Source: Thiobacillus sp.
GTDB taxonomy: Bacteria > Pseudomonadota > Gammaproteobacteria > Burkholderiales > Thiobacillaceae
Length of the DNA: 64,000 nt
NCBI GenBank assembly: GCA_016124745.1
Contig: WGNC01000005.1
Span: 1-64,000, forward strand
Reading direction: 5' to 3'
The position numbers were made by a program, and so were the translations under genes. Under the pieces are notes generated by a model, which searched no databases, was not told where the DNA came from, and worked only from the letters and a program-made list of their open reading frames with translations. This document shows positions 1 to 64,000 of the stretch, in pieces (positions within the stretch are counted from its first letter, which is position 1; every line of letters starts with the position of its first letter).

Positions 1-2
1 CT

Positions 3-137
3 CCGGTGAAAGCAAAGCCGGAAGACTGCCTTATCGGCAATCCGCCGTTCAAATCGGAGACACCAGAAAAACCTCCGAATGCCGCTCCAGTTGTTGGTTT
101 TAAGCTCATGGGCATCGTTTTAACCGGACACTACTGA
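3..137 (+). CDS. C-terminal tail of an unknown protein, cut by window edge
   Basis: An open frame enters from the left edge and stops at a TGA at 135-137, giving about 44 residues rich in Pro and Lys that end in GFKLMGIVLTGHY. No start codon lies inside the window. The tail stops near a possible attC-like site, which would fit a gene in a cassette array. Nothing identifies its function, and a chance open frame of this length is possible. Confidence 0.3.
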   Translation, partial: PVKAKPEDCLIGNPPFKSETPEKPPNAAPVVGFKLMGIVLTGHY

Positions 138-186
138 TGTCCAATAATCTTTTATTCCGTCACGTGACGGCTATTTAACGTTAAAG
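118..186 (+). other. Possible degenerate attC-like site
   Basis: TTTTAAC at 118-124 and GTTAAAG at 180-186 are near reverse complements (six of seven), and a perfect 14-base palindrome, CCGTCACGTGACGG, lies at 157-170 between them. The R''-to-core spacing is longer than usual, so this is weaker than the site at 686-745. Confidence 0.3.
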
Positions 187-196
187 GGCAGAAATC

Positions 197-691
197 GTGT
201 GCTCATGCTCGGAGTATGAAGACTTGGAGTTTCTCCGTAAGGTAATTGCCAAACGGATAAAGGAGAGCCGTTCCTTGAAAAAGTCTTTTGTGCTCGTAGC
301 TGAGCATCCTGACCAAGAGCACAAGCTATATCGCTGTGGCGAGTGTGGCCAGCTTTGGCAGGCGAGCCGCGCCTGGAACTGGGGTAATGACGAATATCTT
401 TTCAAGGTGCCACCCATTGACGCCGATTCATGGAAGTCTGAAGTTTTTGTTCAGCCCGATGAACTTCTAATATTCACAGCCGTTGTTAGCGATTTTCTGA
501 ACCGAAACACTTTTACAAAAAATGAATCTCCATGTTCAGTCTTTGGGTGTGGGCAAAGGGCTGTTTCAGGTTCGGTCAACTGCCTGCACCATCATCTTGA
601 GTCCTTACAACGCGCTCGCACAATGCCTGCTTATCCTTCTGGCCGTTGGTTCAAACCTTATGTACGTGAAAACATCATCCCTGCCCTCTAA
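197..691 (+). CDS. Cassette-borne hypothetical protein, 164 aa
   Basis: The only good start is GTG at 197, because no in-frame ATG occurs until very late. The stop codon TAA at 689-691 falls inside the R'' box of the attC at 686-745, which is the usual geometry of an integron cassette. The protein carries a CGECGQLW cysteine pair (about residue 49) that resembles a small zinc knuckle and a later CSVFGCGQ...CLHHH cluster (about residues 113-130) that could bind a second metal. No signal peptide or membrane segment is seen. I do not recognise the family. Base composition is less GC-rich than that of the metabolic genes further right, consistent with transfer. Confidence 0.7.
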   Translation: MCSCSEYEDLEFLRKVIAKRIKESRSLKKSFVLVAEHPDQEHKLYRCGECGQLWQASRAWNWGNDEYLFKVPPIDADSWKSEVFVQPDELLIFTAVVSDFLNRNTFTKNESPCSVFGCGQRAVSGSVNCLHHHLESLQRARTMPAYPSGRWFKPYVRENIIPAL

Positions 692-745
692 CCCGCAGCT
701 CAACCGGACGCGCCTGACGGCGCGCCGGTTAGCAGCACGTTAGAC
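686..745 (+). other. attC recombination site
   Basis: R'' is CTCTAAC at 686-692 and R' is GTTAGAC at 739-745, which are almost reverse complements. Between them the arms CAACCGGACGCGC and GGCGCGCCGGTTAG can fold into the imperfect hairpin that IntI enzymes recognise as a folded bottom strand. The stop codon of the preceding gene sits in R''. The length of 60 bases is in the range of known attC sites. Confidence 0.7.
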
Positions 746-785
746 GTCAAGTTTTCATATTGACCAACTTCTTTGGAGACTACCA

Positions 786-1211
786 ATGAACGCCTCTGAA
801 ATTCACGTCGGGCAACTCACCATCCGCTACTTGATTGATGGATCGTCAACTGGATCTGCCGGTATTTTTGAATTGACCGTTCCTCCTGGTTCCAATGTCC
901 CGCCGCCACATAGCCACACAAACAATGAAGAGATCATTTACGTTTTGGAGGGGGTGCTGCGCTATGCCGTTGGAGCCGAGACGCGAGACCTGAGGCCCGG
1001 CGAAACGATGTATACGCCTAAAGGAACCGTTCACGCTTTCGCTAATCCCTTTGAAATACAGGCGCGCGCCCTGGTCGTCAATTCACCTGACATTGGCGCA
1101 CAATTTTTCAGGGACGTCGCAACCGTGCTCGGTGTTGGCGGACCGCCTGACAAGGCGGCGCTTACGCAAGTGATGGGCCGCTATGGGCTTGTGCTGAGTG
1201 TTCCGAAGTGA
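786..1211 (+). CDS. Cupin-domain protein, cassette-borne
   Basis: A single small cupin of 141 residues. The first cupin motif is seen as PHSHTNNEE followed by YVLEG (about residues 40-54), supplying two histidines and a glutamate for a metal, and the second as GTVHAF (about residues 80-85). No signal peptide is present, so it is cytoplasmic. Small cupins of this kind include sugar-binding, dioxygenase-like and regulatory proteins, and the sequence does not decide between them. It lies between attC-like sites at 686-745 and 1213-1232 and so appears to be a gene cassette. GGAGACTACC upstream provides a plausible ribosome site for the ATG at 786. Confidence 0.8.
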   Translation: MNASEIHVGQLTIRYLIDGSSTGSAGIFELTVPPGSNVPPPHSHTNNEEIIYVLEGVLRYAVGAETRDLRPGETMYTPKGTVHAFANPFEIQARALVVNSPDIGAQFFRDVATVLGVGGPPDKAALTQVMGRYGLVLSVPK

Positions 1212-1212
1212 T

Positions 1213-1232
1213 GCCTAACTCAAATGTTGGGC
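1213..1232 (+). other. Collapsed attC site lacking its hairpin core
   Basis: GCCTAAC at 1213-1219 and GTTGGGC at 1226-1232 fit the attC end boxes but are separated by only six bases (TCAAAT). The flanking letters are those that normally border the core, so the central inverted repeat seems to have been deleted. It lies directly behind the cupin stop codon. Confidence 0.55.
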
Positions 1233-1271
1233 CTACATAGCAAGGAACTTTTGATCCAGAGCGTGCGGCAG

Positions 1272-1742
1272 ATGGAAGTGCGGTATATATCAGCGCTTGT
1301 GCCTGCTGCATTTTGGCTGATCGGCTGCGCGCACATGCCGGAGACCCGTATTCCGATCGATGGTTCACCTGTCAATGATCTTTCTCAGGTGACTCAGGTT
1401 GTCGAAGATGCCGACTATCCCGCACTGCTGCGGGGGGTTGATGGCATTCCGCTCAAATCCGTTCGGGTGTCAAATGACTTCTACAAATATGTCTACTTAT
1501 TAAAACCAGGGCATCACGTGTTCTGGTTAATGAATGCGCCGTATGGACATCCTCTTGTTCCTCAAAGAATACGTTGTTACGTCATACATGTGGAGCTTAC
1601 GCAAGGCACGAGATACCGACTCAAGGAGGATGCGGGTAAAAAGTTGGCGCTGTTGCTGACAGATGCCACAGGTGAGATGGTGTCAATTGGTCAGCTGGTT
1701 GATGAGCCATGGGTAATCTCACAGAGTTGCCGGTGGCAGTAG
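1272..1742 (+). CDS. Small outer-membrane-type lipoprotein, cassette-borne
   Basis: From the ATG at 1272 the protein starts with a short hydrophobic signal ending in the lipobox LIGC (Cys19), so it is expected to be lipid-anchored on the periplasmic side. An earlier ATG at 1224 would add 16 residues before the signal and would overlap the attC-like R' box, so I prefer 1272. The mature part of about 138 residues has no motif I recognise. It contains a segment with alternating hydrophobic residues typical of beta sheet, and one internal cysteine late in the protein. An attC-like sequence follows the stop. Function unknown. Confidence 0.65.
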   Translation: MEVRYISALVPAAFWLIGCAHMPETRIPIDGSPVNDLSQVTQVVEDADYPALLRGVDGIPLKSVRVSNDFYKYVYLLKPGHHVFWLMNAPYGHPLVPQRIRCYVIHVELTQGTRYRLKEDAGKKLALLLTDATGEMVSIGQLVDEPWVISQSCRWQ

Positions 1743-1759
1743 TCTCGATGCCCGCCACA

Positions 1760-1812
1760 GCATTCGAGCATGACGTGCCAAAACGGCACGCGTCTCAAAT
1801 TGAACGTTAGTC
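1760..1812 (+). other. Degenerate attC-like site
   Basis: The segment contains the inverted repeat GACGTGCC/GGCACGCGTC around AAAA, flanked by CATTCGAGC on the left and TCAAATTGAACGTTAGTC on the right, which resembles the L and R boxes of attC. A proper R'' box is not evident and R' (GTTAGTC) has one off-consensus base, so the site is probably decayed. Confidence 0.45.
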
Positions 1813-1828
1813 ATTACGGATAAGCCTG

Positions 1829-2263
1829 ATGAAGCAAATACTCACGCTGGTTCTGTCGGTATCACTCTTGACGAGTAGCGCCTCACTGTTCGCTGGCAAT
1901 AGCGGGACGGGGGACACACGAATTTCGCTCGGCTTCACGGAGGAAGAGAAATCCGGATTTCTGAGCGAGATGCGGCAGATGCTGGTCAGCATTCAAGGCA
2001 TCGTCACGGGAATAGGCGAAGCGGACCGGCAGCTGATCATTCGATCCGCCCGCTATTCAGGCAACAGGATGGCGCGCGACACGCCGGATTCCATCAGGCG
2101 GAAGACCCCCCCATCGTTCAAGGAATTAGGGGGGCCGACCCACATGATGTTCGAAGAACTGGCGGTGCGCGCGGAAACGGACGATATGGATACGCTGACT
2201 TCCTTTACGGGCAAATTGATGCAGCAATGTACAGCCTGCCACGCACTGTTCACGGTCCAATAA
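1829..2263 (+). CDS. Small periplasmic c-type cytochrome (cytochrome c'-like)
   Basis: The N-terminus is a clear Sec signal peptide ending around SLFAG (residue 23). The only haem-binding motif, CTACH, lies a few residues from the C-terminus, as in the four-helix cytochrome c' and c556 type, and the predicted helices in between support that. Length after signal cleavage (about 120 residues) is in the family range. Being last after the cassette run, it may be either the chromosomal flank or a final cassette; no attC follows. Its role in electron transfer or gas binding cannot be told from sequence. Confidence 0.75.
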   Translation: MKQILTLVLSVSLLTSSASLFAGNSGTGDTRISLGFTEEEKSGFLSEMRQMLVSIQGIVTGIGEADRQLIIRSARYSGNRMARDTPDSIRRKTPPSFKELGGPTHMMFEELAVRAETDDMDTLTSFTGKLMQQCTACHALFTVQ

Positions 2264-2389
2264 GGCTGCGGGTCGCACGCATCCGAGGACGACAGGTTGT
2301 TCCAGCGGAAAGCCCTAACACGTCGCGACGGCGCCCCCGAACCTTGAACGGCGTAATAGGGAACCCCGGAACAAGTTGGTTTGCTGTGT

Positions 2390-2472
2390 GCCCTTCGACT
2401 GCGCTCAGGAGATGGTTCGACTGGCTCACCACGAACGGATCGACAAGGCTCTCCTGAGCAGGGTCGAAGGGC
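2390..2472. repeat. Palindromic dispersed repeat (TTCGAC family)
   Basis: Two 22-base arms, 2390-2411 and 2451-2472, are inverted copies of each other with 19 of 22 positions matching. The interior carries GTTCGAC and CTCACCACGAACGG. Related pieces occur at 2505-2533, 3299-3323 and 63701-63773. The whole gap 2264-2675 contains no convincing gene, only these repeat fragments. Confidence 0.7.
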
Positions 2473-2675
2473 CCACCATGAACGGAACCAATACGTTGCC
2501 ATTCGTCCAGAGCCTGTCGAAGGACTTGTTCAACATTTCCTTAGATTGTTACCCTGCGGCCCAGGAGCTCGCTCGTGCTTCTGCAGGCGCGGTCCCGCCG
2601 AGGCCTGCCTGACCGGACAGCACGACACGGCTCCGCTATGATTAAAGACGAATTGACCAAACAGGGAGACGTGCC

Positions 2676-3167
2676 ATGAAAATCCTGCAACCGCTCATCC
2701 TTGCCGGCCTGGTCCTGCTCGGCATTTTCACGCTGGCCAACTGGAGCGTGCTGAGCGCGCCGACCACGCTGTCCTTCGTCGCCTTCCATCTCGAGGCGCC
2801 GCTGGGTTTGCTGCTGCTGGGCATGCTGCTGCTGTTCGTGGCGCTTTTCACCGCCTACGTCCTGGTCCTTCGCACCACCATGCTGATGGATGCGCGTCAC
2901 TACGCACGCGAGCTCGAATCCCAGCAGCAACTGGCCAACAAGGCCGAGGCGTCGCGTCTGACCGAACTGCGCGCCCAGATCGACCGCGAGTTTGTGCAAT
3001 TGCGCGAAACCGCCGACACGACCCGCACGGACCTCGGAACGCGGATCGAAGGCATGGAGTCGGCCCTGCGGAGCAGCATCGAAGAAACCGGTCGCAGCCT
3101 GTCCGCCTATATCGGCGAGGTGGACGACAAGCTCGACCGCAATATGGCGCGGCCGGCGGCTGAATAA
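2676..3167 (+). CDS. LapA-domain-like membrane protein with coiled-coil tail
   Basis: Two hydrophobic segments (about residues 5-25 and 42-68) anchor the protein in the inner membrane, and the remaining 95 residues form a charged, heptad-like helix in the cytoplasm. This resembles LapA/DUF1049-type small proteins that have two membrane spans and a cytoplasmic helix. A GGGAGA ribosome site precedes the ATG. It is monocistronic between repeat-filled gaps. A specific role cannot be given. Confidence 0.6.
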   Translation: MKILQPLILAGLVLLGIFTLANWSVLSAPTTLSFVAFHLEAPLGLLLLGMLLLFVALFTAYVLVLRTTMLMDARHYARELESQQQLANKAEASRLTELRAQIDREFVQLRETADTTRTDLGTRIEGMESALRSSIEETGRSLSAYIGEVDDKLDRNMARPAAE

Positions 3168-3298
3168 TTAGGGTAGCACTGCACGGGCGGCGGGCTGGCG
3201 CTCTGCTTGCTTGCTGCTGATCCGGTCGGGAGAAGTTTTGGCATCGTTCGGGCCGACGCCTTCGACAATACGCAGAGGAATCTTGTCGGTGGACAGAG

Positions 3299-3323
3299 GC
3301 CTTCGACAAGCTCAGCCCGAACG
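3299..3323. repeat. Short copy of the TTCGAC dispersed repeat
   Basis: GCCTTCGACAAGCTCAGCCC followed by GAACGG matches the common core of the repeats at 2390-2472 and 63701-63773. A further fragment (GTTCGGGCCGACGCCTTCGA) lies near 3248-3267. The gap 3168-3370 has no gene that I can support. Confidence 0.6.
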
Positions 3324-3354
3324 GAATTTGAAGCTTCGTTCAGGCCGGACCAAT

Positions 3355-3369
3355 CCCCCGAGGCGGGGG
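3355..3369 (-). terminator. Possible terminator of the antiporter gene
   Basis: CCCCCG/CGGGGG with a three-base loop lies immediately downstream of the antiporter stop codon (3371-3373). A T-run is short, so termination is only moderately supported. Confidence 0.4.
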
Positions 3370-3370
3370 C

Positions 3371-5212
3371 TTATTCCTCAGATACACGGGCTTCCGCCGC
3401 CTCGGTTGGGGCAGCCTCTTCGCTGGTCCCACTTGCAGGCTGGACCAGGCTGATCACGGTCTGTCCGGCCTGCGGCTTGAGCTTGCCTTCGACGGTAAAG
3501 ACCTGCAGGGTTCCATCCTCGGTGATCAGGAACAGCGGCAGCACCTTGCCGCCATAGCGGGCCTGCAGTTGCTCGAATCCATATTCCTCGGAGAGCCGGG
3601 TCTTCTTGATGACTGCCTCGTCGGTGAACCACTGCGTCAGCGCCGCATGGGTCATGCCCTTGTCGAACAGGAAGCGTCCCCTGAGATGGCGTGAATGCGC
3701 CTCGAGCATCTTTTCGTCATCGGGGATCAACTGATAGGCCTGCGAACGCCCGAACAGCGGCGCAAAGTGCAGTGCAGCAAGCGAGTTGACGTCATCGTTG
3801 GTCGTCATGGCCATGAGCTTGCCGATCCCGCTGATCTCGACCCGGTCCAGCACGTTGTCGGCAAAGATGCTGGCATAGAAGGCCGGGATGCCATCCATGC
3901 GCGCGGCCGCCACGTTGTGGCGGCTGTTGTCCACCAGCATCACGGGATAGCCTTCGTCCAGCAGCGTCTTCGCGAGGCTTCGCACCCAGTGATGCCCCCC
4001 CATGAACAGCACGCCCTGCGGGTTCGCCTTGGCCAGTCCGAGCCTGCGCGCCACCCAGGGCGCCGTCAGCCCGTACAGGGCCACGCTTCCGATGATGACG
4101 AAGAAGGTCTGCGGCACCAGCACCTCGGAGCCAGCCATCCCCAGCTCTTCCAGCCGCAACGCAAAGATCGACGCCACCGCGGCGGCGACGATCCCGCGCG
4201 GGGCCATCCAGGCCAGGAACAGCTTCTCCTTCAATTTGAGCCCGCTCCCCAGCGTGGAGGCAAACACCGCAGCGGGACGCGCCACCGCCACCAGCACCAG
4301 GAAGAACAGGAAACTGGCCAGTCCGATCTGCTCGAGGTCGGCCGGCTTCAAGTGCGCCGCCAGCAGGATGAACACGGTGGCAATCAGCAGCACCCGCAGG
4401 TTCTCCTTGAACTCGACGATATGCTGGACCGGAACGGCCTTCTGGTTGGCCAGGACGAAGCCCATGATGGTCACGCCCAGCAGCCCGGATTCGGACTGCA
4501 GCAGATTGGCGCCGGTAAACACTCCGACCACGAACATGACCGCCACCGGACTTTGCAGGTAATCGGGGATCAGGTCCCTTTTCATGCACATCCCCAAGAT
4601 CCAGGCGCCGGACAAGCCGGACACGGCGCCGATGGCAATGGTCTTCAGCACCGTCGTTGCCACCACCAACTCGGGTTTCGACCCCGATTCGACGATGACC
4701 TGGAACACCAGCACGGCGAGCATGGCGCCGATCGGATCGATGACGATGCTTTCCCACTTCAGGATGGCGCCGCTTCGACCCGTGGGACGGATGACCCGCA
4801 GCATCGGCCCGATGACCGTGGGGCCGGTGACCACCAGAACGGCCCCCAGCAGTATCGCCAGCGGCCAGTCGAGCCCGAGGATCCAGTGCGCAGTCAGCGC
4901 GCCGACCGACCAGGTGATCGCCGAACCCAGCGAAACGAGCCAGGCCATCACGCCGCCAATGGCACGAAACTCCTTGACCGACAGGCTCAGCCCGCCCTCG
5001 AACAGGATCAGCGCCACGGCGAGCGATACCACCGGATACAGCAGCGGCCCCAGCAACTCGCCGGGATCGATCCAGCCCAGCACGGGCCCCGCCAGGATGC
5101 CGAACACGAGCAGCAGCAGGATCGACGGGATGCGCAGGCGCCAGCCCAGCCACTGGGCGGCGATGCCGAGGATGACAACTGCGCTGAGGCTGACGAGGGT
5201 GTGTTCGACCAT
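3371..5212 (-). CDS. Cation:proton antiporter with RCK/TrkA-N domain
   Basis: The first 370 or so residues are highly hydrophobic with about a dozen membrane segments and look like the Na+/H+ exchanger (CPA) fold, including FEGGLSLS and the GPTVIGPML region. The C-terminal third begins with a Rossmann-like GGHHW..L motif and continues as a TrkA-N/TrkA-C type regulatory domain. It is therefore an inner-membrane sodium or potassium/proton antiporter, probably gated by nucleotide. I start it at the ATG at 5212 (MVEHTLVSL), giving 613 residues. An in-frame upstream start would add 34 polar residues before the first membrane helix. It stands alone, divergent from hemG. Confidence 0.85.
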   Translation of the reverse strand: MVEHTLVSLSAVVILGIAAQWLGWRLRIPSILLLLVFGILAGPVLGWIDPGELLGPLLYPVVSLAVALILFEGGLSLSVKEFRAIGGVMAWLVSLGSAITWSVGALTAHWILGLDWPLAILLGAVLVVTGPTVIGPMLRVIRPTGRSGAILKWESIVIDPIGAMLAVLVFQVIVESGSKPELVVATTVLKTIAIGAVSGLSGAWILGMCMKRDLIPDYLQSPVAVMFVVGVFTGANLLQSESGLLGVTIMGFVLANQKAVPVQHIVEFKENLRVLLIATVFILLAAHLKPADLEQIGLASFLFFLVLVAVARPAAVFASTLGSGLKLKEKLFLAWMAPRGIVAAAVASIFALRLEELGMAGSEVLVPQTFFVIIGSVALYGLTAPWVARRLGLAKANPQGVLFMGGHHWVRSLAKTLLDEGYPVMLVDNSRHNVAAARMDGIPAFYASIFADNVLDRVEISGIGKLMAMTTNDDVNSLAALHFAPLFGRSQAYQLIPDDEKMLEAHSRHLRGRFLFDKGMTHAALTQWFTDEAVIKKTRLSEEYGFEQLQARYGGKVLPLFLITEDGTLQVFTVEGKLKPQAGQTVISLVQPASGTSEEAAPTEAAEARVSEE

Positions 5213-5356
5213 GTGGGTGGGCTCGGTCCCGGGAGTTGGGTCTCGGCACCGGCTCCGCCGAGGTATGATGAAGATGTCCTTCAATTGTATCCGGGGGCAG
5301 GCCGCATCAGGCATGGGAAGTCTGGGCCACCCTCAGTAAAATCCTGAAAAGAAATC

Positions 5357-5932
5357 ATGGCCCGCATCCTGTTGCTCTACTCCACTACCGACGGCCACAC
5401 CCTCAGGATCTGCGGCCGCTTGCAGCAGGTGATCGAGCAGCAGGGGCATGCGGTCACGCTGGTCGAGGTCGACACTGCCTCCGGGGTCGATCTGCCCGCT
5501 TTCGACGCCATCGCGATCGGCGCCAGCATACGCTACGGCCATCACAGCAAGTCAGTAGTCGATTTCATCGAGCGCCACGCGGCGTTGCTGGACAGCAAGC
5601 CGAATGCCTTTTTCTCGGTCAACATCGTTGCCCGCAAGCCGAACAAGAACCGGCCGGACACCAATCCCTACCTGCAAAAATTTCTCAGGCAGATTAGCTG
5701 GCGCCCCAAAATGCTGGCCGTGTTTGCCGGCAGGCTCGATTACCCGCGCTACCGCTTTTTCGACCGCTGGATGATCCGGCTGATTATGTGGATGACCAAG
5801 GGACCGACCGACCCCACGGCGATGATCGAATTCACCGACTGGGCGCAGGTCGAGGCGTTCGGGCGGCGCATCGCGGGGCTGGGCGCACCGCCGGAACCAC
5901 CATTGAGCCAGCACCCAACTGTTTCTGGCTGA
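5357..5932 (+). CDS. hemG: Protoporphyrinogen IX dehydrogenase (quinone), HemG type
   Basis: HemG oxidises protoporphyrinogen IX to protoporphyrin IX with quinone as acceptor, using FMN in a flavodoxin-like fold. The N-terminus LLYSTTDGHT is the FMN phosphate loop. GASIRYGHHSKSV, NIVARKPNKNRP and the YPRYRFFDRWMIRLIM block are hallmark HemG segments, and the last one is a membrane-facing helix. Length 191 agrees with the family (about 180). It is a monocistronic gene; hemA of the same pathway is at 30,224. The ATG is preceded by GAAAAGAAATC, a weak ribosome site. Confidence 0.93.
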   Translation: MARILLLYSTTDGHTLRICGRLQQVIEQQGHAVTLVEVDTASGVDLPAFDAIAIGASIRYGHHSKSVVDFIERHAALLDSKPNAFFSVNIVARKPNKNRPDTNPYLQKFLRQISWRPKMLAVFAGRLDYPRYRFFDRWMIRLIMWMTKGPTDPTAMIEFTDWAQVEAFGRRIAGLGAPPEPPLSQHPTVSG

Positions 5933-5990
5933 CTCCGGAATGACGAAACCTCAAACTTCAGTTGGCCGGGCCCATAGGGTTTTCGGCGCG

Positions 5991-7004
5991 TCATGACCAC
6001 ACGCCGGACCGCGGCGAAAAGCTGTCGAGAACCCGCAGGTAGCTGGCGCGCGCGACAACGGTAGGGTCGGGCAGATTCTGCTGGCTCATGCTGCCCTTCA
6101 TCTGGGCGAGCGATTCGTATTCCTTTTCTTCCATCCAGTTCTGCATCGACGCCAGGATTTCCGTCAGCTTGCCCGGCCCGTGCTGCAGCAGACAGGAGGC
6201 CAGATGCACCACATCGGCCCCGGCGAGCAGCAGCTTCAGGGCCTCGCCTTCGCTGTGCACGCCGCCGGTGGCTGCCAGGGTGAGTTGGGTACGGCCGCGC
6301 AGGATCGCGATCCAGCGGATACGCAGCAGCGCTTCATCCGGGGATGACAGGTGCAACTGGTCGGCCATGCGCAGTTCGTCGAGGTCGATGTCCGGCTGGA
6401 AGAAACGGTTGAACAGCGCCACGCCCTGCGCACCAGCCTGTTCGATCTGTTGCACGAAATGCGGCAGCGAGGAAAAGAACGGCGACAGCTTCATGACAAT
6501 GGGCAGGCTCACCACCCGGCGCAGTTCGGTCAGCAATTCGATGTAGCGCGCTTCGACTTCCGCGCCGGATGCCTGCATGTCGGCGGCGACATGATAGACA
6601 TTGAGCTCCAACGCATCGGCGCCGGCCTGCTCCAGCGCACGGCCGAGCTCGACCCAGCCCGATGGGGACACGCCGTTGAGGCTGGCTACCACGGGGATCT
6701 CCAGCCGTCGTTTGAGCTGGTTCAGGTGCGCCAGATAGCGTTCGAGACCACCCTGGAATTCGCTCTGGTCGGGCAGGAAGCCGTTCGCCTCGGCGTGCCC
6801 GAGGCCGGCATGCAGCAGGAAGCGGTCCAGCATCGCGTCTTCCGCCTGCAGTTCCTCCTCGAACAGCGAATACATCACCAGTGCCGCAGCGCCCGCATCC
6901 TCGAGGCGCAGGGCTGTGTCGATATTCTTCGACAGCGGCGATGCCGAAGGCACCAGCGGGTTCTTGAGCTTGAGACCGAGATAGTCGGTGGAGAGGTCGA
7001 TCAT
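5991..7004 (-). CDS. Dihydroorotate dehydrogenase-like flavoprotein
   Basis: A TIM-barrel FMN protein of 337 residues. It has the N-terminal DLSTDYLGLKLKNPLVPSASP signature of the DHOD-like family, VVASLNGVSPSGW, ALELNVYH and the late TGGVHSEGEAL phosphate-binding loop. The start at 7004 is chosen because GGGAG sits seven bases upstream; it leaves one base after the nifJ stop, so the two genes are coupled. Stand-alone proteins of this family linked to nifJ are generally thought not to be the pyrimidine enzyme. The context suggests a ferredoxin-linked redox step, but the substrate is not known. Confidence 0.85.
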   Translation of the reverse strand: MIDLSTDYLGLKLKNPLVPSASPLSKNIDTALRLEDAGAAALVMYSLFEEELQAEDAMLDRFLLHAGLGHAEANGFLPDQSEFQGGLERYLAHLNQLKRRLEIPVVASLNGVSPSGWVELGRALEQAGADALELNVYHVAADMQASGAEVEARYIELLTELRRVVSLPIVMKLSPFFSSLPHFVQQIEQAGAQGVALFNRFFQPDIDLDELRMADQLHLSSPDEALLRIRWIAILRGRTQLTLAATGGVHSEGEALKLLLAGADVVHLASCLLQHGPGKLTEILASMQNWMEEKEYESLAQMKGSMSQQNLPDPTVVARASYLRVLDSFSPRSGVWS

Positions 7005-7005
7005 G

Positions 7006-10842
<3,837 letters not shown>

Positions 10843-11024
10843 GGCAGACTCTTTCAGGACAAGTGCGTCTTTTATTCTAGACCTGAGTTGCGCTTGCGCC
10901 CACCCTGCCGGAAGCAATTCCCAGGCTGCTGCCTGTCAATGGCTCAAGGAGCTCGATTCCGGGAATGACCCTGTGCGCGACCGCCTTGCGAACACGGGAC
11001 GGCTGCCCTTGCCATGGGAGCGGA

Positions 11025-11828
11025 TCAGAATCGGCTACAGCGGTGCGCCAATTCGCCGACGCATTGGGTTTTCAGGACGTCGCGCCGCTGCATGCGGCGT
11101 GGCAGCCAGCGCAGCGCGCGGAGCCAGGTGGTGCGGCGCATTGCGCGGACCACCCCCTCGCGCACGGCTGCGTCTTCCTGCGCCAGGACGGCGTGGATCG
11201 CGTTGCACAGTTCAGGCAAACGGCGCTTGAAAATGATTGCGGTGGAAAAGAAATAAGGCAGCCAGTCACGAATTTGTGCGTCTACCAGCGGCATGGCGCC
11301 GATCGGGTCATCCTCGAAATCGATCGCGCCGAGACCATGATCGGGAGACCACACCAGATTGCGAGCGAACGCCTGGCTCAGATACTGGCCGGTCCGGTGT
11401 GCCTGCAGGATGTAGTCGGCACCGCGCTGCCAGTGCGCGAGCTGCGCATCGGCCCCGGCATGGCGGATCAGAGATTCGAGCGTGACATGACCGATATCGG
11501 AAATCAGCAGCCAGTGTTCGTCATGATCCAGCAACTGGGGGACCCGCAGGCCGGCAGCCGCCAGGGCGGTGATCCGGTCAATTTCATTGCGGATGCCGGC
11601 GGTACCACCATGCGGTCGCACCGGCTGCATCGATGGCTGCTGCAATAGCCTGGCCATGCCGGCCAGCAGCTGATAACGCCATGCCGGGGGCTGCGGCACG
11701 CTGAGCTTGAGCCAGGCCGGCTGTCCCTGCCACAGGACCGGCTGGATGTGACGACCGGCCTGCAACAGTGCCGTCACCTGCACCTCGATGTCGGAACGAC
11801 TTCCCAGGTGCGGGCGCTCGGTCGTCAT
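11025..11828 (-). CDS. Kinase-like protein (Kdo/RIO kinase-like fold) downstream of cysG
   Basis: The protein has 267 residues from the ATG at 11828, nine bases after cysG. It carries a lysine-containing N lobe (PAWLKLS), RNEIDRITALAAAGLRVP as the C-helix region, DHDEHWLLISDIG as a hinge, LVWSPDHGLGAIDFEDD as a combined catalytic/DFG-like segment (AIDFED), and a C-terminal basic helix. This pattern resembles small aminoglycoside-phosphotransferase or LPS-core (Kdo/heptose) kinase families. A standard HRD motif is not obvious. Its target is unknown; the position at the end of the dsr-cysG block may be accidental. Confidence 0.6.
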   Translation of the reverse strand: MTTERPHLGSRSDIEVQVTALLQAGRHIQPVLWQGQPAWLKLSVPQPPAWRYQLLAGMARLLQQPSMQPVRPHGGTAGIRNEIDRITALAAAGLRVPQLLDHDEHWLLISDIGHVTLESLIRHAGADAQLAHWQRGADYILQAHRTGQYLSQAFARNLVWSPDHGLGAIDFEDDPIGAMPLVDAQIRDWLPYFFSTAIIFKRRLPELCNAIHAVLAQEDAAVREGVVRAMRRTTWLRALRWLPRRMQRRDVLKTQCVGELAHRCSRF

Positions 11829-11837
11829 CGGCAAGCT

Positions 11838-13277
11838 TCAGCTCAGGCTGTCCGGCGTATCAAGCGGGGTGTGGTGCGCCTGATCGCTGTGCATTTCGGG
11901 CTGGAACCAGCCGAGCTTCTCGCGCAGCTTGACGACGTTGCCGACGATGATCAGCGTAGGTGCCTTGAGCTGTGCTGCCTCCGCCAGCGCGGGCAGTGTA
12001 TTGAGGTCGCCCGTGATCACGCGCTGGGTCGGCAGCGTGCCGTGCTGCACGATGGCGGCCGGCGTCTCGGCTGTCAGACCGTGCCTGATCAGCGCCTCGC
12101 ACAGCAGCGGCAGGCCCTTCAGGCCCATGTAGATGACGATGGTCTGGTCATGACGCGCGATGCCTTCCCAGTTGAGGTTGAAGGTATTTTCCTTCAGATG
12201 ACCGGTGACGAACGCCACCGATTGCGCGTAATCGCGGTGCGTCAGCGGAATGCCGGCGTAGGAAGCGACCCCCGCCGCCGCGGTGATGCCGGGCACGACC
12301 TGGAACGGCACGCCGTGTTCGACCAGGGTTTCGATTTCCTCGCCGCCGCGACCGAAGATGAACGGGTCGCCGCCCTTCAGGCGCAGCGTGCGCTTGCCCT
12401 CCTTGGCCAAGCGCACCAGCATGAGGTTGATCTCCTCCTGCGGCACCGCGTGGTCGTCGCGTTCCTTGCCGACGTAGACACGATCGGCGTCACGCCGGCA
12501 CATGTCGAGAATCGGCTGCGACACCAGGCGATCGTAGACGATGACGTCGGCCTGCTGCATCAGTCGCAGAGCGCGGAAGGTCAGCAGATCCGGATTGCCG
12601 GGACCCGCGCCGACCAGATAGACCTCGCCGCGACTGATATCCTGCTCGGCGCTGTCCTTGATCATGAGTTGAAGCTGAGCCTCCGCCTCGACGTCACGCC
12701 CCGAAAACACCATTTCGGCAACCGGCGACAGAAACACTTTTTCCCAGAAGGCACGCCGCTGCTGCGGCTTGATCGCAGCGCGCACCCGGTCCTTGTAGCG
12801 CGAAGCCAGCGCACTCAGGCGTCCATAGGCCGCGGGGATCATGGTTTCCAGGCGCGCCCGCAGCATGCGCGCCAGCACGGGAGACTCGCCACCGCTGGAC
12901 ACCGCCACCATGATGGGCGAGCGATCGATGATGGAAGGCAGGATGAAGCTGCACAGCGCAGGCTTGTCCGCCACGTTGACCGGGAGGTGGCGGGCACGCG
13001 CGGCGTCGGCGATTACTTTTGCAACGCCTGCATCCTCCTCGACCACGATCACCGCATCCTTGCCGTCGAGCAGTTCGGGGCTGAAGCCGTTGGCGACGCG
13101 GCGCAGATGATCCGCGTGCGGCAACCGCGCGAAGCCCGCATGCAGGTCGGGCGCGGCAACATCGACGCGTGCACCGGCACGCAGCAGGAGTTCGGCCTTG
13201 CGGGCGGCAGTCTCGGATCCGCCCACGACGAGGCAGGTGCGGTCGCGAAGATCGAGAAAAATGGGCAGGTAATTCAT
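11838..13277 (-). CDS. cysG: Sirohaem synthase (multifunctional CysG)
   Basis: CysG makes sirohaem from uroporphyrinogen III. The N-terminal part (residues 1-210) is the NAD-dependent precorrin-2 dehydrogenase/ferrochelatase with a VVGGSETAARKAELL Rossmann loop. The C-terminal part (from about residue 217) is the SAM-dependent methyltransferase with YLVGAGPGNPDLLT, LKGGDPFIFGRGGEE and VVPGITAAAGV. Length 479 is standard. It follows dsrR by five bases, so the cofactor needed by DsrAB is made from the same transcript. DsrN, upstream, is thought to amidate this sirohaem. Confidence 0.96.
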   Translation of the reverse strand: MNYLPIFLDLRDRTCLVVGGSETAARKAELLLRAGARVDVAAPDLHAGFARLPHADHLRRVANGFSPELLDGKDAVIVVEEDAGVAKVIADAARARHLPVNVADKPALCSFILPSIIDRSPIMVAVSSGGESPVLARMLRARLETMIPAAYGRLSALASRYKDRVRAAIKPQQRRAFWEKVFLSPVAEMVFSGRDVEAEAQLQLMIKDSAEQDISRGEVYLVGAGPGNPDLLTFRALRLMQQADVIVYDRLVSQPILDMCRRDADRVYVGKERDDHAVPQEEINLMLVRLAKEGKRTLRLKGGDPFIFGRGGEEIETLVEHGVPFQVVPGITAAAGVASYAGIPLTHRDYAQSVAFVTGHLKENTFNLNWEGIARHDQTIVIYMGLKGLPLLCEALIRHGLTAETPAAIVQHGTLPTQRVITGDLNTLPALAEAAQLKAPTLIIVGNVVKLREKLGWFQPEMHSDQAHHTPLDTPDSLS

Positions 13278-13282
13278 CAGGC

Positions 13283-13615
13283 TTACTCGGCCGTGCCGGA
13301 CTCGGAACCCGCGTCGGACTCGGACTCGGCGGAATACGGCGGGATGAAGATGAAGCGCATGTCGCCCGGGCTCATTTCGACGAAATCAAGCGTCACGCCC
13401 TGCAGATACGGTGTGCTGCTGGCGGCGATCAGGATCTGGATGCCATTGCAGATCAACTGCTCGTCAGCCTCGCGTTCCTGGTCGAACCCCATGCCGTAGT
13501 TCACATTGCCCTCGTCTTCCTGATAGGCCGCCACCCGCAACACCATGCCGGTGACATCGGGGTTGTCGGAAGCGGCACGAATCTGCTCGGCAGCCGCATC
13601 GGTGATCTTGATCAT
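13283..13615 (-). CDS. dsrR: DsrR, IscA/A-type-like protein without the cluster cysteines
   Basis: A 110-residue HesB/IscA-fold protein (MIKITDAAAEQIRAA, then GMGFDQEREADE). A-type Fe-S carriers have three conserved cysteines. Here only one cysteine remains (LICNGIQ) and it is not at a ligand position. That matches DsrR of Allochromatium, which has been linked to post-transcriptional control of dsr expression rather than to cluster assembly. The C-terminus has an acidic serine-rich tail after PPYSAE. It lies between dsrN and cysG, with AAGGA nine bases before the ATG. Confidence 0.85.
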   Translation of the reverse strand: MIKITDAAAEQIRAASDNPDVTGMVLRVAAYQEDEGNVNYGMGFDQEREADEQLICNGIQILIAASSTPYLQGVTLDFVEMSPGDMRFIFIPPYSAESESDAGSESGTAE

Positions 13616-13633
13616 GAATTGAATCCTTCCCTG

Positions 13634-15052
13634 TTAGACGGCAGCACGCGCCTTGTGCGCACGCACCTGTTTCAAAAACGGCGTGATCCAGCCTTGCCGG
13701 CCGGTTCCGCGACGATGCACGTATCCTGCCAGCAGGTTGTGAAGTTGATAGCCGTCGTGCAGACCATCGATTCCGTGGCCGCGTTTGACCTCATAGGCGT
13801 ATATGGAGCCGGCAGGCAGGTTTTCCAAGCTCGAATAATGAAATTCATGCGCCGGAATGCTGTCGGTCTCCTGCCAGTGGTCGTCACCGGTCGGCTGCAG
13901 ACGGGCATACCCGCGCCCAACCGGGCGCTCATGCATCACGGTATCGCCCGGCACCACGCCAACCATCTCGCTGGTCTGCCCCTTCCAGGCGAGATTGCGC
14001 GACAGATACATGAGTCCGCCACACTCTGCGTAGGTCGGCAGACCGGACTCGATGGCGCGCCGGATGCTCGCACGCAGGAGCGCGTTGGCCTCCAGTGCAG
14101 CCATGAACATTTCGGGGAAACCACCGCCGATGATGAGGCCATCCACTTGCGGCAGAGTCGATGCATTCAGGGTGTCTAACTGAACCAGGTCCACGTTGGA
14201 TGCGCGCAGGGTATCGAGGTCTTCACTGTAGTAAAAGCCGAACGCCTGGTCATGGGCGATGCCGATTCGCACCCGCTCGGCAGAGGACGTCTCTCCATCG
14301 ATGGATGCGACCTCCCTGTCAGGCGCACTGTCGGCAATCGACAGCAGGCGATCCAGGTCGACCTGTGCCGCCACGCGATCGCCCACCTGCTGGATGCTGG
14401 CCTGCGCGGCCTGCTGCTCGTTGGCCGGCACCAGGCCGAGGTGCCGCTCGGCAATCTGCATGGCGGGATCATGCTGTACCGCGCCGATCACGTCGACGTT
14501 GGTGTAATGCTCGATCACTGCACGCAGCTTGGATTCGTGCCGGCTGCCGCCCAGATTGTTGAGGATAACGCCCGCGATACGGATATCCGGATCGAATGCC
14601 TGATAGCCAAGGATCAGCGGCGCCACCCCTCGTGTCATGCCGCGCGCGTCGATCACGAGCACGACCGGCGCGCCCAGCAGCTTGGCGAGCGCCGCATTGC
14701 TGTTGCTGCCATCAAGGTCGAGCCCGTCGTAGAGCCCCTTGTTGCCCTCGATCAGGCTGACACGTGCACCCGCAGCGGCACGCGCGAATTGCTGCTCGAT
14801 TTCAGCGCGCTGCATCATGTGGAAATCGAGGTTGTAGCACGGGCGCCGGGCTGCCATGCCCAGCCACAACGGGTCGATGTAATCGGGGCCCTTCTTGAAC
14901 GGCTGTACGGCATGGCCACGTGCAACCAGCGCGGCACACAGCCCGAGCGTGAGCGTCGTCTTGCCGGAGGATTTGTGGGCCGCTGAAATGAAGACGCGGG
15001 GCATAGAAGCCCCGCGCCTGGATGAATCGTTTGAAATGGCTTGCTGGTTCAT
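13634..15052 (-). CDS. dsrN: DsrN, sirohaem amidase (cobyrinate a,c-diamide synthase family)
   Basis: The family transfers glutamine amide to carboxylates of tetrapyrroles. DsrN is believed to turn sirohaem into the sirohaem amide used by DsrAB. The P-loop SSGKTTLTLGLCAAL is near residue 28. The C-terminal glutamine amidotransferase domain has GGGFPEMF, the nucleophile in YAECGGLMYLS, and the late EFHYSS. Length is 472 from the ATG at 15052. A second ATG at 15004 (MPRVFISAAHKSSGKTT) would remove 16 polar residues and would fit many relatives, so the start is uncertain. It lies between dsrP and dsrR. Confidence 0.92.
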   Translation of the reverse strand: MNQQAISNDSSRRGASMPRVFISAAHKSSGKTTLTLGLCAALVARGHAVQPFKKGPDYIDPLWLGMAARRPCYNLDFHMMQRAEIEQQFARAAAGARVSLIEGNKGLYDGLDLDGSNSNAALAKLLGAPVVLVIDARGMTRGVAPLILGYQAFDPDIRIAGVILNNLGGSRHESKLRAVIEHYTNVDVIGAVQHDPAMQIAERHLGLVPANEQQAAQASIQQVGDRVAAQVDLDRLLSIADSAPDREVASIDGETSSAERVRIGIAHDQAFGFYYSEDLDTLRASNVDLVQLDTLNASTLPQVDGLIIGGGFPEMFMAALEANALLRASIRRAIESGLPTYAECGGLMYLSRNLAWKGQTSEMVGVVPGDTVMHERPVGRGYARLQPTGDDHWQETDSIPAHEFHYSSLENLPAGSIYAYEVKRGHGIDGLHDGYQLHNLLAGYVHRRGTGRQGWITPFLKQVRAHKARAAV

Positions 15053-15096
15053 GCCGGCCTATCCCCCGCCAGGCGAAAGCCCGGCAGGCTCATGCA

Positions 15097-16299
15097 TCAA
15101 TGCTCCAGCTTGGCGACGGTTGCGTCGTCCAGGCTGGCCGGCAGGAGGCGCAGTACCTTGACCGCAAAGGTCGTAACCAGCAGCGCAATCGCCACGCCGC
15201 CCAGACCGAGGAACAACTCGGGCATGCTGGGAGAGTAGTGATGGATCTGACCGTCAAAGAAGCTGCTCTTCTCGATCATGCCCGGAAACATGTCGAGCGG
15301 AAAAGCCTGGGCGCCGATGATGGTCACATACATCTGTACGATTCCGCCCACAATGATCAGTGCACACGCCACCATGATCCACATACGCTGCTTGCCGAGA
15401 GCGGTCAGCAGAATCACCAGGGGCACTACGCTTCCAATGAGGATCTGCCCCACCCAGAAGAGGGTGGTGATCATGCCGCCATCCCTCAGGATGAAAGCCA
15501 CAGCGTCCTGACGACTCGCAAAATAGAGAAGCGTCATGTGGTAGACGACAACAAAATAGAGGACCGCTGCGATGAACACCGCGAGAAGGGTTTTCAGGCG
15601 CAGCATTACCGCATCGCCCAATGGGCGTCCGGTCCAGGCATAGGCAGCGGCCAGCACCATCAGGTAGATTGCCAGGCCATAGGCAAACGACATGATGATG
15701 AACATCGGCGCGAGCATCGAACTGCCATATAGCTCACGGGCAATCAGGAAGCCGAACAGCGACCCGGTACCCGTCGTCAGCGTCAGGCGCCAAATGAAGG
15801 CAGCCGTACCTGCAGCCTTGGAGTAGGTTTTGACGCTGCGATCCAGCATGGTCCACAGGTAGGCACCCACCAGCGCAAAGAAGCCTGAATACAGGAACAC
15901 GTTCCAGGTGAACATCGACTTGAAATTGAAGTGCGTCATCGCCACGATCAAACGGTCGGAGCGTCCCAGATCCAGCACTAGGACAAGCAGTCCACCCAGC
16001 ATCAGTGCCAGCGCCAGAATTGCCGACAATGGCGCCAGCGGCTTGTACATCGGCTTATTGAATACCGATGCAATCGAGGCAACGTTCAACGCACCCGACG
16101 CGGCGACGATCAGGAAAACCGCGAACACGTGTGGCAGACCCCAGACGATCTGGTTGTTCATGCCGGTGATGACATGGCCATGGTGATGCATGCTGTTCCA
16201 GGCCAGTGCGCCGAACAGCACGAACAGGCCGAGGAAACCAAACAGCATCCAGTATTTCGGGCTGCTGCCCTCTACTTCGCGGAAGGTAATGCTTGCCAT
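15097..16299 (-). CDS. dsrP: DsrP, NrfD-type integral membrane subunit of DsrMKJOP
   Basis: About ten hydrophobic segments and the NrfD/PsrC family pattern identify the quinone-interacting membrane subunit of the DsrMKJOP complex. It accepts or delivers electrons to the periplasmic DsrO. Length 400 agrees with the family. The gene starts seven bases after dsrO. In sulfur oxidisers the complex is thought to take electrons from the DsrC trisulfide cycle. Confidence 0.93.
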   Translation of the reverse strand: MASITFREVEGSSPKYWMLFGFLGLFVLFGALAWNSMHHHGHVITGMNNQIVWGLPHVFAVFLIVAASGALNVASIASVFNKPMYKPLAPLSAILALALMLGGLLVLVLDLGRSDRLIVAMTHFNFKSMFTWNVFLYSGFFALVGAYLWTMLDRSVKTYSKAAGTAAFIWRLTLTTGTGSLFGFLIARELYGSSMLAPMFIIMSFAYGLAIYLMVLAAAYAWTGRPLGDAVMLRLKTLLAVFIAAVLYFVVVYHMTLLYFASRQDAVAFILRDGGMITTLFWVGQILIGSVVPLVILLTALGKQRMWIMVACALIIVGGIVQMYVTIIGAQAFPLDMFPGMIEKSSFFDGQIHHYSPSMPELFLGLGGVAIALLVTTFAVKVLRLLPASLDDATVAKLEH

Positions 16300-16305
16300 G
16301 TTGAT

Positions 16306-17085
16306 TTAGATTCCGTGATAGCGAACGCCGAGGTTGAGATTGAGGTCCGCGCGTACCTGCTTGGTGGGCAGTTCGCGCAGGCGCTTCGATATCTCGCTTT
16401 CAGGATCATTCATGTCGCCGAACACCAGGGCATTGTGGCCTGCGGCCGTACATGCCTCGACACAGGCCGTCGTGCCGTCGCCGCGATCGACCTTCTGCAC
16501 GCAGAACGTGCACGACTCGACGCAGCCGATGCCGCGCGGCACATCCGCCTTCTGGGTGTCATTCAACGACTCGTGGACCAGTGAGCGGGCCTTGTAGGGG
16601 CATGCCATCATGCAGTAGCGGCAGCCGATGCAGGTATGGCGGTTGACCAGCACGATGCCGTCTGCCCGCTTGAACGACGCACCGGTTGGACACACATCGA
16701 CACAGGGCGGCTCAGCGCAGTGCTGGCACATCATGGGCAGGTTGGTTTCCATCTGCGTCAGCGGATCCTGCAGTTCCAGCTTGCGAATCCACTGCGGTGC
16801 CTGCGTGGGATGGGTGCTTTCGGCTACTGGCGTCCAGCCATTTTCCGTGCTGCAGGCGGTCACGCAATCATCGCAGCCGGTCGCGCACTGATTCGCATCG
16901 ACCAGCATGCCCCAGCGCACGGCACTGCTGGCAGCCTGATCATCAGGGCGGCCATGCGCCACTTCGATCAACATGACGCCTGGAACCAGGGTCAACCCCG
17001 CTGCAGTGGCCGTGGCAGCGCCGATAAAGCGGCGGCGCTCGGGGGAGACGGGTGCGTTGTCAGACATCGGTTTCGGTTCGTTCAT
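16306..17085 (-). CDS. dsrO: DsrO, periplasmic iron-sulfur subunit
   Basis: The N-terminus carries a twin-arginine signal (ERRRFIGAA followed by a hydrophobic stretch), so the folded protein is exported. Four cysteine clusters follow: CATGCDDCVTAC, CQHCAEPPCVDVC, CIGCRYCMMAC and CTFCVQK...CVEAC. They fit four cubane centres of the ferredoxin-type electron wire in the DsrMKJOP complex. Its ATG overlaps the dsrJ stop in an ATGA arrangement, so translation is coupled. Confidence 0.93.
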   Translation of the reverse strand: MNEPKPMSDNAPVSPERRRFIGAATATAAGLTLVPGVMLIEVAHGRPDDQAASSAVRWGMLVDANQCATGCDDCVTACSTENGWTPVAESTHPTQAPQWIRKLELQDPLTQMETNLPMMCQHCAEPPCVDVCPTGASFKRADGIVLVNRHTCIGCRYCMMACPYKARSLVHESLNDTQKADVPRGIGCVESCTFCVQKVDRGDGTTACVEACTAAGHNALVFGDMNDPESEISKRLRELPTKQVRADLNLNLGVRYHGI

Positions 17086-17546
17086 TGCGCACCCCCATCG
17101 ATCTCGTGCTTGTAGTGCGTGGGCTCAGCGCTCGGCGGATACTTCGCAATCGGGCCTTGCGGCTTGGTGGAATGACAATCAAAACAGTCGATCCTGACCG
17201 CTGCGTAGCTATGACAACTGACGCAGAAGTCCTCCTTGGCGGTTGCAACGCTGCCCGTCTTTTCGCTGGCGTGGCAATTGATGCATTCCTTGAGGCTGTA
17301 TTTCTTGGTACGGATGCCTCGAAGAACCGTCTCATCACGATGATGATCCAGCAGTTTCATATGGTTGCGACGCATATAGGCTTCGTCTTCGACACACCGC
17401 TCGCCCTTGATGGGCTCAGTGATTACGGGCCTGGGCACGCGACCGGACCTGGGCTCGTCGTCGTCCTCCATGCCTGCCCAAGCCACGGCAGCGGTTGTCA
17501 GCACAATCGCGCCCACCATCAGCAGGCGTGTCATCCTCCGCGCCAC
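17082..17546 (-). CDS. dsrJ: DsrJ, periplasmic trihaem cytochrome c
   Basis: A signal peptide (residues 1-24) precedes three CxxCH motifs: CINCH, CVSCH and CFDCH. A conserved cysteine upstream, in GERCVEDE, matches the residue that serves as an unusual His/Cys haem ligand in Allochromatium DsrJ. That ligand is thought to matter for sulfur chemistry rather than simple electron transfer. At 154 residues the length is normal. It sits two bases after dsrL and overlaps dsrO. Confidence 0.93.
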   Translation of the reverse strand: MARRMTRLLMVGAIVLTTAAVAWAGMEDDDEPRSGRVPRPVITEPIKGERCVEDEAYMRRNHMKLLDHHRDETVLRGIRTKKYSLKECINCHASEKTGSVATAKEDFCVSCHSYAAVRIDCFDCHSTKPQGPIAKYPPSAEPTHYKHEIDGGAQ

Positions 17547-17548
17547 GC

Positions 17549-19513
17549 TTAGTCACCCATACCCATGACGATGTAGCCCGTCGGGCAGACATCAGCGCAG
17601 ATATGACAGCCAATGCATTTGCCGTAGTCAGTGTCGACGTAACGTCCCACGGTGGGGTTGTCCTTCTTTTTCACCTTGAACACGGCGGTCTGCGGGCAGT
17701 AGACCACGCAATTGTCGCACTCGAAGCACTGGCCGCAGGACATGCAGCGCTTGGCTTCGTCGACGACTTCCTTGTCGGACAATGCGTGCAGACGCTCCTC
17801 GAAGTTGCCCAGTGCGCCTTCCTTGTCCAGCACGGTCACGTCACGGATGTGGCGCTCCACGTTGGGGAAGTGGCCGAGGAAAAGTTCGTTGTGCGGAATG
17901 ATGTGGCGAGCCGAACGGTCTTCGAAGTTGTGCAGGATGTCCTTGCGCTCCGAGGTACCCCAGATCTGGCCCTTCACTTCTTTGCTGTATTCGTGACCGG
18001 ATTCCAGCCACTTGCGGATTTCGTCGAAGTGATGGACGTCAACCTTCGGACGCTTGTCGAGTTCTTTCTTGCCTTTCAGGAACGCGTCGATGCCTTCGAC
18101 TGCGATCGAGGCATGACCTATTGCGGTGGTCAACAGGTGCGGACGCAGCACGTCGCCACCGACGAAGATGTGCTCTTTACCGGGGAAGCGGTAGTTCTTG
18201 TCCGCTTTCATCAAGCCGTTGTTGTTGTTGAACTGCTCGAGGCCGGTGAAATCCACACCCTGGCCAATGGCGGACACGATCAGATCAGCCGGCAGGTCTT
18301 TCTCGGTACCTTCGATGATCTTGGTCTCTTTGCCTTCCATCACAAAGTCAGCCACGCGCAGCGCGGTTGCCCTGCCCTTGTCGTCGACGACAACACCCAC
18401 CGGGGTCACGCCGCCGATGATCTCGATTCCCTCTTGCTGGGCGTGCTCGACTTCGTGCTTGTTGGCCGCCATCTTGTCGATGGTTGAACGCGAAACCAAA
18501 ACCACTTCTGCGCCTTCGCGGGCGGAGATCGAGGCGACGTCGGACGCCATGTGTCCGGCGATGACGGCCTCCGGACGTTCGTCGTGCGTGCCGGATTTGG
18601 TCACATTACCCAGGCGACGTGCAACAGTTGCCACGTCGATCGAGGTATCGCCGCCGCCGATAACGACCACGCGGTTGCCGACGTGTTGCAGACGACCTTC
18701 GTTAAAGGCACGCAGGAAGGCAACGGCGGTCACGCAGTTGGGTGCTTCAGCACCGGGGACCGGCAGCGGACGTCCTGCCTGTGCCCCCATTGCCATGAAG
18801 ATCGCGTCGAAGTCCTTTTCGATCTGCTCGAAGCTGACGTCCGAACCGATACGGGTTTTCAGGCGGGTCTCGACACCGAGGTCGATGATGCGCTTGATCT
18901 CGGAATCCAGCATCTCACGCGGGGTGCGGAAGCCAGGAATACCGTAACGCATCATGCCGCCGAGCTCTTCATGCTCGTCGAAAATGGTAACGCCATGGCC
19001 ACGCAGGCGCAGCTGGTAAGCGGCTGCCAGGCCTGCGGGTCCTGCTCCGATCACGGCCACTTTCTTGCCGGTCTCGGCAGCGGTGGACGTGTAGGCCATG
19101 TTGTTTTCGATGCCCCAGTCGCCCACGAAGTGCTCGACCGAGTTGATGCCCACATGATCCTCGACCATGTTGCGGTTACAACCGGATTCGCACGGTGCGG
19201 GGCAAACGCGGCCCATCACGCCGGGGAAAGGGTTGGCCTCGGTGATGCGGCGGAAAGCGTATTCCTGCCAGGTCACACCCGCGGGCGGCTTCTCGATGCC
19301 ACGCACGATGTTGAGGTAGCCACGAATGTCTTCACCAGCCGGGCAGGAACCCTGACAGGGCGGCGTGGAGAGCACGTACTCCGGACACTTGTGGGTCCAG
19401 CTCGACTGGAAAATCCTGTCCTGAGCAGAGCGGAAATCTGCCTCTGTCTCGCCTTCCTTATAACGACGCCATGTAACGCCTTCGGTTTTCGGTTTGTTCG
19501 TCGTGACAGCCAT
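17549..19513 (-). CDS. dsrL: DsrL, NAD(P)H-linked iron-sulfur flavoprotein
   Basis: The protein is built like the small subunit of glutamate synthase. An N-terminal Fe-S domain (CQGSCPAGED and CPAPCESGCNR) is followed by an FAD site (IGAGPAGLAAAYQL), an NAD(P) site (VIGGGDTSIDVA) and a C-terminal double ferredoxin domain (CMSCGQCFECDNC and CIGCHICADVC). In sulfur oxidisers DsrL takes electrons from DsrAB-catalysed sulfide oxidation to NAD(P)+ and is essential for the pathway. Length 654 matches DsrL of oxidisers. The gene lies between dsrK and dsrJ, the usual place. Confidence 0.95.
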   Translation of the reverse strand: MAVTTNKPKTEGVTWRRYKEGETEADFRSAQDRIFQSSWTHKCPEYVLSTPPCQGSCPAGEDIRGYLNIVRGIEKPPAGVTWQEYAFRRITEANPFPGVMGRVCPAPCESGCNRNMVEDHVGINSVEHFVGDWGIENNMAYTSTAAETGKKVAVIGAGPAGLAAAYQLRLRGHGVTIFDEHEELGGMMRYGIPGFRTPREMLDSEIKRIIDLGVETRLKTRIGSDVSFEQIEKDFDAIFMAMGAQAGRPLPVPGAEAPNCVTAVAFLRAFNEGRLQHVGNRVVVIGGGDTSIDVATVARRLGNVTKSGTHDERPEAVIAGHMASDVASISAREGAEVVLVSRSTIDKMAANKHEVEHAQQEGIEIIGGVTPVGVVVDDKGRATALRVADFVMEGKETKIIEGTEKDLPADLIVSAIGQGVDFTGLEQFNNNNGLMKADKNYRFPGKEHIFVGGDVLRPHLLTTAIGHASIAVEGIDAFLKGKKELDKRPKVDVHHFDEIRKWLESGHEYSKEVKGQIWGTSERKDILHNFEDRSARHIIPHNELFLGHFPNVERHIRDVTVLDKEGALGNFEERLHALSDKEVVDEAKRCMSCGQCFECDNCVVYCPQTAVFKVKKKDNPTVGRYVDTDYGKCIGCHICADVCPTGYIVMGMGD

Positions 19514-19558
19514 GTTGGTTCTCCTAACGCCTACGTAACTAAAGATAGATAATCGCGA

Positions 19559-21100
19559 TCAATCGGCCTGCGGTGGCACGTCCAGCTTGATCGCCTTGCT
19601 GACCAGCTGGTGGACACCGCCCACCATGCTCATGTCGAAGCCGTATTTTGGCAAAACCTTGGTGAACTGCGCCTTGCAGATGGCGCAGATCAGGGCCAGG
19701 AAATTGACCTGGTTTTCCTTGACCACATTGTTCAGCGCGGTCGCGCGCGGCAATGCACCCTTGACCCGGACTTCCATCAAATCATCGGTCAGCACGCCGC
19801 CGCCGCCGCCGCAACAGAACGTGGCTTCGCGGATGGTGTCATCCGCCATGTCGTGGTAATTGTTCACCACCGACTTGATCAGCTCGCGCGGAATGGTGAA
19901 CTGGCCGCCCGGTTCGGTGCCCATGCGCGACGCACGCGCCACGTTGCACGAGTCATGATAGGTCACGACAAGATCGTCATTCAATGACGGATCGACCTTG
20001 ACCTTGCCGGACTTGATCAGATCGTTGGTCAGCTCGCAAATATGCTGCGGCTGCGGATAGGCCGGGTCGAGCTGCTTTTGCAGTTCGATCGAGAATGGAT
20101 CGTTGCCGCCGTAGCCGATCCCGGTCAGCGTGTTCCAAAAGCTGTAGGCAACGCGCCAGGCATGGCCGCATTCACCAACCACAATGCGCTTGACGCCGAG
20201 TTCCAGCGCGGCATCGCGAATGCGCATCGCGACCTTGCGCATGGTTTCGTAGTTGCCGTTGAACAGGCCAAAATTGCCGGCCTCGGCAGCGTGCGTGGAG
20301 AGGGTCCAGCTGATGCCTGCCGCGTGGAACACCTTGGCGTAGCCGATCAGCGATTCCACATGCGGCTCGGAGAAGAAGTCGGCGGACGGCGTGATCAGCA
20401 GCACTTCCGCACCCTTCACGTCGATCGGCATCTTTACCGGCACGCCCGTGTCGGCCTCGATGTCCTCTTCCAGACCTTCCAGGGTATCAAGCAGCGCGGG
20501 GCCGGGCAGACCCAAGTTGTTGCCGATCTTCTGGACCTTGCCCAGAATCTCGTTGGAATATTTCTGACCCATGCCCACATGGTTCAGAATCTCGCGCCCT
20601 GCCATGGTGATTTCGGCAGTGTCGATGCCATATGGACAGAACACCGAACAGCGCCGGCATTCCGAACACTGGTGGTAGTAGCTGTACCAGTCGTCGAGGA
20701 TTTCCTTGGTCAGGTCCTTGGCACCCACCAGTTTGGGGAAAAGCTTGCCCGGAGTGGTGAAATAGCGGCGATAGACCTGGCGCATCAGATCCTGGCGCGC
20801 AACAGGCATGTTCTTCGGATCCGCGGTACCCAGGAAATAGTGGCACTTGTCGGTGCAGGCGCCGCAGTGCACGCAGGCGTCCAGAAAGACTTTCAGCGAG
20901 CGGTATTTGCCCAGCAGGTCGCCCATCTTGTCGATGGCGCGCTCCTTCCAGTCCTCGCCCAGTTCATGCGGATAGCCCATGAAATCCTGAACCGGTTTTG
21001 GCGCAAGAAAGGACTTGACATGCGACATCGTGCCTTCCCGAACCTTGGGAACCTCGATGTCGTCCTTCATTTCCGGAACGTCAAATTCAGCAACAGCCAC
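19559..21100 (-). CDS. dsrK: DsrK, cytoplasmic catalytic subunit of DsrMKJOP (CCG protein)
   Basis: DsrK resembles HdrD-type heterodisulfide reductases. Two ferredoxin clusters are visible (CVHCGACTDKCHY and CSECRRCSVFCPYG), then HDSCNVARAS and ATFCCGGGGG of the CCG domain that holds the special [4Fe-4S] site. It is thought to act on the DsrC trisulfide or disulfide and pass electrons to DsrM. The 513 residues have no membrane segment. The dsrM stop lies about 50 bases upstream. Confidence 0.95.
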   Translation of the reverse strand: MAVAEFDVPEMKDDIEVPKVREGTMSHVKSFLAPKPVQDFMGYPHELGEDWKERAIDKMGDLLGKYRSLKVFLDACVHCGACTDKCHYFLGTADPKNMPVARQDLMRQVYRRYFTTPGKLFPKLVGAKDLTKEILDDWYSYYHQCSECRRCSVFCPYGIDTAEITMAGREILNHVGMGQKYSNEILGKVQKIGNNLGLPGPALLDTLEGLEEDIEADTGVPVKMPIDVKGAEVLLITPSADFFSEPHVESLIGYAKVFHAAGISWTLSTHAAEAGNFGLFNGNYETMRKVAMRIRDAALELGVKRIVVGECGHAWRVAYSFWNTLTGIGYGGNDPFSIELQKQLDPAYPQPQHICELTNDLIKSGKVKVDPSLNDDLVVTYHDSCNVARASRMGTEPGGQFTIPRELIKSVVNNYHDMADDTIREATFCCGGGGGVLTDDLMEVRVKGALPRATALNNVVKENQVNFLALICAICKAQFTKVLPKYGFDMSMVGGVHQLVSKAIKLDVPPQAD

Positions 21101-21148
21101 GTGATTGTCCTTTTCCTGTACTTATTGTTCGCAAATCATGCCAACGAA

Positions 21149-21883
21149 TCAGTTGTTCTGGTCGAGACGGGCAGCCCACGCCGCCACATGGCGATGCTCG
21201 CGCGGATTGTCCGCCTGGTTGCGCGTGGGGCTGAAGAACAGGCCCGGCGCATGCAGCAATTTGCTGATCGGGAAGATCGCCATCAGCAAAGCCACCATGG
21301 CCAGATGCGCCAGGAGTATCGGGTCCTGCGGCACTGGCTGCACATCGAAGTACATCAAGCCCATGATGAATTCCTTGAGCGAGATGATGTCGGTATGCGC
21401 AACGAAGGTCATCAGCATGCCGGACAGACCGATGCCGAGCAGCAACACCAGCATCAGGTAATCAGAGGGGGTGGAAATATAGCGCACGCGGTCGACCACA
21501 AAGCGACGTGCCAGGAGACCGGCCAAACCCAGCACCATCATGATGCTCGCATATTTGCCGAACGGCTGGACGATATCGACCCAGAACCAGACTGGCTGCG
21601 TGAAGTAGCGCAGATGACGGGCAAGCACCAGGAACAGACCGAAATGGAAGAGCCAGCCAAAAGCCCAGATCCACTTGTTCGATTTGAACAGCGACTCGAA
21701 CAGCACCACTTCCTTGGCCATCCGGTACACGACTCCCTTTTGCGTGGTGGGTGCTGGCGTGGTCGGAATCAACAGTGGCGCAGGTGTGCGGCTGTAGTCG
21801 AAAATCTTGTAAACCAGGCCGACCACCAGCAACAAGGTCGCGATGTAAAACATCCCGGCATAAATCATCGTCACAGTAGACAA
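21149..21883 (-). CDS. dsrM: DsrM, membrane dihaem cytochrome b subunit
   Basis: A NarI-like membrane protein with about five or six hydrophobic helices. Histidines in helical stretches (for example LFHFGLFLVLARHLRY and HLAMVALLMAIFPISKLLHAP) are suitable for two b haems. DsrM links DsrK to the quinone pool. I use the TTG at 21883 because AGGAG is placed seven bases upstream. The first ATG (21868) has no such site. The 198-base gap before it contains a strong hairpin (22039-22066). Confidence 0.9.
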   Translation of the reverse strand: MSTVTMIYAGMFYIATLLLVVGLVYKIFDYSRTPAPLLIPTTPAPTTQKGVVYRMAKEVVLFESLFKSNKWIWAFGWLFHFGLFLVLARHLRYFTQPVWFWVDIVQPFGKYASIMMVLGLAGLLARRFVVDRVRYISTPSDYLMLVLLLGIGLSGMLMTFVAHTDIISLKEFIMGLMYFDVQPVPQDPILLAHLAMVALLMAIFPISKLLHAPGLFFSPTRNQADNPREHRHVAAWAARLDQNN

Positions 21884-22038
21884 ACTCGATCTCCTAAAGG
21901 ACTTCGCCCCCCCAGGCGCTGACGCGACTGCGGTACCGTACGCCCTAACAACGTAACTGTTTACGAATCAAACGCTCATGCCCGCGCATGCATGGGCTTC
22001 CATACGCATTTGATTTGGAAACAAGAACCTGAATCAAA

Positions 22039-22066
22039 GTCGCCCCGGAGCAAGCACCGGGGCGAC
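22039..22066 (-). terminator. Hairpin between dsrC and dsrM, partial terminator or processing site
   Basis: A perfect 10-base inverted repeat, GTCGCCCCGG/CCGGGGCGAC, with an 8-base loop lies 16 bases after the dsrC stop and is followed on the transcript by TTTGATT. It can stop part of the transcription, or protect the upstream mRNA, and so give more DsrC than DsrMKJOP. Confidence 0.65.
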
Positions 22067-22082
22067 CCGAAAGCTTTACGAC

Positions 22083-22418
22083 TTAGATACAGCCGGTCGG
22101 CTTGGGCAGGCCGGCAATCTTACAAGCCTGCTTGGCGGGGCCGTAGGGGAACAACTCGTACAGGTACTTGTTGTTGCCTTTTTCAGGGCCGAGCTTCTTG
22201 CCGATAGCCTTGGTCAGCACGCGCACTGCAGGGGCGATCTGATATTCGGCATAGTACTCACGCAGGAAATTGACGACTTCCCAGTGGCTGTCGGTCAGGT
22301 CGACCTTCTCTTCGACAGCCATGTACTTGGCAATGTCTTCGTTCCACTGCGACAAGTCGACCAGATAGCCTTCCTCGTCGACTTCGACTTCCTTACCGGC
22401 GATATTCACCATAGGCAT
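22083..22418 (-). CDS. dsrC: DsrC, sulfur-carrier protein with both redox cysteines
   Basis: DsrC carries sulfur as persulfide or trisulfide between DsrEFH, DsrAB and DsrMKJOP. Both conserved cysteines are present in the flexible C-terminal arm: Cys99 (KQACKIAG) and the penultimate Cys110 (PTGCI). I start at 22418 because AGGAG lies seven bases upstream; this gives MPMVNIAGKEVEV and 111 residues, the usual length. The second ATG at 22412 is too far from the ribosome site. The gene follows dsrH by 23 bases and precedes a hairpin. Confidence 0.97.
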   Translation of the reverse strand: MPMVNIAGKEVEVDEEGYLVDLSQWNEDIAKYMAVEEKVDLTDSHWEVVNFLREYYAEYQIAPAVRVLTKAIGKKLGPEKGNNKYLYELFPYGPAKQACKIAGLPKPTGCI

Positions 22419-22441
22419 AGCAATACTCCTTCTGTTAAAAG

Positions 22442-22741
22442 TTACAGCCAAGACTGACAGCTGTTGTGCTCTGCGACCAGATCCACAAAACCGCCGTAAT
22501 CCACGACATTGACTCCGTCCAGCACGCGCCCGGCCATGCCGCGCGCAGCCAGATCAGGACCGAGTGCGTAAATCTTGAGGTCAGCTGCCGCTGCCTGGAT
22601 TTTCGCTGCCGCCGCGCTGCCATTCGTCACCGCGTAAACCGCGTCTTCGATCAGCAATACAGCAGAACCCTTTGTGGCCATGGCGAGGCAGCTTTCCAGC
22701 GCGCCCCGTTCTGTAGCCGATTTATTCACAATATGCAGCAT
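22442..22741 (-). CDS. dsrH: DsrH, sulfurtransferase subunit (TusB-like)
   Basis: DsrE, DsrF and DsrH form a heterohexamer that passes sulfur to DsrC. This 99-residue protein has the short TusB/DsrH pattern, starting MLHIVNKSATERGALESCLAM with Cys18 at the site of the conserved DsrH cysteine, and ends in CQSWL. It lies ten bases after dsrF. Confidence 0.93.
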   Translation of the reverse strand: MLHIVNKSATERGALESCLAMATKGSAVLLIEDAVYAVTNGSAAAAKIQAAAADLKIYALGPDLAARGMAGRVLDGVNVVDYGGFVDLVAEHNSCQSWL

Positions 22742-22751
22742 ATCCGTCCCC

Positions 22752-23147
22752 TTAGAAGCTGATCACGACGTCTTGCTCGGCCATGAGATTTGCCATCTCA
22801 TCGACGGAGAGCACCGTGACATCCACTATCAGGTCTTCTTCAGTCAGACCACGCGCATCCATCGACTTCTGGTCGACATACAATTTCTCGATGTCGTAAC
22901 CCTCTAGCGCACGATAGGTCTTGGAGAAATCCTTGACCTCGATGCCCTTAGTATCGATACCCTTCAACAGCTGATATACACCATCATCGGTGAAGACCAT
23001 GCTGACGTCCTGATCGAAAGCCGCGGTGATCAGCACCACCTCCAGACCTTCCAGCGCATACACGGTCCCGTGCGGCGCCTTGCGGTTCAGGAACATGAAT
23101 TTCTTGACGATGCCGGAGCCGTCATCCATTTCATCCATATCGCTCAT
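22752..23147 (-). CDS. dsrF: DsrF, sulfurtransferase subunit (TusC-like)
   Basis: DsrF belongs to the DsrE/F fold and is a structural partner in the DsrEFH complex. The sequence has the TusC-like LNRKAPHGTVYALEGLEVVL and VFTDDGVYQLL segments and no cysteine, in line with a non-catalytic subunit. The start at the ATG at 23147 (MSDMDEMDDG) is preferred because a GAGGG ribosome site lies just before it. A TTG upstream would overlap the dsrE stop. The acidic N-terminal dozen residues are a small extension. Confidence 0.92.
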   Translation of the reverse strand: MSDMDEMDDGSGIVKKFMFLNRKAPHGTVYALEGLEVVLITAAFDQDVSMVFTDDGVYQLLKGIDTKGIEVKDFSKTYRALEGYDIEKLYVDQKSMDARGLTEEDLIVDVTVLSVDEMANLMAEQDVVISF

Positions 23148-23158
23148 CTCGTTATCCC

Positions 23159-23518
23159 TCAATCACCGAACGTCACGAGACGATCGTACTGAATACCCAT
23201 TTCGACCAACTGTCCCAGACCGGAAATCCGGAAGCCAGGTGCCAGCACATCATCCGTGATGCCGCGACGTTGAGCTGCCGCCACACACACGACCAGGTCA
23301 ACCCCATGTTCCGCGGCAAGCTTGGACCAGCGAGCGGAGATATTGCGGTCGTCCTGCGGAGGCGTTGCCAGGCGGTTGGAATTGTTCACGCCGTCATGAT
23401 AGAAAAACACGCGTGGGACAGTGTGGCCTTTCTCGATTGCCGTACGGGCAAACAGAAAAGCGGAATCACTGGCCTGATGGGTATAAGGCCCTTCATTAAT
23501 AAGTATGCCGAATTGCAT
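23159..23518 (-). CDS. dsrE: DsrE, catalytic sulfurtransferase subunit (TusD-like)
   Basis: The active cysteine sits at position 78 in VDLVVCVAAAQRRG, which is the same number as in Allochromatium DsrE, where it carries persulfide and donates it to DsrC. Other family marks are MQFGILINEGPYTHQASDSA and FYHDGVN. The gene is the first of dsrEFHC, after an 83-base gap from dsrB that holds a hairpin. Confidence 0.95.
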   Translation of the reverse strand: MQFGILINEGPYTHQASDSAFLFARTAIEKGHTVPRVFFYHDGVNNSNRLATPPQDDRNISARWSKLAAEHGVDLVVCVAAAQRRGITDDVLAPGFRISGLGQLVEMGIQYDRLVTFGD

Positions 23519-23564
23519 GGCTAGTTCAAACTCCGAAAAATCCAGTCATTATCTTCACGCCTGA

Positions 23565-23590
23565 CCTGCCACAGCCGAGGCCGTGGCAGG
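23565..23590 (-). terminator. Intercistronic hairpin between dsrB and dsrE
   Basis: CCTGCCAC/GTGGCAGG with a ten-base loop lies in the gap 23519-23601, close to the dsrB stop. There is no clear T-run, so it is more likely a stabilising 3' structure for dsrAB mRNA than a full terminator. Confidence 0.45.
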
Positions 23591-23601
23591 CACATCCATC
23601 C

Positions 23602-24672
23602 CTAGAAACGGATGTGAGCGGAAGCGTTCAGGTTGGCACGACCACCACGCCAGTTATCGATGTGATACTTGGTGAAGGGCAGACCGGTCTTCTCGAAGAA
23701 TGCGGGCCAGCCAATACGGTCGATCCAGTCGATCATGCGCTCCCAGGGCTTGCCGTCAGCCTTGTAGGTAGCGAGGATCTTCTTGACCACCTCGGCAACT
23801 TCCGGCCAGCGCGGCGCGCTGTTCGGCAGGCCGGAGGCAACCAGCTTGTGGAAAGTCGGCTTGGAGCGCGCGTTCGAGTTCTTGCCGCCCACCCAGATCG
23901 CGATCTTGGAATGCTCGGGATCGTTGATCTGCATCGGGGGACAGGGCGGGAAACAAGCGCCGCAGCAAATGCACTTCTTCTCGTCGACTTCCAGCGAAGG
24001 CTTGCCGTTCACCAGAGCGGGACGAATCGCCGCAACCGGGCAACGTGCCACAACAGAGGGTCGCTCACACACGTTGGCAACCAGATCATGATTGATCTTC
24101 GGCGGCTTGGTGTGCTGCACGATGATGGCGATGTCAGCTTGGCCGCCGCAGTTGATTTCGCAGCAGGAAGTCGACAGCTTGACGCGGTTGGGCATCTCGC
24201 ACTTGACGAAGTCGTCATACAGCTCATCCATCAGCGCCTTGACCACGCCGGAAGCGTCGGTACCGGGGATGTCGCAGTGCAGCCAGCCCTGGGTGTGCGC
24301 AATCATGGACACCGAGTTCGCGGTGCCACCGATGGGGAATCCCTTGTCGTTAAGCGCCTTGATCAGCGGCTCGACCTTGGAACCATCGGCCACCATGTAT
24401 TCGATGTTGGAACGCGCGGTGAAACGCACGAAACCATCGGCATACTGGTCGGCGATGTCAGCCAGCTCACGGATGGTGTAATGGTCCATCTGGCGCTGGG
24501 TACCAGCCTTGACGGTCCAGATTTCGTCGCCGGATTCGGCGCGATGATAAAGGACACCCGGCTTGGGATGGCTGTGGAATGACCACTTGCCATAGTTCTT
24601 CACCATCACGGGGTGCATGTAGGGCATCGGATCCGGTGCGCCGGATTCAATAGGCGGGCGTAAATCAGCCAT
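23602..24672 (-). CDS. dsrB: Reverse dissimilatory sulfite reductase, beta subunit
   Basis: DsrAB in sulfur oxidisers works in reverse and oxidises DsrC-bound sulfur to sulfite. DsrB has the STSCCEINCGGQADIAI sirohaem/[4Fe-4S] region and an inserted ferredoxin domain with KKCICCGACFPPCPP. Length 356 is typical. The gap to dsrA (24673-24736) is 64 bases. Whether it is the oxidative type is inferred from the presence of dsrEFH and dsrL in the same operon. Confidence 0.96.
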   Translation of the reverse strand: MADLRPPIESGAPDPMPYMHPVMVKNYGKWSFHSHPKPGVLYHRAESGDEIWTVKAGTQRQMDHYTIRELADIADQYADGFVRFTARSNIEYMVADGSKVEPLIKALNDKGFPIGGTANSVSMIAHTQGWLHCDIPGTDASGVVKALMDELYDDFVKCEMPNRVKLSTSCCEINCGGQADIAIIVQHTKPPKINHDLVANVCERPSVVARCPVAAIRPALVNGKPSLEVDEKKCICCGACFPPCPPMQINDPEHSKIAIWVGGKNSNARSKPTFHKLVASGLPNSAPRWPEVAEVVKKILATYKADGKPWERMIDWIDRIGWPAFFEKTGLPFTKYHIDNWRGGRANLNASAHIRF

Positions 24673-24736
24673 GTTTATTCTCCAACAGATTAGAACGCGA
24701 GCCCCGACACGTGCCGGGACCCGAGGTTAGCAACTA

Positions 24737-26041
24737 TTAAGCGGCGGACGACTGCTTGTACTCGTTCCACTTCTCGACCTGCTCGTCCCAATCGTCGGAA
24801 CGGAAATAGGGGTTGGAACGCGGTTCCTTGATCATGTTGGGATCAACCGGGATATCCATACCCTCGAGGAAGTTGGTCAGGCCGATACGCTCGATCATCT
24901 CGCCGGTGCGCTCGTGCTCCAGCGCGTTTTCTGCGAAGAAGTCGATGATGTTGCGCGCCAGATCGTTCAGCTTTTCGAAGTCTTCATCAGACTCGAGCTT
25001 CATGAACGGAATCACCACGGTGCCCATTGTGGCGCCGATCTTAAGCACGCCCTTGCCGCCAACCAGAATGGTCACGCCCTTGTCCTTGCCGGGCAGCAGG
25101 CCGCCGGGGATGACGTTCAGGCAGTGCATGCAGCGCACGCAGTTCTTGTTGTCGATGCACAGGGCGTTGCCGTCGCCAAGCTTGGCAACCGACACGGTGT
25201 CGCTGGCCTGGACCTTGTCAGCGGCAACCAGGGTAATCGCTCCGGTCGGACACTTGCTGATCACGTCGTTCACCAGGTCGGACATGCCGTGCGCCTTCAT
25301 GTAGTCCTGAACTTGCGCTTCGTTGACGCGGATGTTGTCGCGCCAGGTGCCGATGGTCGCCATGTCGGAACGCTGGATCGCGTTGACGCAGTCGTTCGGG
25401 CATCCGGAGAACTTGAACTTGAACTTGTACGGCAGGGACGGGCGGTGCATGTCGTCCAGGTTGTTGTTGATGACGGTACGCAGCGCCTTGGCTTCGTCAT
25501 AACAGGACATTTCGCAGCGGGCAGCGCCCACGCAGGACATCGATGTACGCAGTGCGGGACCCGCGCCACCCAGATCGAAGCCCATCTCGTTGAATTCGTC
25601 GAAGGCACGCTGCACATCTGCAGTCTTGATACCCTGGAACATGATGTCGCCGGACTGGCCATGGAAGGCGATCAGGCCCGAACCACCCGTAGCCGACCAA
25701 GTATCGCACATCTTGCGCAGCAGGTCAGATGTATAGTGCATGCCGGCCGGCGGTTGAATGCGCAGGGTGTGGAATTCGGCAGCCTCGGGGAACAGCGGCT
25801 TGTGGTTCTCGTCCTTCAGCTCGGTGAAGCGGGGAATAACGCCACCACCATAACCGAACACGCCAACCGTACCACCCTTCCAGTAGCCAAATTTGGTCCG
25901 GTAGGACGTTTCCAGCTGACCCATCAGGTCAACCATCATGTCGTTATCCTTGGCCAGACGCTTCAGACCGGTCACGAAGCTGGGCCACGGGCCTTTCTCG
26001 AGCTCGTCCAGATTGGGCGTATCAATCATTTGCTTTGCCAT
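24737..26041 (-). CDS. dsrA: Reverse dissimilatory sulfite reductase, alpha subunit
   Basis: The catalytic subunit of rDsr. Sirohaem-cluster ligands are seen in CVGAARCEMSCYDEAKA and KFSGCPNDCVNA, and a ferredoxin insert is seen in CIDNKNCVRCMHCLN. Its 434 residues begin MAKQMIDTPNLDELEKGPWPSF. It is the first gene of the operon; the ATG at 26041 is preceded by AGGAGAG. The promoter region to the right (26042-26421) is shared with a divergent three-gene unit and contains a large inverted repeat. Confidence 0.97.
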   Translation of the reverse strand: MAKQMIDTPNLDELEKGPWPSFVTGLKRLAKDNDMMVDLMGQLETSYRTKFGYWKGGTVGVFGYGGGVIPRFTELKDENHKPLFPEAAEFHTLRIQPPAGMHYTSDLLRKMCDTWSATGGSGLIAFHGQSGDIMFQGIKTADVQRAFDEFNEMGFDLGGAGPALRTSMSCVGAARCEMSCYDEAKALRTVINNNLDDMHRPSLPYKFKFKFSGCPNDCVNAIQRSDMATIGTWRDNIRVNEAQVQDYMKAHGMSDLVNDVISKCPTGAITLVAADKVQASDTVSVAKLGDGNALCIDNKNCVRCMHCLNVIPGGLLPGKDKGVTILVGGKGVLKIGATMGTVVIPFMKLESDEDFEKLNDLARNIIDFFAENALEHERTGEMIERIGLTNFLEGMDIPVDPNMIKEPRSNPYFRSDDWDEQVEKWNEYKQSSAA

Positions 26042-26152
26042 TTTTCTCTCCTAGAAAATTTCGAAATGCCCGTTTAGCTGACAGCCCAACGGTATCCCAA
26101 CATCGTATTGGCTAGACAGTTGCACCACCATCATTCTCATGGGTAAATCGTC

Positions 26153-26192
26153 TACTCCATCCCGGTAGGTCCATACCTACCCATATGGAGTA
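26153..26192. promoter_or_regulatory. 40-base inverted repeat in the dsr divergent promoter region
   Basis: Two 18-base arms (26153-26170 and 26175-26192) match at 15 of 18 positions. They are TACTCCAT and GGTAGGT on the left and the complements on the right, separated by CCAT. It lies 112-151 bases upstream of the dsrA start and 230 bases from the divergent gene. Smaller repeats, CCCTG/CAGGG (26301-26317) and CCCCATAAGGGG, lie further right. The 380-base gap has no other gene. A DNA-binding site for a sulfur-responsive regulator is a reasonable reading. Confidence 0.6.
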
Positions 26193-26421
26193 TGGCGGGT
26201 TCACCCAACGCGGGAATCCTCAATCCAGTCAAAGAATGAGACATTACGCCGCTGCCACAAGAATCCATAAGAGTATTAAAATATTGTTGCAAACGCAAGC
26301 CCCTGGCATCAACAGGGTTGAAGAAATTGCCTGCGTCCCCATAAGGGGTTGATCTCGATGAATTGCGCTGATTTTCATGCCTGATTCGATCGAAAACGTG
26401 AGCATTACGGATTGAGGTTCC

Positions 26422-26643
26422 ATGCCCGAAATTACGCCCCTAGACAGAATGCGGTTGCCGTTCGGCGGCCAGGAAATCGAGTTCCAGCATCTGGAACACG
26501 AATCGGGTGGCGTGCCTTTTCTGCGCATCCGAATCCGTGAGAACAAACGATTTACCATTATTGACGTGGATCCGGTCAGCGCGCAGAAATGGGGCGAACT
26601 GATGCAGGCCTGGGCCAAAGATCACGCCGGCGATGCGCCATGA
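26422..26643 (+). CDS. Small conserved-looking protein, 73 aa, divergent from dsrA
   Basis: The protein is small and soluble. It has an alternating beta pattern (IEFQHLEHESGGVPFLRIRIRE) followed by RFTIIDVDPVSAQKWGELMQAWAKDHA, which looks like a strand and a helix. There is no cysteine or membrane segment. It overlaps the next gene by ATGA (26640-26643), so the two are translationally coupled. I recognise no function. Divergence from dsrA and coupling with a Cas6-like protein and a DsrC paralogue suggest a role linked to sulfur oxidation. Confidence 0.8.
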   Translation: MPEITPLDRMRLPFGGQEIEFQHLEHESGGVPFLRIRIRENKRFTIIDVDPVSAQKWGELMQAWAKDHAGDAP

Positions 26644-27299
26644 ATTGGGCAGGCTGGCCTGAAGACAAGGTCGAGGTGTATACGCCTCACATGATCGACC
26701 TGCAGTTCGATCTGGTCGGCACGACCATTCCAGCTGAGAATGCGCAGATGCTGCAGGATGCGCTGCTACGCCTGCTGCCCTGGCTGAGCGATATCTCCGG
26801 TTGCGGCATCCAGCACCTCAAAGGCGCGGAAACCAACAGCGGCGACGCTACGCTCAACATCAACCGGCGCACCAAGCTGTTTCTGAGGGTGCCGAAGACC
26901 CGCGTGGACGTCATGCAGCAACTGGTCGGCCAGCGCCTCGACCTTGGCGGACACCCCTTGGAGATAGGCAATTTCAAGACCCGGGATTTCAGTCCGTTCG
27001 CCAATATCTACGCCCATTTCGTTGACACAGGCGCCGCCAGTGAAGAACAATTCGTACAGGATGTCATGCGCGAATTGGACGGTCACTTCCAGTTGCGTTG
27101 CGGGTTCATCTGCGGCAAGCCGCAGACCCTGCAAAGCGCATCCGGACCGCTCCATGGCTACAGCCTGATGCTGCACGATGTGCCGCCGCACAAGTCGCTG
27201 CAGTTGCAGGATGAGGGGCTGGGGCGCAACCGTTTGTTAGGCTGCGGGATTTTTATCCCGCATAAATCCATTGCACCGGTCGTTCCGGTGAATCTTTAA
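26640..27299 (+). CDS. Cas6/Cmx6-like protein in a sulfur-oxidation locus
   Basis: I see the pattern of the I-MYXAN-type Cas6 (Cmx6) family: an N-terminal MIDLQFDLVGTTIPAENAQM segment, a ferredoxin-like middle with RLDLGGHPLEIG, and a C-terminal glycine-rich loop EGLGRNRLLGCGIFIP (about residues 192-207). Cas6 proteins are RAMP-fold endoribonucleases that cut CRISPR transcripts. Here no repeat array or other cas gene is visible in 64 kb. The start at 26640 is chosen from the ATGA overlap; it gives 219 residues. A catalytic histidine could be H17 or one of several others, and I cannot tell. The RNA or other ligand is unknown, and the sulfur context is inference from neighbours only. Confidence 0.65.
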   Translation: MNWAGWPEDKVEVYTPHMIDLQFDLVGTTIPAENAQMLQDALLRLLPWLSDISGCGIQHLKGAETNSGDATLNINRRTKLFLRVPKTRVDVMQQLVGQRLDLGGHPLEIGNFKTRDFSPFANIYAHFVDTGAASEEQFVQDVMRELDGHFQLRCGFICGKPQTLQSASGPLHGYSLMLHDVPPHKSLQLQDEGLGRNRLLGCGIFIPHKSIAPVVPVNL

Positions 27300-27324
27300 T
27301 TCCAAACCTGAAAGGAGCAAAACC

Positions 27325-27657
27325 ATGGGATACATGTTGAACGGCGAAGAACTGGAAACCGGCGAAGAGAACTTCCTGCTGGAAGCCAATTTCAGCGACG
27401 AAATCGTTCCCGTCATCGCCGAAGCCGAAGGCATCAAGCTGACCGACGAACACTGGCAAGTCGTCAACTACCTGCGCGAAAAATACAAGGAAGACGGCCA
27501 GACCCCCAACTTCCGCAACATGGTCGCCGAACTGGATGACCTCCACGAAGGCGTGGACTGGAAGAAGAAGCTCTACGAGTTGTTCCCCAACATGCCCGCC
27601 CGCCAGGGCTGCCGCGTCGCCGGCCTGCCCAAGCCTTTCGGCAAGGGCGGCTACTGA
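27325..27657 (+). CDS. DsrC/TusE-family paralogue with a single cysteine
   Basis: A 110-residue member of the DsrC superfamily. EGIKLTDEHWQVVNYLREKY and LYELFPNMPARQGCRVAGLPKP match the fold and the C-terminal arm. Canonical DsrC has two arm cysteines and TusE keeps the penultimate one. This protein keeps only the inner one (Cys96) and ends KGGY, so the terminal sulfur-carrying cysteine is missing. It cannot form the intramolecular disulfide or the trisulfide. AAAGGAGC gives a strong ribosome site. It is the third gene of a unit divergent from dsrA and is followed by a terminator. A regulatory or decoy role is possible. Confidence 0.88.
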   Translation: MGYMLNGEELETGEENFLLEANFSDEIVPVIAEAEGIKLTDEHWQVVNYLREKYKEDGQTPNFRNMVAELDDLHEGVDWKKKLYELFPNMPARQGCRVAGLPKPFGKGGY

Positions 27658-27681
27658 TCCAGGTCGGGAGCATCCGCTGAG

Positions 27682-27711
27682 CGGGCAGCGTGGTGAAGGC
27701 CACGCTGCCCG
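27682..27711 (+). terminator. Rho-independent terminator after the DsrC paralogue
   Basis: A perfect 12-base inverted repeat, CGGGCAGCGTGG/CCACGCTGCCCG, with a six-base loop is followed by TTTCTGACTTT. It closes the 26,422-27,657 unit. Confidence 0.8.
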
Positions 27712-27747
27712 TTTCTGACTTTACGTTCACCTCTCACGGCCCCATCC

Positions 27748-28596
27748 ATGTTTTCCAATACGCTCGTCACCACCGAAGACCTCGCCGCACACCTGGAGGA
27801 CCCGAACTGGATCATCTTGGATTGCCGTTTTACCCTCACCGACCCAGCGGCCGGACGCGAGGCTTATGAAAAAGCGCATATCCCGGGGGCGCGCTACGTT
27901 CATCTCGACGACGACCTCTCCGCACCCGCCACCGATGCGACGGGACGGCACCCGCTGCCCGACCCGCAGGCGCTGACCGAGAAGCTCTGCGCGTGGGGCG
28001 TTGGCGTCAACAAGCAGGTGGTGGTGTACGACGACAGCTATGGCGCCATGGCCGTGCGGCTGTGGTGGATGATGCGCTGGCTCGGCCACCCTGGGGTGGC
28101 GCTGCTGGATGGCGGCTATCCCAAATGGCTGCGCGAAAAGCGCCCGGTCGATGCCGACCGGCCGATACCGCACAAGGCTGCGTGCGCCTGTCTGCCCGAG
28201 CCTACCCAGATCGTGGGCGCGGACGAGGTCATGCACGCTTCCCGGTCGGGCGAACAACTCATCATCGATGCTCGCCCCGACCGACGTTTCTCGGGCGAGT
28301 ACGAGCCGCTCGATCCGGTGGCAGGCCATGTCCCCGGCGCGATCAACTATCCCTTCGATGAGAACCTCGATGTGGACGGCACCTTTCTGCCCCCTGAGGC
28401 ACTGCGCGAAAACTATCAGGCCCTGCTCAAGGGCAAGCCAGCCTGGCAGGTGATTCACATGTGCGGCTCCGGCGTCACCGCCTGCCACAATATCCTGGCA
28501 ATGGAAATTGCCGGGCTCCCCGGGTCACGACTGTACCCCGGTTCGTGGAGCGAATGGATCCGCGACCCCGCACGCCCCGTCGCCACGGGCGAATAG
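27748..28596 (+). CDS. Thiosulfate/3-mercaptopyruvate sulfurtransferase (SseA-like)
   Basis: The protein has two rhodanese domains and 282 residues. The first is the inactive domain (LDCRFTLTDPAAGREAYEKAHIPGARYVHLDDDL). The second carries the catalytic loop in HMCGSGVTACHN, with the CGSGVTA form typical of mercaptopyruvate sulfurtransferase-type enzymes. It transfers a sulfane sulfur to cyanide or thiols; next to dsr it could feed persulfide sulfur to DsrEFH. The leader is short and it is monocistronic or forms a unit with the next genes (33-base gap). Confidence 0.9.
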   Translation: MFSNTLVTTEDLAAHLEDPNWIILDCRFTLTDPAAGREAYEKAHIPGARYVHLDDDLSAPATDATGRHPLPDPQALTEKLCAWGVGVNKQVVVYDDSYGAMAVRLWWMMRWLGHPGVALLDGGYPKWLREKRPVDADRPIPHKAACACLPEPTQIVGADEVMHASRSGEQLIIDARPDRRFSGEYEPLDPVAGHVPGAINYPFDENLDVDGTFLPPEALRENYQALLKGKPAWQVIHMCGSGVTACHNILAMEIAGLPGSRLYPGSWSEWIRDPARPVATGE

Positions 28597-28628
28597 AACG
28601 CAGCCGAGTATTCTAAAGGAGAACATCC

Positions 28629-29249
28629 ATGGTCAAACCCGTCAGAGTCCGTACCGTCTGGTTCAAGAAGGATGGCGAACGAACCGCCGAGGAGATCGCC
28701 AGCGCCGTCGCCACGACCACCTGGCGCGTCGCAGACAAGGCCGTCGACAACCTCGGCCGTGAAAACTACGACATCATCACGCCGGCACGCGGCTTCAAGC
28801 TGATCGCCGAATTCCTCGCCTTCTTGGTGCATTACTGCGACCGCATGGCCTACGCCACGCTCTCGCCGGAGCGCAGGGTCGCGGTGCTGCAAGCCGTATC
28901 CAACCGGCTGGGTGAATTGATGGAAGAGAACATCATCAGCGTTGCCGGTCCCGACGCCAACCGCAATTTCAAGGCCGAATTCATCGACTTCCTGAACCGG
29001 CGTTTTGAGGACTATTCCGAGTTCGAGTTTCCCGACGACGACAAGGCCAGTTTTCCTGCGCTGCGCTTCCTCGGGCTGCAGATCCGCGACGAGATGGGCG
29101 ACAACGACAAGACCTGGATCATGGACCAGATCATGGACATCGAGATGCCCGAGATGATGGGCACGGTGAGGAAGAGCTTCAAGGGCCTTTTGTCCGATGC
29201 GCCGGTCAAGCGCGGTTTCGGTTCTCCCGACATGCTGCCGCCGGAATAA
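28629..29249 (+). CDS. Conserved-looking helical protein of unknown function, 206 aa
   Basis: The protein is almost all helical and acidic at the end. It has no signal peptide, membrane helix or metal motif. AAAGGAGAAC lies seven bases before the ATG, so expression is likely good. Segments such as FKLIAEFLAFLVHYCDRMAYATLSPERR and LQIRDEMGDNDKTWIMDQIMDIEMPEMMGTVRKS suggest a compact helical bundle. I do not recognise a family. It sits between a sulfurtransferase and a TauD-like dioxygenase and may belong to sulfur or cysteine metabolism. Confidence 0.7.
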   Translation: MVKPVRVRTVWFKKDGERTAEEIASAVATTTWRVADKAVDNLGRENYDIITPARGFKLIAEFLAFLVHYCDRMAYATLSPERRVAVLQAVSNRLGELMEENIISVAGPDANRNFKAEFIDFLNRRFEDYSEFEFPDDDKASFPALRFLGLQIRDEMGDNDKTWIMDQIMDIEMPEMMGTVRKSFKGLLSDAPVKRGFGSPDMLPPE

Positions 29250-29264
29250 GGGTTCAGGCACGGC

Positions 29265-30188
29265 ATGCTGAATTCTCCATTCGACCTGGCCAACGAAACG
29301 GGCTACCGCGCCTGGCGCGACGCCAAACTTGCCGCGTATCCGCGCAGCGTCGAAGAACTCATCGTGCCGCTGACCGACCCGCGGCACTTGAGCGCCGATG
29401 AAATGGCGGCACTCGAATCACGATGCGCGCGCGCCAACATGGCGATCTACAGCGCGCCGCACCTGCCCGCCGCCGACAAGTCGTTGCCGCACCAGCTTGC
29501 ACGCCAGTTGGGGCTTACCCGCCTCGAGGGCAACTACCTCGCCGACGAGGACGGTCTGTCCAGCATCACGCCCGCCGGCGACGAAGGCAGCGTACGCGGG
29601 GAGTTCATTCCCTACACCCACAAGCCGATCAACTGGCATACCGATGGCTATTACAACGCGCTCGACCGCCGCATCCTCGGCATGACGCTGCACTGCGCGC
29701 AGGATGCCGAAACGGGCGGCGAGAACGCCCTGCTCGACCACGAGATTGCCTACATCGAGCTGCGCGATGCGAGCCCTGATTATGTCGCCGCGCTGATGCA
29801 GCCCGATGCGATGACCATTCCCGCACGCATGGACGAAGACAACATCGCACGCCCCGAGCAGAGCGGCCCGGTGTTTGCGGTCGATGCAGAACAGGGATTT
29901 CTCCACATGCGCTATACCGCGCGCACCCGCTCGATCGTTTGGAGGAACGATGCCGTCACTAAGGCTGCAGTCAAGACGCTGGCCGGCATCCTCGCAGGCT
30001 CCGAATACATCCTGAACGCCCGCCTGCAGCCGGGCATGGGCCTCATCTGCAACAACGTCCTGCACACCCGCAGCGCATTTGCCGACTCGGCAGAACACCG
30101 CCGGCTGCTCTATCGCGGCCGCTATTACGACCGCCTGCGCTTTGACTTGCGCCCGGCATCCGCTCACGCCACCGGGCGAAGCAGGTAA
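29265..30188 (+). CDS. TauD/TfdA-family iron/2-oxoglutarate-dependent dioxygenase
   Basis: The metal-binding triad is visible as NWHTDG (His and Asp) and a distal LHTRSAF (His), and the arginine for 2-oxoglutarate follows in the EHRRLLYRGRYYDRLR stretch. The double-stranded beta-helix family includes taurine, sulfonate and gamma-butyrobetaine hydroxylases, and the substrate is not readable here. Its 307 residues begin at ATG 29265, 15 bases after the previous gene. Proximity to sulfur genes makes a sulfonate possible. Confidence 0.8.
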   Translation: MLNSPFDLANETGYRAWRDAKLAAYPRSVEELIVPLTDPRHLSADEMAALESRCARANMAIYSAPHLPAADKSLPHQLARQLGLTRLEGNYLADEDGLSSITPAGDEGSVRGEFIPYTHKPINWHTDGYYNALDRRILGMTLHCAQDAETGGENALLDHEIAYIELRDASPDYVAALMQPDAMTIPARMDEDNIARPEQSGPVFAVDAEQGFLHMRYTARTRSIVWRNDAVTKAAVKTLAGILAGSEYILNARLQPGMGLICNNVLHTRSAFADSAEHRRLLYRGRYYDRLRFDLRPASAHATGRSR

Positions 30189-30223
30189 AATAGCGGCTTT
30201 TCTGATCTCGGCCATTTGCCGTC

Positions 30224-31474
30224 ATGCAGCTTCTCACCCTGGGGGTCAATCACCACACCGCGCCGCTCGCGATCCGCGAGCAGGTTGCGTTCGGCCCCGA
30301 GAAACTCGAACACGCGCTGCATGACCTGACCCAAAGCCAGCACGCCTCCGAAGTCGCCATCCTGTCGACCTGCAACCGCACCGAACTCTATTGCAACACG
30401 CCCGCTCCCGATGCCGTCACCCAATGGCTGGCGGATTTCCATCGCGTCGAGCGCCGTGAGCTGGCGCCCTATCTGTACGCCCTGCCACGCGAAAAGGCCG
30501 CTCAGCATGCGTTTCGCGTCGCCGCCGGTCTCGATTCGATGGTGCTGGGTGAAACACAGATACTCGGACAGATGAAGCAGGCGGTGCAGACCGCCGAGAA
30601 GGCCGGCACGCTCGGCCTGCTGCTACACAAGCTGTTCCAGCGCACCTTTTCGGTGGCCAAGGAGGTGCGCACCAGTACCGAAATTGGCTCCAACTCTGTC
30701 TCTATGGCCGCCGCCGCAGTCCGCCTCGCCGAGCGGATTTTCCCCGGCATCAAGGAACAGGCCTGCCTGTTCATCGGCGCCGGCGAGATGATCGAGCTGT
30801 GCATGACCCACTTTGCGGCGCAACACCCGCGCCGCATGACCGTGGCCAACCGCACGGCCGAACGGGCCCGTCCGCTGGCCGATCGCTTCGGCGCCGGAGT
30901 GATCCCGCTAACCGCGCTGTCCGACGAGTTGCCGGCCTTCGACATCATCATTACGTCCACGGCAAGTCCCCTGCCGATCCTTGGCAAGGGCCTGCTCGAG
31001 CGTGCCATCAAGCAGCGTCGCCACCGCCCTATTTTCATCGTCGATCTCGCCGTACCGCGCGACGTCGAAGCCGAAGTCGCCGACATGGACGACGTCTTCC
31101 TCTACAGCGTGGACGATCTCGGCCAGGTGGTGCGCGAGGGCATGGACAACCGTGTGGCACAGGTGGTGCAGGCCGAAGCCATCATCGAAACCAGTGTCGA
31201 AAGTTTCGTACATTGGATGGAAGGCCGCGAACTGGTGCCGGTGATCCGTTCGCTGCGCGACAGCGCCGAGCGGCATCGCCGCCACGAAATCGAAAAGGCC
31301 CAGAAAGCGCTGGCGCGCGGAGAAGATCCGCAGGCAGTGCTCGAGGCGATGAGCCACGCACTGTCCAACAAGTTCCTGCACGCGCCCACCCACGCACTCA
31401 ACCATGCCGGCAGCGCCGAACGTGAAGAATGCGTTCGCATCATCAGCCAGTTGTACGGCCTGCACCACGAATGA
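30224..31474 (+). CDS. hemA: Glutamyl-tRNA reductase
   Basis: HemA reduces glutamyl-tRNA to glutamate-1-semialdehyde, the first step of tetrapyrrole synthesis in bacteria. The catalytic Cys50 lies in [37 protein letters not shown] and LFIGAGEM (the NADPH loop) are seen. At 416 residues the length is standard. It overlaps prfA by four bases (ATGA), the usual hemA-prfA-prmC order. Confidence 0.97.
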
Positions 31475-32553
31475 AGGCTTCTTTGACCGACAAGCTCGCT
31501 CGCGCCGACGAGCGGCTCGAGGAACTCGACGCCCTGTTGTCGCAGCCGGAAATCGCGGGCGACATGGAAAGCTATCGCAGGCTCACCCGCGAACACGCCG
31601 ACCTCACCCCGGTGGTGGCCTTGTATCGCCAGTACCGGCAGGTCGAGGCCGACCAGAAGACCGCCAGCGAAATGCTCGCCGACCCCGACATGCGCGAACT
31701 GGCCGAAGCCGAGGTCGCTGACGGCGACGCGAAAATTGCGAGGCTGGAGGCCGAACTGCAGACCGCGCTACTGCCGAAGGATCCGAACGACGGGCGCAAC
31801 ATCTTCCTCGAAATCCGTGCCGGCACCGGCGGCGACGAATCTGCGCTCTTCGCCGGCAATCTGCTGCGCATGTATACACGCTACGCCGAGCGCCAGGGCT
31901 GGAAGGTCGACGTGGTATCGGAAAACCCGGGCGAAGTCGGCGGTTATAAGGAAGTGATCGTGCGCGTCATCGGCCACGGCGCCTATTCTCGACTGAAATT
32001 CGAGTCGGGCGGCCACCGCGTGCAGCGCGTACCGGAAACCGAATCGCAGGGGCGCATCCACACCTCGGCCTGCACCGTGGCCGTGATGCCGGAGGCTGAC
32101 GAAGTCGGCGAAGTCGACATCAATCCGGCCGATTTGCGCATCGACACCTTTCGCGCCTCCGGTGCAGGCGGACAGCACATCAACAAGACCGATTCCGCAG
32201 TGCGCATCACTCACCTGCCGACGGGCCTCGTGGTCGAATGCCAGGACGACCGTTCGCAGCACCGCAATCGCGCGCAGGCCATGAGCGTCTTGGCGGCGCG
32301 GCTCAAGGACCGAGAAATCCAGGCGCAGCAGGCAACCGAGGCAAGCACGCGCAAGAGCCTGATCGGCAGCGGCGACCGCTCCGACCGCATCCGCACCTAC
32401 AACTTCCCGCAGGGCCGCATCACCGACCATCGCATCAATCTCACGCTGTACAAGATCGATGCCATGATGGACGGCGATCTGACCGAACTGCTCGATGCGC
32501 TGGCTGCCGAGCATCAGGCCGAACTGCTGGCGACGCTGTCGGGCGAAATCTGA
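31471..32553 (+). CDS. prfA: Peptide chain release factor 1
   Basis: RF1 reads UAA and UAG. The stop-codon-reading PxT motif appears as PET in [13 protein letters not shown], and the GGQ loop as [15 protein letters not shown]. The start is taken at 31471 ([16 protein letters not shown]) from the overlap with hemA. This gives 360 residues. It is followed directly by prmC, which methylates the GGQ glutamine. Confidence 0.97.
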
Positions 32554-33420
32554 GTGGACGTCATTCGTCTGCTCGACCAAGCAAGCCTGCAGATCGGTGC
32601 TGCACTCGGGTTGGACAAACGCGAAGCCCGTATCGAAGCGCGCGCGCTGGGCGTGCATGCCTGGAAAGTCGATGCGGCATGGCTGATCTCGCACGATACC
32701 GACCCGCTTACCGGTGAAATGCTCACGACATATGACACGCTTTTGTCACGTCGCCTAGAAGGGTTTCCCATCGCCTATCTGGTGGGAAGCCGCGAATTTT
32801 ATGGCCGCCCGTTCAAAGTCACATCCGATGTGCTGATCCCGCGCCCGGATACAGAATTGCTGGTCGAACTCGCGCTGGAACGCATCCCCCTCCACCGTTC
32901 CGTGGATGTTCTCGATCTCGGTACCGGCAGCGGCTGCATCGCCATCACCTTGGCGCTGGAACGCCCACTCGCCGGCGTCACGGCAGTGGACCGCTCTGCA
33001 GTTGCGCTTGAGGTCGCTCAGCTAAATGCCAAAACTCTCAACGCACCTGTCGATTTCCTGACCAGCGACTGGTTCGCCGCGCTTGCCGACCGACAATTCG
33101 ACCTCGTCGTCAGCAATCCGCCCTACATCCCTGCGGCCGATCCACACCTGACCCGCGGCGACGTGCGCTTCGAACCCGTGGCAGCCCTGGCCGCCGGCGT
33201 CGACGGTCTCGACGACCTGCGCCGACTGATCCACGATTCCCGTTCCCACCTCAAGCGCGGCGGCACGCTGCTGTTGGAGCATGGCTACGACCAGGCCGAT
33301 GCTGTCCTCGAACTGCTGTGCCAACATGGATTCGAGCAGAATCTTACGTGGCGCGATCTCGCGGGCCTGAACCGGGTCAGCGGCGGGTGCAGGCCGGGCG
33401 CGGTAGCCCCTTCCGGCTGA
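32554..33420 (+). CDS. prmC: Release-factor glutamine methyltransferase
   Basis: PrmC methylates the GGQ glutamine of RF1 and RF2. The SAM loop is VLDLGTGSGCIAI, the catalytic motif is SNPPYIP, and IAYLVGSREFYGRPF is the family marker. GTG at 32554 is the start because it directly follows the prfA stop. Length 288 is normal. Confidence 0.95.
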   Translation: MDVIRLLDQASLQIGAALGLDKREARIEARALGVHAWKVDAAWLISHDTDPLTGEMLTTYDTLLSRRLEGFPIAYLVGSREFYGRPFKVTSDVLIPRPDTELLVELALERIPLHRSVDVLDLGTGSGCIAITLALERPLAGVTAVDRSAVALEVAQLNAKTLNAPVDFLTSDWFAALADRQFDLVVSNPPYIPAADPHLTRGDVRFEPVAALAAGVDGLDDLRRLIHDSRSHLKRGGTLLLEHGYDQADAVLELLCQHGFEQNLTWRDLAGLNRVSGGCRPGAVAPSG

Positions 33421-33451
33421 TACACTTGCTGCGGTTTCCACCATTTTAACG

Positions 33452-33742
33452 ATGACTTCTGATCCTGTCCGCCTATGGCGCATCCCCCCGGAAGCCGATC
33501 TCCACCATCGCGAATGGGATGGTGAACATGTTTTCTTCCATGGCGCTGCGGGCGACACGCACCGCTTCTCAGAGGCCGCCGCGCTGATCCTGCTGCGGTT
33601 GATGACCGCTCCGGCCGACGAGTCGAGTTTGACCATCATGCTATCCAAGGCATCCGAGGTCGATCCGGCGGAAGCCGCAGCGGCCCTGTCCAGCATCTTG
33701 AAGGAGCTCGCCAGCCTGGAATACGCGGAGCCAGTTGCATGA
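33452..33742 (+). CDS. PqqD-like small protein of an HPr-kinase-related (HPr-rel-A) system
   Basis: A 96-residue protein with the PqqD-fold pattern: LWRIPPEADLHHREWDGEHV at the start, GDTHRF, then a C-terminal helical part ending in LASLEYAEPVA. PqqD-like proteins deliver peptides to modifying enzymes. It overlaps the kinase-like gene by ATGA, so the two form a coupled unit with the nucleotidyltransferase. The peptide target may be the GYWKEHP protein at 35,850. Confidence 0.8.
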   Translation: MTSDPVRLWRIPPEADLHHREWDGEHVFFHGAAGDTHRFSEAAALILLRLMTAPADESSLTIMLSKASEVDPAEAAAALSSILKELASLEYAEPVA

Positions 33743-34641
33743 AACTGGGTGACCTGTCGCCTCCGCAACTGCGCCAGCGCCTGGCCGATAACGATCTGGT
33801 GTTGCGCACCGGCCCCTTTGTCACACGCATCCAAAGTCCCATGCCACAGGTCGCCGAAGGTTTGCTGCGGCTCTATGCCGATTTCACACTCGACACCGGC
33901 GAATTTCAGGACTTTCATGTCCGCGTCGGTCCGCCACACGGACTGCGTCGCTGGCTGCGGCCGCAAATCAATTTCTGGTACGACGACCACACGCCATTCA
34001 AGCCGCTGCCCGCCAACCATGCCTTTGCCCTGCTGGAATGGGGACTGAACTGGTGCGTCGCCGGCCACGCCCATCATTACCTGATGCTGCACGCCGCCGC
34101 GTTGGAGAAGAATGGCCGCGCCGTAGTGTTGCCAGGCGATCCCGGCGCCGGCAAGAGCACGCTCACCGCCGCGCTGATGCTTTCCGGCTGGCGCGTGCTG
34201 TCCGACGAAATCACCTTGGTGGACCGGGACGACGGTCTCCTTGTCAGCCTGGCGCGCCCGGTCAGCCTGAAAAACGCCTCTATCGACGTCATCCGCCGGA
34301 CCTTTCCCGACGCGATGATTGGCGAGCCTGCGCACGACACGCACAAGGGCACGGTGGCGCATGTGAGACCGAGCGCCGACAGCGTCGCCCGCGTCGGCGA
34401 AAAGGTACGACCTGCCTGGGTCGTGTTCCCGCGCTGGCGCGAAGGCAGCACGGCCCGCCTGACCCCACATTCGCGCGCTGACGCCTTGTTGCACACCGCC
34501 AGTCATGCCTTCAATTACAGTCTGCTGGGCAGTCTCGGCTTCGAACTCAACGCCACGTTGATGGACGCCTGCACCTGCCATGACTTCGAATATTCGAACC
34601 TGGACGACGCGCTGCGGGTCTTTGCGGACTTGGCTGCATGA
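33739..34641 (+). CDS. HprK-related kinase A, copy 1
   Basis: The middle contains a HPr kinase-like Walker A (LPGDPGAGKSTLTAALM, about residue 130) and a following RVLSDEITLVD and PVSLKN, the capping residues of the HprK fold. The N-terminal LRTGPFVTRIQS block is the extra domain of the HprK-related A family. There is no HPr in the neighbourhood. It is thought to act in a protein-modification or export-linked system rather than in carbon control. Overlaps of four bases occur on both sides. Confidence 0.88.
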   Translation: MKLGDLSPPQLRQRLADNDLVLRTGPFVTRIQSPMPQVAEGLLRLYADFTLDTGEFQDFHVRVGPPHGLRRWLRPQINFWYDDHTPFKPLPANHAFALLEWGLNWCVAGHAHHYLMLHAAALEKNGRAVVLPGDPGAGKSTLTAALMLSGWRVLSDEITLVDRDDGLLVSLARPVSLKNASIDVIRRTFPDAMIGEPAHDTHKGTVAHVRPSADSVARVGEKVRPAWVVFPRWREGSTARLTPHSRADALLHTASHAFNYSLLGSLGFELNATLMDACTCHDFEYSNLDDALRVFADLAA

Positions 34642-35723
34642 ATCTGATCCAACGCTGCCAACCCTTGCTCGATGTCCTGCGCAATCCCGTATGTATGGCC
34701 ACGCTCGATCTGGCAGCTTGGGATTTACTGCTGCGCCAGGCAGGTGCCGCCGGCCTGCTGTCCCGACTCGCCGTGCAGGCCGAAACGCTGGGTCTAATCG
34801 CCCGCGTGCCGGATGAGGTGCGACCGCATCTGACCGCCGCCCGTACCGTGGCCGCCAAGCAACGCCAGGCGGTGCGTTGGGAGGCTCGCCGGGTAGCGCA
34901 GGCGCTGGCCGGAATCGAAGGCCCGGTGCTGCTGCTCAAGGGTGCCGCCTATGCCATCGCCGACTTGCCGCCCGCTGCCGGCCGCCTGTTCGGCGATATC
35001 GACATCCTGGTTCCACGCGCCCAACTCGGCCAGGTCGAGGGCGCGCTGCTGCTTGCCGGCTGGCACTCGCAAAAACAGGACAACTACGACCAGCGCTATT
35101 ACCGGCGCTGGATGCATGAACTGCCGCCGATGACCCACATTCGCCGCGGCACCGTATTGGACGTGCATCACAACCTGCTGCCGGAAACCGCCCGCATCCA
35201 CACCGAGGCCACGCCGATCCTGGAAGCTGCCCGGGCTTTAGCCGCCCCGTCCGGGCTGAGCCTCCCGGCGGATACCGATCTGGTGCTGCATTCCGCCTGC
35301 CATCTGTTCCACGAAGGCGAATGGGGCCATGGCCTGCGCGATCTGGTCGACCTCGACGCCATGCTGCGTGGCTTCACGGTTGGGCCGGACTTCTGGCTGA
35401 CCCTGCTGGCGCGTGCGCAAACCCTTAATCTGGGGCGCCCGCTGTATTACGCGCTGGACTGCTGCCAACGCTGGTTGCATACGCCGATTCCGCCGAACGT
35501 CATCGTCAACTGCCCGCAACGCCCGCCGGCCTGGCAAGGGGCGTTGATGCGCGAATTGTTCGATGCCGGCCTGGCGTCGGCCCATCGCAGCTGCCGCGGT
35601 CGGCTGGCCGGCCTGGCCGCGTTCGCTTTGTACGTGCGCGGCCATTACCTGCGCATGCCCTGGCGTCTGCTGCTGCCGCATCTGCTGCATCAGGCCAAGC
35701 GACGAGATCGGGACCAAAGCTGA
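34638..35723 (+). CDS. Nucleotidyltransferase-family protein, copy 1
   Basis: The family marks are LLLKGAAYAIADLPPAAGRLFGDIDILV (nucleotidyltransferase-like GDIDILV aspartates) and HHNLLPETARIH, and HSACHLFHEGEWGHGLRDLVDLDAML. It resembles the uncharacterised nucleotidyltransferase that accompanies HprK-related kinase A. Length 361. A covalent nucleotidylation of a partner is plausible but unproved. Confidence 0.82.
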   Translation: MNLIQRCQPLLDVLRNPVCMATLDLAAWDLLLRQAGAAGLLSRLAVQAETLGLIARVPDEVRPHLTAARTVAAKQRQAVRWEARRVAQALAGIEGPVLLLKGAAYAIADLPPAAGRLFGDIDILVPRAQLGQVEGALLLAGWHSQKQDNYDQRYYRRWMHELPPMTHIRRGTVLDVHHNLLPETARIHTEATPILEAARALAAPSGLSLPADTDLVLHSACHLFHEGEWGHGLRDLVDLDAMLRGFTVGPDFWLTLLARAQTLNLGRPLYYALDCCQRWLHTPIPPNVIVNCPQRPPAWQGALMRELFDAGLASAHRSCRGRLAGLAAFALYVRGHYLRMPWRLLLPHLLHQAKRRDRDQS

Positions 35724-35799
35724 TGGGAGAACGTCGGAATTTTTTACACTCATCCCGGTAATGATTTTCAACTCATTGTTTTATATATGGATTGCAAGT

Positions 35800-35815
35800 C
35801 GGCACATTAATTGCG
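35800..35815 (+). promoter_or_regulatory. Sigma-54 promoter of the GYWKEHP-protein gene
   Basis: CGGCACATTAATTGCG matches the -24/-12 consensus with the GG and GC exactly 12 bases apart and only the first T replaced by C. The start point would be near 35826, 24 bases before the ATG at 35850. The gap 35724-35849 is AT-rich, unlike its neighbours. Confidence 0.75.
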
Positions 35816-35849
35816 TGGGAATGGTGCAATCACGGAAGGAAGCTGCGAC

Positions 35850-36473
35850 ATGAACACACCGATCGAACCCAACGACCAGGACACTCGCCCGCTAATCGAC
35901 AAACAACGCCGCCGTCTGAGCAAAGTCGGCCTTGCTGCGCCCGTCGTGCTTGGCACGCTGCTCAGCCGCCCGGTGCTGGGCGCCGCACCATACAACTGCA
36001 CGATCTCCGGCCAGATGTCGGGCAATGTTTCCAGCCATGGAGAGCCGGTGTCTTGCGCGACGCTAGGTCTCTCGCCGGGTTACTGGAAGGAACACCCTAA
36101 TTTATGGTCACCCTTTCTCTCAACCGGCCTATTCAAGAGCGTATTTGCGAATGCCTACGCGTTCAAGATTAGAAATCCCACTACGACAGATATTGCACCA
36201 GCCGGTACCAATGGCTGGACGCCTGACCCGACCCTTTTGCACGTCTTGCAGAGCAGAGGTGGCTTGAGGCCCAATTTGAACTACCCGTCCCTTGGTCGGG
36301 CTGCTGTTGCATCATGGCTGAATGCGTACCATAGACCCAACTACCCGCTCACTCAGGCAGAGGTTATCGCCATGTTTAATGCGGTATACAACGGCGGCAA
36401 CTATTACGTCAATGCCAGTGTTCACTGGGACGCAAGTCAGGTCATGACCTACTTCGAGAGCCTCTATAGCTAG
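35850..36473 (+). CDS. Exported protein with GYWKEHP motif, possible target of the HPr-rel-A system
   Basis: The N-terminus has RRRLSKVGLAAPVVLGTLLS, a basic then hydrophobic signal of about 40 residues. It is followed by a CTISG/VSCATLGLSPGYWKEHPNLW block, a motif seen in many exported proteins of unknown role. The remaining part holds FKSVFANAYAFKIRN, a short helical region and RPNYPLTQAEVIAMFN. Start at 35850 follows GGAAGGAAG; an upstream in-frame start would lie before the ribosome site. It has its own sigma-54 promoter and lies between the two kinase units. No sorting tail (PEP-CTERM) is present. Function unknown. Confidence 0.7.
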   Translation: MNTPIEPNDQDTRPLIDKQRRRLSKVGLAAPVVLGTLLSRPVLGAAPYNCTISGQMSGNVSSHGEPVSCATLGLSPGYWKEHPNLWSPFLSTGLFKSVFANAYAFKIRNPTTTDIAPAGTNGWTPDPTLLHVLQSRGGLRPNLNYPSLGRAAVASWLNAYHRPNYPLTQAEVIAMFNAVYNGGNYYVNASVHWDASQVMTYFESLYS

Positions 36474-36605
36474 CCAGTTTATGACCCAAAGCAGGAGCCA
36501 ACACAGTAGTTGCCGGTATAGCATCCGACGAGGAGTTTCTTGTACACGGTTATGTGTCAATCAGTCCAACAAGCTGTGACCTGCGCGATGCCGCCCGCTT
36601 CGTTG

Positions 36606-36827
36606 CTGGCGTCGCACCAGTTGAAACATTCGGGAGTTGAAAAGCTCGGCCACGATATCGCTCCATGCGAGACCCACCGCCTGAGGCCGCTCACGCTTGC
36701 GCCTTATCCGACCTGTCGCCACTCCAGAAACAGCCTAACCAAAATCGCTCCCGCCCTGGCAACACCAACCTCCGTGGCAGATACGCTCAGCTATCCAAAC
36801 AACACCGGCTTGCCGGAATCCGCATGA
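36606..36827 (+). pseudogene. Decayed PqqD-like gene before the second kinase
   Basis: Reading frames must be joined to obtain a PqqD-like protein. One frame gives GVAPVETFGS and stops; another gives KLGHDIAPCETHRLRPLT, which compares with the GDTHRF part of copy 1; the last ends TGLPESA with a TGA at 36825-36827 that overlaps the kinase ATG at 36824, just as in copy 1. This geometry supports a former pqqD copy with frameshifts. The gap 36474-36605 shows nothing else. The 95-codon frame 36540-36827 could also be a real short gene, but it fits PqqD less well as a whole. Confidence 0.45.
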
Positions 36828-37759
36828 AACTGCTGCAACTGCCGTCCGCAGAGCTGCGTCGCCAAATGGCAGGCGCCGGAGTGTGGTTGCGCACGGGCCC
36901 ATTTTCACTAAAGCTGAAATCCCGTATTCCTTCCGTAGCGGAAAGCCTGGCCAAACTCTATGGCCAGTTCGAGGTTCGCAGTGTGCACGAAGCATTTGCC
37001 GATTTTCACATAGCGGTGAACCCGCCCGGCAACCTGCGCCGCTGGCTTCTCCCCCAAGCCGAATTTTCGTTTGACGGCTTGCAGCCTTTCGATCCATTGC
37101 CGCGCGACCAGGCCTTCCCGATGCTGGAATGGGGCCTTAACTGGTGCGTATCGACCCAGGCACATCAATACCTCGTCATTCACGCCGCCGTGGTCGAAAA
37201 GAACGGCTTGGCTGCAATCCTGCCCGGCCCGCCCGGTACTGGCAAAAGCACGCTGACGGCCGGGCTGGTGCTGTCAGGCTGGCGTCTGCTTTCGGACGAA
37301 CTGACACTGATCGAACTGAAGACCGGCTCGATACACCCCCTGCCACGGCCGATCAGCCTGAAGAATGAATCGATTCCCTTGATGCGCTCATTCAGCCCAG
37401 ATGCTTATCTCAACCGCGCCTCGCACGACACTGCCAAGGGCACAGTCGCATACCTGCGACCACCAAAAGAAAGCGTGCGACGCCAGCACGAACCGGCGCA
37501 ACCGGGCTGGATCGTCTTCCCCAAGTGGGTGGCGGATGGAGAAACCGAATTGCTGCCACGTTCCAAGCAGCAAACCTTCCAGTCTCTGTCGCAGCACGCC
37601 TTCAATTACACCCAATTCGGCGTGGAGGCATTTCGCGTTTGGTCGGGTCTGATCCAGCAGGCTGACTGCTACGACTTTCAATACAGCCGGCTGCAGGAGG
37701 CCGTGACGGTCTTCGACCATCTGGCCGAGTCGGCAGCGGCGGGCGAGGCCAGGAACTGA
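36824..37759 (+). CDS. HprK-related kinase A, copy 2
   Basis: It shares the plan of copy 1: WLRTGPFSLKLKSRIPSVAESL, LEWGLNWCVSTQAHQYLVIHAA, Walker A LPGPPGTGKSTLTAGLVLSG and LLSDELTLIE. I start it at the ATG at 36824, so it has 311 residues; an upstream start at 36665 would add residues that do not match copy 1. It precedes a second nucleotidyltransferase. The divergence between copies is large, so the duplication is old. Confidence 0.86.
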   Translation: MKLLQLPSAELRRQMAGAGVWLRTGPFSLKLKSRIPSVAESLAKLYGQFEVRSVHEAFADFHIAVNPPGNLRRWLLPQAEFSFDGLQPFDPLPRDQAFPMLEWGLNWCVSTQAHQYLVIHAAVVEKNGLAAILPGPPGTGKSTLTAGLVLSGWRLLSDELTLIELKTGSIHPLPRPISLKNESIPLMRSFSPDAYLNRASHDTAKGTVAYLRPPKESVRRQHEPAQPGWIVFPKWVADGETELLPRSKQQTFQSLSQHAFNYTQFGVEAFRVWSGLIQQADCYDFQYSRLQEAVTVFDHLAESAAAGEARN

Positions 37760-37760
37760 G

Positions 37761-38861
37761 ATGCGCGCCCCAACTGAACTGGTTTCCTTGGTGTTTCGCA
37801 ACCCCGATGCGATCCGCCGATTTTCCCTAGGCGACTGGGACAGACTGGTCCGCCAGGCCCGCCAGGCCGATTTGCTTGCGCGCCTGCATATCCTGCTCCG
37901 TCAGGGGGGACTCGACGGGGAGATCCCGGCCGTAGCACGCTGGCATTTCGAGGTCGCCACCGCTCTCGCAGAATGTCAGGCAACCGAGATACAAATGGAA
38001 TTGAGACAGCTGCGAACGATGCTTGAAGGGCTCTGTATTCCGTTAGTTGTGCTAAAGGGCGCGGCCTATGTGGCCGCCGGTCTAATTGCCGCAAGGGGAC
38101 GCCACATCGACGAGATCGACCTGCTCGTCCCCCGAGAGCGCCTGAACGAGGTCGAATCCGCCCTGAAACTGGCTGACTGGCACTCGGTCGAGCTGCCTGA
38201 ATACGATCAGCAATATGTCCACCGCTGGAGGCACGACGCACCTTCGCAGCAGAATTTGCGACGCGCCACGCTGATCAACGTTCATCATGCCATCTTGCCA
38301 GATACCGCGGGCTTTCGGCCGGACACTGCCAAGCTTCGCAGAAGCGCCGCCGAGGTAACGGGCTTCGCCGGCCTATTCGTACCGTCGCCAGAAGACCGCA
38401 TCCTGCACACATCCACGCTCCTGTTTCATGACGACGAACTGCCCCGCGGTCTGCGCGACTTGAGCGACCTCGACCTGCAGCTGCGCCAGGCTGCGACCGA
38501 AGCGGATTTCTGGCCGCGCCTGCTCGCGCGCGCCGAAGAATTCGAACTGAGCCGGCTACTGTTCTACGCGCTTCGCTACACCCGGCATTTTTTCGATACA
38601 CCCGTACCCGACGAAGTCTACGACCTCTTGGAGACTGCAGCGCCAAGCAGGGCATCGCTCAGACTCATGGATGTCATCTACATCCGCATGCTGGCGCCCA
38701 ATCATCACAGCTGCAATGATGCCCTCACTCCACTTGCGCGACATGCCACATATCTGCGGGCCCACTGGCTGCGCATGCCCGCACATCTGCTGCTCCCGCA
38801 TCTGTTCCACAAGGCCTTCATCAGCCCCTTCCAGGACAGCAGCCCGGCAAAAGCGTCTTGA
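37761..38861 (+). CDS. Nucleotidyltransferase-family protein, copy 2
   Basis: The arrangement is the same as copy 1, with PLVVLKGAAYVAAGLIAARGRHIDEIDLLV. The GDIDILV active-site aspartates appear here as DEIDLLV, so two acidic residues remain but the first is shifted to DEID. Also HHAILPDTAGF and HTSTLLFHDDELPRGLRDLSDLDLQL. The stop overlaps the -35 region of the grxD promoter. Confidence 0.8.
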   Translation: MRAPTELVSLVFRNPDAIRRFSLGDWDRLVRQARQADLLARLHILLRQGGLDGEIPAVARWHFEVATALAECQATEIQMELRQLRTMLEGLCIPLVVLKGAAYVAAGLIAARGRHIDEIDLLVPRERLNEVESALKLADWHSVELPEYDQQYVHRWRHDAPSQQNLRRATLINVHHAILPDTAGFRPDTAKLRRSAAEVTGFAGLFVPSPEDRILHTSTLLFHDDELPRGLRDLSDLDLQLRQAATEADFWPRLLARAEEFELSRLLFYALRYTRHFFDTPVPDEVYDLLETAAPSRASLRLMDVIYIRMLAPNHHSCNDALTPLARHATYLRAHWLRMPAHLLLPHLFHKAFISPFQDSSPAKAS

Positions 38862-38885
38862 CGGGGATTTCATCCTGCGTATAAT
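38858..38885 (+). promoter_or_regulatory. Sigma-70 promoter of grxD
   Basis: TTGACG and TATAAT are separated by 16 bases, a near-consensus promoter 40 bases before the grxD ATG. It overlaps the end of the preceding gene. Confidence 0.75.
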
Positions 38886-38924
38886 TCCCGAGCATTACAG
38901 TCAAGTATTATTCAGGAGCCCGCC

Positions 38925-39245
38925 ATGACCCCACTCGATCGTATCCGTGACCAAGTCACCAGCAATAATGTCGTGCTGTACATGAAAGGCACACCCCAGT
39001 TCCCTCAATGCGGCTTTTCGTCGCGCGCAGCGCAGGTGCTGCAGGCCTGCGGCGTAAAGGACTTTCTGGCAGTGAATGTGCTGGCTGATCCGGAAATTTA
39101 CGAGAACCTGAAGTTCTACGCCAACTGGCCGACCTTCCCTCAGCTCTATATCAAGGGCGAACTCATCGGCGGCTCCGACATCATGATCGAGATGTACCAG
39201 AAAGGTGAAATCCAGAAGTTGCTGGAAGAAGCCCAGGCTGCCTGA
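38925..39245 (+). CDS. grxD: Monothiol glutaredoxin, Grx4 family
   Basis: The CGFS active site (PQCGFSSRA) is that of monothiol glutaredoxins, which bind a [2Fe-2S] cluster with glutathione and deliver it to target proteins. Length 106 and the end NWPTFPQLYIKGELIGGSDIM are typical. It has its own promoter and a strong terminator, so it is a single-gene unit. Confidence 0.96.
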   Translation: MTPLDRIRDQVTSNNVVLYMKGTPQFPQCGFSSRAAQVLQACGVKDFLAVNVLADPEIYENLKFYANWPTFPQLYIKGELIGGSDIMIEMYQKGEIQKLLEEAQAA

Positions 39246-39260
39246 CCATCGCGCATCCCC

Positions 39261-39299
39261 ACAACAAAAAAGCCGACTTGATGTCGGCTTTTTTGTTGT
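39261..39299. terminator. Bidirectional rho-independent terminator, grxD and ntrC
   Basis: A 17-base inverted repeat (ACAACAAAAAAGCCGAC and complement) with a five-base loop has A and T runs at both ends. It serves both the rightward grxD and the leftward ntrBC transcript, which meet here. Confidence 0.92.
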
Positions 39300-39322
39300 C
39301 GTGCCCTAACCCGCAGATACCC

Positions 39323-40741
39323 CTACTTGGTTTCTCCCGGCTCGGCTTCGCTGTCCATGCCCAATTCGTGAATTTTGCGGGTCAAGGTATTGCGCCCCCA
39401 GCCGAGCAGATGCGCGGCCTCGATCCGACGCCCGCCAGTATGGCGCAGGGCCACTTCGATGAGGGTTTTCTCGTAAGCCTGGGTCAGTTCATCCAGAATC
39501 GCCGCCTCGCCGCGCGCGAGGCGTGCCCCGGCTTCGGCCGCGAGGCCCTGCAGCCAGTCGCCGCCCGGCTGTTCCGCTGTGCCCTGCATCAGATCCGACG
39601 GCAGATCCCCGACGTCGACCACCTGGCCTGGCGCCATCACGGTCAGGTAGTGGCTGACGTTTTCGAGTTGGCGCACGTTGCCGCTCCATGGCAGATTGAC
39701 CAGCGTCTTGAGCGCGGCCTCCGACACGCCCTTGGCTTCCATCCCCAGTTCGCGTGCACTCTTCTGCATGAAATGCCGCATCAGCAACGGAATGTCCTCG
39801 CGCCGTTCGCGCAGTGCCGGCAGGCGCAGGCGAATCACGTTCAGGCGGTGGAACAGGTCTTCGCGGAACAGGCCTTCGCGCACCCGCACTTCAAGATCCT
39901 GGTGGGTCGCCGCAATGACCCGCACATTGACCTTGATCGGCGTATGGCCGCCAACCCGGTAAAACTGTCCGTCGGAAAGCACCCGCAACAAACGGGTCTG
40001 CAGTTCCGCCGGCATGTCGCCGATCTCGTCCAGGAACAGCGTGCCGCCATCCGCCTGCTCGAAACGGCCGCGCCGCTGCGCCGCTGCGCCGGTGAAGGCG
40101 CCACGCTCGTGGCCAAACAGTTCGGATTCCAGCAAATCCTTTGGAATGGCCGCGGTGTTGAGCGCGATGAAGGGGCCGGCAGCACGTGGGCTATGGCGAT
40201 GCAGCGCATGCGCGACCAGTTCCTTGCCGCTGCCCGACTCCCCGGTGATCAGCACGGTGGCGTGCGACTGGCTCAGGCGGCCGATTGCACGGAAAACCTC
40301 CTGCATGGCAGGCGCATGCCCGAGTATTTCCGGCACCGGCGCATCGCTGCTGGCAGGCACATCGCGGCTGGCATTCTCCGCCAGGGCGCGACGCACCAGC
40401 TCGAGCGCCTGATCGACGTCGAACGGCTTGGGCAGGTATTCGAACGCGCCCCCCTGAAACGCCGACACCGCGCTGTCGAGGTCCGAATATGCCGTCATGA
40501 TGATGACCGGTACCTTGGGAAGCTGCTCCTTCAGCGACTGCAGCAACTCCAGTCCGGATACGCCCGGCATGCGTATGTCGGACACCACCACGCTGGGCTG
40601 GCTGCGTTCCAGTTCACGCAGCGCATCGCTCGCAGAACTGAAGGTCATGCAGGGAATATCCTCGCGCAGCAAGGCTTTCTCAAGGACCCATCGAATGGAG
40701 CGGTCGTCGTCGATAATCCAGACAGAGCTTGATTTTGGCAT
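39323..40741 (-). CDS. ntrC: Nitrogen regulator NtrC, sigma-54 activator
   Basis: The receiver domain has VVVSDIRMPG (phosphorylated aspartate) and the KP of YLPKPFD. The AAA+ domain has GESGSGKE and ERGAFTGA, the sigma-54 contact loop. The C-terminal DNA-binding helix-turn-helix is AAHLLGWGRNTLTRKI. NtrC turns on genes such as glnA under nitrogen limitation, and the glnA control region at 44,119-44,225 has a matching site. The ATG lies five bases after ntrB. Confidence 0.96.
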   Translation of the reverse strand: MPKSSSVWIIDDDRSIRWVLEKALLREDIPCMTFSSASDALRELERSQPSVVVSDIRMPGVSGLELLQSLKEQLPKVPVIIMTAYSDLDSAVSAFQGGAFEYLPKPFDVDQALELVRRALAENASRDVPASSDAPVPEILGHAPAMQEVFRAIGRLSQSHATVLITGESGSGKELVAHALHRHSPRAAGPFIALNTAAIPKDLLESELFGHERGAFTGAAAQRRGRFEQADGGTLFLDEIGDMPAELQTRLLRVLSDGQFYRVGGHTPIKVNVRVIAATHQDLEVRVREGLFREDLFHRLNVIRLRLPALRERREDIPLLMRHFMQKSARELGMEAKGVSEAALKTLVNLPWSGNVRQLENVSHYLTVMAPGQVVDVGDLPSDLMQGTAEQPGGDWLQGLAAEAGARLARGEAAILDELTQAYEKTLIEVALRHTGGRRIEAAHLLGWGRNTLTRKIHELGMDSEAEPGETK

Positions 40742-40746
40742 GAGGT

Positions 40747-41874
40747 TTAGACAGGAATAGGCAGGAAAATGGAAAATGCGGTGCGGCCGGGCTGACTTTC
40801 GCAGTCGATGGTGCCGTGATTTTGCGCGACCAGCGTTTGCGATACCGCCAGCCCCAGGCCACTGCCGCCTTCGCGGCCGGAAACCAGCGGATAGAAAATC
40901 TGCTCGCGGATCTCCTCGGGAATACCGGGGCCGTTGTCGATGATGTCGATGCGCATGCCCAGCCGGTGGCGGCGGCTTTCCAGGGTGAGTTGTCGCGCCA
41001 CCCGGGTCTTCAGGATGATTTCGCCCTGCCCATGCCCATGCCCGTTACCGTGCCCATGCCCGTCACCGTGCCCATGCCCGTCACCGTGCCCATGCCCGTC
41101 ACCGTGCATTGCCTGCACGGCGTTGCGCGCGATGTTGAGCGTGGCCTGGATCAGTTGCTCGGCGTCGGCACGGATTTCCGGCAGGCTGAGATCGTAGTCA
41201 CGGCGCAGCGTCACGCTCGGCGTTTCGGCCAGAACCAGGCTGCGAACACGCTCAAGCACTTCGTGAATATTGACCGCACCAAAACGGGGCATCCGGTGTG
41301 GCGTCAGCAATCGCTCCATCAGCGATTGCAGGCGATCCGATTCCTTGATAATGACTTGCGTGTATTCGCGCAAGCTTTCGCGCGGCAGTTCGTGCTCCAG
41401 CAATTGTGCCGCACCGCGAATGCCACCGAGCGGATTCTTGATTTCATGCGCCAGGTTGCGCAGCAGTTCGCGATTGGCTTCCTGTTGCAGACGCGATTGT
41501 TCAAGTCGGGCGATGCGCAGGTGCGGGTCAGCCGCACGCATTTCAATCAGAACGGCCTGCGGTGGCTGCTCCAGTGGTGAAATGCTGCAACCGATGCGTA
41601 TGGGCGGATGTCCGTTCACCGTCACCTCAAGTTCATATTCGATGACGGTTTCCTGCTCGCTGCGCGACGTCTGGACAGCCTTCAGCAGTTCCAAACTTCC
41701 ACTGAGTACCTGGTCAGCAGGATTCCCGATCAGCAGTGCGCCGGACACCCCCAGCAAGGTCTCGCCGGCCGGGTTGACGAAAAGGATGCGGTTGTCGCCA
41801 TCCAATATCATCACGCCGGTTGACAGGCAATCGAGTCCGGAGAAATCGGTTGGAATCGTTGGCATCATGCTCAT
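40747..41874 (-). CDS. ntrB: Nitrogen-sensing histidine kinase NtrB with His-Gly repeat insert
   Basis: The domain order is PAS sensor (LDCLSTGVMILDGDNRILFVNPAGE), H-box NLAHEIKNPLGGIRGAAQ, N-box NIARNAVQAM and G-boxes DNGPGIPEEI and GGSGLGLAVS. It phosphorylates NtrC. Directly after the N-box lies a tandem insert, HGDGHGHGDGHGHGDGHGHG followed by NGHGHGQG, coded by 18-base repeats (41029-41106). It sits in the ATP-lid region. The rest is intact, and length is 375. Confidence 0.94.
   Translation of the reverse strand: MSMMPTIPTDFSGLDCLSTGVMILDGDNRILFVNPAGETLLGVSGALLIGNPADQVLSGSLELLKAVQTSRSEQETVIEYELEVTVNGHPPIRIGCSISPLEQPPQAVLIEMRAADPHLRIARLEQSRLQQEANRELLRNLAHEIKNPLGGIRGAAQLLEHELPRESLREYTQVIIKESDRLQSLMERLLTPHRMPRFGAVNIHEVLERVRSLVLAETPSVTLRRDYDLSLPEIRADAEQLIQATLNIARNAVQAMHGDGHGHGDGHGHGDGHGHGNGHGHGQGEIILKTRVARQLTLESRRHRLGMRIDIIDNGPGIPEEIREQIFYPLVSGREGGSGLGLAVSQTLVAQNHGTIDCESQPGRTAFSIFLPIPV
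41029..41106. repeat. 18-base tandem repeats within ntrB
   Basis: ACCGTGCCCATGCCCGTC is repeated exactly at 41047-41064, 41065-41082 and 41083-41100, with partial copies on both sides. On the coding strand it encodes His/Gly/Asp runs. Confidence 0.92.
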
Positions 41875-41903
41875 TCGTACTTAATAAGCACTGATTGTGC
41901 CAG

Positions 41904-41985
41904 AGCGTGGCTGTTGCCGACTTGTCGGCTTTACAGCCACAGCCTACCCGTTTTGCCCGCCAGGATCCTTGCGGATGGAGCGTGG
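41904..41985. repeat. Hairpin repeat upstream of ntrB, same family as in nifJ
   Basis: The hairpin at 41907-41940 has outer stem GTGGCTG/CAGCCAC and inner stem GCCGA/TCGGC, with the same TT and TTTA spacers as the nifJ copies at 10611-10808. The flanks CCTACCC and TTGCGGATGGAGCGTGG also match. It lies in the 121-base gap between the gene at 41,996 and ntrB. Confidence 0.82.
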
Positions 41986-41995
41986 AGACGCTCGC

Positions 41996-42466
41996 CTACT
42001 TCAGGTTGGCGAGTTCTCGCTGGATCGAGATAACGTTCTGCTCGTGCTGCTGAACGGTGGCTTGCAGTTTTTTGACCCGATTCAGATAGGTCGAATCGGT
42101 TGCACGCTCACCCGGCTGCGGCCTTTCACCCAAGGCCAGTTGCCGACGCGCTTCATCGGCATTGCGGCGCTCGCCGGCAATTTCGTCTTCCAGTACCTGG
42201 CGGCGGATGTCGTCGCGACGTTTCTGCGTGCCGGGATCGATGCGTGGAAAATCGGCCGGGCTGGGATTGTAAGATGCGTTTCTCGGGGCTTTCACTGCGC
42301 TCGGAAGCGGTACCGGCGCACCCGGAATATCGAGGCGCTTTGCACCTTTCTTGTAGACGTCGGTAAACGTCACCTGGCCGTTCTCGTCGACGTATTTGTA
42401 AATCTCGGCCTGTGCGGGCGCCGCCAGAATCAGGCAAAAAAAGAAGGGGAATCGTGCGATCAGCAT
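41996..42466 (-). CDS. DUF4124-domain periplasmic protein
   Basis: A signal peptide (ends APAQA) is followed by EIYKYVDENGQVTFTDVYKKGAK, the DUF4124 domain signature. The rest is a charged helical region with RRQVLEDEIAGERRNADEARRQ, likely coiled coil. Role unknown. It precedes ntrB in the same orientation, as often seen in betaproteobacteria with ntrBC next to glnA. Confidence 0.85.
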   Translation of the reverse strand: MLIARFPFFFCLILAAPAQAEIYKYVDENGQVTFTDVYKKGAKRLDIPGAPVPLPSAVKAPRNASYNPSPADFPRIDPGTQKRRDDIRRQVLEDEIAGERRNADEARRQLALGERPQPGERATDSTYLNRVKKLQATVQQHEQNVISIQRELANLK

Positions 42467-42556
42467 GATGACGAGTGTAGCGTACCCCTCTAGTATCGGC
42501 CAAAGGCCGGCGATCTTGATGCCGCTTGCTACCGCCCTCTTGCGTCGCCCATGAGA

Positions 42557-42580
42557 AAGGGGCGGCCAAAGCCGCCCCTT
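42557..42580 (-). terminator. Hairpin after glnA
   Basis: AAGGGGCGGC/GCCGCCCCTT with a four-base loop lies 21 bases after the glnA stop. The T-run on the transcript is short (TTTCTC). It probably ends glnA transcription. Confidence 0.65.
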
Positions 42581-42600
42581 GAGCCAACCGCGATTTGCAA

Positions 42601-44010
42601 TTACAGCGAGTAGTACATCGCGAATTCGACCGGGTGCGTCGTCATGCGGAATTTGGTGACTTCCTGCATTTTCAGCTCGATGTAGGCGTCAATCATGTCG
42701 TTGGTGAAGACGCCACCACGGGTCAGGAACTCGCGGTCCCTATCGAGTTCGTCCAGCGCCATTTCGAGGCTGTGGCAAACCTTCGGGATCTTCGCATCCT
42801 CTTCCGGCGGCAGGTCGTACAAATCTTTGTCCGACGGATCGCCAGGGTGGATCTTGTTCTGGATGCCGTCGAGGCCAGCCATCATCAGCGCTGCGAAGCA
42901 GAGATAGGGGTTCGCGGTGGGATCCGGGAACCGGGTTTCGATGCGGCGCGCTTTCTCGCTGGCGGCGATCGGAATGCGGATCGAAGCCGAGCGGTTGCGG
43001 GCCGAGTAGGCCAACATCACGGGAGCCTCGAAGCCGGGCACCAGACGCTTGTACGAGTTGGTCGACGGGTTGGTGATCGCATTCAGTGCCTTGGCATGCT
43101 TGATGATGCCGCCGATGTAGTACAGGCACATTTCGGACAGGCCGGCGTAGCCGTTGCCCGCGAACAGGTTCTTCCCGTCTTTCCACAGCGACTGGTGGAC
43201 ATGCATGCCGGAACCGTTGTCGCCGACGATGGGCTTGGGCATGAAAGTCGCGGTCTTGCCGTAGGCGTGGGCAACGTTCTGCACGATGTACTTCAGCGTC
43301 TGGGTCCAGTCGGCGCGCTTGGTCAGCGTGCTGAACACGGTACCGATTTCGCATTGGCCAGCGGTCGCCACTTCGTGGTGAAACACTTCGACCGGGATGC
43401 CGGCTTCTTCCAGCGCCATCACCATGGCAGCGCGAATGTCCTGCAGGCTGTCGACCGGGGGCACGGGGAAGTAACCACCCTTGATGCCGGGACGGTGGCC
43501 GGTGTTGCCGTTCTCGAACTTCTCGGCGGACGACCAGGAGGCCTCTTCGGAATTGATCTGCACGCCACAGCCCGACATGTTGTCGTGCCAGGTGATGGAA
43601 TCGAAAATGAAGAACTCGGGCTCAGGACCAAAGTAGGCGGTATCGGCGATACCGGTCGACTTCAGGTAGGCCTCGGCACGGCGGGCCACCGAACGCGGGT
43701 CACGCTCGTAACCCTTGCCGTCGGACGGCTCGACCACGTCGCAGGTCAGGATCAGGGTGGGCTCGTCGAAGAAGGGGTCCATGTAAGCGGTATCGGGATC
43801 GGCCTTCAACAGCATGTCGGAGGCCTGAATGCCTTTCCAGCCGGCGATTGAGGAACCGTCGAACGGGTGGCCGTCCTCGAACCAGTCTTCGGTCACGATT
43901 CGGGAAGGAATCGACACGTGCTGCTCCTTGCCGCGGGTATCGGTAAAACGCAGATCGACGAACTTGACTTCATCGTCCTTGATCTTCTTGAGCACATCGG
44001 CCACGGTCAT
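42601..44010 (-). CDS. glnA: Glutamine synthetase, type I
   Basis: GlnA joins ammonia and glutamate. Type I length (469 residues from the ATG at 44010). [16 protein letters not shown] (Mg/ATP site), [10 protein letters not shown], and [17 protein letters not shown] (active site) are present. The adenylylated tyrosine is seen in [15 protein letters not shown] six bases before the ATG decides the start over an upstream in-frame one. It has a sigma-54 promoter at 44119-44134 and an NtrC site at 44209-44225. Confidence 0.97.
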
Positions 44011-44118
44011 GCTGAATCTCCTCAAACTGAAATGAAATAAATTTGGTACGCAATCCTAATCCGCGCCCATATGCGTGGGCCCGGACACGCCACACAAGTG
44101 TACTTGGCAGCAGTTCTT

Positions 44119-44134
44119 AGCAGCAACCGTGCCA
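44119..44134 (-). promoter_or_regulatory. Sigma-54 promoter of glnA
   Basis: On the minus strand TGGCACGGTTGCTGCT has GG and GC 12 bases apart, matching the -24/-12 consensus with one mismatch in the -12 box. Transcription would begin near 44108, leaving a leader of about 98 bases before glnA. Confidence 0.75.
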
Positions 44135-44208
44135 TGCAAGAAATCAGGCTGGAATCATTGTGCCACAAGGCTCATGAAGCAAGATAGTGCGGCTGCAACT
44201 TTCTGCAA

Positions 44209-44225
44209 TGCACCACGTTGGTGCG
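44209..44225. promoter_or_regulatory. NtrC-binding palindrome upstream of glnA
   Basis: TGCACCACGTTGGTGCG fits the NtrC consensus TGCAC-N7-GTGCA except for the last base. It lies about 100-117 bases upstream of the predicted glnA start point, as expected for an enhancer. Confidence 0.75.
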
Positions 44226-44311
44226 CAAATGCGATTGGGGGCTCTATTATGGTGCCAATTGCATCGGACAGTGCTTTTCATATACTTGAGTCAATCAAAA
44301 GGAAAGCCAAC

Positions 44312-44767
44312 ATGGGACGCATCACCGAGTTGCTCGACACCGCACATGGCCGCAGCCAGACGCAATCCTGGTCTTTCGCGGGAGCCCTGCTGCCACACGA
44401 AGCCTATGAACTCATGCAGTTTGCTCCCGGAACGCGTCTGGTCGACATTCGTTCGCACGCGGAAATCGAACTGAACGGCACATTGCCTGGCGCAGTGCAT
44501 GTCGAATGGCAGTCTTGGCCGGGCTGGGTTCCCAATCCCCACTTTTTGGTCCAACTGGCACAGGCTACCGACCCTGAATCGCTGCTGCTTTTCATCTGCC
44601 GCAGCGGCCATCGATCGCACCGGGCAGCCGCTGCCTGTACCGAAGCTGGACGCGGCAATTGCTACAACGTGCTCGAAGGCTTCGAAGGCGACATCAACAA
44701 GGCCACCGGCCACCGCAATGAGCTCAACGGCTGGAAATACCGAGGCCTTCCCTGGTCACAAGGCTGA
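44312..44767 (+). CDS. Single-domain rhodanese-like protein
   Basis: The protein has one rhodanese domain with the active-site loop LLFICRSGHRSHRAA, so the catalytic cysteine is present. VDIRSHAEIELNGTLPGAVHVEW is the usual N-terminal part. It ends NGWKYRGLPW. The ATG at 44312 follows AGGAAAGC. The leader overlaps the glnA control region. It may act as sulfurtransferase in the cytoplasm. Confidence 0.85.
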   Translation: MGRITELLDTAHGRSQTQSWSFAGALLPHEAYELMQFAPGTRLVDIRSHAEIELNGTLPGAVHVEWQSWPGWVPNPHFLVQLAQATDPESLLLFICRSGHRSHRAAAACTEAGRGNCYNVLEGFEGDINKATGHRNELNGWKYRGLPWSQG

Positions 44768-44834
44768 CAGTCGAAGTCAGGCGGATCAATCCAACACCCA
44801 AGCCAGTCGGTTCAGCGGCTAGAATACGGCCGCC

Positions 44835-45635
44835 ATGACAGACCGCTACGCCGTATTCGGGCATCCGATTGCCCATTCCAAATCCCCGCAGATCCACGCT
44901 GCGTTCGCCCGCCAGACTGGGCAGGACATGACCTATGAAGCCATCCTCGCGCCGATCGAGGGTTTTGCGGACAGTGTCGCGTCCTTCGTTGCGACTGGCG
45001 GACGTGGGGCCAATGTCACGGTTCCTTTCAAGGAAGAAGCCTGGAAACTGGCCGACCGCCTGAGCCCGCGCGCCGAGCGCGCCGGCGCGGTCAACACCCT
45101 GAGCTTCGATGCCGATGGCATCACCGGCGACAACACCGACGGCGCCGGACTGGTGGCGGACCTCACCGGCAACCTGCGCCGCCAACTGGCCGGCACGCGC
45201 ATCCTGCTGCTTGGCGCCGGCGGCGCGGCGCGCGGCGTGATCGAACCGCTGCTCGAACAGCAGCCCGCCGCGCTCGTCATCGCCAACCGCACCGTCAGCC
45301 GCGCGCAGGAACTGGCCGCACTGTTCGGCGATGCCAGGCTTACCGCCTGCAGTTTCGACGCCGCCGACAGCCGCTTCGACCTCGTCGTCAATGCCACCGC
45401 CGCCAGCCTCGCCGGCGAACTGCCGCCGCTGTCGCCCGCCATCTTCACAGCAAGCACGCTGGCCTACGACATGATGTACGGGCGCGACACGCCCTTCCTC
45501 AGCTTTGCGCGCACGCACGGCGCAACCACGGCCGATGGCCTCGGCATGCTGGTCGAACAGGCTGCCGAGGCGTTCGCGTTGTGGCGCGGCGTGCGCCCCG
45601 ACACGGCGCCGGTCATCGCCAGCCTGCGCACATGA
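44835..45635 (+). CDS. aroE: Shikimate dehydrogenase
   Basis: AroE reduces 3-dehydroshikimate with NADPH. Marks are [15 protein letters not shown] (shikimate site), [10 protein letters not shown] with the catalytic lysine, [13 protein letters not shown] and [11 protein letters not shown] (NADP loop). Length 266 is standard. Its stop overlaps the mtgA start. Confidence 0.96.
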
Positions 45636-46333
45636 TGCGCGCTGTGGTACGCGGAATCGGCAAGGCTGTCGCCGCGGCCGTCGCGCTGATCATCCTGTAC
45701 CAGCTGTGGATCTTCGCGCATGTGCTGTGGTGGATCGACCACAACCCGAAGTCGACTGCCTTCATGGCCGCCGGGCTGGAGCGCCAGCAGGATAAACGGC
45801 CCGATGCCGAACTGCGCCACAAGTGGGTGCCGTATGACCGCATCTCCATCCACCTGAAGCGTGCCATCGTCGCCGCCGAGGATGCCAAGTTTCTTTCGCA
45901 CGAAGGTTTCGACGTCGAGGGCATCGAGGCCGCGGTCAAGAAGAACCTGAAGAAGGGCAGGCTCGTCGCGGGCGGCTCCACCATCAGCCAGCAGCTCGCC
46001 AAGAATCTGTTTCTTTCCGGCGAGCGCAGCTTCGTCCGCAAGGGCCAGGAAGCCATCATCACGCTGATGATCGAAACCACCTGGAGCAAGCGCCGCATCC
46101 TCGAGGTGTATCTCAACGTCATCGAATGGGGCAACGGCATCTACGGCGCCGAGGCTGCCGCCCGCCGTTACTACAGAACTTCCGCCGCGAATCTTAATCG
46201 CGACCAGGCCGCCCGCCTGGCTGCCATGGTGCCGAATCCGCGCTGGTACGAAAACCACCGCAGCTCGCGCGCCTACCAGCGTCGTGTTGCTGTCATCAGC
46301 CAATACATGGGGTACGCAAAAGTGCCGCGCTGA
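45632..46333 (+). CDS. mtgA: Monofunctional peptidoglycan glycosyltransferase
   Basis: One N-terminal membrane helix is followed by the GT51 domain: [18 protein letters not shown] with the catalytic glutamate, [15 protein letters not shown] and [23 protein letters not shown]. It polymerises lipid II outside the inner membrane. Start 45632 overlaps aroE by four bases. A second ATG at 45635 is also possible. Confidence 0.94.
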
Positions 46334-46422
46334 CCAGCCTGGCCGAGCATGACCACGGCAACAGTCAACCCGGACAGCCCGGGTAACGCGATACAATCGG
46401 GCGCTCGCACTCCGGCCCGAAC

Positions 46423-47865
46423 ATGACCGATTCCCTCGAAAACCAGTCGCAGGACAATCTGGAAAACAACCTGGTTCAGATCCAGACGCTGCTCGCCAAG
46501 ATGCGGCTGGTGGAAGGACTCGTCCACAAGCAGGGTGGCCCGCGCCAGGACCTGGTGGAGAACCTGGTACACAAGCAGAACCTGACGGAACTGCAGCGCC
46601 GCGTGACAGTGTTGCACCCGGCCGACATCGCCTACATTCTGGAAGCCTTGCCGCTGGACGAGCGGCGGCAGGTCTGGAACCTGGTCGATGCCGAACACAA
46701 CGGCGAGATTCTGCTGGAAGTGTCCGACTCGGTTCGCGAATCGCTGATCCAGGACATGGACAAGGCGGAGTTGCTGGCTGCCGCCGAATCGCTCGACACC
46801 GACGAAATCGCCGACATCGCGGCCGACCTGCCGCGCGACGTGATCGAGGAACTGCTGACCACGCTGGATGCGCAAAAGCGCGCGCACCTGCAATCGGCAC
46901 TGGCCTACCCGGAGGACACGGTGGGCGCGCTGATGGATTTCGAGATGGTGACGATCCGGGCGGACGTGACGCTGGAAGTCGCGCTGCGCTACCTGCGCCG
47001 TCTGGGCGAACTGCCCGACCAGCTCGACAAGCTGTTCGTGGTCGACCGCGACGATGCCATCATCGGCGTGTTGCCGCTGAAGCGCTTGTTGACGACGGAC
47101 CCTGAAGTCTCGGTGGCGGCGGTCATGGTCGAGGACTTCGTGAAGTTTCACCCCGAGGATGAAGCACACGAGGCATCGCAGGCGTTCGAGCGCTACGACC
47201 TGGTGACAGCGCCCGTGGTGGATGCGCAGGGACGACTGATCGGCCGGGTCACCGTCGATGCAGTGGTCGATTACATCCGCGAATCGGCCGATGCAGACAT
47301 GCTGTCGATGGCCGGCCTGAAGGAAGAGGAGGACCTGTTCTCGACGGTATGGCACGCTGCTAAAAACCGCTGGTTGTGGCTCGCCGTCAACCTTGTCACC
47401 GCCTTCATCGCGTCGCGCGTGATCGGCGCCTTCGAAGGCAGCATCGAAAAACTGGCCGCGCTGGCTGCGCTGATGCCCATCATTGCCGGCATTGGCGGCA
47501 ACTCGGGCAACCAGACCATCACGCTGATCATTCGCGGCCTGGCGCTCGGCCACGTCACCACGGCCAACGCGCGCCGCCTGGTACTCAAGGAAATCAGCGT
47601 CGCAATCCTCAATGGTCTGGTGTGGGGCTCGGCCGTCGGTGTCTTTGCCTGGCTGCTCTACGACAAGCCGGCTCTGGGCGGCGTGATGGCGCTGGCGATG
47701 CTGCTGAATCTGCTGGTGGCCGCGCTGGCGGGCATCTTCATCCCGATGGTGCTGGAGCGCATGGGACGCGACCCGGCCATCGGTTCGTCGGTCCTGCTCA
47801 CGTTCATTACCGACAGCATGGGCTTTTTCATCTTCCTCGGTCTCGCCACGGTGCTGCTTCTATGA
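46423..47865 (+). CDS. mgtE: Magnesium transporter MgtE
   Basis: The order is N-domain superhelix, two CBS domains (about residues 180-300, MDFEMVTIRADVTLEVAL and APVVDAQGRLIGRVTVD) and five membrane helices with GIGGNSGNQTITLIIRGLALG at the pore. The N-domain and CBS parts gate by Mg2+. Length 480 is normal. Overlaps msbA by four bases. Confidence 0.95.
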   Translation: MTDSLENQSQDNLENNLVQIQTLLAKMRLVEGLVHKQGGPRQDLVENLVHKQNLTELQRRVTVLHPADIAYILEALPLDERRQVWNLVDAEHNGEILLEVSDSVRESLIQDMDKAELLAAAESLDTDEIADIAADLPRDVIEELLTTLDAQKRAHLQSALAYPEDTVGALMDFEMVTIRADVTLEVALRYLRRLGELPDQLDKLFVVDRDDAIIGVLPLKRLLTTDPEVSVAAVMVEDFVKFHPEDEAHEASQAFERYDLVTAPVVDAQGRLIGRVTVDAVVDYIRESADADMLSMAGLKEEEDLFSTVWHAAKNRWLWLAVNLVTAFIASRVIGAFEGSIEKLAALAALMPIIAGIGGNSGNQTITLIIRGLALGHVTTANARRLVLKEISVAILNGLVWGSAVGVFAWLLYDKPALGGVMALAMLLNLLVAALAGIFIPMVLERMGRDPAIGSSVLLTFITDSMGFFIFLGLATVLLL

Positions 47866-49604
47866 AGCCCCTACACGACAGCCGCACCCTCTATAGCCGC
47901 CTGCTGGGCTATGTGAAACCCTACTGGCGCATGTTCGCCCTGTCCGTCGCCGCACTTGTCATCGCCGCCGCCACCGAGCCGCTGCTGCCGGCCCTGTTCA
48001 AGCCGCTGCTGGACGAGGGTTTCGTTGCCAAGAACAGGGATTTCATTCGCTGGATTCCAATCCTGCTGCTGGCGCTGTTTCTGGTACGCGGCGTCGCCAG
48101 CTTCGTCAGCACCTACTTCATGGCCTGGGTCGGCAGCCGTCTGGTGATGGACTTGCGTACCGCGATGTTCGACAAGCTGATGATGCTGCCCACGCGTTAT
48201 TTCGACCAGAACCCGAGCGGCCAGTTGATCGCGCACCTCGCATTCAATGTCACCCAGGTCACGCAGTCGGCCACCAGTTCGCTGACTACCCTGGTGCGCG
48301 ACACCGTGACGGTACTGGGCCTGCTCGGCTATCTGGTGTGGCTGAACGCCAGGCTCACCCTGATCGTAATCGCACTGGTCCCGCTCACCCTGTGGCTCGT
48401 GCGCAGCGTCAGCAAGCGCCTGCGCGGGTTGTCGCGCAAGGCGCAGCAGAACATCGGCGACCTCACCCAGGTCGTCGACGAAGCGGTGGGCGGCCATCGC
48501 GTGGTGAAACTGTATGGAGGCGAGGAGTACGAGCAGACCCGCTTTCGACATGCCGCCGATCTGGCAAGGCTGTTCGAGATGAAGCGCGTGTCCGCCATTG
48601 CAATTTACGATCCCGTCATCCAGTTCATCGCCGCGGTGGCGCTTGCCATCATCGTCTCGATCGCAGCCGGGCAGGTCTCCAGCAACACCACCACGGTGGG
48701 TGGCGTCGTCGCCTTCTTCATGGCCATGTTGCTGCTGTTTGCGCCGCTCAAGCGGCTCACTGCGGTCAACGACCAGCTGCAGCGCGGGCTCGCTGCTTCC
48801 GAAACCATTTTCTCCCTGCTCGACCATGATGTGGAGCGTGACAGCGGGCCGCTCACCCTCGATCGCATCGAGGGGCGACTGGTCTTCAAGCAGCTCGCGT
48901 TGACCTATCCCGGCAAGACGGTGCCTGCCCTGGACGGCATCAGTCTCGATATTGCGCCAGGTGAAACCCTGGCGCTGGTCGGCGCTTCGGGTTCGGGCAA
49001 AACCACGCTGGCCAATCTGGTGCCACGATTCTACGATCCCGATGCGGGCGTGATCGAACTCGACGGCCACGACATTCGCGATATCCGTCTGCAGAACCTG
49101 CGCAGTCATATCGCCCTGGTCTCGCAGGAAGTCGTGCTGTTCAACGACACCCTTGCGCACAACATCGCCTACGGCAGCAAGCGCGACGCCAGCGCCGACG
49201 AGATTCGCAACGCCTGTATCGCGGCCCATGCCTGGGACTTCATCCAGGCGATGCCCGATGGGCTCGATACCCTGATCGGTGAAAACGGCATGCGCCTGTC
49301 AGGTGGCCAGCGCCAGCGCATTGCCATCGCGCGCGCCATTCTCAAGAATGCGCCGGTCCTCATTCTCGACGAGGCCACCTCGGCCCTCGACAATGAATCC
49401 GAACGCCACGTCCAGGCCGCCCTGGAGACGCTGATGCAGAGTCGCACCACGCTGGTCATCGCCCATCGACTCTCCACCATCGAGCGTGCCAACCGCATTG
49501 CCGTACTCGAAGGCGGGCGCATCGTCGAGATCGGCAGCCACGCCGAATTGCTGGCGAAGCAGGGTCGCTATGCACAACTGCACGCACTGCAGTTTTCCGC
49601 ATGA
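47862..49604 (+). CDS. msbA: Lipid A export ATP-binding/permease protein MsbA
   Basis: A half-size ABC exporter: six membrane helices in residues 1-320, then the nucleotide-binding domain with Walker A GASGSGKTTL, signature LSGGQRQRIAIARA and Walker B VLILDEATSALD. It flips lipid A-core. Length 580. The start follows from the mgtE overlap. TtcA overlaps its end. Confidence 0.94.
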   Translation: MKPLHDSRTLYSRLLGYVKPYWRMFALSVAALVIAAATEPLLPALFKPLLDEGFVAKNRDFIRWIPILLLALFLVRGVASFVSTYFMAWVGSRLVMDLRTAMFDKLMMLPTRYFDQNPSGQLIAHLAFNVTQVTQSATSSLTTLVRDTVTVLGLLGYLVWLNARLTLIVIALVPLTLWLVRSVSKRLRGLSRKAQQNIGDLTQVVDEAVGGHRVVKLYGGEEYEQTRFRHAADLARLFEMKRVSAIAIYDPVIQFIAAVALAIIVSIAAGQVSSNTTTVGGVVAFFMAMLLLFAPLKRLTAVNDQLQRGLAASETIFSLLDHDVERDSGPLTLDRIEGRLVFKQLALTYPGKTVPALDGISLDIAPGETLALVGASGSGKTTLANLVPRFYDPDAGVIELDGHDIRDIRLQNLRSHIALVSQEVVLFNDTLAHNIAYGSKRDASADEIRNACIAAHAWDFIQAMPDGLDTLIGENGMRLSGGQRQRIAIARAILKNAPVLILDEATSALDNESERHVQAALETLMQSRTTLVIAHRLSTIERANRIAVLEGGRIVEIGSHAELLAKQGRYAQLHALQFSA

Positions 49605-50359
49605 GTCACGACATGCCCAGCGGCTGGGTCAAGCCGTCGCGCTCGCTGCTGACATCTGCCGGGCGCGCAATCGGCGACTACCGCATGATCCGCAGCGGCG
49701 ACCGTATCCTGCTCGGTCTGTCGGGCGGCAAGGATTCGCTGTCGCTGCTGCACACGCTGCATCATCTGCAGCAGAAGGCACCCGTGAAATTCGAGCTGCT
49801 GGTCTGCACGGTCGACCCGCAGTCCGACCAGTTCGATCCCGCGCCGCTCACGCCCTACCTGGCCGACCTCGGCGTGCCCTATTTCCTTGAATCGCAACCC
49901 ATACTCGAAGAGGCGCAAAAGACACTGACCAAGGATTCGGATTCCTACTGCGCCTATTGTTCGCGCATGCGGCGCGGCATCCTTTACCGCGTCGCGCGCG
50001 AACAGGGCTGCAATGTCGTCGCACTGGCGCAGCACCTCGACGACCTGGCCGAAACGCTGATGATGTCGATGCTGTTCGGCGGCAAGCTCAGAACGATGTC
50101 GCCGCACTATCTCAACGACGCCGGCGACCTGCGCATCATCCGGCCGTTTGCCTATGCACGTGAGCGCCAGACCCGTGCGTTTGCGCAGGATGCCGGCCTG
50201 CCGGTGATCTTCGAGAACTGCCCGGCCTGTTTCGCCAAGCCACAGCAGCGCTATGCCATGAAGCAGATGCTGGCCGAGCAGGAAAAGGTGCATCCCCGCA
50301 TATACAATAGCCTGCTAACTGCGATGCGTCCGCTGATGGGCGAGCCGCCCGCAGCCTGA
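49601..50359 (+). CDS. ttcA: TtcA-family tRNA 2-thiocytidine synthase
   Basis: The PP-loop SGGKDSLSLLH binds ATP, and CAYCSRMRRG holds a cysteine pair for the Fe-S cluster. NCPACFAKP supplies the third cysteine. TtcA thiolates C32 of tRNA. Here it is 252 residues, about 60 shorter than the Escherichia protein, with the shortage mainly at the C-terminus. It may be a related thiolase of the TtcA family. It overlaps msbA by four bases. Confidence 0.85.
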   Translation: MSHDMPSGWVKPSRSLLTSAGRAIGDYRMIRSGDRILLGLSGGKDSLSLLHTLHHLQQKAPVKFELLVCTVDPQSDQFDPAPLTPYLADLGVPYFLESQPILEEAQKTLTKDSDSYCAYCSRMRRGILYRVAREQGCNVVALAQHLDDLAETLMMSMLFGGKLRTMSPHYLNDAGDLRIIRPFAYARERQTRAFAQDAGLPVIFENCPACFAKPQQRYAMKQMLAEQEKVHPRIYNSLLTAMRPLMGEPPAA

Positions 50360-50388
50360 TGATTGTCAACAACCCGGGAGAAACAGAG

Positions 50389-50754
50389 ATGGAATGGTTC
50401 ACCAAGGTCATCAAGAATTTTTCTTTCAGTGGTCGCGCCCGCCGCAAGGAATACTGGATGTTTTTCCTGTTTGTCTTCTTGATCGAGATCGTCCTCGGCG
50501 TGATCGACTACGCTCTCGGCACTTTTTCGACAGAGAGTGGGATCGGCCTTCTGGGTGGCCTTTTTGCGCTCGGCATCCTGATTCAAAGCATTGCCGTCGG
50601 GGTGCGCAGATTGCACGACACAGGGCGCAGTGGATGGTGGCTTCTGATCAACCTGCTGCCTGTCCTCGGCTCGATTATCTGGCTGGTGCTCATGGTGCTG
50701 GAAGGGGAGCAGAACGATAACCAGTATGGCCCCAATCCGAAGCGGGCCGCATGA
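50389..50754 (+). CDS. DUF805 membrane protein
   Basis: DUF805 marks are MEWFTKVIKNFSFSGRARRKEYWMF, GVRRLHDTGRSGWWLLINL and PNPKR at the end. There are three or four membrane helices. I choose 50389 since GGGAGA precedes it; an upstream ATG at 50359 lacks one. Role unknown. Confidence 0.9.
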   Translation: MEWFTKVIKNFSFSGRARRKEYWMFFLFVFLIEIVLGVIDYALGTFSTESGIGLLGGLFALGILIQSIAVGVRRLHDTGRSGWWLLINLLPVLGSIIWLVLMVLEGEQNDNQYGPNPKRAA

Positions 50755-50865
50755 GCCTGGCCCACTTCTGCTGACCCCGCGCTGGCCCCCGAAGACACAA
50801 ATCCGTGTCGCGGCCCCGGAAACGGACCCTTTGTTTGATTCGACATTTTTCACTGACACCCAGCT

Positions 50866-51981
50866 ATGACGGCTTCCTTCATTCCCCCCAGACGCATCCT
50901 CATGGGCCCCGGCCCCTCCGACGTGCCGCAACGCATCCTCGACGCCATGGCGCGCCCAACCATCGGCCACCTCGACCCCGCCTTCGTCGAACTTATGGAG
51001 CAGATCAAGTCGATGCTGCGGATGGCATTCCAGACCGAAAACGCGCTGACCTTTCCGGTATCCGCGCCCGGTTCCGCGGGGATGGAAATGTGCTTCGTCA
51101 ACCTGGTGGAGCCGGGCGACAAGGTAATCGTCTGCCGCAACGGCGTGTTCGGCGGACGCATGCTGGAAAACGTCAAGCGCACCGGTGGCGTGCCAGTGAT
51201 CGTCGACGACGCCTGGGGCAAGCCGGTCGACCCGCAGAAGGTGCGCGACGCTTTCAAGGCGAATCCCGATGCCAAGGTGCTCGCCTTTGTCCACGCCGAA
51301 ACCTCGACCGGCGCGCAGTCGGATGCGGCAACGCTGGCGAAGATCGCGCAGGAAGCCGGCGCGCTGACCATCATGGACTGCGTCACCAGCCTCGGCGGCA
51401 CGCCGGTGCATCTGGATAAATGGGGCATCGACGCCGCCTATTCCGGCAGCCAGAAATGTCTGTCATGCACGCCCGGCCTGTCGCCGGTATCGTTCTCAGA
51501 CAAGGCTATCACCCGCATCAAGGCGCGCACGACCCCGGTGCAAAGCTGGTTCCTCGACCTCAACCTGGTGCTCGGTTACTGGCAGTCCGCCGGCAAGCGC
51601 ACCTATCACCACACCGCGCCGATCAACCCGATGTACGGCCTGCACGAGGCGCTGGTCATGCTCGAAGAAGAAGGCCTGCAGAACGCATGGGCACGCCATC
51701 GCGTCATGCATGAAAAGCTCAAGGCCGGGCTCGAAGGCATGGGGCTCAAGTATGTGGTCGAGGAAGCCGCCCGCCTGCCACAGCTCAACTCGATCTACGT
51801 ACCGGGAGGCGTCGACGAAGCGGCGATCCGCACGCGTCTGTTGAACGAGTTCAACCTGGAAATCGGCGCCGGGCTCGGCGACATGGCCGGCAAGATCTGG
51901 CGCATCGGCCTGATGGGCTATTCGGCCAGGCAGGAAGACGTCGACACCTGTCTGAAGGCGCTCAAGGCCTGCCTGCCCTGA
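50866..51981 (+). CDS. Class V aminotransferase, alanine-glyoxylate type
   Basis: A PLP enzyme of 371 residues. MGPGPSDVPQRIL and GHLDPAFVELMEQIK are typical of the alanine/serine-glyoxylate family, and the Schiff-base lysine is in SGSQKCLSC. The substrate may be serine or alanine with glyoxylate. It is a single gene; the gap before it (50755-50865) holds nothing distinct. Confidence 0.88.
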   Translation: MTASFIPPRRILMGPGPSDVPQRILDAMARPTIGHLDPAFVELMEQIKSMLRMAFQTENALTFPVSAPGSAGMEMCFVNLVEPGDKVIVCRNGVFGGRMLENVKRTGGVPVIVDDAWGKPVDPQKVRDAFKANPDAKVLAFVHAETSTGAQSDAATLAKIAQEAGALTIMDCVTSLGGTPVHLDKWGIDAAYSGSQKCLSCTPGLSPVSFSDKAITRIKARTTPVQSWFLDLNLVLGYWQSAGKRTYHHTAPINPMYGLHEALVMLEEEGLQNAWARHRVMHEKLKAGLEGMGLKYVVEEAARLPQLNSIYVPGGVDEAAIRTRLLNEFNLEIGAGLGDMAGKIWRIGLMGYSARQEDVDTCLKALKACLP

Positions 51982-52041
51982 CAGATATCGGAACGTTCGT
52001 CAGGTCCTGTGCAGGGTCGAAAAGTCGATTCCAAACGGTTT

Positions 52042-53373
52042 TCAGTCACCCTCTTTCGATGCCGGTTCTTCCGCTGCAACGAGCTTCGACACCTGGGTCG
52101 CCAGCACCTGATCGACCCGGTTGCGGTCGACGTCCACCACCTCGAACTCCCACGCCGCCCAGGTAAAGCGCTCCGACTTGTGCGGGATGCGCCCCAACGA
52201 GGCGAGGACGAAGCCGCCGACGGTGTGGTAGTTGCCCAGCGACTCCTGCGGCACATGCCGGATGTCCAACTTGTCCTTCATCTCGTCGATCGGCAGCAGG
52301 CCATCCAGCAACCACGAGCCATCGGGCCGGCGCACCGCCAGCGCATCCCCGGCATCATCGGCCAGCGGCATCATGTCGCCCACCAGCGAGTACATCAGGT
52401 CGTCCAGCGTGACGATGCCTTCGGTCAGGCCAAACTCGCTCACCACCAGGGCGAAATTGGCGCGCTGCTGGCGGAAGGTACGCAACAGATCGATGAGGTT
52501 GAGACTGGCCGGGACGAACAGCGGGGGTTCAAGCGGCAACTCGGCGAAATCGATGTCGCCGAGCATGGCCGCCTTGAGGATATCGTGGCTTTCGGCAATG
52601 CCGATCACCTGCTGCAGGTCGCCCTTGCAGACCGGCAACTGGGAGTGCGGAGCCTCGCGCAGCAGGCGCAGGTTGTCTTCGCGCGGGGACAGCAGGTCGA
52701 GCCAGGCCACGTCCGACGCGGGTGTCATGATGGTGGCGAGGCGCCAGTCCTCCAGCCGCATCACATTACCAAACAGCTCGCTCTCTTCCGGGGCAATGGA
52801 CCCGGCACGCTCCCCTTCGTCTACAAAGGCGAGGATGTCCTCCATGCGGGTCACCGCTGGCGCGGCCTGAATGGGCAGCAGCGCGAGTACGCGGTCTGCC
52901 GCGAATGAGAGGAAGCGGATCGCCGGATAAAGCAGCCGGATGAAGAGCGACATGGCAGGTGCACAAGCGGCTGCCACCTTCTCCGGATGGGCGAGCGCGA
53001 TGCGCTTCGGCACGATCTCGCCGAGGATGATGGAAACCGCCGTGACGATCACGATGGTGGTGGCAAATGCGATGGTGGCCTGCCACGCGGCGAGCGCGGG
53101 CAGCGTCGCGCCGATGGCGGATTCGATCGAGGCCGACAGAGCCGATTCACCGTAGATGCCCATCAGCAGGGCCGCGGCGGTGATGCCCGTCTGGCTTGCG
53201 GCCAACAGCCTGCTCGGATGCTCCTTGATGGCCAGCGCTGTCGCGGCGCCACCATCACCCGCCTCGGCCAACTGCGTCAGTCGCCCGCGACGGGCCGAAG
53301 CGAGCGCCATTTCCGCGAGGGAAAACACGCCGGAAAGCAGGATGAGCAGGATCAGGATCCACAGGGCGTTCAT
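52042..53373 (-). CDS. CNNM/CorC-type membrane protein (hemolysin family)
   Basis: The domain order is DUF21 membrane part (about residues 1-180, with SLAEMALASARRGRL and SIILGEIVPKRIALAHPE), two CBS domains (NVMRLEDWRLATIMTP and GDLQQVIGIAESHDIL), then the CorC_HlyC C-terminal domain (VVSEFGLTEGIVTLDDL). It likely takes part in Mg or Co efflux. Length 443. Confidence 0.9.
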   Translation of the reverse strand: MNALWILILLILLSGVFSLAEMALASARRGRLTQLAEAGDGGAATALAIKEHPSRLLAASQTGITAAALLMGIYGESALSASIESAIGATLPALAAWQATIAFATTIVIVTAVSIILGEIVPKRIALAHPEKVAAACAPAMSLFIRLLYPAIRFLSFAADRVLALLPIQAAPAVTRMEDILAFVDEGERAGSIAPEESELFGNVMRLEDWRLATIMTPASDVAWLDLLSPREDNLRLLREAPHSQLPVCKGDLQQVIGIAESHDILKAAMLGDIDFAELPLEPPLFVPASLNLIDLLRTFRQQRANFALVVSEFGLTEGIVTLDDLMYSLVGDMMPLADDAGDALAVRRPDGSWLLDGLLPIDEMKDKLDIRHVPQESLGNYHTVGGFVLASLGRIPHKSERFTWAAWEFEVVDVDRNRVDQVLATQVSKLVAAEEPASKEGD

Positions 53374-53442
53374 GATCGGTTTCCGATGGGGATGACGAGG
53401 ACGATTCTACATGCCCGGCGCGGTCCCCTTCGGTGCGCCACA

Positions 53443-53478
53443 AACAGCAAGGCCCGCTGCTCGGCGGGCCTTGCTGTT
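53443..53478 (-). terminator. Terminator after metF
   Basis: A perfect 15-base inverted repeat (AACAGCAAGGCCCGC and complement) with a six-base loop lies 20 bases from the metF stop. It ends the methyl-cycle operon. Confidence 0.85.
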
Positions 53479-53497
53479 CGAAATGTGTCGCGATTCG

Positions 53498-54328
53498 CTA
53501 CAAACCCAGCCGCTGCCAGATGGTCGTGCTGGGCCCGGCCTGGTTCATGGTGTAGAAATGCAGGCCCGGCGCACCGCCCGCGAGCAGTCGATCGCACATG
53601 TCGGTGATGACGTCCAACCCGAAGGCACGCAGGGAAGGCATGTCGTCGCCGAAAGTCTCCAGCTTTTTTCTGAGCCAGCGCGGTATCTCCGCGCCGCAGG
53701 CATCGGAAAAGCGCGCCAGTTGCACGTAGTTGCCGATCGGCATGATGCCGGGAACGATGGGAATGGTGACCCCCAGCGCACGCACCTCGTCGACGAAGCG
53801 AAAATAGGCGTCGGCGTTGAAGAAATATTGCGTGATCGCCGAATCCGCGCCGGCGTCGACCTTGCGCTTGAAGTTGGCCAGGTCCACGGTCCAGGAGCGT
53901 GCCTGCGGGTGAATTTCGGGATAGGCCGCCACCTCGATCTCGAACCAGTCGCCGGTTTCCCTGCGGATGAAGGCCACCAGTTCGTTGGCGTAGTTGAACT
54001 CGCCGGCGTCCATGCTGCCGGACGGCAAATCGCCGCGCAGCGCCACCAGATGGCGGATACCCTGGCTCTTGTACTCGTTGAGGATGTCGCGAATGCTTTC
54101 CTCGGTCGAGCCGATGCACGACAGGTGCGGTGCCGCCTCGCTGCCCGAAGCCTGGATGTCGCGCACGGTTTCAAGCGTGCGGTCGCGGGTGGAGCCGCCG
54201 GCACCGAAAGTCACCGAGAAGAACTTCGGCTGGAGTTGCGCAAGCTGTTCGCGCGTGGCGCGCAGCTTGTCCATGCCTTCCACTGTTTTGGGCGGAAAGA
54301 ATTCGAAACTGAATGTGCGTTCGGCCAT
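53498..54328 (-). CDS. metF: 5,10-methylenetetrahydrofolate reductase
   Basis: MetF reduces 5,10-methylene-THF to 5-methyl-THF with FAD. TFSFEFFPPKTVEGMDKL, SVTFGAGGSTRDRT, HLSCIG, YPEIHPQA and FYTMNQAG are family marks. The start at 54328 gives 276 residues, the standard length. Longer open frames upstream overlap the membrane-protein gene and lack conserved sequence. It lies two bases after that gene, likely in one transcript with ahcY. Confidence 0.95.
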   Translation of the reverse strand: MAERTFSFEFFPPKTVEGMDKLRATREQLAQLQPKFFSVTFGAGGSTRDRTLETVRDIQASGSEAAPHLSCIGSTEESIRDILNEYKSQGIRHLVALRGDLPSGSMDAGEFNYANELVAFIRRETGDWFEIEVAAYPEIHPQARSWTVDLANFKRKVDAGADSAITQYFFNADAYFRFVDEVRALGVTIPIVPGIMPIGNYVQLARFSDACGAEIPRWLRKKLETFGDDMPSLRAFGLDVITDMCDRLLAGGAPGLHFYTMNQAGPSTTIWQRLGL

Positions 54329-54330
54329 GC

Positions 54331-54684
54331 TCAGTCCATGCCTTTCTGGTTTGGAATCAAGGCGGACAATGCCCAGGCGATCACGCCATAGAGGATCGCG
54401 CCGAACACGGCCGAGCCGAAGCCTGCAACGTTGAAACCCGGGATCAGTGCACTGGCCAGCCAGAACAGCAGACCGTTCAGCACCAGGTAAAAAACCCCCA
54501 GCGTCAACAGCGTGATCGGCAGGGTCAGGATCGCCAGCACCGGCCGCACCAGCGTATTGATGAAGCCCAGCACCAGCGCGGCCAACAGCGCCGCGCCGAA
54601 ACCCGAGACCTGGATCGAGGGCAGCAGATACGTCACCGCCAGCAGGGCGACGGCATTCAGGATCCACAACAGCAGCGTTCGCAT
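54331..54684 (-). CDS. Small four-helix membrane protein (phage holin superfamily IV type)
   Basis: Four hydrophobic helices in 117 residues, with LGFINTLVRPVLAILTLPITLLTLG as the family's mark. This DUF family is often found next to metF and ahcY in betaproteobacteria. A role in lysis is not implied. It lies between ahcY and metF. Confidence 0.87.
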   Translation of the reverse strand: MRTLLLWILNAVALLAVTYLLPSIQVSGFGAALLAALVLGFINTLVRPVLAILTLPITLLTLGVFYLVLNGLLFWLASALIPGFNVAGFGSAVFGAILYGVIAWALSALIPNQKGMD

Positions 54685-54709
54685 GGCGCGCTCCTTTGCA
54701 AGTGATCGA

Positions 54710-56134
<1,425 letters not shown>

Positions 56135-56199
56135 GGTGAGTCTCCCTGAATGACAGCGGTCGGGTTGGATGCTCGTTCGCCCGCAAAACCGCTGCAAGT

Positions 56200-56274
56200 C
56201 AACGAGCGCAGTTGAAGCATCGCCTGTGCTGAGCCTGGCTATCGGTCGGATAGTCGCAGCGCTCCTCAGCGCAG
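56200..56274 (-). promoter_or_regulatory. SAH riboswitch controlling ahcY
   Basis: On the minus strand the RNA carries the conserved GAGGAGCGCUGCGAC block, then a short stem-loop (CUAUC/GAUAG), then CCAGGCUC closing P1 with GCGCUGAG. About 20 bases on, GCGCUCG can pair with GAGCGC to make the pseudoknot. These are the key parts of the SAH riboswitch class, which turns on ahcY when S-adenosylhomocysteine builds up. It ends about 65 bases before the ATG. Confidence 0.92.
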
Positions 56275-56345
56275 GGGGGCGGTGGTTCGCCCGAAACGAA
56301 AGCGGATTATGCCACGCTTGATATCACGCCGTCAGCCACGCCGGA

Positions 56346-57512
56346 CTACAGTCCTGCGGCGGCTCTGAGCATGGCGGCCTTGTCGGTCACCTCCCAGGTG
56401 AAATCCGGTTCGTCGCGACCGAAGTGGCCGTAGCTCGCGGTGCGGGTATAGATCGGACGCAGCAAATCCAGCATCTGGACGATGCCCTTGGGGCGCAGAT
56501 CGAAGTGCGCCCGTATCAGTTCGACGATTTTCTCGTCCGGAATCTTCCCGGTACCGAAAGTGTCAACCATCAACGAGGTCGGCCTGGCCACGCCAATGGC
56601 GTAGCTCACCTGCACCATGCATTTGTCCGCCAGACCCGCGGCAACGATGTTCTTCGCCACGTAGCGACCGGCATAGGCCGCCGAGCGGTCGACCTTGGAC
56701 GGATCCTTGCCGGAGAACGCGCCGCCGCCATGCGGCGCCGCGCCGCCGTAGGTGTCGACGATGATCTTGCGACCGGTCAGGCCGGCGTCGCCCATGGGCC
56801 CGCCCACCACGAAGCGCCCGGTCGGGTTGACGAGGTAGCGCGTGTCGGCGGAGAGCATTTCCTTCGGCAACACCGGCTTGATGATTTCCTCGATCACCGC
56901 CTCTGACAGCTGGGCATGCGAAACATCGGGATTGTGCTGGGTCGACAGGACGACCGTATCGATGGAATGCGGTTTACCGTCCACATAGCGGATGGAAACC
57001 TGCGACTTGGCATCCGGCCGCAACCACGGCAACCGGCCGTCCTTGCGCAGCTCGGACTGCCGCTCGGTGAGGCGATGCGCGAGATAGATCGGCATCGGCA
57101 TCAGCACGGGGGTTTCGTTGCAGGCGAAGCCAAACATCAGGCCCTGGTCGCCGGCCCCCTGGTCCAGATTGTCGTCATGCGCGCGGTCCACGCCCTGGGC
57201 GATGTCGGCCGACTGCTTGCCGACGGTGACCAGCACCGCGCAGGTGTTGTAGTCGAAGCCGATTTCCGAGGAATCGTAGCCGATGCGCTTGATGGTCTGA
57301 CGCGCGACCTGGTTGTAGTCGATGACCGCCGAGGTAGTAATCTCGCCAGCAATGACGCACAGGCCGGTGGTCAGCAGCGTCTCGCACGCGACGCGCGCAT
57401 GTTTGTCCTGGGTTAGAATCGCGTCGAGAACCGCATCCGACACCTGATCCGCCATCTTGTCGGGGTGCCCTTCAGACACCGACTCAGACGTAAAAATGAA
57501 ATCCTTCTGCAT
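56346..57512 (-). CDS. metK: S-adenosylmethionine synthetase
   Basis: MetK makes SAM from ATP and methionine. [36 protein letters not shown], and [19 protein letters not shown] are the catalytic signatures. Start at 57512 has AGGAG six bases upstream; longer frames extend into the leader. 388 residues. It is divergent from the acyltransferase genes; a hairpin lies just upstream of the ribosome site. Confidence 0.97.
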
Positions 57513-57528
57513 GACTGCTCCTGTTGCC

Positions 57529-57551
57529 CCGGTTACTTGCTGCGTAACCGG
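57529..57551 (-). promoter_or_regulatory. Leader hairpin of metK
   Basis: A perfect inverted repeat CCGGTTAC/GTAACCGG with a seven-base loop (TTGCTGC) lies about 16 bases upstream of the metK ATG and close to its ribosome site. It could influence translation. It is not one of the SAM riboswitch classes that I recognise. Confidence 0.5.
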
Positions 57552-57671
57552 CTCGCGGGACAAACAGAGCGGCGACGCTTTAGCTGTATTTGTATCCCGC
57601 CCGCAAGTTGTCAAGATTAACGCGGCGGCAGGTGCATTGTGCCGCGCCTGCTGCTTGAACGTCAATCACGC

Positions 57672-58541
57672 GTGACCGTCTTCCTCAAACTCATCGCCCG
57701 TCTGCCGCTGCCCATCCTCCATGGGCTGGGCATTCTGCTGGGCTGGGTGGTTTATCTCGCGCCCGGCCGCCATTCAGGGCGCATGCGCGACAACATCTTT
57801 TCGAGCGGCCTGTGCAAGGACGCGCGTTCGTGCCGCCGCCTCTTGCGCCAGTCCATCGGCGAGTCGGGCAAGGCGATCATGGAGGTGATCGTCTTCTGGC
57901 TGCGTCCCTATCAGAAAGCCATGAAACTGGTGAAAGGCACCACCGGCTGGGAACACATCGAGGCCGCACTGGCCGACGGCAGGGGCCTCATCCTGTTCGG
58001 GCCGCATCTGGGCGGCTTCGAAATCGCCAGCCAGTACTATGCCCAGCATCACCCCTTTACCGCGATGTACAAGCCGCACCGCAACCCGGGTCTCGACAAG
58101 CTGATGCTGGCAGGACGCCAGCGCGGCCTGTGCAAGCTGGTGCCCGCCGACAAGTCGGGGGTGCGCGCATTGCTGGCTGCGCTGAAACGCGGCGAGGGCA
58201 TCGGCATGCTGCCGGACCAGGTGGCCAGCAGGGGCGACGGCGTCTGGGCGCCCTTCTTCGGCCGCCAGGCCTTCACCCCGACCCTGGTCGCCAGTCTGCA
58301 GCGCAAGACCGGTGCCGCGGGCTTTTTCGGCGCCGCCGAACGCCTGTCGTGGGGGCGCGGCTATCACATCCATATCCTGCCCATGCACACGGCCCTGCCG
58401 GAAGACAAGACGGCAGCCGCCACGCTCATCAACCAGTATTCAGAGGAAATGATCCGGCGTTTCCCGGCGCAGTACCTGTGGATCTACAACCGCTACAAGC
58501 GGCCTGGCGGCGCGCCGCCCCCGCCCGACGCCGCGTCATGA
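57672..58541 (+). CDS. LpxL-like lipid A acyltransferase, first copy
   Basis: A membrane-anchored acyltransferase of the lauroyl/myristoyl (LpxL/LpxM) family. The catalytic HX4E is GPHLGGFE (about residue 112); MYKPHRNPGLDKLM and MLPDQVASRGDGVWAPFFG follow. The GTG at 57672 (VTVFLKLIARLPLPILHG) fits the family; another GTG at 57639 is a possible start with a slightly better ribosome site. Overlaps the second copy by four bases. Confidence 0.9.
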   Translation: MTVFLKLIARLPLPILHGLGILLGWVVYLAPGRHSGRMRDNIFSSGLCKDARSCRRLLRQSIGESGKAIMEVIVFWLRPYQKAMKLVKGTTGWEHIEAALADGRGLILFGPHLGGFEIASQYYAQHHPFTAMYKPHRNPGLDKLMLAGRQRGLCKLVPADKSGVRALLAALKRGEGIGMLPDQVASRGDGVWAPFFGRQAFTPTLVASLQRKTGAAGFFGAAERLSWGRGYHIHILPMHTALPEDKTAAATLINQYSEEMIRRFPAQYLWIYNRYKRPGGAPPPPDAAS

Positions 58542-59449
58542 AGCCCAGCCAACCCGGACTCTTCCACCCGCGCCTCCTGCCCACCTGGCTGGGCGTGGGG
58601 GTGTTGTGGCTGCTGCACTGGCTGCCCCTGCCAGTGCTGGCCGGGATCGGCAATCTGCTCGGCAGCCTGGTGGCAGCACTGCCCCTCAAGCGCCGTCGCG
58701 TCGCCGAAACCAACCTGCGGCTGTGCTTTCCCGAGCAATCCGAAGCGGTACGTGCCCGCTGGGTGCGCGCCAATTTCCGCGCTTCGGCACGCGCCGCGCT
58801 CGAGCACAGCGTCCTGAGTTGGGGCTCGGCATCGAGGGTGCGGCGCCTGGTGCGGGTGGAACACCCGGAACGCATGCTCGGCGATGGCCAGCGCCCGGTC
58901 ATCTGGCTGGCACCGCATTTTGTCGGGCTCAACATGTGCGGCATCCGCCTGTCCATGGACGTAACCGGTGTGTCCATGTACGTGCGGGCGCTCAATCCCG
59001 TGATGGACAAGCTCATCCTGCATATCCGCACGCGCTTCTCCAAGACCATCCTGGTGCCGCGCCACCAGGGCATCAAGCCCGTGATCCGCGCGCTGAAGTC
59101 CGGGCATCCGCTGTATTACCTGCCGGACCAGGATCAGGGCCGCAAGGATGCAGTGTTCGTACCCTTCTTCGGGATCGCCACCGCCACTGTGTCGGCGCTG
59201 CCACGGCTGGCCAAAGTGGCCAACGCGCAGGTCGTGCCGGTCACCACCCGTCAGTTGCCGGGCGGCGGCGGCTATGTGGTCACCTTTCATCCGGCCTGGG
59301 AGAATTATCCGACGGATGATCTGGAGGCGGATGTGGCGAGGATGAACCGCTGGATCGAGGACCGCGTGCGCGAAATGCCCGAGCAATATCTGTGGCTGCA
59401 CCGCCGCTTCAAGACACGCCCACCAGGCGAGAGCAGTCCCTACGCATGA
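58538..59449 (+). CDS. LpxL-like acyltransferase, second copy, with altered catalytic motif
   Basis: The protein is a paralogue (303 residues) with a N-terminal helix, PLKRRRVAETNLRLCFPE, YVRALNPVMDKL and YYLPDQDQGRKDAVFVPFFG. The catalytic motif reads APHFVGLN, so the acidic residue of HX4(D/E) is replaced by asparagine. That may lower or alter activity. It overlaps the first copy and the GNAT gene. Confidence 0.87.
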   Translation: MKPSQPGLFHPRLLPTWLGVGVLWLLHWLPLPVLAGIGNLLGSLVAALPLKRRRVAETNLRLCFPEQSEAVRARWVRANFRASARAALEHSVLSWGSASRVRRLVRVEHPERMLGDGQRPVIWLAPHFVGLNMCGIRLSMDVTGVSMYVRALNPVMDKLILHIRTRFSKTILVPRHQGIKPVIRALKSGHPLYYLPDQDQGRKDAVFVPFFGIATATVSALPRLAKVANAQVVPVTTRQLPGGGGYVVTFHPAWENYPTDDLEADVARMNRWIEDRVREMPEQYLWLHRRFKTRPPGESSPYA

Positions 59450-59940
59450 GCGCGCGCATTGCCCCGCTCGCAGCCGCCGACATCGATCCCGTCTGCCGGC
59501 TGGCGCGCACGATCTGGCAGAGCACGTATCCCGCACTGATCTCCCAGGCACAGATCGACTTCATGCTGGCAGACCGCTATGCGCCCGCCACCCTGCAGGT
59601 CCAGCTCGAGAATCCGCTTCATGCCTGGCGTATTGCCTGGGTCGCGGACCAGATCGCCGGCTTTGCCCACGCCACGATGGACGGCGCCCACTGCAAGCTC
59701 GACAAGCTGTATGTCCACCCGGACAGTCAGCGTCAGGACATCGGCAGCGCTCTGCTCGCGGCCATCCGGGACTGGGCGCGGCAGCACGCGGCGCGGCGCC
59801 TGTGGCTGCAGGTCAACCGCGGCAACGCGCGGGCGATCGCTGCCTACGCAAAGTACGGCTTCCGCATCGTCGACTCGCGCGTGTTCGACATCGGCAACGG
59901 TTTCGTGATGGATGACTACGTGATGGAACAATTGCAATGA
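59446..59940 (+). CDS. GNAT-family N-acetyltransferase
   Basis: A 164-residue GNAT. LDKLYVHPDSQRQDIGSALLAAIRDWA includes the acetyl-CoA loop (QRQDIGSAL, where the second position is usually R/Q-x-x-G), and LWLQVNRGNARAIAAYAKYGFRI is motif B. Target unknown. It overlaps both neighbours in the operon. Confidence 0.87.
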   Translation: MSARIAPLAAADIDPVCRLARTIWQSTYPALISQAQIDFMLADRYAPATLQVQLENPLHAWRIAWVADQIAGFAHATMDGAHCKLDKLYVHPDSQRQDIGSALLAAIRDWARQHAARRLWLQVNRGNARAIAAYAKYGFRIVDSRVFDIGNGFVMDDYVMEQLQ

Positions 59941-60392
59941 GTTTTGCCAACCCCGACGAGGCGGCCCTGGTTGGGCTGCTCGACCGCATCACGACCGTCG
60001 CCGTGGTGGGACTATCGCCGCAGCCCGCACGCCCGAGCTTCCGCGTAGCCCAGGCCATGCAGCGCTATGGTTACCGGATCGTCCCGGTGCGCCCGCTGGT
60101 GGACGAAGTGCTGGGCGAAAAGGCGTACGCCAGCCTGGCCGACATCCCGTTCGCAGTCGATCTGGTCGATGTGTTTCGCGCCGCCGAGCACCTGCCCGCT
60201 ATCGTCGAGCAATGCCTGGCGCTACACTCCATGCATCGGCCATTTTCGACGATGCATCATTCACCAACTGCTATCTGGATCCAGGAAGGCATCGTCCATG
60301 AAGACGCCGCGCAGCGCGCACGCGATGGCGGCATGACCGTCGTCATGGATCGCTGCCTTCTCAAGGAATACGTCAGGCTCAAAACAGCATGA
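59937..60392 (+). CDS. CoA-binding (YccU-type) protein with small insert
   Basis: The Rossmann CoA-binding domain begins [55 protein letters not shown] and [19 protein letters not shown] are usual YccU parts. Between VEQCLAL and AIWIQEG lie about 15 extra residues ([15 protein letters not shown]) coded by a region with an inverted repeat (60231-60257), where relatives have a few only (often GAKAIWMQ). Frame is kept. 151 residues. Confidence 0.82.
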
Positions 60393-61222
60393 AACTTCGC
60401 TTTACCAAAATGCACGGCCTAGGCAACGACTTCGTCGTGTTCGATGGCGTCACGCAGACGATCGCGCTCAACCCCGAGCAATGCCGACGCATCGCCGACC
60501 GTCACTTTGGCATCGGCTGCGACCAGATCCTGCTGGTCGAGAAGCCCATGCGCGGCGACGTCGATTTCCGTTATCGCATCTTCAACGCCGACGGCGGCGA
60601 AGTGGAGCAGTGCGGCAACGGCGCGCGCTGTTTCGTGCGTTTCGTGCACGAAAAAGGTCTCACCGACAAGACCCGAATCCGCGTGGAAACCGCGTCGGGC
60701 GTCATCGAGCCGCGCCTGCTCGACAATGGCCTGGTCACGGTGGAGATGGGTGCGCCACGTTTCGCGCCCGCCGACATTCCGTTCGCCGCCGAGGCCGAGT
60801 CGATGACCTATGCGCTGAAGGTCGGCCAGCACGTGGTCGACATTGCCGCGCTGTCGATGGGCAACCCGCACGCCGTGCTGCGCGTCAACGACCTCGACAG
60901 CGCACCGGTCGACATACTCGGCGCGGCGATCGAATCGCATGCGCGCTTTCCGCAGCGCGTCAACGCGGGCTTCATGCAGGTGCTGACCCCGCACGACATC
61001 CGCCTGCGCGTATTCGAGCGCGGCGCAGGCGAAACCCTGGCCTGCGGCACCGGCGCCTGCGCCGCGGCAGTTGCAGGCATTCGCCAGGAGCAGCTGAAAA
61101 GCCCGGTCAGCGTGCACACGCGCGGCGGCGATCTCGTCATCGAATGGGCGGGCAGGGATCAGCCTGTTTACATGACCGGACCCGCCGAAACCGTATTTGA
61201 AGGAGAAATCGAACTCTCATGA
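60389..61222 (+). CDS. dapF: Diaminopimelate epimerase
   Basis: DapF converts LL- to meso-diaminopimelate for lysine and cell wall. Its two catalytic cysteines are in [14 protein letters not shown] and [30 protein letters not shown] is the N-terminal signature. Length 277. Overlaps both neighbours. Confidence 0.96.
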
Positions 61223-61893
61223 ACACCCCTAGCGACATGCAACCCGAATACATTGCAGATTTCCTGACCCGGCATCCGAATTTCTTCAACGACTTTCCGA
61301 CCCTGCTGGCGGACCTGCACATACCGCACCCGCATGGCACCCACGCGGTGTCGATGAGCGAGCGCCAGCTGATTGCGATGCGCGACAAGGTGCGGATGCT
61401 GGAGAACAAGCTGGCCGAGCTGATCCAGTTCGGCGAGGAGAACGACGGCATTTCCGACAAGCTGCATGCCCTCACCCTCGCACTATTGGCCGCGCGCACG
61501 CCACAGGACATCGTTGCCGCCCTGGCCCTCCATCTGCGCGAAGGCTTTGCGGTGCCGCACCATGCGATACGGGCCTGGAACCTGCCCGCAGACAACCTGT
61601 CGGCGCTCACTGACCCGGTACCACAGGCCGTGCGGGACAGCGTGGCCGCGATGACGCAGCCGGTGTGCGGCGCGCTGGCGATCAACGACGCCAGCGACTG
61701 GTTCGGCGAAGTGTCGCCGCATCTGCAGGCCTTCGCCTGCATTCCGTTGCGCTCCGCCGTCGCTGCCACGCCGATCGGCCTGCTGGTGCTGGCCTCGGAA
61801 GAGCCAAAGCGCTTCTATCCGGGAATGGGCACCCTATATCTGGAACGGCTGGGCCAGCTCGTCGGCGCCGCGCTGCTGCGGATGCAGGGGTGA
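61219..61893 (+). CDS. DUF484 family protein
   Basis: A 224-residue protein typically coded between dapF and xer[31 protein letters not shown] is the family start, followed by a short coiled coil ([19 protein letters not shown]) and a GAF-like domain. Function unknown. Its stop overlaps the xerC GTG. Confidence 0.92.
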
Positions 61894-62900
61894 AAGCGCA
61901 AGCCAGCCCCCTCCCCGACCCTGATGGGGCCACTAGCCCTTCGACTAAGCCCGCAAGCGGGCAAGTCGATGCTTATCCCCCGCCTGCGGGAGAGCGGGCG
62001 AACGCTGAGCCAACACCGATTAAGCAATACCTGCAGCACCTGGCCGCCGAACGGCGGCTGTCGCCGCATACGGTTGCAGCCTATGAACGCGACCTGGCCA
62101 ATCTGAGCCGCCTGACCGCCGGCAAGCCGCTGGACAAACTCACCGTCAGCGACATCCGCAGCGCCATTGTCAGGCTGCGCAGCCAGAGCCTGGCGCCCAG
62201 CAGCGTGGCACGGCAACTGTCGAGCTGGCGCGGGTTCTATACCTTTGCCTGCCGCCGCCTCGGCCATGCCAGCAACCCATGTCTCGGCCTGCGCCCACCC
62301 AAGGCAGCCAAGGCCTTGCCTCAGGTGCTGTCGCCCGACGCCTGCACCCAGTTGCTTGACAGCAGCGCTTCGCCGACAAGCGACGATGCCTTGCTGGCAC
62401 GCGACCGCGCCATGTTCGAGCTGTTTTATTCGTCCGGACTGCGCCTGTCGGAATTGAGCGGACTCGACCTCAACGATCTCGACCCGCGCGCCGGCGAGGC
62501 GCGGGTCACTGGCAAGGGACGCAAGGCGCGCATCGTGCCGGTCGGACAGCATGCCCTGGCCGCCATCGCGGCGTGGCTGCCGCTGCGTCTGCCGCTGGCA
62601 CGTGACAACACCGCCGCGCTATTCATCAGCCAGCGCGGCACCCGCCTCACCCCACGCAGCGTGCAATTGCGTCTCGATCGCTGGGCATTGCAGGCCGGAC
62701 TCGGACAGCACGTCCATCCGCACATGCTGCGGCATGCTTTCGCCACCCATGTGCTGCAGTCTTCCGGCGACCTGCGCGCGGTACAGGAGATGCTCGGCCA
62801 CGCCAGCATCAGCACGACCCAGGTCTACACCCACCTCGACTGGCAACACCTCGCCAAGGTCTACGATCAGGCACACCCGCGCGCGCGCAAAAAGCCCTGA
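61890..62900 (+). CDS. xerC: Tyrosine recombinase XerC, with N-terminal extension
   Basis: XerC with XerD resolves chromosome dimers at dif. Catalytic residues are in [12 protein letters not shown] (Arg), the [14 protein letters not shown] box (His-x-x-Arg) and VYTHLDW (Tyr). The core-binding domain starts at [18 protein letters not shown] (about residue 44). Before that are about 43 residues rich in Pro, Ser and Ala, coded by DNA with palindromes (61941-61969). GTG at 61890 overlaps DUF484; a later internal start would fit the normal length of about 300, but I see no ATG there. Confidence 0.92.
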
Positions 62901-62918
62901 AATCTCCGGCGCGATTCA

Positions 62919-63060
62919 TTCAAGTTCGAATTCCGGCGCCCGCTCCACTGCATCCGGGTAGTCGTCAAACTGCATGAGCATGGCAATCTCGTCTGCGCTC
63001 GTGGCGTCGTGGCGACCCACAGCCGTGCGCCAGTTCGAGCGATGCCTGTATCCCACTTCT
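62919..63060 (-). pseudogene. Possible C-terminal fragment of a lost gene
   Basis: On the minus strand [20 protein letters not shown] followed by PEFELE and a stop reads like a natural acidic C-terminus, preceded by SEVGYRHRSNWRTAVG. The upstream part in the same frame is arginine-rich and unlike coding sequence. I do not recognise it. The remainder of the gap 62901-63105 shows nothing else. Confidence 0.25.
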
Positions 63061-63105
63061 GAAGCCTGATCGCGGTGGCGGGAAGAATGCCTGCGTCGGC
63101 AGACT

Positions 63106-63678
63106 CTACAAGGCCTCTTTGGGCGGAATGAGGCTGATCCAGTCGCCGAGTGCCTGACGCATTTCATCCAGCGTGAGATCCCGCATCAGCGCGCGGTTGC
63201 CAGGAGCCATCTGGTTCCAGGCACAGCGCATGTTGCGTATGTCCGAATTCTGGGAGGGAGGCAACTCAAACGTGGTGATGTAATACAGGAACGACGGCAG
63301 GTCGGCCCCCACTTTCATGAAGCCCGGCTGTACATACGGTGCCGCCGATGCCGAAATTTCGCTGATGCTGCGACGGACCTTCAGTACCTCGAAGCGTCCC
63401 GGCTGCAGGATCTGCGGGCTCGCGCCGCTCACCGTGTTCACTTCCACGATGCAGAACGGATACGCGTCCTGCACGCTATTGTTGGGCACGATCTGGCCGA
63501 ACTGCAGGCGCACCGTGGCCGAGCCGGATTCGATCGGCAGTGGCCGGTTGAGTTGCACCACCCATCCGGGTGGATAGGCGTAATACGGTGAGTCCGGGTT
63601 CGGCGACTGGAGTGACGTGCAGCCCCCCAGAACCAGAATTCCGACGAGCAAGATTACCTTCATTCCCATGCTTCGCAT
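63106..63678 (-). CDS. Lipoprotein of unknown function
   Basis: The signal ends in lipobox LGGC (VGILVLGGCTSL), so it is a lipoprotein. It has 190 residues. AGGAGG sits five bases before the ATG at 63678, a strong ribosome site that decides the start. The mature part has a beta-rich region (GSATVRLQFGQIVPNN, YPFCIVEVNTVSGA) and a helical C-terminus. I do not know the family. Confidence 0.85.
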   Translation of the reverse strand: MRSMGMKVILLVGILVLGGCTSLQSPNPDSPYYAYPPGWVVQLNRPLPIESGSATVRLQFGQIVPNNSVQDAYPFCIVEVNTVSGASPQILQPGRFEVLKVRRSISEISASAAPYVQPGFMKVGADLPSFLYYITTFELPPSQNSDIRNMRCAWNQMAPGNRALMRDLTLDEMRQALGDWISLIPPKEAL

Positions 63679-63700
63679 GAACGCCTCCTAAGGAGAACCT

Positions 63701-63773
63701 GAACAAGTCCTTCGACAAGCCCAGGACGAACGGCAAGTGGTTCATTTCGTTCGTGGTGAGCTTGTCGAACCAC
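63701..63773. repeat. Palindromic dispersed repeat (TTCGAC family), right copy
   Basis: TTCGACAAGC at 63711-63720 and GCTTGTCGAA at 63760-63769 are perfect inverted copies. GAACAAGTCCTTCGAC also occurs in inverse orientation at 2505-2533. It separates the lipoprotein gene from the RND gene. Confidence 0.72.
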
Positions 63774-63806
63774 ACGGCAAAGCAACTTATTCAGGGCTTC
63801 CCAAAT

Positions 63807-64000
63807 TTATCCGGGCCGAACCCTGAACCACGCTGCGTACAAGGCTGGCAGAAAGAACAGCGTCAAGAAAGTCGCCGCGATCAGGCCGCCCATCACCGCC
63901 ACCGCCATCGGCCCCCAGAAGATCGAGCGCGACAGCGGAATCATCGCCAGCGCGGCAGCGGCGGCCGTCAGGCAGATCGGCCGCATCCGCCGCACCGTGG
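63807..64000 (-). CDS. RND efflux pump inner-membrane subunit, C-terminal end only
   Basis: The gene enters from the right edge and stops at 63807. VRRMRPICLTAAAAALAMIP and GPMAVAVMGGLIAATFLTLFFLPALYAAWF are the last two membrane helices of AcrB/HAE1-type RND transporters. The larger part lies outside the window, so the substrate class (drug or metal) is not known. Confidence 0.85.
   Translation of the reverse strand, partial: TVRRMRPICLTAAAAALAMIPLSRSIFWGPMAVAVMGGLIAATFLTLFFLPALYAAWFRVRPG

Follow-up and report, generated by a model that had tools for sequence, protein, structure and literature searches.

The window, a 64,000 nt stretch of Thiobacillus sp. contig WGNC01000005.1 (GCA_016124745.1, genome 97.8% complete), carries a plus-strand gene group that faces away from dsrA. 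The dsrA gene, encoding the alpha subunit of reverse dissimilatory sulfite reductase (rDsr), lies at 24737–26041 on the minus strand (TIGR02064, 497.6 bits at 24758–26011). It is separated from the group by a divergent intergenic region of 380 bp (26042–26421), where sequence and folding place an inverted repeat at about 26153–26193. The first gene of the group (26422–26643, plus strand) encodes a 73-residue protein of the DUF6967 family (PF22295, E = 2.6e-30). It overlaps by ATGA at 26640–26643 with the gene for a 219-residue dsr-associated Cas6 (26640–27299, plus strand), here called Cas6L, which was identified with PF09559, TIGR02807, PADLOC models and an AF2 model. AAAGGAG precedes the third gene (27325–27657, plus strand), which encodes a 110-residue DsrC paralogue, DsrC2 (PF04358, E = 9.5e-31), with the C-terminus GKGGY instead of TGCI.

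The first-pass annotation, made from the letters alone, had described a three-gene plus-strand group with an ATGA overlap and a ribosome site, oriented away from dsrA. Coordinates and sequence agree with this description, and the DsrC paralogue that it named is a member of the DsrC/TusE family. Its small unknown protein is small as stated; the family is identifiable as DUF6967. Its terminator was borne out in part: a strong GC-rich hairpin does follow DsrC2 (~27680–27715, plus strand, by folding), but it has no T-run and is absent from the terminator-scan list. The three genes are present as one group, but the unit runs past 27657 on the same strand with further genes that recur in other genomes. 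These encode a two-domain rhodanese/sulfurtransferase (27748–28596, plus strand; PF00581, E = 3.1e-30), an all-helical conserved protein of 206 residues (28629–29249, plus strand) and a TauD/TfdA-type Fe(II)/2OG dioxygenase-like protein (29265–30188, plus strand; PF02668, E = 3.2e-18). The helical protein matched no family of Pfam or NCBIfam above cut-off, and no PDB structure resembled the fold of its AF2 model (pLDDT 81.7) at E ≤ 0.001.

Conservation of this cassette was followed in 105 loci (L001–L105), made up of 80 kept of 195 from the genome collection and 25 from a sample of the window's order. All 105 loci have DsrC2 on the strand of Cas6L and no more than 900 nt from it, and 98 have DUF6967 under the same limits. 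The helical protein and the rhodanese were near Cas6L in 102 and 94 of the 105 loci, respectively. The layout in the order is DUF6967, Cas6, DsrC2, (rhodanese), helical protein, TauD. Other Gammaproteobacteria commonly have TauD, a 60–70-residue protein (c11), Cas6, DsrC2 and then a 67-residue protein (c20). In the 22 further gammaproteobacterial loci L191–L212, TauD lay between dsrA and Cas6L in 15, and a rhodanese was found in only 2. The c11 and c20 examples scanned gave no Pfam match. A single family for c11 and DUF6967 was considered and is not claimed, because the hhalign probability was 34% and one locus (L115) has both.

Cas6L Is a Cas6-Family Protein

Positions 26640–27299 encode a full-length, real Cas6-family protein. 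Cas6L matched PF09559 along its full length (E = 2.9e-58, 197.4 bits, cut-off 26.7), scored 218.5 bits with TIGR02807 (cas6_cmx6; cut-off 98.85, E = 8e-65), and was found by three PADLOC Cas6 models with E-values no higher than 7e-65. PF19308, the first Cas6 family tried, matched nothing anywhere, controls included, and was uninformative. An AF2 model built from 50 sequences (pLDDT 89.7, pTM 0.84) predicts a double ferredoxin-like RAMP fold of the Cas6 type. The first 40 Foldseek matches of this model in the PDB were all CRISPR entries (Cas6, Cse3/Cas6e, RAMP and Cascade chains), led by 8fcj_B, the Cas6 of a type I-B CRISPR-associated transposon (E = 5.9e-16, TM 0.79). This chain was also the sole PDB sequence match at the limits used, reaching 3.5e-29 with a profile, and is the closest solved structure to Cas6L by both sequence and fold. 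The Cas6/Cmx6 identity suggested in the first pass was confirmed by the TIGR02807 search, and the predicted fold finds Cas6 structures first.

Cas6L Lies outside CRISPR Loci

The dsr-linked Cas6L genes are free of nearby CRISPR genes. No CRISPR array was seen in the window, and neither Cas1 nor DevR/Cas7 was found in the window's own genome. The remark of the first pass that CRISPR partners were missing therefore holds genome-wide for these two families and within the window for arrays. Besides the window, the array scan took in all of the 232 fetched loci, many of whose dsr stretches are only 3 kb long. It gave signals in four loci: two cyanobacterial CRISPR plasmid loci, as expected, the dsrA–dsrB gap of a Cas6-negative genome (L217) and an edge of L195, where the sequence reads as a plain tandem repeat. 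Across 29 Cas6L-bearing genomes tested, Cas1 was absent in 14, the window's genome included, and none of these 14 had DevR/Cas7. In the other 15, Cas1 was on a separate contig or more than 500 kb from Cas6L, and some of the matches were weak. The 8fcj_B protein acts as part of Cascade, together with a guide RNA, whereas the window genome is without DevR/Cas7, the sole Cascade family searched.

Cas6L Accompanies dsrA

The position of Cas6L relative to dsrA is nearly constant. In 100 of the 105 loci dsrA is divergent from Cas6L, and in the remaining 5 the contig breaks off within 700 nt upstream of Cas6L. When Cas6L lay within 6 kb of dsrA (80 places), the two genes were divergent in 80 of 80, with a median gap of 1730 nt; other Cas6L places were on separate contigs (25) or farther than 6 kb (2).

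The association was then counted in genome samples, with oxidative and reductive dsrA pooled and the order and class draws of the PF09559 and dsrA searches taken as identical by handle numbers. In the order sample (150 genomes), PF09559 was present in 25 of 29 dsrA-bearing genomes and in 0 of 121 others; all 25 PF09559-bearing genomes have dsrA, split in one of them. In the class sample (369 genomes), dsrA was over the cut-off in 112, to which one genome with a partial dsrA (G559) was added to give 113. PF09559 was found in 107 of these 113 (78/79 and 29/34), with one copy per genome. The dsrA-poor group consisted of 80 genomes tested among the remaining class genomes, and 2 of the 80 had PF09559; both carry TauD, Cas6 and a DsrC paralogue in the same arrangement. 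Six genomes with partial dsrA (G603, G705, G726, G737, G755 and G780) were placed in neither group. Fisher p values for the two samples, which ignore kinship, were 1.2e-24 and 5.6e-44. The tie to sulfur oxidation proposed in the first pass is thus borne out very strongly by the genome survey in both samples and reaches further than the first pass described; much of the association may stem from shared descent. Cas6L is kept even in five genomes of 1.0–1.1 Mb (G565, G663, G771, G801 and G863). In other classes, the 48 dsrA-bearing genomes of the phylum sample (one of them below the dsrA cut-off) were all negative for PF09559; by handle numbers, they were among 398 genomes searched for this family.

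Ten dsrA-bearing genomes across the order and class samples had no PF09559 match. Seven of them (G145, G122, G645, G867, G725, G632 and G595) have one dsrA copy with at most 2 kb of contig on the cassette side. The start of the cassette is visible in G645, with c11 and TauD beside dsrA. In G145, a second dsrA copy with some 5 kb of contig to spare is also without the cassette. The dsr genes, DUF6967 and the helical protein are all retained in G083 and G132, which gave no PF09559 match. In G729 (86% complete), the contig extends beyond dsrA for more than 14 kb on the side where the cassette would be, and neither Cas6L nor the rest of the cassette was found there. Cas6L is not universal to rDsr and, given G083, G132 and G729, is therefore not strictly required.

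These data bear on the simplest alternative, in which Cas6L is an ordinary Cas6 that processes the crRNAs of distant arrays and sits near dsr by chance of place. Its sequence is above the CRISPR equivalog cut-off, and Cas1 is somewhere in 15 of the 29 genomes, partly as weak matches. Against this stand the 14 genomes without Cas1 or DevR/Cas7, the window's own among them, and the fetched dsr stretches, many only 3 kb long, in which no array was seen near Cas6L. The fixed divergent position at dsrA, the near absence of the gene from genomes without dsrA and the loss of the probable catalytic His in most Thiobacillus-type loci (described below) also argue against it, and we regard this explanation as extremely improbable.

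Conserved Residues, Charge and Selection

Residues and phylogeny were compared in 27 representatives of the order, 25 other gammaproteobacterial representatives (52 dsr-linked in all, L114–L116 counted once) and 7 CRISPR-linked Cas6. Six of these seven lie beside cas3, and the seventh, from a plasmid of Gloeobacter, is surrounded by type IV-like genes. In the tree, the 7 CRISPR-linked and 52 dsr-linked proteins were split by a branch with support of 100/99. Type I-MYXAN Cas6/Cmx6 (TIGR02807) and the cyanobacterial plasmid Cas6 of PF09559 are like Cas6L in profile family, length, Arg83 and G-rich loop. The dsr-linked proteins differ from the CRISPR-linked ones in forming a separate clade, in having no cas neighbours detected, in having lost positive charge and, in part of the copies, His34, and in carrying near-invariant residues of their own.

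In the AF2 model, residue 34 stands directly ahead of helix 35–45, where the catalytic His of characterized Cas6 enzymes is located. Judged by this position, His34 is probably the catalytic residue. It is common to the cyanobacterial CRISPR-linked proteins and many dsr-linked copies, being present in 7/7 CRISPR-linked, 25/25 gammaproteobacterial and 19/27 order representatives; the remaining order representatives have Tyr (6/27) or Asn (2/27). Over 109 dsr-linked loci, residue 34 was His in 52, Asn in 42, Ser in 8, Tyr in 6 and a gap in 1. In L001–L048, which are mostly Thiobacillus, it was Asn in 38, Ser in 8, His in 1 and a gap in 1. The window Cas6L carries Asn34 in place of the probable catalytic His of its CRISPR-linked relatives, and RNA cutting, which the first pass had put forward, is therefore unlikely for the window copy. 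8fcj_B has Asn at the same position.

Other features were retained or gained. The C-terminal G-rich loop of the window Cas6L (GLGRNRLLGCG, residues 193–203) follows a pattern, GhG.....G[C/F]G, that all 52 distinct dsr-linked representatives share, 4 of them with Phe. Glu135 (52/52), Gly159 (51/52) and Lys209 (51/52) are specific to dsr-linked proteins and absent from the 7 CRISPR-linked Cas6, and Arg77 occurs in 51/52 dsr-linked and also in 1/7 CRISPR-linked proteins. The dN/dS of Cas6L was 0.07–0.15 in six Asn34 pairs; for three pairs whose residue 34 is Ser or His it was 0.13–0.22. By these ratios, Asn34-type genes are still under purifying selection. The median core net charge of dsr-linked Cas6L was 0 in the order (n = 27) and –1 in the other Gammaproteobacteria (n = 25), versus +6 in the CRISPR-linked set (n = 7, all cyanobacterial). 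Set against these all-cyanobacterial controls, the lowered charge suggests that RNA binding has changed or been lost.

DsrC2 Has Lost Redox Cysteines

DsrC2 of the window scored 85.6 bits with TIGR03342 against a cut-off of 53.5. Its tail, GCRVAGLPKPFGKGGY, has only the upstream Cys of the two C-terminal cysteines. The operon dsrC in the window ends ACKIAGLPKPTGCI, and operon DsrC keeps both cysteines where shown. The GKGGY tail of DsrC2 was found in 104 of 105 loci, L036 being different, and the last 30 residues held no Cys in 75 loci and one in 30, the window included. A wider DsrC2 set had 71 sequences without Cys and 33 with one. All 22 loci of L191–L212 have an RKGGY tail; in L206 a Cys lies a few residues upstream of it. 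As judged from these tails, the penultimate redox cysteine is gone from DsrC2, and most copies have lost both cysteines.

DsrC paralogues that have neither of the two redox cysteines are known as RspA, regulatory sulfur-related proteins. DsrC2 resembles RspA-type paralogues in missing the penultimate Cys and differs from them as a GKGGY/RKGGY subgroup beside Cas6L, of which the window copy retains one Cys. The neighbourhood suggests a functional role of DsrC2 beside Cas6L. Such Cys-poor DsrC homologues are described outside the dsr operon in text on the Solemya velum symbiont (PMC4287430).

The gene content also raises the prospect of an RNA- or tRNA-modifying system, in which Cas6L would present the RNA, DsrC/TusE-like proteins and the rhodanese would handle sulfur and the TauD-like protein would hydroxylate. 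DsrC is related to TusE of tRNA 2-thiouridine synthesis, and genes for a rhodanese and an Fe(II)/2OG dioxygenase recur in the cassette. However, TusE transfers sulfur via its penultimate Cys, the residue that DsrC2 is without, and a rhodanese occurs in only 2 of the 22 loci L191–L212. There is also no reason for such a system to track dsrA. We consider a modifying role quite unlikely.

Junction Hairpins Do Not Point to a Common RNA Target

The first pass had proposed that the Cas6 protein processes dsr polycistronic mRNA at intercistronic hairpins. Nine dsr junctions were folded in the fetched loci, and the best stem-loops of three junctions were compared for 49 chosen loci. Stable hairpins were found at dsrA–dsrB, dsrB–dsrE and dsrC–dsrM in many genomes, with group median z down to –3.9, as processing would have it. 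However, no motif or stem or loop sequence common to them was seen by eye, within or between genomes or genera. Five loci (L123, L125, L126, L199 and L200) keep the cassette and have no strong hairpin at these three junctions, whereas the Cas6L-negative L217 still has a strong dsrC–dsrM hairpin. Together with the Asn34 of the window copy, these observations leave hairpin processing very unlikely.

Other regions were folded or scanned for structure. The 160 nt before dsrA were more stable than shuffled sequences in Thiobacillus-type loci (median z –3.06, n = 44), and no excess stability was found in the other two groups (medians –0.76 and –0.27). The gammaproteobacterial loci listed shared no structure in the gap between Cas6L and DsrC2. 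An Rfam scan of 14000–33000 gave two matches, both under gathering scores.

The main rival to an RNA-related role is a protein-only one. In this explanation the Cas6 fold has been reused as an RNA-free protein-binding module that assembles, stores or protects DsrAB or DsrC, with DsrC2 as a non-reactive stand-in for DsrC. The loss of positive charge and the three dsr genomes without Cas6L make such a role possible. In its favor, core net charge fell from about +6 to about 0, and 56 of 109 dsr-linked loci have Asn, Ser or Tyr at the probable catalytic position. The near-invariant, dsr-specific Glu135, Gly159, Lys209 and Arg77 (Arg77 with its one CRISPR-linked occurrence) also count in its favor, and the junction hairpins and the Cas6L–DsrC2 gap yielded no RNA target. 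A pure scaffold, however, needs neither the His34 kept in 25/25 gammaproteobacterial and 19/27 order representatives nor the G-rich loop kept in 52/52. On balance we judge the protein-only role unlikely, if less so than the other alternatives.

A Proposed Role in Sulfur Oxidation

The place of Cas6L beside the dsr genes suggests that it has a task in sulfur metabolism that has yet to be described. The reading that we favor, with chances that we see as evenly balanced, is that Cas6L is an exapted Cas6 acting as an RNA-binding, and in many lineages RNA-cutting, partner of DsrC2 in sulfur oxidation; we infer its target and activity. A crRNA-processing Cas6 would have left CRISPR and become fixed beside the rDsr genes of Gammaproteobacteria (in the GTDB sense, including the window's betaproteobacterial order), where it would now be a dedicated part of sulfur oxidation. 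It would bind a specific RNA, most likely the transcript of a sulfur-oxidation gene or a small RNA, and in lineages with His34 it would cut the bound RNA. The Cys-poor DsrC2 and the small partner protein may couple Cas6L to the sulfur state, and the module would tune rDsr output post-transcriptionally. Most Thiobacillus-type loci, the window included, have probably lost cutting (Asn/Ser34) and kept binding. The exaptation claim is limited by the loss of charge, the loss of His34 in some lineages, the dsr genomes free of Cas6L and the absence from other classes.

A more specific version of the RNA-binding partnership is tentative, and we hold it somewhat doubtful as a whole. Here Cas6L, DsrC2 and DUF6967 or c11 would form one CRISPR-free ribonucleoprotein complex in gammaproteobacterial Dsr sulfur oxidizers. 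The complex would sense the flux of sulfur in the cytoplasm and set rDsr output by binding or cutting a particular RNA. If true, an enzyme central to CRISPR would have come to serve in the control of an energy pathway. Since natural lineages occur with and without the probable catalytic residue, the question of binding versus cutting is directly testable; Thiobacillus denitrificans is expected to be of the Asn34 type.

Cas6L is a clear candidate for a Cas protein that moved from immunity into metabolism. Its near-constant place beside dsrA, ~1 Mb genomes included, suggests a missed part of a well-studied sulfur-oxidation pathway. Because automatic annotation labels the gene a CRISPR protein, dsr-linked Cas6 is easily overlooked or taken for a defence system of sulfur oxidizers.

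Relation to Previous Descriptions

The Cas6 protein family is known, and the fixed place and partners beside dsrA appear undescribed. In open-licence literature on Cas6/Cmx6 with dsr genes, or on DUF6967, we found no discussion of dsr-linked Cas6. In the Cas6 passages of other open-licence papers naming both Cas6 and DsrC, the subject was CRISPR loci or a list of CRISPR genes, and CRISPR is absent from the main texts of PMC10504309 and PMC11406059. The dsrABEFHCMKLJOPNRS cluster of Allochromatium vinosum, the same rDsr operon as that of the window, is described from dsrA (Alvin_1251) on, with no divergent cassette mentioned in that description (PMC3368242). Four DsrC paralogues listed there (Alvin_0028, 0345, 0732 and 1508) are, by locus tag, not adjoining dsrA (PMC3368242). 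Of these, Alvin_1508 decreased together with dsrAB on pyrite (PMC11267869); if it were the KGGY-type paralogue adjoining Cas6L, published transcriptomes would already connect the module with dsr regulation. In a study of mangrove proteobacterial MAGs, cas6 occurs once in the main text, which has no discussion of it and in which CRISPR is absent (PMC10989796). That one occurrence is the legend of Figure 3, which shows dsr gene maps and lists cas6 among the coloured genes (PMC10989796), and it is an independent sighting of cas6 in dsr maps.

GC-rich hairpins were found at three junctions between dsr genes in the window: dsrC-dsrM (21884-22082), dsrB-dsrE (23519-23601), and dsrA-dsrB (24673-24736). 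Hairpins at these junctions recur across genera in the window and related loci, with unrelated sequences. They are possibly mRNA stability or attenuation elements. Additionally, the divergent region between dsrA and the small-protein gene DUF6967 contains a candidate operator, the inverted repeat GGTAGG..CCTACC inside ACTCCAT..ATGGAGT (26153-26193).

Cas6 was absent from two loci, L213 (genome G083) and L217 (genome G132), where DUF6967 and the conserved all-helical protein still adjoin dsrA. Direct repeats are present in the dsrA-dsrB gap of L217. DUF6967 homologues were also located in three other loci (L117, L118, and L119), and within these stretches of about 20 kb each, dsrA, DsrC, and Cas6 were undetected.

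A PF09559-type Cas6 lies within a type IV-like CRISPR locus of the Gloeobacter morelensis plasmid pGMOR1 (L134, 4233-9240). The locus also has matches to Csf2/Cas7, Csf3/Cas5, Cas11, and Csf1/Cas8, as well as genes for a cupin and for a member of the PAPS-reductase family. No cas3 was annotated adjoining the Cas6.

Alvin_1508, a DsrC paralogue of Allochromatium vinosum, is reported to drop approximately 7-fold on pyrite, together with dsrAB (PMC11267869). Among the gammaproteobacterial loci L191-L206, genes for three further protein groups recur close to the cassette. Group c15 is a PKHD-type Fe(II)/2OG hydroxylase, c29 is a protein of 64-82 aa that by eye looks similar to ribosome modulation factor, and c31 appears TrpD-like by eye.
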